This document shows, in pieces, positions 1 to 36,018 of a stretch of 36,018 nt of DNA. The translations under genes were made by a program, and so were the position numbers. Below the pieces are notes generated by a model that was not told the origin of the DNA, ran no database searches, and was given only the letters and a program-made list of their open reading frames with translations. Numbering within the stretch: the stretch's first letter is position 1; each line of letters starts with the position of its first letter. Origin of the DNA: Gammaproteobacteria bacterium. Its GTDB lineage: Bacteria > Pseudomonadota > Gammaproteobacteria > SZUA-140. The DNA lies in the NCBI GenBank assembly GCA_021648525.1, contig JAKISP010000041.1:1-36018 (forward strand), given 5' to 3'.

Positions 1-68
1 CAAACTCGTGTTCTGAGTAGTTTTCGAATAAACTGGCCTGGGTTATGCGGGTGAGTCGCATGCCTAAT

Positions 69-121
69 CCTCTTGGTTTGTGGTTTTTTGTTCAGACTCT
101 AAACTTAACAAATCCAAGAGG
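69..121. terminator. Imperfect hairpin, possible terminator
   Basis: CCTCTTGGTTTGT (69-81) pairs with ACAAATCCAAGAGG (108-121), leaving one bulged T, and is followed by GGTTTTTAACC. The loop of about 26 nt is long for an intrinsic terminator, so this could end an upstream off-window gene or be another inverted repeat. Confidence 0.3.
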
Positions 122-219
122 GTTTTTAACCGATTACAAGAATATTTCTTTATTTTTCATGGTATTGAAGATTTCTGGATGGGCACTAGCTAAAGCACTC
201 ATCATAAAATTTTTTTCTT

Positions 220-253
220 AGGGAAAACCCTGGTATTTTTTAGGGTCATTCCC
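220..253. promoter_or_regulatory. Paired GGG-N4-CCC motifs, possible operators
   Basis: AGGGAAAACCCT (220-231) and AGGGTCATTCCC (242-253) are dyads 22 bp apart, about 100 bp before the PilZ gene. A near-identical 12-mer, AGGGAAATCCCT, recurs at 1196-1207 just after the receiver gene. The repetition in the flanks of this gene pair suggests binding sites for one regulator, but the regulator is unknown. Confidence 0.3.
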
Positions 254-349
254 GATTTTATTTTATTTCATCTCCGATTAGTCTCTATAGGTAGTGTCGA
301 TCCAGAAATATTTTATGGTTTAACGATGGATGTAGCTATGGAGGCTCTT

Positions 350-769
350 ATGGAACATCGATGGCATCCGCGTGAATCTGTGGCGATGGATATGGCTGCG
401 GAGTGTCGCACGCTTGGCTCAATCTATGGCAGAACTCAAAATATTAGTTATGGTGGGGTGTTGTTTGATACGGGCAAGGTTTGCCTGGCACCCCATACCA
501 TTGTGACGCTCTCCTGTTGTCTGTTGGTTGAGGAGCGGTGTTGCTCATACTCAGTTCGGGCACAGGTCATATACGCAGATAAAAATTACGCCGGATTGAT
601 GTTTCTTGACCACGAGGCCGCGTACGGAAAATTCAGGATGACGGTATTGAAGCGTGTGATCAGTTCATGCCACTCAAAAGTGCTTTTTAATATCGATAGC
701 CTGTTGTCCTGTTCTGGCTCTGGGTGCGAAGAGACTGTAACAGCACCTTCACACAGAGTGACTGGATGA
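350..769 (+). CDS. PilZ-domain protein
   Basis: This 139-residue protein looks like a single PilZ domain, a family that binds cyclic-di-GMP. The N-terminus carries an Arg-rich HRWHPRES segment resembling the RxxxR motif, followed by NISYGG, which matches the D/NxSxxG motif. I chose the ATG at 350 because GGAGG lies five bases upstream; in-frame ATGs at 326 and 338 lack such a site. Its stop overlaps the start of the receiver gene by four bases (ATGA), so the two are probably translationally coupled. No output domain is visible, so it likely acts by protein-protein contact. The Cys residues near the C-terminus are not part of the usual fold. The domain call is good; the cellular target is unknown. 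Confidence 0.72.
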   Translation: MEHRWHPRESVAMDMAAECRTLGSIYGRTQNISYGGVLFDTGKVCLAPHTIVTLSCCLLVEERCCSYSVRAQVIYADKNYAGLMFLDHEAAYGKFRMTVLKRVISSCHSKVLFNIDSLLSCSGSGCEETVTAPSHRVTG

Positions 770-1170
770 ACAGCATCCCAACAATCTTCGTTGTTGACGA
801 TGATCCTGCGGTTCGAGACTCCCTGCAGTGGTTACTGGAATCGGCGGGACACCAGGTGGTGGCATACAGTTCTGCCGAGGGGTTTATCGATGCGCTTGAA
901 CAAAATGACTGTGACTGTGACTGTCATTTCGATTTCTTCGAGTGTGCCTGCCTTGTCCTGGATTTGCAGATGCTAGGCATGGATGGTCTGGAACTACAGC
1001 GTTTTCTTGCAAGTCGCTGTCCCTGTTTACCAGTGATTTTTATCAGCGGCCACGCTGATGAGCGACAGATTGAGCAGGCGATGAGCGCTGGCGCCGTCGT
1101 ATTTCTCACCAAGCCATTCAACGATGAGCAGCTGCTGGAGCATATTCGACAGGCGTTGCAGCCGAGATAA
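766..1170 (+). CDS. Stand-alone response-regulator receiver with Cys-rich insertion
   Basis: This 134-residue protein is a FixJ-type receiver with no DNA-binding domain. Visible features are the acidic triad DDD at 11-13, the phospho-acceptor Asp66 in LVLDLQMLGMDG, the switch residue Ser94 and Lys116 in LTKPF. Between helix 2 and strand 3 there is an unusual segment (residues 48-62) with alternating Asp-Cys repeats, a His and further Cys; Cys85 and Cys87 follow. At DNA level the start of this segment is a short GACTGT triplicate. The gene overlaps the PilZ gene by four bases. No sensor kinase lies in the window. The receiver assignment is secure; a metal- or redox-sensing role for the cysteines is only a guess. 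Confidence 0.88.
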   Translation: MNSIPTIFVVDDDPAVRDSLQWLLESAGHQVVAYSSAEGFIDALEQNDCDCDCHFDFFECACLVLDLQMLGMDGLELQRFLASRCPCLPVIFISGHADERQIEQAMSAGAVVFLTKPFNDEQLLEHIRQALQPR

Positions 1171-1195
1171 ACCCGGCATGAAGCTGGAATGAATC

Positions 1196-1207
1196 AGGGA
1201 AATCCCT
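1196..1207. promoter_or_regulatory. AGGGAAATCCCT dyad
   Basis: This 12-bp dyad differs by one base from AGGGAAAACCCT at 220-231. It lies 26 bases after the receiver gene and upstream of the small membrane protein gene at 1335, so it may be an operator for that gene. No protein in the window is clearly assigned to it. Confidence 0.25.
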
Positions 1208-1334
1208 AACATGGCAGGGGAAAGTCCGTATTTATCAGGGTACCGGTTTTTTATAAAGTCTGGGTTAAGAAGGGCAACAGAGAGAAGGTTCTGGATGGCC
1301 CGTTTAATTAGCAGAAGCAAAAATGGAGGTTGTG

Positions 1335-1481
1335 ATGGCACATGACATGATGAATACGATACATGAATCGATGATGCCGGGTAGCCACCACCTGTTGTTC
1401 TGGGGCGTGGTGGTGGCTGTATTTGCACTGTTACTCTTTTCGGCCTGGTGGCTTGGCAGACGTGGTCAGCGTTCCCAGTAG
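1335..1481 (+). CDS. Small single-span membrane protein
   Basis: This 48-residue ORF has a strong ribosome binding site (GGAGG at 1325-1329, five bases before the ATG). It encodes a Met/His-rich N-terminus (MAHDMMNTIHESMM and a nearby His pair), one hydrophobic helix of about 20 residues, and a basic tail with RRGQR. The layout is like short SHOCT/DUF-type membrane peptides found in copper-resistance loci, but I do not recognise a named family. It stands alone between the receiver gene and the MerR promoter. The Met/His content and neighbourhood suggest metal contact at the membrane, which is inference. Confidence 0.6.
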   Translation: MAHDMMNTIHESMMPGSHHLLFWGVVVAVFALLLFSAWWLGRRGQRSQ

Positions 1482-1504
1482 TGTGGTGTCAGGAACATGG
1501 GGTG

Positions 1505-1536
1505 TTGACCTGTGTGTAGCACACAGGGTTTACACT
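1505..1536 (+). promoter_or_regulatory. MerR-type promoter with long spacer and operator
   Basis: TTGACC (1505-1510) and TACACT (1531-1536) are separated by 20 bp. Between them lies a perfect dyad, CTGTGTG-TAG-CACACAG (1510-1526). An overlong 19-20 bp spacer with a palindrome inside it is the known hallmark of promoters activated by MerR-family regulators through DNA distortion. The MerR gene starts about 60 bp downstream, so this is probably its own promoter and that of the metal genes after it. Confidence 0.6.
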
Positions 1537-1598
1537 TGAGACTAACACGTGGGATTTACACATAGCATGATATCAGGACAGAACGGTGGGTGAAGAAA

Positions 1599-2003
1599 AT
1601 GTTAACAGTTAGTGAGTTGTCAAAAATAGCGCAGACGACCCGGGATGCAATACGCCATTATGTGCGTATTGGCCTGTTAACACCTTCGCGTGATCCTGTT
1701 AACGGTTACAGACTTTTTAGTGATGGTGATATTAATAAAACGAAATTTATTCGCCGTGCTAAGGGGCTTGGTTTTACGTTGAGTGATATTAAAATTATTT
1801 TTGATCATAGTTACGATGGACAATCCCCCTGTCCGGCGGTGCGCGATATTATTCGGCAGCGTATTGATGAAAATAGAGTCAGGATGGCTGAACTCAACGC
1901 ATTGCAACAACGAATGGATGTTGCTCTGGAAAAATGGAAATCGATGCCAGATGGCGAACCGGACAGTGCGGCGATTTGTTACTTGATTGAATCCATAGAA
2001 TGA
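1599..2003 (+). CDS. MerR-family metal-responsive regulator
   Basis: This 134-residue protein has the MerR winged-helix region at the N-terminus (LTVSELSKIAQTTRDAIRHY), the recognition wing with NGYRLF, and a long C-terminal dimerisation helix. Cys78 in the segment SPCPAV sits where ZntR/CadR/PbrR-type divalent-metal sensors keep a conserved Cys, and a second Cys is at 127 near the C-terminus. The usual CueR Cys pair is not evident, so the inducer could be Zn/Cd/Pb-like or Cu-related. I chose ATG 1599; an in-frame GTG at 1590 is the alternative. It follows the distorted-spacer promoter and precedes the Met-rich protein and Cu-ATPase genes, which it probably controls. Confidence 0.88.
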   Translation: MLTVSELSKIAQTTRDAIRHYVRIGLLTPSRDPVNGYRLFSDGDINKTKFIRRAKGLGFTLSDIKIIFDHSYDGQSPCPAVRDIIRQRIDENRVRMAELNALQQRMDVALEKWKSMPDGEPDSAAICYLIESIE

Positions 2004-2041
2004 AATTATTGATGACGTTTCAATTAACCAGGAGAGATAAA

Positions 2042-2491
2042 ATGAAAACAAAATTATTGACTGGAATAACTGTTGTACTGATGGCGCTATCCACGCCACT
2101 ACTTGCAAATAGTGCTCACCATCAAGATAAAGCCTCTGAAAGTACCATGCAATCGGGCAGTATGGCGATGATAGATATGGAAAAAATGCATGAGCATATG
2201 AATAAAATGAAAGAGACCATGGCGAAAATTCATCGCACAGAGAACAAAGAAGTGCGGCAAAAACTCATGCAGAAACATATGAAAGAGATGCATCAGGGTA
2301 TGGGGATGATGTCAGGGGGAGCGCAGAAAAATATGTCGGATATGAAAGGAAAACATAGCGCGATGCAGGATCTGGAAAAGGTGAAGAATGGCCACCATAT
2401 GATGGAAAAACGCATGGATATGATGCAAGGCATGATGAGCCAGATGATGGAGCACATGATGCAGCAACAGAATATGTCGATGGAGAAATAG
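2042..2491 (+). CDS. Periplasmic Met/His-rich metal-binding protein
   Basis: The 149-residue product starts with a Sec signal peptide (hydrophobic core to about residue 21, likely cut near ALSTPLLANS). The mature part is extremely rich in Met and His, with repeated MxxM, HxM and MMxxM patterns, and is predicted helical. Such composition is typical of periplasmic Cu(I)/Ag(I)-binding proteins, with thioether and imidazole ligands. There is no recognised enzyme motif. The ATG at 2042 has GGAGAG upstream; longer in-frame starts are not supported. It lies between the MerR regulator and the Cu-ATPase, in line with a chaperone or metal buffer for the exporter. The exact family is not identified. Confidence 0.75.
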   Translation: MKTKLLTGITVVLMALSTPLLANSAHHQDKASESTMQSGSMAMIDMEKMHEHMNKMKETMAKIHRTENKEVRQKLMQKHMKEMHQGMGMMSGGAQKNMSDMKGKHSAMQDLEKVKNGHHMMEKRMDMMQGMMSQMMEHMMQQQNMSMEK

Positions 2492-2580
2492 TGTTTAAAA
2501 AATAATAAAAAATTAAAGTGCCCCCTTTGTTTGGCAGGGTGGGTACATGGATAGTCGCTAACAATAAAAAGGGTATGGAT

Positions 2581-5091
2581 ATGAGAAACGATCCTGTATG
2601 TGGCATGAGTGTCACGGAAGACTCAAAACATTCTGCTGAACACCAGGGGCAACATTATTATTTTTGCAGTGTGGGGTGTTTGAGCAAATTCACCGCCTCT
2701 CCCGAGCAGTATTTGGCAAAAGAGAAGAGTGAAGAAAAAGGTGGTTGCTGTTGTAGTAGTAAAAAACCGAGTGAGCCGAAGCCAGCAGAAAAATCGCATA
2801 GTTGCTGTGACGACAAACCTCACCACCATCACGTGGAAAAAAAGCCGGACCAGCCCGTGGATGAGTCGGCGATCTACACCTGCCCAATGCATCCTGAAAT
2901 AGAGCAGCAAGGCCCTGGTAGCTGCCCTGAATGTGGTATGGCGTTAGAGTCAAAAGGGGTTCCGCTGGTCGCTACTAAAATACAGTACACCTGCCCCATG
3001 CACCCGGAAATTATTCAGGATCACCCCGGTTCATGTCCTAAATGTGGCATGGCGCTGGAGGCGATGACGGTCGCGGTGGATGAGGACACTAGCGAACTGG
3101 ATGATATGACGCGCCGCTTTAAAATCGGTGCGCTATTTGCTGCTCCTGTTTTTTTCAGCGCGATGGCCGCTGAATTCTGGCCAGAGGCGATGGCTGGATT
3201 GATCGATCCCAATCTGCGTCAGTGGCTTGAGATGATTCTGTCGGCGCCGGTGGTGATCTGGTGCGGCTGGATATTCTATGAGCGTGCGATCCAGTCAGTG
3301 GTTAATCGCAGCCTCAATATGTTTACCCTGATTGGACTGGGCGTTTCGGTTGCCTGGAGCTACAGTGTTATCGCCACGGTGTTTCCCGCTATTTTCCCAC
3401 CGGAGGTGTTTAATAAGGTGGGTGTTGTGCCGGCCTATTTTGAGGCCGCTGCGGTGATTACTGTGTTGATATTATTGGGCCAGATGCTGGAGTTACGGGC
3501 GCGTAGTCAGACCAATGCGGCGATCAAACTCCTGCTCGGCCTGGCCCCTAAGACTGCCCGCATTGTGCGTGACGACGGTACTGAAGAAGATATCCCGATG
3601 GAGCATGTGGAGGTGGGCGATACCTTGCGAGTACGCCCGGGTGAAAAGATCCCTGTTGATGGCACCACCATTGACGGCGAAAGTAATGTTGATGAATCGA
3701 TGGTTACCGGTGAACCACTACCTGTAGCCAAAACAGCCGGTGAGCGGCTGATCGGTGCCACGGTCAACGGTACAGGAGGGCTGTTGATGCGAGCTGAAAA
3801 AGTGGGCTCAGATACCCTGCTATCACAGATAGTCAATATGGTTGCCGAGGCTCAACGTTCCCGTGCACCGATACAAAGACTGGTTGATACAGTTTCCGGT
3901 TATTTTGTCCCGGTTGTGGTGGTGGTAGCGGTTATCACCTTTATTATCTGGAGCCTGTGGGGGCCAGAACCGGCTATCGCCTATGCTGTTATCAATGCTG
4001 TTGCGGTACTCATTATTGCCTGCCCTTGTGCGTTGGGGCTGGCGACACCGATGTCGATCATGGTCGGTACGGGTAAAGGTGCCATGATGGGGGTGTTGTT
4101 TAAAAATGCCGAAGCGCTGGAAGTGCTGCGTAAGGTTGATACGTTAGTGGTTGATAAAACCGGTACCCTCACCGAAGGAAAACCAAAACTGGTTTCAGTT
4201 TTTGCCAACGACAGTTTTGAAGAAAACGATAACCTGCGTTTAGCTGCCAGTCTCGAACGAGCCAGCGAACATCCACTGGCCGAAGCGATTGTGCAAGGTG
4301 CGCAAGCGCGTGGCGTGGAATTGGCTCAGACCAAAGACTTTCAATCTGTCACCGGCATGGGTGTCACCGGCAGCGTTGAGGGTCGTAAGGTGGCACTGGG
4401 CAATATTAAATTGCTGCAGAGTCTCGGTATCGATGCCGGTGGCTTGCCACAGCAGGCGGACAGTCAACGTGCTGAAGGTCAGACCGTGATGTTACTGGCA
4501 ATTGATGGCAAAGCCGCTGGACTAATCGGCGTTGCCGACCCTATCAAAGAGACCACCCCGGAAGCGATTCGTGATCTGCACGGCGAAGGGATCAAGATTG
4601 TGATGCTCACGGGTGATAGCCGTAAGACCGCCGAAGCAGTGGCGGCCAGGCTCGATATTGATCAGGTGCATGCTGAAGTATTGCCAGAGCAAAAAGCCGA
4701 AGTGGTCAAACAGCTTCAGGCAGAGGGGCATATCGTTGCCATGGCGGGTGATGGTATTAACGACGCACCTGCTTTGGCACAGGCTCATGTCGGCATTGCC
4801 ATGGGTACTGGCACCGATGTAGCCATGGAGAGTGCTGGTGTGACACTGGTCAAAGGTGATCTGCGCGGTATCGTGCGGGCAAGGCGCCTGAGTCGCGCCA
4901 CCATGCGCAATATTCGCCAGAACCTTTTCTTTGCTTTTATCTATAACGCTGCTGGGGTGCCGGTTGCGGCGGGGATACTTTACCCCGTATTTGGCTTGTT
5001 GCTTTCCCCTATTATTGCGGCAGCGGCGATGGGGTTTAGTTCCGTGTCAGTGATAACCAATGCGCTGAGATTAAAGAGAGTAAAACTGTAG
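2581..5091 (+). CDS. Cu(I)/Ag(I) P1B-type ATPase with YHS and two HMBD domains
   Basis: This 836-residue inner-membrane pump uses ATP to export monovalent copper or silver. It begins with a YHS domain (NDPVCGM, residues 1-45), followed by a Cys cluster (GGCCCSS), a His run, and two HMBD units (about 99-123 and 136-160, each CPMHPE...GSCPxCGM). The ATPase core shows the phosphatase TGE motif, the membrane metal site CPC (481-483), the phosphorylation motif DKTGTLT with Asp525, the SEHPLAEA signature and GDGINDAP. No classical HMA domain is present; YHS and HMBD replace it. I chose ATG 2581 because GGGT sits six bases before it; ATG 2575 has no room for a binding site. It is preceded by the Met-rich protein gene. 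Confidence 0.95.
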
Positions 5092-5129
5092 CAACACATA
5101 ACGATAAAAATAATAAAGGAGTATAAGTG

Positions 5130-5804
5130 ATGCATGATGGAAATGAATACGCCTATGGTATGTGGATAGTCGCGGCTTTTAATGTCGGTATTTTCCTCTT
5201 TTTTATTCTCAGTTTTCTCAAACCCAGAGGTGGTCAGGAGTGGCGCAACATGGGCGTAGTGACAGCCTTTCTGGTGGCGCTCTTTGCAGAAATGTATGGC
5301 TTTCCTTTAACGATTTATCTGCTCTCTGGGTGGCTAGGTGATGCTTACCCTGTTTTGCAACCCTTCAGCCATAAATACGGCCATCTGTGGGTGGTGGTAT
5401 TTGGAGGCTCTACGCTAGCATGGGCGGTTGTGATGGGGCTAAGTCTGGTTTTCATGATCATGGGTTACACGCTGCTTTCCAAGGGGTGGACGCAGATCCA
5501 CGCCGCACGTGGTGGGCTGGTGTCTGGTGGCATCTACGCTTATGCCCGTCACCCGCAATACACTGGACTATTTCTTATTATTATCGGTTTCCTGGTGCAG
5601 TGGCCAACGTTACTCACTGTCATTATGGCACCCGTTATGCTCTTCGCCTATGTACACCTCGCCAGAGTTGAAGAGCGGCGAGCCGAAGCAGAATTCGGTG
5701 AGGCGTACAACGAGTACATGCGCAAAACACCCGCTTTTTTCCCACCCATTAACCAATGGAAGGCATTTCTGACGGTAGAGGTTGAAGAAGTGGCTGAGCG
5801 TTAA
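5130..5804 (+). CDS. ICMT/phospholipid-methyltransferase-like membrane protein
   Basis: The 224-residue protein has about five to six hydrophobic segments and a C-terminal signature, YARHPQYTG followed by RVEERRAEAEFG, then YNEYM and a Pro-rich end. This matches the isoprenylcysteine carboxyl methyltransferase / phosphatidylethanolamine N-methyltransferase superfamily, integral membrane enzymes using S-adenosylmethionine. The true substrate in bacteria is often unknown. AAGGAG lies eight bases before ATG 5130, which I preferred over GTG 5127. It sits between the Cu-ATPase and a YHS protein, a context seen for such methyltransferases in metal loci. A role in membrane lipid change under metal stress is inferred. 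Confidence 0.8.
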   Translation: MHDGNEYAYGMWIVAAFNVGIFLFFILSFLKPRGGQEWRNMGVVTAFLVALFAEMYGFPLTIYLLSGWLGDAYPVLQPFSHKYGHLWVVVFGGSTLAWAVVMGLSLVFMIMGYTLLSKGWTQIHAARGGLVSGGIYAYARHPQYTGLFLIIIGFLVQWPTLLTVIMAPVMLFAYVHLARVEERRAEAEFGEAYNEYMRKTPAFFPPINQWKAFLTVEVEEVAER

Positions 5805-5845
5805 CAAATGGGTTTCCCTATTAATTCATGAACAGGAGGTGACCG

Positions 5846-6118
5846 ATGGAAGGTCTCGGTACATTGTTACTCTTTGCACTGTTTTTTTATCTCATGATGC
5901 GTTTTGGCTGTGGTGCTCATATGATGCACGGCCATGGCAGCAAAAAAGAGAAATATATTGACCCGGTATGCGATATGGAGGTCGATGCGGACAAGGGATA
6001 CGGCATGGTGCATCAAGGAGAATCGTATCGATTTTGTACCCGTAGTTGCCTGGCAAAATTTGATGCCGACCCTGACCATTTTCTCAATAAAAAGGAGGGA
6101 GAGCACCATGAAATGTAA
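5846..6118 (+). CDS. Membrane-anchored YHS-domain protein
   Basis: The 90-residue protein has one N-terminal hydrophobic helix (about residues 4-20), a short Cys/His/Met linker (CGAHMMHGHG), and a YHS domain beginning DPVCDMEV with FCTRSCLAKF as the second Cys motif. YHS domains are thought to bind copper-type metals and occur in Cu-ATPases, including the one upstream here. AGGAGGTGA provides a strong ribosome binding site. Its end overlaps the next gene by 11 bases. It may deliver metal to or from the pump, which is inference. Confidence 0.85.
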   Translation: MEGLGTLLLFALFFYLMMRFGCGAHMMHGHGSKKEKYIDPVCDMEVDADKGYGMVHQGESYRFCTRSCLAKFDADPDHFLNKKEGEHHEM

Positions 6119-6392
6119 TCATCATAAAGCAGGGTTCTCATTGCTGGGCGTAGGCCATGCGACCAGCCTGTTACTGGCGATCAGTTTCACACTCTGTGTT
6201 GGTTTTGATCTGCTACTGCCTGACCACGCCATGTACGAAACCTGGCAAAAATTGCTGCCCGGTTTTGAATGGCTCAGTTGGAAAAGTTTTTTGCTGGGGT
6301 TGATTGAGGCCTACGGCTACGGCTGGTACTTCGCGTTGATCTGGGTGCCTATCTATAATTTCGTTGTGCTTCGCGGAGAAAAAAAAGTCTAG
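6108..6392 (+). CDS. DUF5676-like small membrane protein
   Basis: This 94-residue product has two hydrophobic helices (about 18-36 and 62-86) with the conserved-looking stretch CVGFDLLLPDHAMYETW, then LLPGFEWLSWKSFLLG, and a YGWYFALIWVPIYNF end. This pattern matches DUF5676-type proteins, which commonly accompany metal-resistance genes and have no assigned function. The ATG at 6108 has AAAGGAGGG eight bases or so upstream and lies inside the end of the YHS gene, so the two are translationally coupled. An upstream extension in the same frame exists but overlaps the YHS gene and lacks a site. Confidence 0.7.
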   Translation: MKCNHHKAGFSLLGVGHATSLLLAISFTLCVGFDLLLPDHAMYETWQKLLPGFEWLSWKSFLLGLIEAYGYGWYFALIWVPIYNFVVLRGEKKV

Positions 6393-6416
6393 CATAACGC
6401 TTCTGTGGAGGGACTT

Positions 6417-7781
6417 ATGATGGGTGTTCAGAAAACCAATGTGGGAAAAATGGAGCTTGGCTTAACTGAAAAAGCAGAGGTTGCTGCAGCACGTGATATT
6501 CTGGAGAAAATTCTAGGAGGCTATCAAGGCTCAGTTGCCGTGCGCTTGTGGAACGGCGAATGGATTCGTGGTGGGGCGGGCGCATCATGCCGCGTGATAC
6601 TCCATCAACCAGCGGTTCTACGCGATCTGATGTTGCATCGAAATTTGATGTGTTTAGCTGAGTCCTATCTGGCTGGAGAGATCGATCTGGAAGGTGATAC
6701 AGAGCGTCTGTTTGATCTGACACCTCATCTGCGAAAATTGAATTTTTCCTGGTCGGAGAAATGGCGGATGATGTTACGGGCACTGCACCTGCCAAGGCGC
6801 GAGGTTCACTCTGGCGCTTCTGCTGATCATGCTGGGGGAGGGAGGCGACACAGCAATAATAAAGAGAGCATTGCCCATCACTACGATGTCAGTAATGAGT
6901 TTTACCGCCTCTGGTTGGATGCCGAAATGGTCTACTCTTGTGCCTATTTTCATGACACTGAGCACTCATTGGCCCAGGCTCAGCTGGATAAACTGGATTA
7001 CATCTGTCGCAAACTGCGCCTGGAACCCGGTCAAAAATTGCTTGATATCGGTTGTGGTTGGGGCGCGCTGGCGTTCTGGGCTGCGCGCCATTATGGCGTA
7101 GAGGTGCATGGCATTACCTTGAGTGAGCAGCAGCACGACTACGCGCTGAAGCGAGCGCGCAATGAAGGGCTGGAGGATCGTGTCAGAATCGAGCTGCGTG
7201 ATTATCGCGATCTGCCGGAACGAGCTTGTTACGACCGGGTTGTTAGCGTTGGCATGTTTGAGCATATCGGCATCAGCAACTTTCCGCTCTATTTCGGCAC
7301 GATCAAGCGGGTGCTCAAGCCGAGCGGGCTGTTCCTTAACCACGGTATTACCAATGATACGGGTTGGAGGGATACGCAAATTACCCGCTTCATGAATCGC
7401 TACGTATTTCCCGACGGTGAGTTGGCGCGCATCAGTGATGTAGAGGATGCCATGGAGCAGGCTGGCTTCGAGATTATCGACGTAGAAGGACTGCGACGCC
7501 ACTATGCCATGACCCTGCGCCACTGGGTGCGGGCATTGGAAGAGCGTAAGCAGCAGGCAGTGGATTTGGTGGGCGAAGCCAGCTACCGGGTCTGGCGTCT
7601 CTACATGGTGGGCTGCGCCTACTTTTTTGACGAGGGCAGCATCAACGTCTATCAGGTGTTGACCGCGCCTGCGCATCAATCGTTGGCTACACCATTGCGG
7701 CGGGACGATATATACAAGAAATATTATAAGGGAAAAACCTGTGAATATGATGACAGTAAGGAGAGCAGCAATGATCGATAA
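6417..7781 (+). CDS. cfa: Cyclopropane-fatty-acyl-phospholipid synthase-like methyltransferase
   Basis: The 454-residue protein fits the CFA synthase family: an N-terminal lipid-binding domain (to about residue 130) and a C-terminal SAM-dependent methyltransferase. Motifs seen are HHYDVSNEFYRLWLD, MVYSCAYF, the SAM loop LDIGCGWGALA, GITLSEQQ, the active-site Glu in VGMFEHIG, and NHGITN. The family adds a methylene across the double bond of membrane phospholipid acyl chains. GGAGG at 6407-6411 supports ATG 6417 or 6420; the upstream GTG at 6405 overlaps that site. The gene overlaps the dehydrogenase gene by 11 bases. It is followed by redox genes and belongs to a set of lipid enzymes in this window. 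A related fatty-acid methyltransferase is the alternative. Confidence 0.9.
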   Translation: MMGVQKTNVGKMELGLTEKAEVAAARDILEKILGGYQGSVAVRLWNGEWIRGGAGASCRVILHQPAVLRDLMLHRNLMCLAESYLAGEIDLEGDTERLFDLTPHLRKLNFSWSEKWRMMLRALHLPRREVHSGASADHAGGGRRHSNNKESIAHHYDVSNEFYRLWLDAEMVYSCAYFHDTEHSLAQAQLDKLDYICRKLRLEPGQKLLDIGCGWGALAFWAARHYGVEVHGITLSEQQHDYALKRARNEGLEDRVRIELRDYRDLPERACYDRVVSVGMFEHIGISNFPLYFGTIKRVLKPSGLFLNHGITNDTGWRDTQITRFMNRYVFPDGELARISDVEDAMEQAGFEIIDVEGLRRHYAMTLRHWVRALEERKQQAVDLVGEASYRVWRLYMVGCAYFFDEGSINVYQVLTAPAHQSLATPLRRDDIYKKYYKGKTCEYDDSKESSNDR

Positions 7782-9024
7782 GAAATGTATCTGCGAGGAG
7801 ACCCAGCGCCATTTCCTCGAACGGGCGTTTGGTCGTCTCAAGTTGAAAGGGGCACAGCGAGAACTGTTGCTCTCCTCATTTCGAGAGACACGGATTACCG
7901 TGCCGGTGACGCTGCGCCATAACGGTGAAAACAGGCTGCACACCTTTCAGGGTTACCGCGTGCAACACAACCATGCGCGTGGACCTTTCAAGGGTGGGCT
8001 GCGTTACCATCCTGACGTTAACATGGGGGAGATCCGTGCGTTGGCGCAGTTGATGACCTGGAAAACAGCACTGGTGGATATTCCTTTTGGCGGTGCTAAA
8101 GGGGGCATTTCTGTTGACCCACTGCAGCTAAACGAGACCGAGCTGGAGGAACTCTCCAGACGTTTTTGTCAGAAGATGGCCCCGATTATCGGCGTGCATG
8201 ATGACATCCCAGCACCTGATATCGGCACCAACCCACAGGTGATGGCATGGATGCTGGATGAGTACAGCAAAACTCACGGTTTCAGAACAGCGATTGTTAC
8301 GGGTAAACCGTTAGAGTTAGGGGGAAGTGCCGGGCGGCTTGAAGCAACGGGTTATGGCGTGGCGCATCTGACTCACAAAGCGGCTGAAGATATCTCATTA
8401 AAACCTGAGCAGAGCCGGGTTGTGATTCAGGGCTTTGGTAATGTTGGTTCCCATACCGCAATCGCACTCGCGAGCAAAGGGTACAAAATTATCGCACTTT
8501 CAGATGTCAACGGCGGTGTGATGAATGAAGCGGGTATTTCGATAGATCATGCGTTGGCACATGTCGCCGACAACGGCACCTTGATGGGGCTGCACGGGGC
8601 TTCGCCGATTAGCAATGCAGAGCTGCTTGAATTGTCCTGTGAAATTTTGGTGCCCGCTGCTCTGGAGGGAACGATTACCTGTGACAACGTTGAAGCAATT
8701 CAGGCCCAGCTGATAGTAGAAGCCGCCAATATGCCGGTGACGCATCAGGCTGATGAGCGCTTGCAGCAACGTGGCATTGTGATCGTACCCGATCTGCTGG
8801 CTAATGTTGGCGGTGTACTCGCCTCCTATTATGAATGGGTACAGAATCTTCAGCAATTCCCGTGGGATCGCGAGACGGTACTGAGTCGCCTGGAAAACCG
8901 ACTCTCCCGTACCTATGATGCCGTAAACATCCTGGCGAGCGAGCGACAGATCAATCTGCGTTGTGCCGCTTATGAGCTGGCAATCAGGCGGGTCGAACAG
9001 GCCGTTCGATTGAGAGGGTTTTAA
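7771..9024 (+). CDS. Glu/Leu/Phe/Val dehydrogenase, probably glutamate dehydrogenase
   Basis: This 417-residue enzyme has the amino-acid dehydrogenase signature: GPFKGGLRYHPDVN, the catalytic Lys in PFGGAKGGI, the conserved DIPAPDIGTN, GRLEATGYGV, and the Rossmann motif QGFGNVGS. It probably interconverts glutamate and 2-oxoglutarate with NAD(P). I chose the ATG at 7771 with AAGGAG upstream; the in-frame GTG at 7741 is less likely. It overlaps the CFA gene. Lying in a run that also contains a 2-oxoacid oxidoreductase, it could feed 2-oxoglutarate to that complex, but this is inference. Leucine or phenylalanine as substrate cannot be excluded. Confidence 0.92.
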   Translation: MIDKKCICEETQRHFLERAFGRLKLKGAQRELLLSSFRETRITVPVTLRHNGENRLHTFQGYRVQHNHARGPFKGGLRYHPDVNMGEIRALAQLMTWKTALVDIPFGGAKGGISVDPLQLNETELEELSRRFCQKMAPIIGVHDDIPAPDIGTNPQVMAWMLDEYSKTHGFRTAIVTGKPLELGGSAGRLEATGYGVAHLTHKAAEDISLKPEQSRVVIQGFGNVGSHTAIALASKGYKIIALSDVNGGVMNEAGISIDHALAHVADNGTLMGLHGASPISNAELLELSCEILVPAALEGTITCDNVEAIQAQLIVEAANMPVTHQADERLQQRGIVIVPDLLANVGGVLASYYEWVQNLQQFPWDRETVLSRLENRLSRTYDAVNILASERQINLRCAAYELAIRRVEQAVRLRGF

Positions 9025-9053
9025 ATACAGTTATCACACAAGGAGAAGCTAGC

Positions 9054-9347
9054 ATGATCAAAATAAAAAATGGGAAAACATTGCTGTCTATCGCACTGCT
9101 CTTCAGCATGGCATCGTTCACGGTGGCAGCTGAACTGGCGGGTGAAGCACTTTTTAAAAAGAAGTGTTCTCTATGCCATTCTATAGAGAAAAAGAAACTC
9201 GGTCCTGCGATTAAAACCATGAGCAGCGAAGCGGAAACTTTGCGTGCAGTCATCTTGAAAGGGAAGGGAATGATGCCTGGATTTGATGGAAAATTGACGA
9301 GTGCGCAGATCGATTCGCTGGTTGAATATCTGTTAGTAAACCAATAG
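9054..9347 (+). CDS. Small periplasmic cytochrome c
   Basis: The 97-residue product has a signal peptide (cut near VAA-EL) and one haem c site, CSLCH (Cys38, Cys41, His42). A Met pair at 73-74 in KGMMPGF could give the sixth ligand, and the terminal helix SLVEYLLVNQ fits a class I monohaem cytochrome. AAGGAG lies before ATG 9054. It sits directly upstream of the haem-porin gene and probably passes electrons in the periplasm, perhaps with that protein. Confidence 0.9.
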   Translation: MIKIKNGKTLLSIALLFSMASFTVAAELAGEALFKKKCSLCHSIEKKKLGPAIKTMSSEAETLRAVILKGKGMMPGFDGKLTSAQIDSLVEYLLVNQ

Positions 9348-9358
9348 GAGGGTTAGAC

Positions 9359-10549
9359 GTGAAAAATACTTACCACAATATAGAGTCCGTTGGCGTATCA
9401 AGGCGACCAGACACTGCTGTGATCTCTCTGGTATTGTTGATTATTGGCGTATTTTTTATTAACACCGCGCAGGCTGTTCCTGCCTTTGCGCGACAACATC
9501 AAACTGAATGCAGCAGCTGTCACAGTGCATGGCCGGCCTTGAATGCCACTGGGCGTATGTTCAAAGAGAGTGGTTATCGTTTCTCCAGAGACGAACAGCC
9601 AGGCTTTATGAACTGGGCTCAAGCCTTGCCAGTGAGCGCAATGATCAAGGCACGCCCCTATGAAAAAAGTGATAACGGAGATAAAAAACTACGGGCATTG
9701 CATGAAGTTGAAGTGATGGTTGCCGGAGCAATGGCCAACAATTTTTCTGGCTGGTTTGAACTAGAGGCCGAGGATGATGCGGGTTTTGATGTTGAAGTGA
9801 AGTCTGCCGCGCTTGGATACCACCCCAGCAAAGCCGTTAACCTGCGGGTCTCCTGGGGGGCTATCACAGGTAGCGACCCTTATGATGTCTATAGCAATGC
9901 CCGCAAACTGACCCGTAATCGTGCATCAGTGATTAATCAGCGATTTGGTGGTGCAGATGCGGGTGGACGTTTGCGCGATGCACGACAAAACATCACCCTC
10001 TACGGTCGTCCGGTTGACAAAATTTTTTACAGCCTGGGGATAAGTGGTGTTAAAGGCGATACTGAAGGTGAAGACAGTGATGCGCTGACCGCCCGTCTGG
10101 CGATGGATATTACACAGGAGATCATGGTTGGATTGATGACCATTAACGGGACTTGCAAAGCGACAAATACGAGCTGTGCTGTTGATCGTGACTTTAGCCG
10201 TACCGGTGTTGATGCCCAGGCCGATATCGGCAGTATCCGCCTGATGGGGGCGTTATTAAAAACTACCGACGACAATAGCATGGCAACGGTAGAAGAAGAT
10301 AACAATGCCATTTATGTTGAAGCTCGCTATACCTTCTCAGAAGGTGGACGTCCTACCTTCGTGCCATTGGTGCGTCTGGATAGTTACGAGAAAAATAACG
10401 GACAGGATGATTATGATGAGATTACGCTGCAAGCGGGTTACTATTTTACAGAAAATGCACGTGGTTTTATCGAGTACCTGGATGTGAGTGGTCCGACGTC
10501 AGCTAACGATGACAGTCTACTAACACTGCAAGTCGACATAGGCTTCTAA
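9359..10549 (+). CDS. Cyc2-like outer-membrane cytochrome-porin fusion
   Basis: The 396-residue product has a long signal sequence (cut near NTAQA), then VPAFARQHQTECSSCH with one CxxCH site (Cys51, Cys54, His55), followed by FKESGYRF. The remaining 330 residues show alternating polar/apolar strands and end in DIGF, a C-terminal Phe typical of outer-membrane barrels. A monohaem N-terminus plus a barrel is the layout of Cyc2, an outer-membrane electron conduit in iron oxidisers. The start is a GTG with AGGAGG upstream. It follows a small cytochrome c. The fold is inferred from pattern only; the electron donor or acceptor is unknown. Confidence 0.65.
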   Translation: MKNTYHNIESVGVSRRPDTAVISLVLLIIGVFFINTAQAVPAFARQHQTECSSCHSAWPALNATGRMFKESGYRFSRDEQPGFMNWAQALPVSAMIKARPYEKSDNGDKKLRALHEVEVMVAGAMANNFSGWFELEAEDDAGFDVEVKSAALGYHPSKAVNLRVSWGAITGSDPYDVYSNARKLTRNRASVINQRFGGADAGGRLRDARQNITLYGRPVDKIFYSLGISGVKGDTEGEDSDALTARLAMDITQEIMVGLMTINGTCKATNTSCAVDRDFSRTGVDAQADIGSIRLMGALLKTTDDNSMATVEEDNNAIYVEARYTFSEGGRPTFVPLVRLDSYEKNNGQDDYDEITLQAGYYFTENARGFIEYLDVSGPTSANDDSLLTLQVDIGF

Positions 10550-10657
10550 TCTGGGAAGCCTCTGAAAAAAGGCTAAAAAAGCTGGGTGGATAAGGCGTGT
10601 TTTCCGCCGAATCCTACCCGGCAATCCAACCTCTTTTGTCGTTTGGGGACGTACCAT

Positions 10658-11416
10658 ATGTTAGCGAAGCAGCGTGAAAAAATAGAGTCATGTTCAGGTG
10701 TTTGGTGTCGTTTTCACGATAGCCACCCGGAATATCTGGCGCGCCACTACTGGTGGGCTTACCTGTGGCGCTGGGGAGTCTGGTTTTTTGACCATCAACC
10801 GATCATCAATGCCATTCTTTTTGGTCAGTACAGGAGACTCTCCCAACGGGCGTTGCATGATTGTATGAGGGAGCGGCCAGAAGGGCGGATGTTACAGCTC
10901 ACCTGTGCTTACGGTAGCATGACGCCTTCGTTGCTCAAGGTGATGGACGATGAACTCTATCTGATGGATGTGGCGGAGATACAGCTCAGTGCCACCCGTA
11001 AAAAACTGACCGACGTGGATAACAAACGCCTGCTTTGCGCGCGCATGAACGCGGAGTCTCTTGCCTATGCTGACGATGCGTTTGCCACAGTTTTGATCTT
11101 TTTTCTACTGCATGAATTGCCGCCTGATGCACGGGAACGGACTATTAGCGAAGCGATACGAGTACTGCGACCTGGCGGCCGTTTTGTGATTACCGAGTAT
11201 GGGGCTTGCCCTGAAAAAAATCTGCTATGGCGGTTACCACTAACGCGTTTCATGTTACAGCGACTGGAACCATTTTTAGCGAGTTATTGGCAGGTGGATC
11301 TGCTTGCCATATTGGACAGGTATGCACGCACAGAAGGCAAGTTGATTCGGCAGGTGGATGAATTCCACTGCTTTGCTGATTTCTATCGCGTCTCTGTTTT
11401 TGAATTAGAGCAATAG
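10658..11416 (+). CDS. rquA: RquA-like rhodoquinone biosynthesis enzyme
   Basis: The 252-residue protein resembles RquA, which converts ubiquinone to rhodoquinone using S-adenosylmethionine as amino donor. Diagnostic features are HYWWAYLWRWGVWFFDHQ near residue 30, ILFGQYRRL with Tyr58, and a changed SAM motif (LQLTCAYGSMTP) in place of the usual E/DxGxGxG. Later motifs are LLHELPPDARERT and RVLRPGGRFVITEYG. Asp104 (LMDVAE) and Asp140 resemble acidic residues conserved in RquA. The start ATG 10658 has GGGGA upstream; the GTG at 10586 would add 24 residues. It lies between the cytochrome-porin gene and a membrane cytochrome gene. UbiE/UbiG-type methyltransferase is the alternative, but the degenerate motif I argues against it. 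Confidence 0.78.
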   Translation: MLAKQREKIESCSGVWCRFHDSHPEYLARHYWWAYLWRWGVWFFDHQPIINAILFGQYRRLSQRALHDCMRERPEGRMLQLTCAYGSMTPSLLKVMDDELYLMDVAEIQLSATRKKLTDVDNKRLLCARMNAESLAYADDAFATVLIFFLLHELPPDARERTISEAIRVLRPGGRFVITEYGACPEKNLLWRLPLTRFMLQRLEPFLASYWQVDLLAILDRYARTEGKLIRQVDEFHCFADFYRVSVFELEQ

Positions 11417-11430
11417 CGGGAGTCGCAATA

Positions 11431-12198
11431 ATGAATAAAAAAAACCAACCTGAAACATGTCCTACTATTGTGCCGAGGCACTTTTATAACTGCACCTTGA
11501 ACGAAAAGCTTTTATACACCTCCTTTTTGTTGTTGGCGGGGCTCGCCTACCTGATGGCGCTAACCTATCTCTATACTAGTTTCGAAGGGATTGATGGCGA
11601 ACCAGGACTGTCGGTTGAAGATGTTGCCGAGAACTACTATGGCAATCGCAGCGGTACACGATTGGAGTCGGCTCTGCGCGGCCCAATGGCTGGTTATATT
11701 GATACTGAGCATCGCAACCATATTGTTGAATGGCTGAAATCGGGTGCGCCAGAGTCGGACTATGTACGCCTTATTAAACCGATGCTTGATGAGAACTGTA
11801 TCGTTTGTCATAGCGAGGCTTCTGGCCTGCAGATTCCAGATCTTTCCAGTTATGAAGGAGTCAAGCAGGTGGCTAATATCGATACCGGTGTCTCGCTACA
11901 CAGCTTGATTAAGGTGTCGCATATCCACCTGTTTGGCATTGGTCTGGTTGCACTCTGCATTGGCTTGATATTTCGTTTCGCACTACTGCCTGGCTGGTTT
12001 CAGAATACGCTGACATTATTGCCATTCGTCGCTATTTTTGTCGATATTTCCGCCTGGTTTCTCACCAAATGGGATCCGACCTATGCCTATACCGTGATCA
12101 TTGCTGGTGGCCTGCTAGGGTTGTCGTGGGCGTTGCAGATTCTCATTTCTCTCTATCAAATCTGGTTCTTGCGCTGTCGAGTAAAACCACCTGTTTAA
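11431..12198 (+). CDS. Membrane-bound monohaem cytochrome c protein
   Basis: The 255-residue protein has one N-terminal transmembrane helix (about 30-50), a periplasmic domain with a single haem c motif CIVCH (Cys123, Cys126, His127), and three or more C-terminal helices (from about 165 on). The segment KVSHIHLFGIG carries two His that could serve as haem or metal ligands near the membrane. I do not recognise a named family; similar proteins are often annotated only as cytochrome c domain proteins. It follows rquA at 14 bp and precedes the 2-oxoacid oxidoreductase genes. A role in quinol-linked electron transfer is possible, but no reaction is shown by sequence. Confidence 0.75.
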   Translation: MNKKNQPETCPTIVPRHFYNCTLNEKLLYTSFLLLAGLAYLMALTYLYTSFEGIDGEPGLSVEDVAENYYGNRSGTRLESALRGPMAGYIDTEHRNHIVEWLKSGAPESDYVRLIKPMLDENCIVCHSEASGLQIPDLSSYEGVKQVANIDTGVSLHSLIKVSHIHLFGIGLVALCIGLIFRFALLPGWFQNTLTLLPFVAIFVDISAWFLTKWDPTYAYTVIIAGGLLGLSWALQILISLYQIWFLRCRVKPPV

Positions 12199-12219
12199 AG
12201 TATGAGGAGAAGGTAAGTC

Positions 12220-12801
12220 ATGACCATGGAAAATAAAAAAGTAACAGACTTGCGTGACATCCGTTTACACGGCCGCGGCGGTCAGGGCACCGTCTCTGCT
12301 GCTGCATTGCTGGCGCTTGCTGCGTTTGAAGATGGCTTTGAAAGTCAGGCGTTTCCAAAGTTTGGTTCTGAGCGGCGTGGTGCGCCGGTAGAAGCCTATG
12401 TGCGCATTAGCCACACCGTTATTCGTGCTCATAATCAGCTCTACAGACCTGATGCGGTGGTGATTCAAGATGCCGGCCTGCTGCGCTCAGAACCGTTGCT
12501 AGAGGGGTTAACCCCAGGTGGACTTATCGTATTGAACGCTGCTGAAAAACCTGAGGGTATTGATGACGATTTTCGCTGGGTCTGCCTGCCCGCGAGCCAG
12601 ATTGGTGAGCGCCATATTGGCCGCCCTTTGCCAAATACTGTTTTATTAGGTGCGTTGGCGGCGGCGACAGAGTGGGTGAGTCTGACGGCACTGGAGCAGG
12701 CGATAAGCAACCATCTTGCAAGCAAAGGTGAGGCAGTCGTGAAAGCGAATATTGAAGCGGTGCGTGAAGGTTATGAGCTCTCTAAACCTAATCCCCCCTA
12801 G
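12220..12801 (+). CDS. 2-oxoacid:acceptor oxidoreductase gamma subunit
   Basis: This 193-residue protein has the gamma-domain signature HGRGGQGTVSAA and FPKFGSERRGAPVEAY. The complex oxidises a 2-oxoacid with CoA to acyl-CoA, CO2 and reduced ferredoxin. The best-supported start is ATG 12220 with GAGGAGAAGG upstream. Its last codons (Pro-Pro) and stop TAG lie inside a CCCCCC/GGGGGG repeat element (12790-12825), so its C-terminus seems to have been trimmed or extended by that insertion. The alpha subunit gene starts 157 bp later, beyond a second copy of the element. Substrate (pyruvate, 2-oxoglutarate, phenylglyoxylate or other) is not decided by this subunit. Confidence 0.92.
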   Translation: MTMENKKVTDLRDIRLHGRGGQGTVSAAALLALAAFEDGFESQAFPKFGSERRGAPVEAYVRISHTVIRAHNQLYRPDAVVIQDAGLLRSEPLLEGLTPGGLIVLNAAEKPEGIDDDFRWVCLPASQIGERHIGRPLPNTVLLGALAAATEWVSLTALEQAISNHLASKGEAVVKANIEAVREGYELSKPNPP

Positions 12802-12825
12802 CCCCCCTTTGTTAAAGGGGGGGCT
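12790..12825. repeat. C-rich/G-rich palindromic repeat, copy 1
   Basis: AATCCCCCC is followed by a hairpin: AGCCCCCCTTT (12800-12810), loop GTT, AAAGGGGGGGCT (12814-12825). It contains the stop of the gamma subunit gene. It is related in opposite orientation to the element at 12891-12925 and in direct orientation to 16747-16785. Such CCCCCTTTG...AAAGGGGG elements occur widely as REP-like repeats. Confidence 0.75.
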
Positions 12826-12890
12826 GGTGGGTTAGCGGTGTTTTTTACCTTTCCCTTTGAGCAGGCGGGGGATTGGAGGTATTTTCTTTA

Positions 12891-12925
12891 CTTCCCCCTT
12901 TGAAAAAGGGGGATTGAGGGGGATT
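12891..12925. repeat. C-rich/G-rich palindromic repeat, copy 2 (inverted)
   Basis: The core hairpin is TCCCCCTTT, loop GAA, AAAGGGGGA (12893-12913), followed by TTGAGGGGGATT. Read on the minus strand it has the same order as copy 1, so the two copies face each other and bound a 136-bp segment, as a paired REP/MITE-like unit would. Confidence 0.75.
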
Positions 12926-12957
12926 GAATTTTGGAATTAAATAAAAGAGGTGGCAGC

Positions 12958-14151
12958 ATGAAACAACTCCTGGAAGGTTCACTGGCCGTAGCTGAGGCAG
13001 TGCGCTTGTGCCTGCCGCAGGTGGTGGCGGCCTATCCCATCACGCCGCAGACACACATCATCGAACGATTGGCTCAGCATGTGGCTAACGGTGAACTGGA
13101 GGCCGAGTTTATTAACGCTGAGAGTGAATTTGGTGCGGCTTCCATTGTGTTAGGCGCAGTGGCTGCCGGGGCGAGATCGTTTACTGCGACTGCTTCGCAA
13201 GGCTTGTTGCTAATGACAGAAGTGCTCTACAACATCGCCGGACTACGACTGCCGGTGGTGATGATTTGCGCCAACCGAGCGGTGGGTGCACCGATCAACA
13301 TTTTCAGTGACCACCAGGACAGCATGTCGGTACGCGATGCCGGTTGGGTTCAGCTCTATGTTGAGACCAATCAGGAAGCGGTAGATACCTTGATTCAGGC
13401 CTATCGCATTGCCGAGGCGTGTGGCCTGCCAGTGATGGTCTGTATGGATGGCTTTTTACTGACGCATACTTTTGAACCAGTGGATCTGCCAACACAAGCG
13501 ATGGTGGATGGTTTTCTGCCGCCCTTTCAATTTTCTCGTACCCTCGACCCAGTCCGTCCGATGACATTGGGCGGCGCTAGCGAAGCGGATAACTTTCAGG
13601 AATATCGCGCCGCCCAGCAGGCAGCAATGGAAGATGCGATGCCGGTGATCGAGGCATTTGATGCTGAATTTAACGAGCAGTTTGGCCGTGAACATGGAGG
13701 ATTGCTTCAACCCTGCCATCTGGATGGAGCAGAGACCGTGTTGCTGGGTATGGGTTCGCTGATGGGTGTGGTGCGCGATGTGGTCGATAAACTGCGTGAT
13801 CAGGGGCAGGCGGTGGGCGCGCTACGGCTGCGCTGTTTTCGCCCTTTTCCCGCTCAGGCGCTGGCGCGCTATCTGGCGTCTGCGAAGCGAATTATCGTGC
13901 TGGAGAAAGCAATTAGCATTGGTGCGGGCGGTATTGTTGCGGCCGAGCTGCGAGCCGCCTTGCATCAAGCGGGCATCACGACGCCAGTGGAAAGTGTGAT
14001 TGGTGGTTTGGGCGGGCGTGACTTGACCCCGGATGTGATCGAAGCGCTTTTTCAGAAATCGAGTGAGAATGAAGCAGGTGCAACTTTTCGGTTTGCGCCC
14101 GACCACAAATCCCTTACCAGGCAAAATGAGGAGGCCATGAATAATGGATAA
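12958..14151 (+). CDS. 2-oxoacid:acceptor oxidoreductase alpha subunit
   Basis: The 397-residue protein has the pyrimidine-domain features of the family: AAYPITPQTHIIERLA, FINAESEFGAAS, TATASQGLLLMTE, and a C-terminal domain with LGMGSLMG. It pairs with the beta subunit to hold thiamine diphosphate. ATG 12958 with AGAGGTGG upstream is preferred over the TTG at 12931. The stop overlaps the beta gene by eight bases. Order gamma-alpha-beta-GltD-like resembles the multi-subunit pyruvate and phenylglyoxylate oxidoreductases. The substrate remains open. Confidence 0.94.
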   Translation: MKQLLEGSLAVAEAVRLCLPQVVAAYPITPQTHIIERLAQHVANGELEAEFINAESEFGAASIVLGAVAAGARSFTATASQGLLLMTEVLYNIAGLRLPVVMICANRAVGAPINIFSDHQDSMSVRDAGWVQLYVETNQEAVDTLIQAYRIAEACGLPVMVCMDGFLLTHTFEPVDLPTQAMVDGFLPPFQFSRTLDPVRPMTLGGASEADNFQEYRAAQQAAMEDAMPVIEAFDAEFNEQFGREHGGLLQPCHLDGAETVLLGMGSLMGVVRDVVDKLRDQGQAVGALRLRCFRPFPAQALARYLASAKRIIVLEKAISIGAGGIVAAELRAALHQAGITTPVESVIGGLGGRDLTPDVIEALFQKSSENEAGATFRFAPDHKSLTRQNEEAMNNG

Positions 14152-15130
14152 TCGAGACCCTTTTCGCTATAACGTGTTGACCTCTGGTCATCGCGCCTGT
14201 TCTGGTTGCGGTGAGGCGATGGCGGCGCGGATGGTGACTGACCTGGTTGGCCCCGATGCGATCTACATTAACGCCACTGGCTGCCTGCAAGTTTTTACCA
14301 GTCACAATCAGCAGTCTGCCTGGCAGGCACCGTGGATTCATTCGGTCTTCGCCAATGCGGCTGCCGTGGCTTCGGGTGTTGAGGCTGCATTACGTATCAA
14401 AGGCAAAGAGACTCCCGTCGTAGTGCAAGCTGGTGACGGCGGAACATTCGACATCGGTTTGCAATGTCTCTCCGGCATGATTGAGCGTGGCCACGATGTA
14501 CTGTTTGTCTGCTATGACAACGAGGCCTATATGAACACTGGGGTGCAGCGTTCCGGCTCCACCCCCCATGCAGTGCGCACCAGCACCTCACCACCGGGTC
14601 AGTTTAGCCAGGGCAAGCAGGAACTGAAAAAAGATGTGATCTCGATTATCGCGGCTCACAACATGCCTTACGCAGCCACGGCCACGATTGCCTACTTTCC
14701 TGATCTCAAAGCCAAAGTCGAGAAGGCGATGCGCATTAAGGGGCCGCGTTTTCTGCAAATTTTATCGCCCTGCCCTTTGGGTTGGGCGCATGACAGCGCG
14801 TTGTCGGTAAGCGTCTCGCGATTGGCAGTGGAGACGGGGTTATTTCCATTGGTGGAGCTGGAGCATGGTGAACTCACTGGGGTGATGCGTCTGGCCGAGC
14901 AGAAACCCGTGGAGGAATACTTACGCCCACAGGGGCGCTTCAAACACCTGTTTGCTAACAAAGCGGGCGGGGTAGAGTTACGCCACCTGCAAGCGCTGGC
15001 CGATGCACGTATTCGCCGTTATGACCTGCTCAATGTCGATACGCAGTGGGACACCGAAACGGCGATGCAAAGCGAGCGTCACGGCCGGGGTGGGTACACC
15101 GTTTCATCTGCAGTCAGGGAGGTGAAATAA
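14144..15130 (+). CDS. 2-oxoacid:acceptor oxidoreductase beta subunit
   Basis: The 328-residue protein carries the thiamine-diphosphate/Mg binding motif QAGDGGTFDIG with the downstream YDNEAYMNTG segment, and an N-terminal SGHRACSGCGEAMAAR motif plus a later Cys (ATGCLQV), the typical cluster ligands of the beta subunit. LSPCPLGWAH near residue 210 fits the pyruvate-type family. It overlaps the alpha gene by eight bases, and the fused GltD-like subunit follows after two bases. Substrate not defined. Confidence 0.94.
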   Translation: MDNRDPFRYNVLTSGHRACSGCGEAMAARMVTDLVGPDAIYINATGCLQVFTSHNQQSAWQAPWIHSVFANAAAVASGVEAALRIKGKETPVVVQAGDGGTFDIGLQCLSGMIERGHDVLFVCYDNEAYMNTGVQRSGSTPHAVRTSTSPPGQFSQGKQELKKDVISIIAAHNMPYAATATIAYFPDLKAKVEKAMRIKGPRFLQILSPCPLGWAHDSALSVSVSRLAVETGLFPLVELEHGELTGVMRLAEQKPVEEYLRPQGRFKHLFANKAGGVELRHLQALADARIRRYDLLNVDTQWDTETAMQSERHGRGGYTVSSAVREVK

Positions 15131-15132
15131 TC

Positions 15133-16770
15133 ATGGCTAATCTCGAAATCGAACCCGGCAGTAGTACTGCTTATCACACGGGTGACTGGTCTATCGAGCA
15201 ACCTGTTTACCTCGACAAATGGCCACCCTGTAGTCAGGTCTGTCCCGCCTCGGAAGATATTCAGGCATGGCTGGCGCTGGCGAGTGAAAAGCGGTGGCAA
15301 GCTGCCTGGCGAAAACTCACCGAGCGCAACCCGTTTCCGGCCACCATGGGACGCATCTGTTATCACGCCTGTGAATCGGCCTGTAACCGCAACCATCTCG
15401 ATAGCGCCGTCAATATCCATGCGATAGAGCGTTATCTCGGTGACATGGCGATTGCTCAGGGCTGGCAGCATGAATCGGTTGATGCTCAACCGCAAACCCA
15501 GAGCGTGGCGATTGTGGGTGCGGGGCCGGCGGGACTTTCTTGTGCCTTCCAACTGGCACGGCACGGCTATTCGGTCACTATTTTCGACGCGCAAGATGCG
15601 CCTGGCGGCACATTGCATAGCGCCGTGCCGAATTATCGCTTGCCCAGCTCGGTGTTAGCCAAAGAGATCGATGCGATTCTTGATCTGGGAATAACACTAC
15701 ACCTCAATACTCGTGTGAATGAAGATGAACTGCATGACCAGTTTGATCTGGTTTTTCTTGCTATCGGTACGCAGCAGCCGCGTCAATATCGCGGGGATAG
15801 CTCTAATCACAGCGTCATGAGTGGTCTTGATTTTCTTCGTTGCCTCAATCGTGGTGAGCCGGTATCACTGCCTAAACAAGTCGCGATAATTGGTGGTGGT
15901 AACACGGCTATTGATGTGGCGCGTTGCGTTCGTCGTTTGGGAGCTAGCGCTGTAGTGGTTTGCGCACAAGACCCGCACGGTAGTCATCACCGTGACCTGG
16001 CGACAGAGATGCCCGCATCGTTAACGGAAGTCATTGAAGCCGAAGCTGAGGGAGTGCAGTTAATCTATCGTGCTGGCGTGCGTCACCTGGTGCGCAGTGG
16101 CGAGCACTTGTCCGGTGTTGAAATAGCACATGTGGAACATGTGCATGATAGGAAGGGTAATTTCAATCCCCGATTTTTTGACGGCACCGAAGAGTTTATC
16201 GCCGCAGGTCTGGTGATCTTTGCTATTGGCCAGAAGGCTGACTGGCAGGGACTAGAAGGGATGAGTCAAGCCAACGAATCAGAGGGTGTGTGGGTGGGTG
16301 GTGATGCGGTGAGCAAGTCAAAACTGGCAGCGACAGCGGTGGGCAGTGGGTATCAGGCTGCGATGTCGATGATGGCGAATTTGAGCGGAGAAATCTCGGT
16401 TTATCAGGATCATAAAAAGTCAAAAGTTGCTTATCGACAGATGCAGTTGCATTACTACCCCAGGCAGCCACGTTGCGAAGGTGAAAGCCTTGAGCAGCGA
16501 CTTGATGGGTTTAATGAAGTTGTCACCGGGCTGGCTGATGATGATGCGGTGTCGGAAGCAAAGCGCTGCTTGAGTTGTGGTGTCTGTTTTGAGTGTGACA
16601 ACTGCTGGCACTTCTGTCCCGACGCGGCGGTGATCAAAAAAGAGGGTGGTTACACCATTGATTATGACTACTGCAAGGGGTGTGGGATTTGCGCGCAGGA
16701 GTGTCCTTGTGGGCATATTGATATGGTGGGGCGGAGTTCAGAATCTAAATCTCCCCAGACCTCCCTTTAA
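15133..16770 (+). CDS. GltD-like FAD/NAD(P)H oxidoreductase fused to 2x[4Fe-4S] ferredoxin
   Basis: The 545-residue protein has an N-terminal Cys-rich domain (PPCSQVCPASED, RICYHACESACNRNH), the FAD motif IVGAGPAGLSCA (about 125-136), the NAD(P) motif IIGGGNTAIDVARC, and a C-terminal ferredoxin domain with CGVCFECDNCWHFCP and CKGCGICAQECPCG. This resembles the small subunit of glutamate synthase joined to a PorD-type delta subunit. It probably passes electrons between the oxoacid complex and NAD(P)H. I chose ATG 15133 with GGAGGTGA upstream. Its last residues and TAA stop lie in a REP-like repeat (16747-16785). A PadH-type NADH-coupled role (phenylglyoxylate oxidoreductase) is an alternative. 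Confidence 0.92.
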   Translation: MANLEIEPGSSTAYHTGDWSIEQPVYLDKWPPCSQVCPASEDIQAWLALASEKRWQAAWRKLTERNPFPATMGRICYHACESACNRNHLDSAVNIHAIERYLGDMAIAQGWQHESVDAQPQTQSVAIVGAGPAGLSCAFQLARHGYSVTIFDAQDAPGGTLHSAVPNYRLPSSVLAKEIDAILDLGITLHLNTRVNEDELHDQFDLVFLAIGTQQPRQYRGDSSNHSVMSGLDFLRCLNRGEPVSLPKQVAIIGGGNTAIDVARCVRRLGASAVVVCAQDPHGSHHRDLATEMPASLTEVIEAEAEGVQLIYRAGVRHLVRSGEHLSGVEIAHVEHVHDRKGNFNPRFFDGTEEFIAAGLVIFAIGQKADWQGLEGMSQANESEGVWVGGDAVSKSKLAATAVGSGYQAAMSMMANLSGEISVYQDHKKSKVAYRQMQLHYYPRQPRCEGESLEQRLDGFNEVVTGLADDDAVSEAKRCLSCGVCFECDNCWHFCPDAAVIKKEGGYTIDYDYCKGCGICAQECPCGHIDMVGRSSESKSPQTSL

Positions 16771-16785
16771 CAAAGGGGCAGAGGG
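16747..16785. repeat. C-rich/G-rich palindromic repeat, copy 3
   Basis: AAATCTCCCCAGACC precedes the core CCCTTT-AAC-AAAGGG (16763-16777). It is a degenerate direct copy of the element at 12790-12825 and supplies the stop codon (TAA at 16768-16770) of the GltD-like gene. Confidence 0.65.
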
Positions 16786-16817
16786 TATTTGAACGTCATA
16801 AACTTAAAAGGAGAGAG

Positions 16818-16928
16818 ATGATGGAATGGTTATCGGCAAACTGGTTAATACTTATATTAGTGGTGTGTTGCGCCGCGATGATGTTTTTCATGCATGGTGG
16901 ACACAATAAATCAGACGACGACAAATGA
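16818..16928 (+). CDS. Small membrane protein
   Basis: This 36-residue ORF has a strong AAGGAGAGAG ribosome binding site. It encodes one hydrophobic helix (about 6-24) with a Cys pair and Met pair, then FMHGGHNKSDDDK. The MHGGH end recalls small DUF2933-type membrane proteins near metal-resistance genes, but the match is by eye only. It precedes the flavoprotein gene by 15 bp and probably shares its transcript. Confidence 0.55.
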   Translation: MMEWLSANWLILILVVCCAAMMFFMHGGHNKSDDDK

Positions 16929-16943
16929 ACCGGAGCTTATACA

Positions 16944-18077
16944 ATGACAAATACTGAACTCCCGATAGAAATCGCCGGTGCGGGGCCTGCCGGTTTAGCT
17001 GCTGCCATTACCCTTGCTCATGCTGGGCGCAAGGTCATCGTGCATGAAACGCAAAAAGAGGTCGGTCACCGTTTTGGCGGTGATTTCCAGGGGATAGAGA
17101 ACTGGACTAGTGAGGAAGACGCATTAAGTGTGTTAGAAAACCAGGGTATCACAACAGAGTTTAACAAGATGCCCTGTCGTAATGGCACCGTGTTTGACCC
17201 GAATGATAAACGTTATGAAATTAGTAGTGACGAGATTCTATTTTACATCGTAGAGCGGGGGCCTGGCCCTGGCTCACTGGATAGTGCGCTACTCAAACAG
17301 GCGCAATCACTGGGTGTGGAGGTGCGTTTCAATAGTCGTCTGCGCCACATGGCGGGCGACGGCATCCTGGCAGCGGGGCCACGTGCCGCCGATGCAATCG
17401 CTGTGGGTTATCACTTTGAAACGGATATGGCGGATGGTTACTGGGCCATCTGCGACGATGCACTTGCGCCAGAAGGTTACGCCTATCTGTTAGTAATGAA
17501 TGGCAAGGGGACGATTAAAACCTGCATGTTTTCCGGTTTCAAGCAGGAGAAGATTTATGTAAAACGCACGCTGGAGGCGTTTCAACGGCTGGTTGGACTG
17601 GAGATGAAAAACCCTCAGCCGCACGGTGGTAGTGGCAACTTTCGTATACCGGACAGTGCTTATAGCGGCCCCCATCCGCTGGTGGGAGAGCAGGCTGGTT
17701 TTCAGGATACGCTGTGGGGATTCGGCATGCGTCTGGCGATCTCGTCTGGTGTGCTGGCGGCGCAAAGTCTGTTGTCGGGTGAAAACTACGACAAACTTTG
17801 GCAGCGTGATCTGAAACCGCAGATGGAAACCGCCGTGGTCAATCGGGCGTTATATAGTTTGTCGGGAAGCCGTGGGTATAGCTGGTTTTTGGGGCAGCTT
17901 GTCTCTCGACAGAACCTGCGCAAGGCACTACGCCAACAATATCAATCCTCCTGGCCCAAGCGTCTGTTGGGACCGTGGGCCAGGCGTCGCTATAAAAGCC
18001 GCCGCAAAGATATCACCTGTGATCACATCGACTGCCACTGCATCTGGTGTCGGGGGGAGTGTTGTGTTCATGACTAA
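16944..18077 (+). CDS. Geranylgeranyl-reductase-like FAD oxidoreductase with Cys-rich tail
   Basis: The 377-residue protein begins with an FAD Rossmann motif, IAGAGPAGLAAAITLA, and its body (GHRFGGDFQGIENW, the PLVGEQAGFQDTLWGFGMR segment) fits the geranylgeranyl reductase/FixC group of flavoproteins, which reduce isoprenoid double bonds or act in quinone and lipid chemistry. A C-terminal tail holds six Cys in 16 residues (CDHIDCHCIWCRGECC), which is not part of the usual fold and may bind a metal or cluster. The gene overlaps the outer-membrane channel gene by eight bases. Substrate is unknown. Confidence 0.75.
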   Translation: MTNTELPIEIAGAGPAGLAAAITLAHAGRKVIVHETQKEVGHRFGGDFQGIENWTSEEDALSVLENQGITTEFNKMPCRNGTVFDPNDKRYEISSDEILFYIVERGPGPGSLDSALLKQAQSLGVEVRFNSRLRHMAGDGILAAGPRAADAIAVGYHFETDMADGYWAICDDALAPEGYAYLLVMNGKGTIKTCMFSGFKQEKIYVKRTLEAFQRLVGLEMKNPQPHGGSGNFRIPDSAYSGPHPLVGEQAGFQDTLWGFGMRLAISSGVLAAQSLLSGENYDKLWQRDLKPQMETAVVNRALYSLSGSRGYSWFLGQLVSRQNLRKALRQQYQSSWPKRLLGPWARRRYKSRRKDITCDHIDCHCIWCRGECCVHD

Positions 18078-19365
18078 TGGGGCGCGACCGGTGAAAAGAG
18101 TGCGCGAGTGGTGGCTTGCCACGGCTCTGTTGTGTGTCAGCGCACCGCTTCATGCAGAGCCGTTGTTGATCGAAACCGCTGTGACCGAGGTGATAGAGGC
18201 CAATCCGGATCTGGCGGCCATTAGTGCCCGAGCCGAAGCACTGGCAGCACTGCCAGAGCAACTGGGCTCGCTGCCTGACCCCTGGTTGTCACTTAAATTG
18301 ATGAATCTTCCCATCGATAGCTTCTCTTTCTCTCAGGAGGGGATGACTCAGACCCAGCTGGGTTTTAGCCAGATGTTGCCCTTTCCCGGCAAGCTCGGGC
18401 TACAACAGGAAGCCGCGCAGGCGATGGCAAATGCGGCTGGTTTTGGTGTCGAGGAGCTACGCCTGACGTTGGTTCGGGATGTGAAAATAGTCTGGTGGAA
18501 CCTCTTTTTTCTCGACCGTGCGCTGGAGGTAGTCACAAACAATCAGACCTTGATGCGCCAGTTTATCGAAGTGGCTGAGAGCAAATACAGCGTCGGCAAA
18601 GGGTTGCAGCAAGATGTGTTGTTGGCGCAACTGGAACTCTCCAAACTGTTCGACAATCAGGTGGATCTTGAGGGCAAGCGGCGCAATGAGTCTATTCGTC
18701 TCAACACGCTGCTTGATCGTCCGGTAACAACGCGGTTAGTGCTGCCGAGTGAGGTGGTGGAGAATCTTCCAGTGATGCGTGATGAGGTGCAACTGGTGGC
18801 ACAGGCGGCTGCGCTTCGCCCCATGCTGGGTGCTCGACAACAGCGACTACAAGCGGCACGGTTACGGCTCGAGCTGGCGGAAAAAAATTACTACCCCGAT
18901 TTCAGCATCGGCGCAGCGTATGGCCTGCGTCAGGGCGATAACCCCAACGGCTCCAGCCGTGATGATCTGGTTTCGCTGATGTTTGGCATGAGCCTGCCTA
19001 TCTATAGCGGAACCAGACAGGATCGCGCCGTGGATCAGCGCAATGCCGAGCGAATGGGGCAACGTTATGCGTTGGCCGATGCCCACAATCGGGTCGAGGC
19101 AGCCATCGGCCGCGCCTTGTCTGATTATCAGCGTGGTCGGGAGAAGGTCGTGTTATTTAAAACGGGGATTATTCCTCAGGCCCGGCAGACGGTCTCTTCC
19201 ATGCTGGCGGGCTATCAGGTCAACAAGGTCGATTTTCTCAATGTGATGCGCGCCCAGATCACGCTTTATAACTATGAAACCCAATACTGGAGCGCCTTCA
19301 GCAGGGCCCGTCAGGCAATCGCCCGACTGATTGCAGCTGTGGGAGAGGAGCATGTTTATGAGTAA
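18070..19365 (+). CDS. cusC: CusC-like outer-membrane efflux channel (TolC family)
   Basis: The 431-residue protein is an outer-membrane factor of a tripartite efflux pump. It has a signal sequence after a basic start (ending near LHAEP) and helical repeats of the OEP family, including LGFSQMLPFPGKLGL, characteristic of metal-efflux members, and YPDFSIGAAYGLRQG. Start ATG 18070 lies 10 bases after a G-rich site and overlaps the flavoprotein gene; GTG 18091 is an alternative. It overlaps the adaptor gene by eight bases, so cusC, cusB and cusA form one unit. Confidence 0.9.
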   Translation: MTNGARPVKRVREWWLATALLCVSAPLHAEPLLIETAVTEVIEANPDLAAISARAEALAALPEQLGSLPDPWLSLKLMNLPIDSFSFSQEGMTQTQLGFSQMLPFPGKLGLQQEAAQAMANAAGFGVEELRLTLVRDVKIVWWNLFFLDRALEVVTNNQTLMRQFIEVAESKYSVGKGLQQDVLLAQLELSKLFDNQVDLEGKRRNESIRLNTLLDRPVTTRLVLPSEVVENLPVMRDEVQLVAQAAALRPMLGARQQRLQAARLRLELAEKNYYPDFSIGAAYGLRQGDNPNGSSRDDLVSLMFGMSLPIYSGTRQDRAVDQRNAERMGQRYALADAHNRVEAAIGRALSDYQRGREKVVLFKTGIIPQARQTVSSMLAGYQVNKVDFLNVMRAQITLYNYETQYWSAFSRARQAIARLIAAVGEEHVYE

Positions 19366-20746
19366 TCAAATTAACTTGATGGCGATGAGTGTGGCGTTGG
19401 TAGTGGGCCTCGGCGGTGGTTATCTGTTGTTTGGTGGTGCTGAACCGCAGCCCGGTAGCAGCACGCCGAATCAGACGGTTGCTGAGCGTAAACCGCTCTT
19501 TTATCGCAATGCCATGAACCCCACTGTCACCTCGCCGATACCAGCCAGGGACAACATGGGAATGGACTATATCCCGATCTATGCAGATGACCTGGGTGAT
19601 AACGATGCCCCGGCCGGGACGGTCAAAATCGATGCGGCAACGGTACAGAACATTGGGGTGCGCACTGCGATTGCTGAAGAGGGGCCGTTATCACGCACCG
19701 TGCGGGCGGTCGGCCGAGTCGATTTCGATGAGACCCAGTTAGCTAAAATTTACCCCAAAATCGACGGTTGGGTGGAGACCCTGGCGGTGGACAAAACCGG
19801 TGCCCAGGTGAAAAAAGGCGATGTATTGCTGAGCATCTACTCACCCCAGCTGGTTGCCAGTCAGGAGGAGTATCTGCTGGCACTTAAAAATCGCAGGACG
19901 CTAGCCCAAAGCCCACTGGAAGATATTCGTCGTGGTGCAGAGAGTCTGGTGAAGTCGGCGCGGCTGCGGCTGGAGCTGCTCGATATGCCGGAGCACCAGA
20001 TCGAAGCGCTGGAGCAGAGTGGAGAGATTTACCGGGCGACCCATATTCATTCCCCATTCAATGGTGTGGTGATCAAGATGGGGGTGCAGGCGGGGCAATA
20101 TGTGACGCGGAAGAGTCAGCTCTACCAGGTGGCCGATCTTTCCAGGGTATGGGTCTATGCCGAGGTATTTGAGTTTGAACTGCCGTGGATTAATGAAAAT
20201 GACCCGGCACAGATCACTGTCGAAGGAGTGCCGGGGCGCGAGTTTCATGGCCACATCAGTTACATCTACCCCTATCTCGACCGCAAGGCACGTACCGCCA
20301 GGGTGCGACTGGAGTTTGATAACCGTGATGGCGCATTGCTGCCGGAGATGTTCGCCAACGTTATTTTGAAGAGCGCTCGTAGTGAACCGGCCGTGCTGGT
20401 GCCCGCCCAGGCGGTTGTCCGTTCCGGTACGCGCAAGCATGTGTTTGTGGTGCGCGAACCGGGAAAATTTGAGCCGCGTGAAGTGGTGGTGGGTGTGACA
20501 AGCGAAGGCAGGAGCCAGATTCTGGAAGGGATCAAGGCGGGCGAGGAGGTGGTGATCTCCGCCCAGTTCCTCATCGACTCTGAATCATCACTGCGCGAAG
20601 CCACTGCGAAGATGATGGCTGGCGCGAAAAAAAATGTGCCGGAAGCGACCCGGGCTGAAATGGAGATGCCCGGCGCACCGGATCAGACTATTGACAAAGG
20701 CGAGATGGGTGGAATGGAGATGGCACCTGAGAGCAGACAGCCATGA
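19358..20746 (+). CDS. cusB: CusB-like periplasmic adaptor of metal RND pump
   Basis: The 462-residue adaptor has an N-terminal hydrophobic anchor, then a degenerate heavy-metal-binding motif (FYRNAMNP ... DNMGMDYIPIY) of the CusB type, a lipoyl/barrel-sandwich region (VDKTGAQVKKGDVLLSIYSP), a helical hairpin and the beta-barrel domain. The C-terminus is Met-rich (EMEMPG, GEMGGMEMAP), which may add metal sites. AGAGGAG lies seven bases before ATG 19358; ATG 19352 is too close to it. It overlaps cusC and cusA (ATGA), so production of the pump parts is coupled. Confidence 0.93.
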   Translation: MSNQINLMAMSVALVVGLGGGYLLFGGAEPQPGSSTPNQTVAERKPLFYRNAMNPTVTSPIPARDNMGMDYIPIYADDLGDNDAPAGTVKIDAATVQNIGVRTAIAEEGPLSRTVRAVGRVDFDETQLAKIYPKIDGWVETLAVDKTGAQVKKGDVLLSIYSPQLVASQEEYLLALKNRRTLAQSPLEDIRRGAESLVKSARLRLELLDMPEHQIEALEQSGEIYRATHIHSPFNGVVIKMGVQAGQYVTRKSQLYQVADLSRVWVYAEVFEFELPWINENDPAQITVEGVPGREFHGHISYIYPYLDRKARTARVRLEFDNRDGALLPEMFANVILKSARSEPAVLVPAQAVVRSGTRKHVFVVREPGKFEPREVVVGVTSEGRSQILEGIKAGEEVVISAQFLIDSESSLREATAKMMAGAKKNVPEATRAEMEMPGAPDQTIDKGEMGGMEMAPESRQP

Positions 20747-23700
20747 TCGAACGCATTATCGAGTTTTCGATACGCAAAAAATTTCTGGTGATGATCGCCA
20801 CATTTTTGATTGTGGTGGGTGGTCTGTGGGCGGTAAAAACCACGCCGCTGGATGCGATTCCTGACCTCTCTGACGTTCAGGTAATTGTCTTTACCGAATA
20901 CCAGGGACAGGCACCGCAGGTGGTTGAAGATCAGGTGACCTACCCGCTGACGACGGCGATGCTCTCCGTACCCAGGACGAGTGTGGTGCGTGGCTACTCC
21001 TTTTTTGGCCTCTCTTTTGTCTACATCATTTTTGAAGATGGCACCGATATGTACTGGGCGCGCTCGCGGGTACTGGAGGCGCTCAACTACGTGGGGGATC
21101 GTCTGCCTGAGGGTACCAACCCGGCACTTGGCCCTGATGCTACTGGCGTGGGCTGGATTTACGAGTACGCGCTGGTCGATAAAACCGGCCGACATGATCT
21201 TTCCCAGCTGCGTTCGATTCAGGACTGGTATCTGCGCTATCCACTACAGACCGTGCCGGGGGTGGCCGAAGTGGCTGCGCTGGGCGGTTTTGTGAAGCAG
21301 TATCAGGTGGTGGTCGATCCCAATGCCCTGATGTCCTACGGCATCCCGCTATCAAAAGTAAAACATGCGATTAAAACCTCGAATAATGACGTGGGCGGTA
21401 AGTTGATCGAAATGTCGGAGACCGAATATATGGTGCGGGGTCGAGGCTACATTCGCAGTATCGAAGACATCAATGATATTCCCGTCGGTGCCAATGCCGA
21501 TGGCACCCCGATTCGCATCGAAGATATTGCCCATGTCCATATCGGCCCTGAGTTGCGCCGTGGTCTGGCGGAGCTAGATGGTGAGGGTGAGGTGGTGGGT
21601 GGTATCGTCATTATGCGTTTTGGCGAAAACGCTCTGGCGACCATCGAAGGGGTGCGGGCGAAACTGGCGGAGCTGAGCAAGGGATTGCCCGAAGGGGTGG
21701 AGATCGTCACTACCTACGACCGAGGGGCGCTCATCGAGCGGGCGGTGGACAATCTAACCGAAAAGTTGATGGAGGAATTTTTGGTGGTCAGCCTGGTCTG
21801 CATCATCTTCCTGATGCATGCCCGTTCGGCGCTGGTGGCGATTGTTGCGCTGCCGATTGGTATTTTACTGGCCTTTTTGGCGATGCGCTGGCAGGGGCTT
21901 AATGCCAACATCATGTCACTTGGGGGGATCGCCATCACCATTGGTGCGATGGTGGATGGCGCCATCGTGATGATCGAAAACGCGCACAAACATCTGGAGC
22001 AGGCCGGGCGTAAAAAAGGGGCGGAACTGAATACTCGGGAGCGTTGGGCTGCCACCACTGCCGCAGCCAAAGAGGTGGGGCCGGCGCTGTTCTTCTCGTT
22101 GTTGATTATCACCGTATCCTATCTGTCGATCTTTTCGCTGCAAGGGCAAGAAGGCCGCCTGTTTTCACCATTAGCCTTCACCAGTACCTATTCCATGGCC
22201 GCCGCCGCGCTAATCGCAGTGACCCTGGTGCCACTGCTGATGGGGTGGTTTATTCGCGGCAAGATCATGCCTGAGGCGAAAAATCCGGTAAACCGTCTGC
22301 TGCATTTTCTTCATACACCGGCCCTGAGAGCCGCCATGAACTGGCGCAATATCACGCTGGTTGGTGCGGTGGTGTTGCTGGCGGCAACCTGGTATCCATT
22401 GTCGAAACTGGGCAGCGAATTTATGCCACCACTGGATGAGGGGGATGTGCTCTATATGCCCACCACCTTCCCGGGCATCTCCATCACCAAGGCGAAGGAG
22501 CTGTTGCAACAGACCGACAAGATCCTCAAAACTTTCCCTGAGGCACAGACGGTGTTTGGCAAAGTGGGGCGCGCTGAAACCGCCACTGATCCTGCAGCGC
22601 TGTCGATGATGGAGACCATCGTGCGCCTCAAATCGCGAGAGGAGTGGCCTGATCCCGATAAAAAGATGCAGACCTTGATGAACGAGATGGACAAGGCGAT
22701 CCGCTTCCCCGGTCTGGCCAACGCATGGACGATGCCGATCAAGACCCGCATCGACATGCTCTCCACCGGCATCAAGACACCGATCGGTATCAAGGTCAGT
22801 GGGCCTGATCTGCAAGTGCTGGCTCGTCTTTCTGAAGAGATCGAACGCGCCATGAAGACCATCCCCGATACCCTGTCGGCATTTGGTGATCGTGCCGTGG
22901 GCGGTTATTTCATCGACTTTGATATTGACCGCAAAAAAGCAGCACGTTATGGCCTGACGGTGGGGGATGTGCAGCAGGCGATCACTACTGCGGTGGGTGG
23001 TATGAACGTCACCTACACCGTGGAGGGGCTGGAGCGTTATCCGGTCAACCTGCGTTATCCGCGTGAACTGCGCGACTCGCCGGAGAGTCTGGCGCGGATG
23101 CTGATTCCTACGCCGAGTGGGGCGCAGATTCCGTTGGCGCAGGTGGCAGCGATTGTAGAGCGCCGTGGTGCGCCCGTCATCAAGAGCGAAAATGCAACGC
23201 CCAACGCCTGGATCTACGTCGACATAAAGAGTTCCGATATCGGTGGTTACGTGGCGCAGGCCAAAGAGGTGATGGCTGAGCAAGTGGAGATTCCCCCAGG
23301 CTACACCGTTGTCTGGTCAGGTCAGTTTGAGTATATGGAGCGTGCGGCTAAACGTCTGCAAGTGGTGGTGCCCGCGACCTTGCTGCTGATCTTCCTGCTA
23401 CTCTATTTCAATTTCGGCAACATCAGTGCGCCCATAGTGGTGCTGCTGTCGGTTCCGTTTGCGATGGTGGGCGGTATCTGGTTGATCTATTGGTACGGCT
23501 TCAATATGTCCGTGGCAGTGGCGGTCGGTTTTATTGCCCTGGCTGGGGTCGCGGCGGAGATTGGGGTGCTGGTGCTTACCTTTATCGACCAGGAGGTGGC
23601 GCGGCGGCGGCAGGAAAAGGGAGCGAAAGACCGGGACCGATTTGCCGTGTTGACCCCTGCTGAAATTTTAGAGGGTGTGCGAGTGGGTACCTCGGAGCGG

Positions 23701-23928
23701 GTGCGGCCGATCGTTATGACGGCCGTGGCGGTAATTGCCGGTCTGCTGCCCATTATGCTGGGCAGCGGTACAGGATCTGAAGTGATGCAGCGCATTGCCG
23801 CACCGATGGTGGGCGGTATGGTGACCACAACCCTGTTATCACTGGTGGTGTTGCCGGTGATTTATGGGCTGGTGTTACAGACCAAAGAGCGCATGCATCA
23901 ACGGGAAAAAGAGACGCAAAAGAGTTGA
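20743..23928 (+). CDS. cusA: CusA-like Cu(I)/Ag(I) RND efflux pump
   Basis: The 1061-residue inner-membrane pump has the RND layout: TM1, a large periplasmic loop, TM2-6, a second loop and TM7-12. Transmembrane helix 4 holds the proton-relay motif GAMVDGAIVMIENAHK. The periplasmic part contains TDPAALSMMETIV and WTMPIKTRIDMLSTGIKTPIG, where the Cu/Ag-type (HME4) pumps keep Met ligands. It exports monovalent metal using the proton gradient, with CusB and CusC. It overlaps cusB by four bases. A PII-like gene follows at 57 bp. Confidence 0.95.
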   Translation: MIERIIEFSIRKKFLVMIATFLIVVGGLWAVKTTPLDAIPDLSDVQVIVFTEYQGQAPQVVEDQVTYPLTTAMLSVPRTSVVRGYSFFGLSFVYIIFEDGTDMYWARSRVLEALNYVGDRLPEGTNPALGPDATGVGWIYEYALVDKTGRHDLSQLRSIQDWYLRYPLQTVPGVAEVAALGGFVKQYQVVVDPNALMSYGIPLSKVKHAIKTSNNDVGGKLIEMSETEYMVRGRGYIRSIEDINDIPVGANADGTPIRIEDIAHVHIGPELRRGLAELDGEGEVVGGIVIMRFGENALATIEGVRAKLAELSKGLPEGVEIVTTYDRGALIERAVDNLTEKLMEEFLVVSLVCIIFLMHARSALVAIVALPIGILLAFLAMRWQGLNANIMSLGGIAITIGAMVDGAIVMIENAHKHLEQAGRKKGAELNTRERWAATTAAAKEVGPALFFSLLIITVSYLSIFSLQGQEGRLFSPLAFTSTYSMAAAALIAVTLVPLLMGWFIRGKIMPEAKNPVNRLLHFLHTPALRAAMNWRNITLVGAVVLLAATWYPLSKLGSEFMPPLDEGDVLYMPTTFPGISITKAKELLQQTDKILKTFPEAQTVFGKVGRAETATDPAALSMMETIVRLKSREEWPDPDKKMQTLMNEMDKAIRFPGLANAWTMPIKTRIDMLSTGIKTPIGIKVSGPDLQVLARLSEEIERAMKTIPDTLSAFGDRAVGGYFIDFDIDRKKAARYGLTVGDVQQAITTAVGGMNVTYTVEGLERYPVNLRYPRELRDSPESLARMLIPTPSGAQIPLAQVAAIVERRGAPVIKSENATPNAWIYVDIKSSDIGGYVAQAKEVMAEQVEIPPGYTVVWSGQFEYMERAAKRLQVVVPATLLLIFLLLYFNFGNISAPIVVLLSVPFAMVGGIWLIYWYGFNMSVAVAVGFIALAGVAAEIGVLVLTFIDQEVARRRQEKGAKDRDRFAVLTPAEILEGVRVGTSERVRPIVMTAVAVIAGLLPIMLGSGTGSEVMQRIAAPMVGGMVTTTLLSLVVLPVIYGLVLQTKERMHQREKETQKS

Positions 23929-23947
23929 TCACTATTTGTGGATTAAA

Positions 23948-23961
23948 GAACGTACACGTTC
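23948..23961. promoter_or_regulatory. GAACGT-AC-ACGTTC dyad
   Basis: A perfect 6-bp inverted repeat with a two-base spacer sits in the 57-bp gap between cusA and the PII-like gene. It could be an operator or a small RNA hairpin; neither can be decided by sequence alone. Confidence 0.3.
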
Positions 23962-23985
23962 CTGAATAACCTGGAGGCATTAACC

Positions 23986-24309
23986 ATGCGCTATAGAAAA
24001 GTAACCGCGATATTTCGCCTTGAACAATTGAATAAAGTAGAACATAAATTACAGGAGTTGGGGGTTAAGGGACTCAGCGTCTCCAAAGTAAAAGGCTATG
24101 GTGAATATGTCGATTTTTATGCCAAAGACTGGTTGACCAACCATGCTCGCATCGAGCTGTTTACAGATGAGAGTGAGGCAGAAACGATCGCACAGGCGAT
24201 CATGGATGCTGCCAGTCTTGATATGGAAGGGGACGGTATTGTGGCGATATTGCCGGTGGAAAAAATCTATCGGATTAGAACTAAAACCGAGATCAGCGAC
24301 GAAGCCTGA
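23986..24309 (+). CDS. PII-like protein of the metal-efflux-associated group
   Basis: The 107-residue protein has the PII fold pattern: YRKVTAIFRLEQLNKVEHKLQELGVKG at the start (shortened here to its family character), the T-loop region GYGEYVDFYA, and the C-terminal GDGIVAILPVEKIYRIRT motif near the nucleotide site. It lacks the classical uridylylation Tyr context, so it is not a standard GlnB/GlnK. PII-NG proteins of this type are known next to CusA-type pumps and may sense ATP/ADP or metal. CTGGAG lies before the start. It follows cusA and likely shares its mRNA. Confidence 0.82.
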   Translation: MRYRKVTAIFRLEQLNKVEHKLQELGVKGLSVSKVKGYGEYVDFYAKDWLTNHARIELFTDESEAETIAQAIMDAASLDMEGDGIVAILPVEKIYRIRTKTEISDEA

Positions 24310-24319
24310 CGGGCGTTTG

Positions 24320-25459
24320 ATGGTGATGAAAAGCGAAATAAACAATATGACTAATGTTTGTGCCTGTGACCAGGACTCAACAACAGAGACAGATGATGGT
24401 TTGATTGCCCTCTACACAGAGGGCGATGAACTGTTTGAGGCGATGCTCACGGCTATCCGTGGCGCAAAAAAAACGGTCTGGATGGAGACCTACATCTTTG
24501 CTGATGATGAGGTCGGTCAATGTTTTTCTCAGGCTCTTTCTGACAAGGCAAGCACAGGTGTTGAGGTTCGCCTGCTGGTGGATGCACTGGGTTCGCTGTT
24601 TCAGTTTTACCACACGCTGGAGCCGATGCTCGAAGCGTCGGGCGTTAAGGTGCGCCATTTCCATCGTTGGCACTGGCGAGCACCATTACGTTATAACCGA
24701 CGCGACCACCGCAAGTTGCTGGTGGTGGATGGTGAAGTCGCTTTTTTGGGCGGATTTAATATTCATCGGCAAAGTTCACAACGCTATTTTGGTGTTGCGC
24801 GCTGGCGTGATAGTCACGCCTCTTTTCACGGCGTGCTGGCTCGTCAGGCGGGTGAGATTTTTGATGCCTTTTGGTGTGGCGATCGACATCGCCTGCCAAA
24901 AGAAGAGACGCAGGCAAGCAGTATGTTAGTACCGAATCAGACACGTCGCTGCCGGCGTCGACTTGCCTGTCTCTATGCCGATTTTCTGGGTAATGCCAAA
25001 CAGCAGGTCTGCCTGACAACCCCTTATTTTGTGCCGGATCACCGTACTCAAAAAGCGCTACTGACTGCGGTAAAACGAGGTGTAGAAGTGCGCCTGCTGG
25101 TGCCGCGTAGTAGTGATGTGCGCCTGGCACGCTGGGCGGCCAATGCGGTATACGCCCATCTACTGGATGCTGGGGTAAAGATCTATGAATACCTGCCCAG
25201 AATGCTACATGCCAAGGTTGCCATTGTCGATGGCCGCTGGGCCACTCTGGGCACTGCCAATCTCGATTACCGCAGTCTGTTTCAAAACTACGAATTGAAT
25301 CTGGTCAGCCGGAATCCCGACTTTTGCGCCCGTTTGCAAACACAGTTCGAAATGGATTTAACAGAGGCCTCAGCAGTATGCGCCACTCGTTGGCGGCAGC
25401 GTCGTTGGGTGCCGCGTCTGGCCGAGTTGTTGGGCTGGAGCGTCAGGCGATGGTTATGA
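24320..25459 (+). CDS. Cardiolipin synthase-like phospholipase D
   Basis: The 379-residue protein has two PLD catalytic motifs: DHRKLLVVDG (HxKxxxxD) with GGFNIH after it, and LHAKVAIVDG followed by GTANLDYRS. It lacks the two N-terminal membrane helices of ClsA, so it is like ClsB-type enzymes, which join phosphatidyl groups to make cardiolipin. The start is uncertain: ATG 24320 or 24326 has only a weak G-rich site. It overlaps the methyltransferase gene. A role in changing membrane lipids along with the CFA-like enzyme is inferred. Confidence 0.9.
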   Translation: MVMKSEINNMTNVCACDQDSTTETDDGLIALYTEGDELFEAMLTAIRGAKKTVWMETYIFADDEVGQCFSQALSDKASTGVEVRLLVDALGSLFQFYHTLEPMLEASGVKVRHFHRWHWRAPLRYNRRDHRKLLVVDGEVAFLGGFNIHRQSSQRYFGVARWRDSHASFHGVLARQAGEIFDAFWCGDRHRLPKEETQASSMLVPNQTRRCRRRLACLYADFLGNAKQQVCLTTPYFVPDHRTQKALLTAVKRGVEVRLLVPRSSDVRLARWAANAVYAHLLDAGVKIYEYLPRMLHAKVAIVDGRWATLGTANLDYRSLFQNYELNLVSRNPDFCARLQTQFEMDLTEASAVCATRWRQRRWVPRLAELLGWSVRRWL

Positions 25460-26097
25460 AAAATGATGATGAAAATCCAGTGCAAAAAGAGTACGCCCAA
25501 TTGGCGCGAGGATATGATGATAAATGGCGTTTTTATGTTGAGACCACACTTCAGGAGACCTTGAAAAGAGTTGAGCTTCACCCTGGAGAGTACTTGCTGG
25601 ATATTGGCTGTGGAACAGGTGCTCTATTGGCTGCGGTAGAACAGCGCTATCCCGAGACTGTTTTGGCCGGTATTGATCCAACCTCGGAGATGCTTGATGT
25701 GGCAGGAGAGAGGTTGTCAAATAGGGTTCAATTGCAGCAAGGCTGGGCTTCAACGCTTCCTTTTGCAGACGATACGTTTGACCTCATCGTCTCCTGCAAT
25801 ATGTTCCACTATATTCGCGAGCCGATGGTTGCCCTTAAAGAGATGAAACGTATCTTGAAACCGACAGGAAGAGTGGTGATTACCGATTGGTGTAGTGACT
25901 ATATTATCTGCAAAATATATGACCGGTTTCTGCGGGTTTTTAATCAGGCACATTCCAGGACATATAAAAAGAGTGAGTGTTATCAGTTGTTGATTTCGTC
26001 AGGATTTGATGAGATAAAAATTGATCGTTATAAAATAAACTGGTTCTGGGGAATGATGACAGCAACCGCGTGTAAAAAATCATCCGTTCCATTATAA
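25450..26097 (+). CDS. Class I SAM-dependent methyltransferase
   Basis: The 215-residue protein has a YDDKW segment, the SAM motif LLDIGCGTGALLA, GIDPTSEMLDVA (motif II), LPFADDTFDLIVSCNMFHY and ILKPTGRVVITDW. This is the UbiE/Methyltransf_11 type. The substrate is unknown; neighbours that act on phospholipids hint at a lipid head group (a Pmt-like phosphatidylethanolamine methyltransferase) or a quinone. GGAG lies nine bases before ATG 25450, and the alternative ATG 25456 gives an ATGA overlap with the PLD gene. Confidence 0.85.
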   Translation: MVMKNDDENPVQKEYAQLARGYDDKWRFYVETTLQETLKRVELHPGEYLLDIGCGTGALLAAVEQRYPETVLAGIDPTSEMLDVAGERLSNRVQLQQGWASTLPFADDTFDLIVSCNMFHYIREPMVALKEMKRILKPTGRVVITDWCSDYIICKIYDRFLRVFNQAHSRTYKKSECYQLLISSGFDEIKIDRYKINWFWGMMTATACKKSSVPL

Positions 26098-26111
26098 AAA
26101 GGTGAATTTCT

Positions 26112-26186
26112 ATGAGCCATCATCCCATTGTTATTTCAAACGCTCGGCCTGCTTTTGCAACGCCGCTTCGTCCGCAGGTTGATTAA
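26112..26186 (+). CDS. Possible 24-residue peptide before patatin gene
   Basis: A short ORF with AAAAGGTGAA ahead of its ATG encodes MSHHPIVISNARPAFATPLR plus four residues and ends in TAATG, sharing its last base with the patatin start. It may be a leader peptide that couples translation, or a gene remnant. No family is recognised. Confidence 0.35.
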   Translation: MSHHPIVISNARPAFATPLRPQVD

Positions 26187-27118
26187 TGGTTAAGAAAATG
26201 AAGGTGGGCGTGGTACTGAGTTCCGGTGGAGGCCGTGGGGTCTTCGCCCATACCGGCTTTTTACTCGCACTGGAACAGATGGGCATCGAGATCGGCGCCA
26301 TTGCTGGCTGCAGTGCAGGAGCCCTGGTGGGCGGTGTTTATGCCAGTGGTACTGATCTACAACAGTGGGCAGACCGCCTAGCTAGCGTGCAAACCCGAGA
26401 CTACTGGACCCCCGATCCATGGTGGCGTTTTATCTGGCAGATGGTCGTGCGCAAAGGGCGTGGCTACACTGGTTTGTCTGAGAGTCAGGCGGCCATTGAA
26501 TTCATCCGCAGTAACCTGGCTGTGCAGCGTTTTGAGGCGTGTCCCATTCCCTTTTACTGTCTGGCAACTAACTTGACTCAGGGGACAAAAACACTTTTTT
26601 CAACCGGTGACATGGCACCGCGTATTATGGCCAGCGCAGCTATGCCGCTACTCTACCGGCCGGTGATGATCGACGGCGAACTCTATAGTGATGGCGCGAC
26701 CATTGAGTTGGCCTCTACCGAAGCGATCTGTTGTCACCATAATCTTGATGCCCTGATTGTTCACCACGCGTCGGTTTGCAGAGATGGCCCCGAAGGGTTA
26801 GATCATGCGCTGCGGCAACCATGGTCGCTAGTGGAGATTATCTATCTGCTGCTCTACCGCAAACGTCCCTGGTATCTGAGTGATCAGGCGATTGCGGTTC
26901 ACCATTGTCGCTGTGGTTGTGGTGTGCCTGTTGTGGTGATAGAACCCGACCTGCCTGACATCACCTGGCCGCTCAGCGAGGGAGGCGGCAAGATTCAAAT
27001 GATTGCCAGGCAGCAAACAGAGGCGCTGTTGGGGCTACATATAGATGCACTGCGGAAAGGTTTGAGTCTGCCAGGCACCGATCTGAGGACAGACGAGGGT
27101 GATGAAAGTGGCCCATGA
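26186..27118 (+). CDS. Patatin-like phospholipase (RssA-type)
   Basis: The 310-residue protein has the patatin signature: the oxyanion loop SSGGGRGVFAHTG, the nucleophile motif GCSAG, and the Asp motif YSDGA. These enzymes hydrolyse acyl chains from lipids. The C-terminal third has a Cys/His-rich patch (HHCRCGCG) not usual for RssA. The ORF overlaps the NhaA gene by 17 bases. It is part of a lipid-handling run with the PLD and methyltransferase genes. The physiological substrate is unknown. Confidence 0.88.
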   Translation: MVKKMKVGVVLSSGGGRGVFAHTGFLLALEQMGIEIGAIAGCSAGALVGGVYASGTDLQQWADRLASVQTRDYWTPDPWWRFIWQMVVRKGRGYTGLSESQAAIEFIRSNLAVQRFEACPIPFYCLATNLTQGTKTLFSTGDMAPRIMASAAMPLLYRPVMIDGELYSDGATIELASTEAICCHHNLDALIVHHASVCRDGPEGLDHALRQPWSLVEIIYLLLYRKRPWYLSDQAIAVHHCRCGCGVPVVVIEPDLPDITWPLSEGGGKIQMIARQQTEALLGLHIDALRKGLSLPGTDLRTDEGDESGP

Positions 27119-28289
27119 CGTAGGGTTAGATACCGCACCGAATCGACGTGCCGGGCTACTGACGCTGATAGCGCTGATCACCGCCTTTGCTCTGGCTAAT
27201 TCGCCACTCTATGACATTTATTGGTTTGTGCACCAGATACCGGTATCGGTGCAGGTTGGCAATTTCGGTATCGATAAGCCATTAATCGACTGGATCAATA
27301 AAGGTTTGATGGTGTTTTTTTTCTTGCTGGTTGGTCTGGAGCTAAAGCGCGAAATCTTAGAGGGGCAACTGGCAGATCGGCGTCAACTTGCGTTGCCAGC
27401 GTTGGCGGCTTTAGGGGGGATGGCGGTGCCTGTCGCGGTTTATTTGCTGTTCAATGGCGCTGATCCCACAACAGCGCGTGGCTGGGCTATTCCGATTGCC
27501 ACCGATATTGTGTTAGCGCTGGCAGTGCTCTCACTGTTTCGTGGGCGTGTGCCGGAGAGCCTCTTTATCTTTCTCACCGCACTAGCCATATTCGATGACG
27601 TAGGAGCCATCCTCGTGATTGCCTTTTTTTATCCGGAGACGCTCTCTGCTACAGCACTGATGGCAGCGGCGCTGGGGGTGATCGTGCTGATTGGCCTGAA
27701 TCGCTTTAATGTTGTTGCAACCGCGCCTTATCTTCTGGTTGGTGTTTTTCTCTGGCTGGCGCTGTTGGAGTCAGGTGTTCACGCCACTCTGGCAGGTGTG
27801 GTAGTGGCATTTGCTGTGCCGCTGAATGGCAAGCGGAAAAATAGATCCTGTTCGCCACTGCGTGAGATGGAGCGCGGACTACGTCCGTGGGTGGCGCTGG
27901 GGATTGTACCGTTGTTCGCTTTTTTTAACGCCGGGATTACACTGCCGGGATTTGACCTCGGTCTACTGTTGTCACCGCTGACGTTGGGCATCGTTTTAGG
28001 ACTATTTTTGGGCAAACAGTTAGGGATTGTTGGCATGACCTGGTTGGCGGTACGGTTGGGTCTGGCGCAGCTACCCGATGGGGTGAGGTGGATCCATGTC
28101 TATGGGATTGCGCTGCTAGCAGGCATTGGTTTTACCATGAGCCTGTTTATCACCTCACTGGCATTTTCTGACGCTGACCTGCTGGCGACCGCGCGCGTTG
28201 CCATTATTATCGGTTCACTTATTTCGGCGACTGCCGGTCTGTTTGTATTGCATCGGAGTTGTGATAAATATTATGAAAGAGAGGGTTAA
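27102..28289 (+). CDS. nhaA: Na+/H+ antiporter NhaA
   Basis: The 395-residue inner-membrane protein has about twelve helices and the family hallmarks: WINKGLMVFFFLLVGLELKRE, WAIPIATDIVLALAVL, and the ion-binding Asp pair in AIFDDVGAI. GIGFTMSLFI near the end matches NhaA. It exchanges Na+ for H+ across the membrane and controls pH/Na+. Start choice is 27102 (GTG 27099 and GTG 27108 possible). It overlaps the patatin gene and precedes the complex-I-like cluster by 227 bp; a functional link with that ion-pumping cluster is inference. Confidence 0.95.
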   Translation: MKVAHDVGLDTAPNRRAGLLTLIALITAFALANSPLYDIYWFVHQIPVSVQVGNFGIDKPLIDWINKGLMVFFFLLVGLELKREILEGQLADRRQLALPALAALGGMAVPVAVYLLFNGADPTTARGWAIPIATDIVLALAVLSLFRGRVPESLFIFLTALAIFDDVGAILVIAFFYPETLSATALMAAALGVIVLIGLNRFNVVATAPYLLVGVFLWLALLESGVHATLAGVVVAFAVPLNGKRKNRSCSPLREMERGLRPWVALGIVPLFAFFNAGITLPGFDLGLLLSPLTLGIVLGLFLGKQLGIVGMTWLAVRLGLAQLPDGVRWIHVYGIALLAGIGFTMSLFITSLAFSDADLLATARVAIIIGSLISATAGLFVLHRSCDKYYEREG

Positions 28290-28313
28290 CTATTTCAGGT
28301 ACAGGGCATGATT

Positions 28314-28339
28314 AGCAGTGCTACTACAATAGAACTGCT
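28314..28339. terminator. Weak hairpin after nhaA
   Basis: AGCAGT (28314-28319) pairs with ACTGCT (28334-28339) around a 14-base loop, followed by GTTATTATTTAG. It may end the nhaA transcript, but the stem is short and the T-run is broken. Confidence 0.25.
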
Positions 28340-28401
28340 GTTATTATTTAGTGTGAATGAAAAATTATCACCTGGCATAGGCAGATGCTATACCGTTATG
28401 A

Positions 28402-28421
28402 TTGAAGGATGATATCTTCAA
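28402..28421. promoter_or_regulatory. TTGAAG-N8-CTTCAA inverted repeat
   Basis: A perfect 6-bp dyad lies 95 bp before the nuoA-like gene in the 227-bp gap after nhaA, which is the largest gene-free stretch in this half of the window and the likely promoter region of the complex-I-like cluster. It could be an operator; the regulator is unknown. TTATCA and TATACC (about 18 bp apart) just upstream form a weak sigma70-like pair. Confidence 0.35.
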
Positions 28422-28516
28422 CAAGAAGCAGTAGAAGGTTTTTTAAAAGTGCAGTGCAATATAGAGATAAGGGTGTTTTTACATGCTACAGAAATTTAAA
28501 AAAAGGAAAAGGTAAC

Positions 28517-28879
28517 ATGAGCATGTTGCAACAGTACGGGACACTTTTCGGGCTTATCATCGGTGTCATTGGGTTTGTATTAAGCCTGTTTGTCATCACG
28601 CGATTGTTAGGCAAAGCCCGGCAGGAGCCTGGGAAAGATGTACCGGCAACCGGCGGCCAATTATCTCGCGACCCTGTTTGGGTTCGATACCATGCACGTT
28701 ACTACGGGTATGCATTGTTATTTTTAGCATTCGATATGGAAATGGCTTATATGTATCCTTGGGCTGTTGTGTATAAACAGGTAGGATTAACCGCACTATT
28801 GGATATGGGCGTTTTTTTACTGATCTTATTTTTAGGTTTATTGTATGGATGGAGTCAAGGTGCATTTCGGAGACAATAA
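28517..28879 (+). CDS. NuoA-like subunit of a complex-I-like system
   Basis: This 120-residue protein has three transmembrane helices and the NuoA signature RYYGYALLFLAFDMEMAYMY followed by PWAV, keeping Asp73 and Glu75. The loop between helices 1 and 2 lacks the YECG Cys motif of canonical NuoA/ND3 (here PATGGQLS). AAAAGG is upstream of ATG 28517; longer in-frame starts are unlikely. Its stop directly abuts the start of the fusion gene (TAAATG). It forms the membrane part near the junction with the peripheral arm. Confidence 0.88.
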   Translation: MSMLQQYGTLFGLIIGVIGFVLSLFVITRLLGKARQEPGKDVPATGGQLSRDPVWVRYHARYYGYALLFLAFDMEMAYMYPWAVVYKQVGLTALLDMGVFLLILFLGLLYGWSQGAFRRQ

Positions 28880-31435
28880 ATGATTCACGGCGCGCGACAA
28901 GGCAGTCTTTCAGGAATACGTCATTTTTTTGCCAGAGCAATGGCAAGGGATCTAAACGTGTTTGTATTACCCGGCCTTGATATCAGTCGTGCCCATGGGA
29001 TAGATGTTGAAGCGGCAGGTTGTTGTGTGGTTTCAAGCCCTCGCCATGCGAGTGTTTTATTGATTGTTGGCGATGTATCACCAGCAATATGTGAGGCAGC
29101 ATCCATTATTTATGCGCAAATGGTACGCCCGAGAGTTTTATTTTCTGTCGGTGCTGGTAGCAAAGATGAGCTATCACCTTTGCCATTAGTTGACGTTGCT
29201 GTTGGTCTATCGCAGCAGGATTTAATCGATGGTGTACAACAAGTGCGGATGGTATTTGAGAACAGCGCTTTTCAAATTGATGTGAAAGACTTCGATGCCC
29301 CCGCACTGCATGTGCGGACTGAATACGTGTGCCCGATGCACGCAGAAGTGGTTCAGGATGAGCCTGGGTCTTGCCCCAGGTGCGGCATGTTTCTAGTGGC
29401 GCGTGAGACGCAGGAAAGTGCAGCGAAAACAGATAACAGACACAACGAGGAGGATAATAGTATGAAAAATTCTGAAATGTCATCACATGATCAACATGTT
29501 CATGGTGAAACCGCGAAAGAATATTTTTGTCCGATGCACCCGGAAGTAGTCCAGGCTGAACCGGGGAGTTGTCCTAAGTGCGGCATGTTTTTGGAGGCGC
29601 GAGAAAAAACCACCGAAGCCAGAACCACACATACAGCGCATGCCGGTCATGAAGTTGCGAAAGAATATTTTTGCTCGATGCACCCGGAAGTGGTTCAGGA
29701 TGAGCCGGGGAGTTGTCCTAAGTGCGGCATGTTTTTGGAGGAGCGAGAAAAAACCACCGAAGCCAGAACCACACATACAGCGCATGCCGGTCATGAGACT
29801 GCGAAAGAGTATTTTTGTTCGATGCACCCAGAAGTGGTTCAGGCTGAACCGGGGAGTTGTCCTAAGTGCGGCATGTTTTTGGAGGAGCGAGAAAAAACCA
29901 CCGAAGCCAAAACCACACATACAGCGCATGCCGGTCATGAGACTGCGAAAGAGTATTTTTGTTCGATGCACCCAGAAGTGGTTCAGGCTGAACCGGGGAG
30001 TTGCCCTAAGTGCGGCATGTTTTTGGAGGAGCGAGAAAAAACCACCGAAGCCAGAACCACACATACAGCGCATGCCGGCCATGACACTGCGAAAGAATAT
30101 TTTTGTTCGATGCACCCGGAAGTGGTTCAGGGTGAGCCAGGGAGTTGCCCTAAATGCGGTATGTTTTTAGAACCGCGAGAAAAAATAGCCGAAGCCAAAA
30201 CCACACATGCAGCACATGCCGGTCATGAAACCGAAACCGAGTATGTTTGCCCCATGCACCCGGAAGTAGTGCAGAACAAACCAGGCGATTGCCCGAAATG
30301 TGGCATGCATCTGGAACCACGAGAAAAACAGGGATCGTCAACTCATGATCATAAAGCCATGGATCAGGATAATAATGCCAACCACAACAATCACGATGAA
30401 ATGAATCATGATGAAAATGGTTTCATGTCAATGGTTGATGTCACCAAAGATTTACCACGCAGCAGTGACGACCTGAAAATGGAGTGGATTGATGCACCAT
30501 TCGGGCCTTTTTTCCCAGGCTTACCCAGTGGTTTGCAACTGACATTTTCATTAGATGGCGATACTGTCGCAGGCTCAGGTTCGTCAAGCCTTACTGACAA
30601 TATCCCGCTACTTAAAACCATACCGATGCATGGCGGGTGTTTTGTTAAACATTTTTTAAGCCTTGATCCACTAACGCCCGTATCGTCTCAACTCTTAATT
30701 TGTCAGGCAATGGAAAATGCGGCAGGAATTAGGGTGGATGCTAATACAGAAAAAGCACGCATAGGGGCATTGGAGCGGGAACGGGTGGCCAGTCATTTAA
30801 ACTGGTTGGTATTGTTTGCTCAACAAACCGGATTTTCCTGGTTGGCGAGAAAAGCGGGCTTCTTGCAGTTGAAGTTTTTAAATGCGGATATTAACAATAT
30901 CATCGCACTAAAACTGGATGTACAAAAATTGATAAATAGAATTCAAAAAACGCCACTACTAAAACCGCGAACATCAGGAATAGGGCAGTTGCCAGCCAAT
31001 GATGATTTATGTGGGGTAGTGGCGCGTGCTTCCGGTGTCGAAAACGATGTGCGTAGTGACAATGATATTTATGCTGATTTGGGTTTTAAATCGCTCAATC
31101 GAAATGAAAGTGATGCGTGGGCGCGTATGCAAATTCGTCTTGCTGAAATGTTACAAAGTTTACAGTTGATTGAAGCGGTAGGGATAATTGAAATACCGAC
31201 GATGATTGAACTTGATGAAATCTCCGGTACAGGGAAATCACAAATAGAAACACCTCGTGGTAAGGCCAGTCTTGAAGTGGTGCTAGAAAAGGGTTTTGTG
31301 ACTTCTGCCACATTAGAAACTCCATCCGCCTATCACATCCAGTTAATAGAAACACTTACATCACAACAGGAACTGGGTGACGCACTGATTGCTGTAGGCT
31401 CTCTGGATTTATCCCCCTGGTCGTCGCATCAATGA
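28880..31435 (+). CDS. NuoB-like / 7x HMBD / NuoD-like fusion protein
   Basis: The 851-residue protein has three parts. Residues about 1-130 look like the NuoB/HycG small subunit ([32 protein letters not shown]), but CxxC, G-C and PGCPP cluster ligands are replaced, so the N2 [4Fe-4S] site seems lost. Residues 149-483 hold seven HMBD units (CPMHPE/CSMHPE ... GSCPKCGM), starting at 149, 215, 263, 311, 359, 407 and 455; the last six are spaced exactly 48 residues apart. A His/Asn/Asp-rich linker follows (487-518). Residues 520-851 match NuoD/HycE ([35 protein letters not shown] at the end), but the GPQHPxxHG quinone-site His motif reads [10 protein letters not shown]. An AGGAGG site precedes an in-frame ATG at 29462. 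It overlaps nuoH (ATGA). Its function is unknown. Confidence 0.85.
29522..30328 (+). repeat. 144-bp tandem repeats encoding HMBD units
   Basis: Six copies begin at 29522, 29666, 29810, 29954, 30098 and 30242; the middle ones are almost identical at DNA level. Each codes for an HMBD plus a linker ending in a HTAHAGHE-like His motif. A more divergent seventh copy lies upstream at 29324. The repeat is coding and in frame; copy number may be unstable or miscounted in assembly. Confidence 0.95.
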
Positions 31436-32328
31436 CAACCTTGCTTGTTCTTCTATTACTTGCTATCGGTGTTTACCTGTTAGCAGTGCTTGAAAACTGG
31501 ATTGCAAACGGGCGATTTCAACTGACGGCGCCCGCATACTCCGCCATTGCATTGCTAGGCCGTGAGTCCGTGATACCACGTAAGCCTGATTTACTTTTTT
31601 TTGAAGTGGGGCCGGTTTTGTTATTGATAGCGGCATTACTTGCCGCCGCTGTCATTCCTTTATCACCTGATTTAATTATTGCCGATTTAGCCACGGGGGC
31701 TCTGTTTTTAAATGCCGCATTAGCTTATATATTGGTGGCCCTGATCATGGCAGGCTGGGGGCCAAACGGTGCATACGCGATGATCGGTGGTTGGCGTTTT
31801 CTTGGTCAGCTGGTTGCCTATGCCATGTTGATTGTTATGCCAATCACTGCAGTTGCTATGCGAGCTGAGTCGTTAGTGACAACCGATATCGTTTTTTCTC
31901 AAGCAGGTTTATGGAATATTGTTTACCAGCCGCTGGGCTTTGCTCTGTTTTTTATTGCCGCGATGGGGCTGGCTTTTTTACCGCCGTTTGATTTGCCCAC
32001 GGCTAAAGGTGAATTGGCGGGTGGCGTCGAAGCGGAATACAGCGGTGTGCGTTTGGCAATATTCCGACTTGGCCGCATGGTGCTGATTATTACCCTGGCG
32101 GGTGCGACAGCGACGTTTTATCTCGGCGGATGGCAAGGGCCATTGCTACCAGACTGGATCTGGAGTGCGATCAAAATCATGTTGGTGACGGCTGCCATGT
32201 TGATGGTAGGCAAGTATGTTCCACGTATTCGAGAAACACATTTACTTGCCTGGTGCTGGAAATTCGGCATCCCGTTAGCGTTGTTGAATATTTTTATTGT
32301 TGGCATTTTAATCGTGGTGATACCGTGA
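31432..32328 (+). CDS. NuoH-like subunit
   Basis: The 298-residue protein has about eight helices and aligns by eye with Nuo[54 protein letters not shown] with SG, and GGWQGPLLP. The conserved Glu of the canonical SYE motif is replaced (VAYAM, Ala131), and the N-terminal GPNRVGP quinone-channel motif is absent. The PFDLPxAxxELxxGxxxEYSG segment keeps its Glu residues. It overlaps the fusion gene (ATGA) and the NuoJ-like gene (GTGA). It should anchor the peripheral arm, but standard quinone use is doubtful. Confidence 0.88.
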
Positions 32329-32858
32329 TTACAGGGCAAGCAATTTTTATTGGTTTTTTTGGCATGGCTGCCGTTTGGTTTGGTATTGTGGTGTTTCGCA
32401 CTTTTTCTATGGTGCGCTCAGCCATTGCTTTACTTTTTTCACAAACCGCACTTGGTGCGATGTTTCTGACCATGCAAGCCGAGTTTCTGGGTGTGTTGCA
32501 AATTATGATGATGGCAACAGAAATGAGCATCATGGCGATTTTTATGGTGATGTTTATGATGGATCCGGGTGGCATGGGAAAAATGGATATGACACATCAA
32601 AAACGCCTGTCACTGATTGCCGGTTTTGTTGCCTTTGTTGGGGCGGTTGCCGTTGCAGTATTTATTGACTGGGGGCCGGTGACTGAAACCATTGCAGATA
32701 CTGCACAGCAAACCGAAGCACTCGGGCTGGAGTTACTGGGTCGCTCGATGTTAATTTTTGAAACCGCCGGGGTTACCATATTAACCGCAATGATCGCCGC
32801 TACCGCTGTGGCCATAAAGCCGGTTCCCATCAAGATCAAAACAAAGGATGAAAAATAG
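32325..32858 (+). CDS. NuoJ-like subunit with Met-rich helix 3
   Basis: The 177-residue protein has five hydrophobic segments like NuoJ. The family segment of helix 3 (EFLxxxQVxVYxGAI) is here EFLGVLQIMMMATEMS: the conserved Tyr becomes Met63 and a Glu (66) appears. Residues 61-89 include twelve Met, running into a loop (DPGGMGKMDM). The start is GTG 32325 overlapping the nuoH stop; no better ATG fits. nuoI is missing between H and J. A Met track is unusual for this subunit and may bind copper-type metal, which is conjecture. Confidence 0.8.
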   Translation: MITGQAIFIGFFGMAAVWFGIVVFRTFSMVRSAIALLFSQTALGAMFLTMQAEFLGVLQIMMMATEMSIMAIFMVMFMMDPGGMGKMDMTHQKRLSLIAGFVAFVGAVAVAVFIDWGPVTETIADTAQQTEALGLELLGRSMLIFETAGVTILTAMIAATAVAIKPVPIKIKTKDEK

Positions 32859-33170
32859 ATGGGTGTTGAACTTATCTGGTCGTTGATTACCGGTGCCGCT
32901 CTATTTGGCGTTGGCATCTATGGTGCGTTATCGCAAACTAATCTGGTGATGATCATGATGGGGGTTGAATTAATCCTCGCAGGTGCATTGCTTAATCTCG
33001 TTGCGTTTTGGCGATACCTGCACCCTGATGTTGCCGCAGGGCAAATGTTTGTCTTAATCGTCATGACGGTTATGGCGCTGGAAATGGCGGTGGGATTTGG
33101 AATTGCGATTGCACGCTTCCGAAGTAAAGGCTCGGTAGAAATGGAAGAAGCGGTGGAGCTGAAAAAATGA
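32859..33170 (+). CDS. NuoK-like subunit
   Basis: The 103-residue protein has three helices and the NuoK pattern: MMGVELILAGALLNLVAF with Glu37, and VMALEMAVGFGIAIAR with Glu75. Both membrane Glu residues of the proton path are kept. It starts right after the nuoJ-like stop and overlaps the nuoL-like gene (ATGA). Confidence 0.93.
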   Translation: MGVELIWSLITGAALFGVGIYGALSQTNLVMIMMGVELILAGALLNLVAFWRYLHPDVAAGQMFVLIVMTVMALEMAVGFGIAIARFRSKGSVEMEEAVELKK

Positions 33171-35035
33171 CACTGATCGGCATTACCATTCTTGCGCCAT
33201 TGTTTGCTGCAATGATTATTCTGTTGTTACGCAAGCGATCTGTTGAATTGGCGTTATCGGCGGCGGCAGTCAGTTTACTGGCGAGTCTGGGTTTATTGTC
33301 TGGTGCAGATAGCGAGCTAATTTTACCGGGTTTACCCAATATGCCGTTGCGGCTGATTGCTGATTCCACCACATCATTGCTATCAACGATGGTGGCGTTT
33401 GTGGGTGCATCGGTATTGGTCTATGCCACGGGTTATATGGCGCAGGATAAGGAAAAGAATCGTTTTTTCGCCATCATGTTACTGTTTATTACCGCGATGC
33501 AAACCCTGGTGCTTGCGGGTGACTGGATTCTATTATTGTCGGCATGGGAACTTATCGGGTTAAGCAGTTATTTATTGATTGGTTTCTGGTATCAGAAGCC
33601 CGGTGTTAAAGCCGCAGCAACGCGTGCATTTTTAGTCACACGCAGTGCCGACCTTGGGCTTTATGTGGCGGTGTTTATTTTAATTGCTAATGCGGGCAGC
33701 AGTGAAATCAGCATCACCTTAAATACCGAAGGCAGTACTGCAATCGTTGCGGGTATCTTTTTACTCATAGCGGCGATGGGGAAATCTGCCCAAACGCCAT
33801 TTCATGATTGGTTACAACGCGCCATGGCTGGGCCGACCCCGGTTTCTGCGTTACTTCACTCGGCAACCCTGGTTGCTGCTGGTGCAATATTATTAATTCG
33901 TACTGCACCTATGTTGCCACCAGAAGCGCTGGCGGTTATCGGCGTGGTAGGTGGGATCACGGCATTAGTTGCAGGTTTAATTGCACTGGGAGAAACCGAT
34001 CTTAAACGTGTGCTCGCGGCATCCACCTCCAGTCAATACGGCTTAATGTTATTGGCCATTGGTGCGGGTGTGCCGCTTGCGGCGTTGTTACATTTAATTG
34101 CCCATGCTGCGATTAAGAGTTCACTATTTCTTGGCGCAGGTGTTTTTCAGCATACGCGCGGCAGTACCTCGCTGGAAAATCTGAAAGGTATTGGCCGAGA
34201 TAGGCCGAAAATATTTTTTGGCTTTGCCATTGCAGCATTAGCACTAGCCGGTATCCCACCGCTCAGTGGTTTTTTCTCGAAAGATGCGATTATTGCAGCA
34301 ACGATGGCATCATCAAACGCCTGGTTATTTGTGCCACTTGTCTTGATCGGCACGGTATTGACCGGTGCTTATATGGCGCGTGTATTACATGTTTTGTGGC
34401 AGAGAACATCGAAAGAGAGTGAGCCAGATCAACACCAGAGTCATCAACAGGACGCTGAAAAAACAATCTCATCCGCTTTTCTTCAATGGTCAGCGCTGCA
34501 ATGGATGGGCGCAGGACTTACGGCGCTGGTTGTGTTGGTGGTTGTACTCGGTGCAACATTTTCGGCGATCGAAACGTCTGTCGATAGATCATTGCCCGGA
34601 AACATAATGGCCGAAGTGCTCGGTTTAATCGCCGCAGTAACGGGGCTGTTATTAGGCTGGTTTATTCCTGCTCGACGTTTAATGGGGCCTTTGTTAGAGC
34701 GAGCAAACCAGGGTTTTAGTATTGCTGGTGGTTTCGATAATTTATGTGTGCGCCCTGCGTATGTGATTGCTGGGTTTTGTGAAAAGCTAGAGCGCCGCCT
34801 TTACAGCTTCGTGCTTGCAGTAGGAAATATGACAACTCGAATCGGTCATATCGCTCGTCGTAGTGATGAACGAGGCATTGATCGATTTATTTTTTCAATA
34901 GTCCGTAATACCGTTGAACTTGGTAGCCGTGCTCGTGCATTACAAAGTGGTTTAATACACCGTGAACTGGCGATTACCGTCATTGTAACCGCTGGAATAT
35001 TTGTTGTTGGTTTTATCGGCTTGTTCTTTTATTAA
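33167..35035 (+). CDS. NuoL-like antiporter subunit
   Basis: The 622-residue protein is a full-length NuoL homologue. It keeps WELIGLSSYLLIGFW (Glu128), GKSAQTPFHDWLQRAMAGPT (Lys206), the SATLVAAG segment and GFFSKDAI in the later half. The C-terminal part is long enough for the lateral helix that spans the membrane arm, suggesting a real complex-I-like assembly and not a simple Mrp unit. It begins with an ATGA overlap with nuoK. It probably moves protons or Na+. Confidence 0.93.
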   Translation: MTLIGITILAPLFAAMIILLLRKRSVELALSAAAVSLLASLGLLSGADSELILPGLPNMPLRLIADSTTSLLSTMVAFVGASVLVYATGYMAQDKEKNRFFAIMLLFITAMQTLVLAGDWILLLSAWELIGLSSYLLIGFWYQKPGVKAAATRAFLVTRSADLGLYVAVFILIANAGSSEISITLNTEGSTAIVAGIFLLIAAMGKSAQTPFHDWLQRAMAGPTPVSALLHSATLVAAGAILLIRTAPMLPPEALAVIGVVGGITALVAGLIALGETDLKRVLAASTSSQYGLMLLAIGAGVPLAALLHLIAHAAIKSSLFLGAGVFQHTRGSTSLENLKGIGRDRPKIFFGFAIAALALAGIPPLSGFFSKDAIIAATMASSNAWLFVPLVLIGTVLTGAYMARVLHVLWQRTSKESEPDQHQSHQQDAEKTISSAFLQWSALQWMGAGLTALVVLVVVLGATFSAIETSVDRSLPGNIMAEVLGLIAAVTGLLLGWFIPARRLMGPLLERANQGFSIAGGFDNLCVRPAYVIAGFCEKLERRLYSFVLAVGNMTTRIGHIARRSDERGIDRFIFSIVRNTVELGSRARALQSGLIHRELAITVIVTAGIFVVGFIGLFFY

Positions 35036-35066
35036 AATATTGAAAATTAAAACAGGAGTCGCTTAA

Positions 35067-36018
35067 GTGCTTCCCATAGTCTCACTCACATTATTTGTCC
35101 CCCTGTTGGGCGCATTGTATATTTTATGTCAACGCAATGCAGCGGCAGAAAAAGTTCATAAAATTGCGATAGTCACCAGCGGGATTACTTTGTTACTTTC
35201 ATTGGTTATGTGGGCGAGGGGAGTTGCCGACACTGGTTTTGCACAAGTTGAACAAATCAACTGGATGCCTTCTATAGGTGCTGCTTATCGGGTAGGTGTT
35301 GATGGCATCAGCTTGCCATTAGTATTGTTGACGACATTTTTATTCTTGCTGACGTTTATCTACTCATCTAAAGTGCGTAAACAACCTAAGGCGTTTGTTG
35401 TTTTAATGTTAATACTTCAAACAGCCGCCATTGGTACGTTTGTTTCGTTAGATGCAATTTTGTTTTACGTTTTTTTCGAAGTGTCATTAGTCTCCATGTA
35501 TTTCATGATTGCAGGCTGGGGGCACGAAGATCGTCAACGCGCGGCACAGATGTTTTTTATTTACACCTTGTTAGGCAGTTTACCTTTATTGATCGCTATT
35601 CTTGGCTTATATCTGGGTGGCGACACACACACCTTTGATATGCGTGAATGGATAGAAAATCCACCTCTTGAGGGTGGTGCGGCTATGCTCGCACTTGTCG
35701 CGATGTTATTTACTTTTGCGGTGAAGACGCCGGTTTTCCCTTTTCATACCTGGTTACCTGCCGCGCATGTTCAGGCACCGGCGGCGGGCAGTGTAATACT
35801 AGCGGGTGTGATGTTGAAGTTTGGCACCTATGGCCTGATTCGTTTCGCATTGCAAATGACCCCGGAAGCCTTTCGTGAAGCAGGCATGGTGGTTTTAGTT
35901 TTTGGCATCATTGCTGCACTTTATGGGGCTTTCGCCGCACTTGCACAAACGGATCTCAAACGATTGATTGCTTACACCTCCATTAATCACATGGGATATA
36001 TTATTGTGGGGGTTGCTG
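35067..36018 (+). CDS. NuoM-like antiporter subunit, cut by window end
   Basis: The first 317 codons are seen, with GTG as the start and AGGAG eight bases upstream. Features are RVGVDGISLPLVLLTT, FYVFFEVSLVSMYFMIAGWG with the conserved Glu, KTPVFPFHTWLPAAHVQAP with the conserved Lys, and AQTDLKRLIAYTSINHMGY. This is NuoM rather than NuoN. The gene continues past 36018, so the end and any following nuoN-like gene are not visible. Confidence 0.93.
   Translation, partial: MLPIVSLTLFVPLLGALYILCQRNAAAEKVHKIAIVTSGITLLLSLVMWARGVADTGFAQVEQINWMPSIGAAYRVGVDGISLPLVLLTTFLFLLTFIYSSKVRKQPKAFVVLMLILQTAAIGTFVSLDAILFYVFFEVSLVSMYFMIAGWGHEDRQRAAQMFFIYTLLGSLPLLIAILGLYLGGDTHTFDMREWIENPPLEGGAAMLALVAMLFTFAVKTPVFPFHTWLPAAHVQAPAAGSVILAGVMLKFGTYGLIRFALQMTPEAFREAGMVVLVFGIIAALYGAFAALAQTDLKRLIAYTSINHMGYIIVGVA

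Follow-up and report, generated by a model that had tools for sequence, protein, structure and literature searches.

A divergent RquA-like gene among cytochrome genes in a gammaproteobacterium belongs to a branch enriched in iron-oxidising lineages

Introduction

Rhodoquinone, rare among bacteria, is known from fumarate respiration under hypoxia. A gammaproteobacterial contig (JAKISP010000041.1, assembly GCA_021648525.1), of which a stretch of 36,018 nucleotides was analysed here (the window), carries at 10658-11416 a gene that a first-pass annotation read as RquA-like. From this it was supposed that the cell makes rhodoquinone, a low-potential quinone used to reduce fumarate anaerobically, and the place of the gene between c-type cytochromes and a 2-oxoacid oxidoreductase was taken to suggest an anaerobic or microaerobic electron route. 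The locus thus raises the question of which quinone, if any, the encoded enzyme would make, and for which respiratory chain.

RquA from R. rubrum acts on ubiquinone in vitro, exchanging one of the ring methoxy groups for an amino group taken from SAM (PMC9814641), and RquA genes usually lie near respiratory genes (PMC5953543). The RquA list of Stairs et al. covers alpha-, beta- and gammaproteobacteria and CPR, with no Zetaproteobacteria (PMC5953543), and in a survey of Pseudomonadota most carriers of rhodoquinone genes were Alphaproteobacteria, Betaproteobacteria or Magnetococcia, with one gammaproteobacterium (PMC11707229). A 2026 survey raised the number of orders with such genes to 24 (PMC13386864).

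Results

The gene, on the forward strand at 10658-11416, encodes 252 amino acids from an ATG at 10658; an alternative in-frame GTG at 10586 would give a 276-residue version. It is intact, and since dN is 0.09-0.14 and dS 1.0-2.0 against close relatives (dN/dS about 0.05-0.14) the protein is under purifying selection. The AlphaFold model (pLDDT 92.9) has, with high confidence, the fold of a class I SAM methyltransferase. The structural neighbours of this predicted model, namely NodS, PEMT (PE N-methyltransferase) and yeast Coq5, reach Z scores of about 19-21 with no clear winner and indicate the fold, not the substrate. A sequence search of the PDB returned weak methyltransferase matches only, and a search of plasmid records weak general methyltransferase matches only.

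The protein scored 169.7 bits against the NCBIfam RquA model NF038261, about 5 bits under its curated cut-off of 175, and 46.3 bits against the UbiE/MenG model TIGR01934, for which the cut-off is 158. The UbiE motif I (D...GTG) is absent, and LQLTCAYG stands in its place. According to the published criterion that separates RquA from methyltransferases, a glutamine replaces the Asp/Glu of motif I and a valine replaces the Gly (PMC7813818). The glutamine (Q80) is present in our protein and in all 81 aligned rows of the divergent branch of the family to which it belongs (clade 2); at the valine position 64 of the 81 rows have Val, and our protein has Ala, not Gly. Membership in the RquA family, and not in UbiE or UbiG, is thus supported by sequence comparison, and to that extent the first-pass assignment was upheld.

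It could be argued that the gene encodes a SAM-dependent methyltransferase without any role in quinone metabolism, which stands among cytochromes by chance. The structural neighbours are indeed general small-molecule methyltransferases, and in most distant relatives the gene is found at varied, unlinked places. However, the RquA match lies far above those to other methyltransferase models, the motif I change drops residues that ordinary methyltransferases keep (PMC7813818), and carriers are concentrated in lithotroph lineages, so that we consider this explanation highly improbable.

When 398 Pseudomonadota genomes were searched with the RquA model, the scores were bimodal: 44 genomes scored 279-317 bits, 31 genomes including the window's own scored 155-186 (the range of full matches; one of the 31 is a contig-end fragment at 92 bits), and one more scored 225. 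The curated cut-off cuts through the lower-scoring group, clade 2, with members on either side. In a tree of 72 proteins, built without a UbiE outgroup, clade 2 and ordinary RquA lie on opposite sides of a long 100/100 branch, with our protein on the clade-2 side. Its score just under the cut-off is explained by its belonging to this separate branch. In this tree the protein falls outside ordinary RquA. Rooting both branches on the genome's own UbiE was rejected as unreliable, the outgroup branch having a length of 10. Two lone intermediates were also seen, L115 (genome G003; 225 bits), with canonical-type residues, and L116 (G423; 183 bits), which falls in clade 2 although its Asp180 and Leu242 are those of canonical RquA. 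Our search of the RquA literature found no clade-2 member reported as tested; a divergent rquA from Desulfobacterota, which may lie inside or outside clade 2, did not lead to rhodoquinone formation in E. coli (PMC13386864).

The protein shares 32-37% identity with canonical RquA rows (alignment A1), rising to about 42% over local segments. At about 45 positions both groups have the same residue in 85% or more of their members; among these are YWWAY, LQ..C.YG, D104, Q109-L110, FFL.HE.P, LEPF and W211. From ordinary RquA to clade 2, nearly all rows differ (query numbering) by R46H, W48P, W55F, N57Q, F58Y, A82T, Q130M, D131N, S132A, D180E, Y192R, A207L, L242F and Q244R; the fixed differences include ones in the SAM loop, the N-terminal helices and the last strands. 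The SAM loop reads RMNAE in clade 2, near the QANAE of UbiE and unlike the QDS of RquA. The R. rubrum D118A/D143A double mutant is inactive (PMC9814641). The Asp equivalent to D118 is kept as D104, and the equivalent of D143 is N131, with Asn in 76 of 80 clade-2 rows and Asp in four; this equivalence was counted by hand on L085 from the 25-residue spacing to the D118 equivalent, the R. rubrum sequence lying outside the alignment. Only 1 of 28 ordinary RquA rows has Asn at this position. Since the genome's own UbiE and L088, an otherwise ordinary RquA of 312 bits, both carry Asn there, an inactive protein cannot be predicted from D131N by itself, and a simple argument from Asp-to-Asn to an inactive enzyme was rejected.

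The fixed N131, taken with the substrate-region differences, could nevertheless mean that a different substrate or reaction applies. The enzyme might modify a quinone yet not make rhodoquinone: it could transfer a methyl group, for instance, or act on another ring position or on an intermediate, which would be a new activity. Such a product would suit the UbiE-like RMNAE loop, the fixed residues H46, P48, F55, Q57, Y58, E180, R192, L207, F242 and R244, and the long branch of the 100/100 split. It would sit less easily with a motif I that is retained with Q80 in place of D/E, and with the Asn that the ordinary-scoring L088 also has at the 131 equivalent. We regard this outcome as conceivable but rather unlikely.

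All neighbours considered here are on the forward strand. Upstream lie a small monoheme cytochrome c of 97 aa (9054-9347; PF13442/PF00034), also found upstream of the rquA-like gene in nine other loci (L005, L007, L008, L009, L017, L036, L117-L119), and a candidate Cyc2-like fused cytochrome-porin (9359-10549). Downstream, a membrane-bound monoheme cytochrome c (11431-12198; CIVCH at residue 123, four hydrophobic stretches; no match in Pfam, NCBIfam or the PDB) starts 14 bp past the rquA-like stop and is kept as a close neighbour in most near relatives; because of this short gap the two genes are likely co-transcribed. A 2-oxoacid:acceptor oxidoreductase set follows at 12220-16770, with gamma (PorC type, 12220-12801; TIGR02175, 179.8 bits, above cut-off), alpha (PorA type, 12931-14151; NF040682, 471.8 bits) and TPP-binding beta subunits (PorB type, 14144-15130; NF008819, 358.8 bits; PF02775) and a GltD-like NAD(P)-binding flavoprotein with a PorD-like ferredoxin C-terminus (15046-16770; NF009410, 532 bits, above cut-off; PorD matches at 510-561). 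The position between c-type cytochromes and a 2-oxoacid oxidoreductase, as first described, was therefore confirmed. Close relatives show a recurring order of small cytochrome c, sometimes the Cyc2-like gene, the rquA-like gene and the membrane cytochrome c, followed in many by the PorC, PorA, PorB and GltD-like genes. In Gallionellaceae the gene lies in the argS/dsbA region, and in Zetaproteobacteria at various loci. The idea that every carrier has the gene in a tight operon together with iron genes was rejected, as loci vary outside the Tenderia-like gammaproteobacteria.

Several other features of the window were recorded. The region is flanked by a copper-type P-ATPase with YHS and HMBD domains (2518-5091) and a full RND metal-type efflux set (17872-23928; OEP, CusB-like, AcrB-like), and a MerR regulator lies at 1590-2003. 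Within a complex I-like cluster at 28409-35035 (nuoA, H, J, K, L), an 851-aa forward-strand ORF (28880-31435) starts with a weakly NuoB-like part, continues with seven HMBD repeats of the heavy-metal-binding type (YxCxMHPEV...CPKCGM) and has a NuoD-like end. Such a NuoBD protein with metal-binding repeats is an odd combination; a similar 849-aa gene (56% identity) adjoins nuoA and the rquA-like gene in L075. In a Mariprofundus MAG (L068:8919-12278) the rquA-like gene is upstream of napF-, napD- and napA-like genes, which may hint at a nitrate-linked use in some carriers.

A scan for carriers, with one genome per species, retained 80 loci. By record title, 18 belong to Gallionellaceae or Nitrosomonadales (Sideroxydans, Gallionella, Ferrigenium), 16 to Zetaproteobacteria (Mariprofundus, Ghiorsea and others), five to alphaproteobacteria and 41 to other gammaproteobacteria, a group that includes Candidatus Tenderia and many MAGs from vents or sediments. 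Three of the carriers (L056, L062, L083) are recorded as Mariprofundus and seem to be isolates. The named carriers are mainly from Fe(II)-oxidiser lineages (Gallionellaceae, Mariprofundaceae/Ghiorsea, Tenderia-like gammaproteobacteria). In the Pseudomonadota sample, canonical RquA and clade 2 occur in different genomes. Our literature search found no paper linking rhodoquinone to Mariprofundus; a paper matching rhodoquinone and "iron-oxidizing" notes an rquA gene in a thiotrophic symbiont. Some clade-2 genes may be counted in the 2026 survey (PMC13386864).

The Cyc2 motif comprises AXPXFAR[Q/K][T/Y] upstream of CXXCH, PXL downstream and a length of more than 365 aa (PMC8406198). The protein encoded at 9359-10549 (396 aa; AVPAFARQH...CSSCH...PAL), which had no Pfam or PDB match, has AXPXFARQ, CSSCH and PAL, and its sole mismatch to this consensus is a His for Thr/Tyr. 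In the phylum sample the motif was present in 0/44 canonical RquA genomes and in 27/31 clade-2 genomes, the latter mostly from one family (Mariprofundaceae); an exact-match pattern and missing contigs can give false negatives in such counts. Of the clade-2 genomes outside Zetaproteobacteria, 19/40 had the motif, compared with 13/324 sampled genomes outside Mariprofundaceae (Fisher p 9e-13, a value that ignores relatedness). Among clade-2 carriers it was found in 10/10 Zetaproteobacteria, 10/12 Gallionellaceae-like genomes and 0/5 alphaproteobacteria. Clade 2 is enriched in iron oxidisers and is not confined to them. An iron-specific reading was weakened by the fact that about half of the carriers outside Zetaproteobacteria have no exact Cyc2 motif, and an iron-specific role is not general because many carriers, including all five alphaproteobacteria examined, are without it. 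Nor is the gene needed for iron oxidation, since in Mariprofundaceae (family code f40) it is present in 29/74 genomes and the Cyc2 motif in 64/74.

The genome of the window (3.36 Mb, 76 contigs, 99.9% complete) encodes UbiA (344 bits) and, on another contig, UbiE (272 bits), both above cut-off, as well as RuBisCO and one strong SDH-type complex II flavoprotein (804 bits). A profile search of the genome found no Peptidase_U32 protein, and therefore no UbiU or UbiV by that model; an oxygen-independent ubiquinone route was reported in 73 of 84 published RquA genomes (PMC11707229). The gene content fits ubiquinone made with oxygen together with CO2 fixation, and RuBisCO and the Cyc2-type motif make the organism look like a microaerobic CO2-fixing lithotroph. 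Elsewhere in the genome (G000:C46:56819-60573 onwards; L169, L170) a NadB-like flavoprotein, an SdhB/TfrB-like iron-sulfur protein, an FrdA-like flavoprotein and a NuoF-like gene stand in a row, possibly encoding a soluble NADH-linked fumarate reductase. A search for a membrane-type fumarate reductase beyond SDH found none in the genome.

These data bear on the ordinary RquA role, in which rhodoquinone would serve anaerobic fumarate respiration via complex II. That role is favoured by the RquA-family match, by the SDH-type flavoprotein and by the FrdA/SdhB-like pair, which looks soluble and adjoins a NuoF-like gene. But a strictly anaerobic fumarate respiration is a poor fit to a genome with UbiA, UbiE, SDH and RuBisCO and with no UbiU/UbiV homologue, in which no membrane-type fumarate reductase was found beyond SDH; moreover, no genome of the sample has both canonical RquA and clade 2, and the 44 canonical genomes lack the Cyc2 motif throughout. 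We judge this role to be improbable here. Of the first-pass proposal, the tie to the rhodoquinone enzyme family is supported and the idea of a microaerobic route fits, whereas fumarate respiration fits poorly, and with the fixed SAM- and substrate-region changes even the step to rhodoquinone is a supposition.

Discussion

We somewhat favor the interpretation that the gene encodes an RquA-type SAM-dependent enzyme acting on ubiquinone, whose product, either rhodoquinone or a closely related aminoquinone, would be used in a microaerobic lithotrophic chain. The interpretation is supported by the RquA score compared with that for UbiE, Q80, the positions shared with ordinary RquA, the presence of UbiA and UbiE, the neighbouring cytochromes, RuBisCO and the Cyc2 enrichment. 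According to this interpretation the enzyme would bind SAM at the membrane via the altered motif I and, by homology, swap a ring methoxy group of ubiquinone for an amino group taken from SAM, the product being rhodoquinone or a close aminoquinone. More tentatively, the low-potential quinone might serve the uphill (reverse) branch from cytochromes through complex I to NAD+, a role suggested by thermodynamics and distribution. In iron oxidisers electrons must take an uphill way to NAD+ (PMC8788666), and a quinone about 160 mV below ubiquinone (values in PMC6529003 and PMC13386864) would lessen the quinol-to-NAD+ step and shift work to the bc1-type step.

A broader hypothesis, which we put forward as a speculation with the odds against it, is that neutrophilic Fe(II) oxidisers and related lithotrophs from at least three proteobacterial classes have a previously unrecognised third type of RquA. 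Its product in microoxic surroundings, rhodoquinone or else a novel aminoquinone, would provide a second quinone pool, of low potential, for the uphill NADH and CO2-fixation branch. Rhodoquinone is not known to be used in the iron- and mineral-oxidising bacteria where clade 2 concentrates. The presence of a separate branch of RquA in Mariprofundus micogutta and Gallionellaceae would imply either a further function of rhodoquinone, in aerobic or microaerobic lithotrophy, or a different quinone yet to be discovered. Clade 2 also concerns the way in which iron oxidisers drive electrons uphill to NADH. There is also a practical consequence, in that the NCBI cut-off splits clade 2 and some members would be named rhodoquinone enzymes, and others not, from score alone.

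Compared with known systems, the Cyc2-like candidate shares the N-terminal AXPXFARQ, CXXCH, PXL, single heme and length of more than 365 aa with the Cyc2 iron-oxidase family (PMC8406198), but has His where the Cyc2 consensus has Thr/Tyr. UbiE and Coq5 have the class I SAM fold in common with our protein (Coq5 4obw, Z 19.6, rmsd 2.6, 199 residues aligned), and the N-A-E loop of UbiE resembles the one in clade 2; however, the match to the UbiE model is weak and the UbiE motif I is missing. The closest known system is RquA itself (R. rubrum Q2RPC3, NF038261; groups A and B, PMC5953543), which agrees with our protein in fold and length, in the motif I glutamine with LQxxCxYG, in the D118 equivalent and in the FFLxHExP, YWWAY and LEPF blocks. 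Ordinary RquA proteins score about 300 bits and nearly all have the Asp of D143, whereas ours scores 170 bits, has Asn instead and carries fixed differences near the substrate and SAM regions, and clade 2 as a whole is concentrated in lithotroph lineages that include the Zetaproteobacteria, a class absent from the list of Stairs et al. 2018 (PMC5953543).
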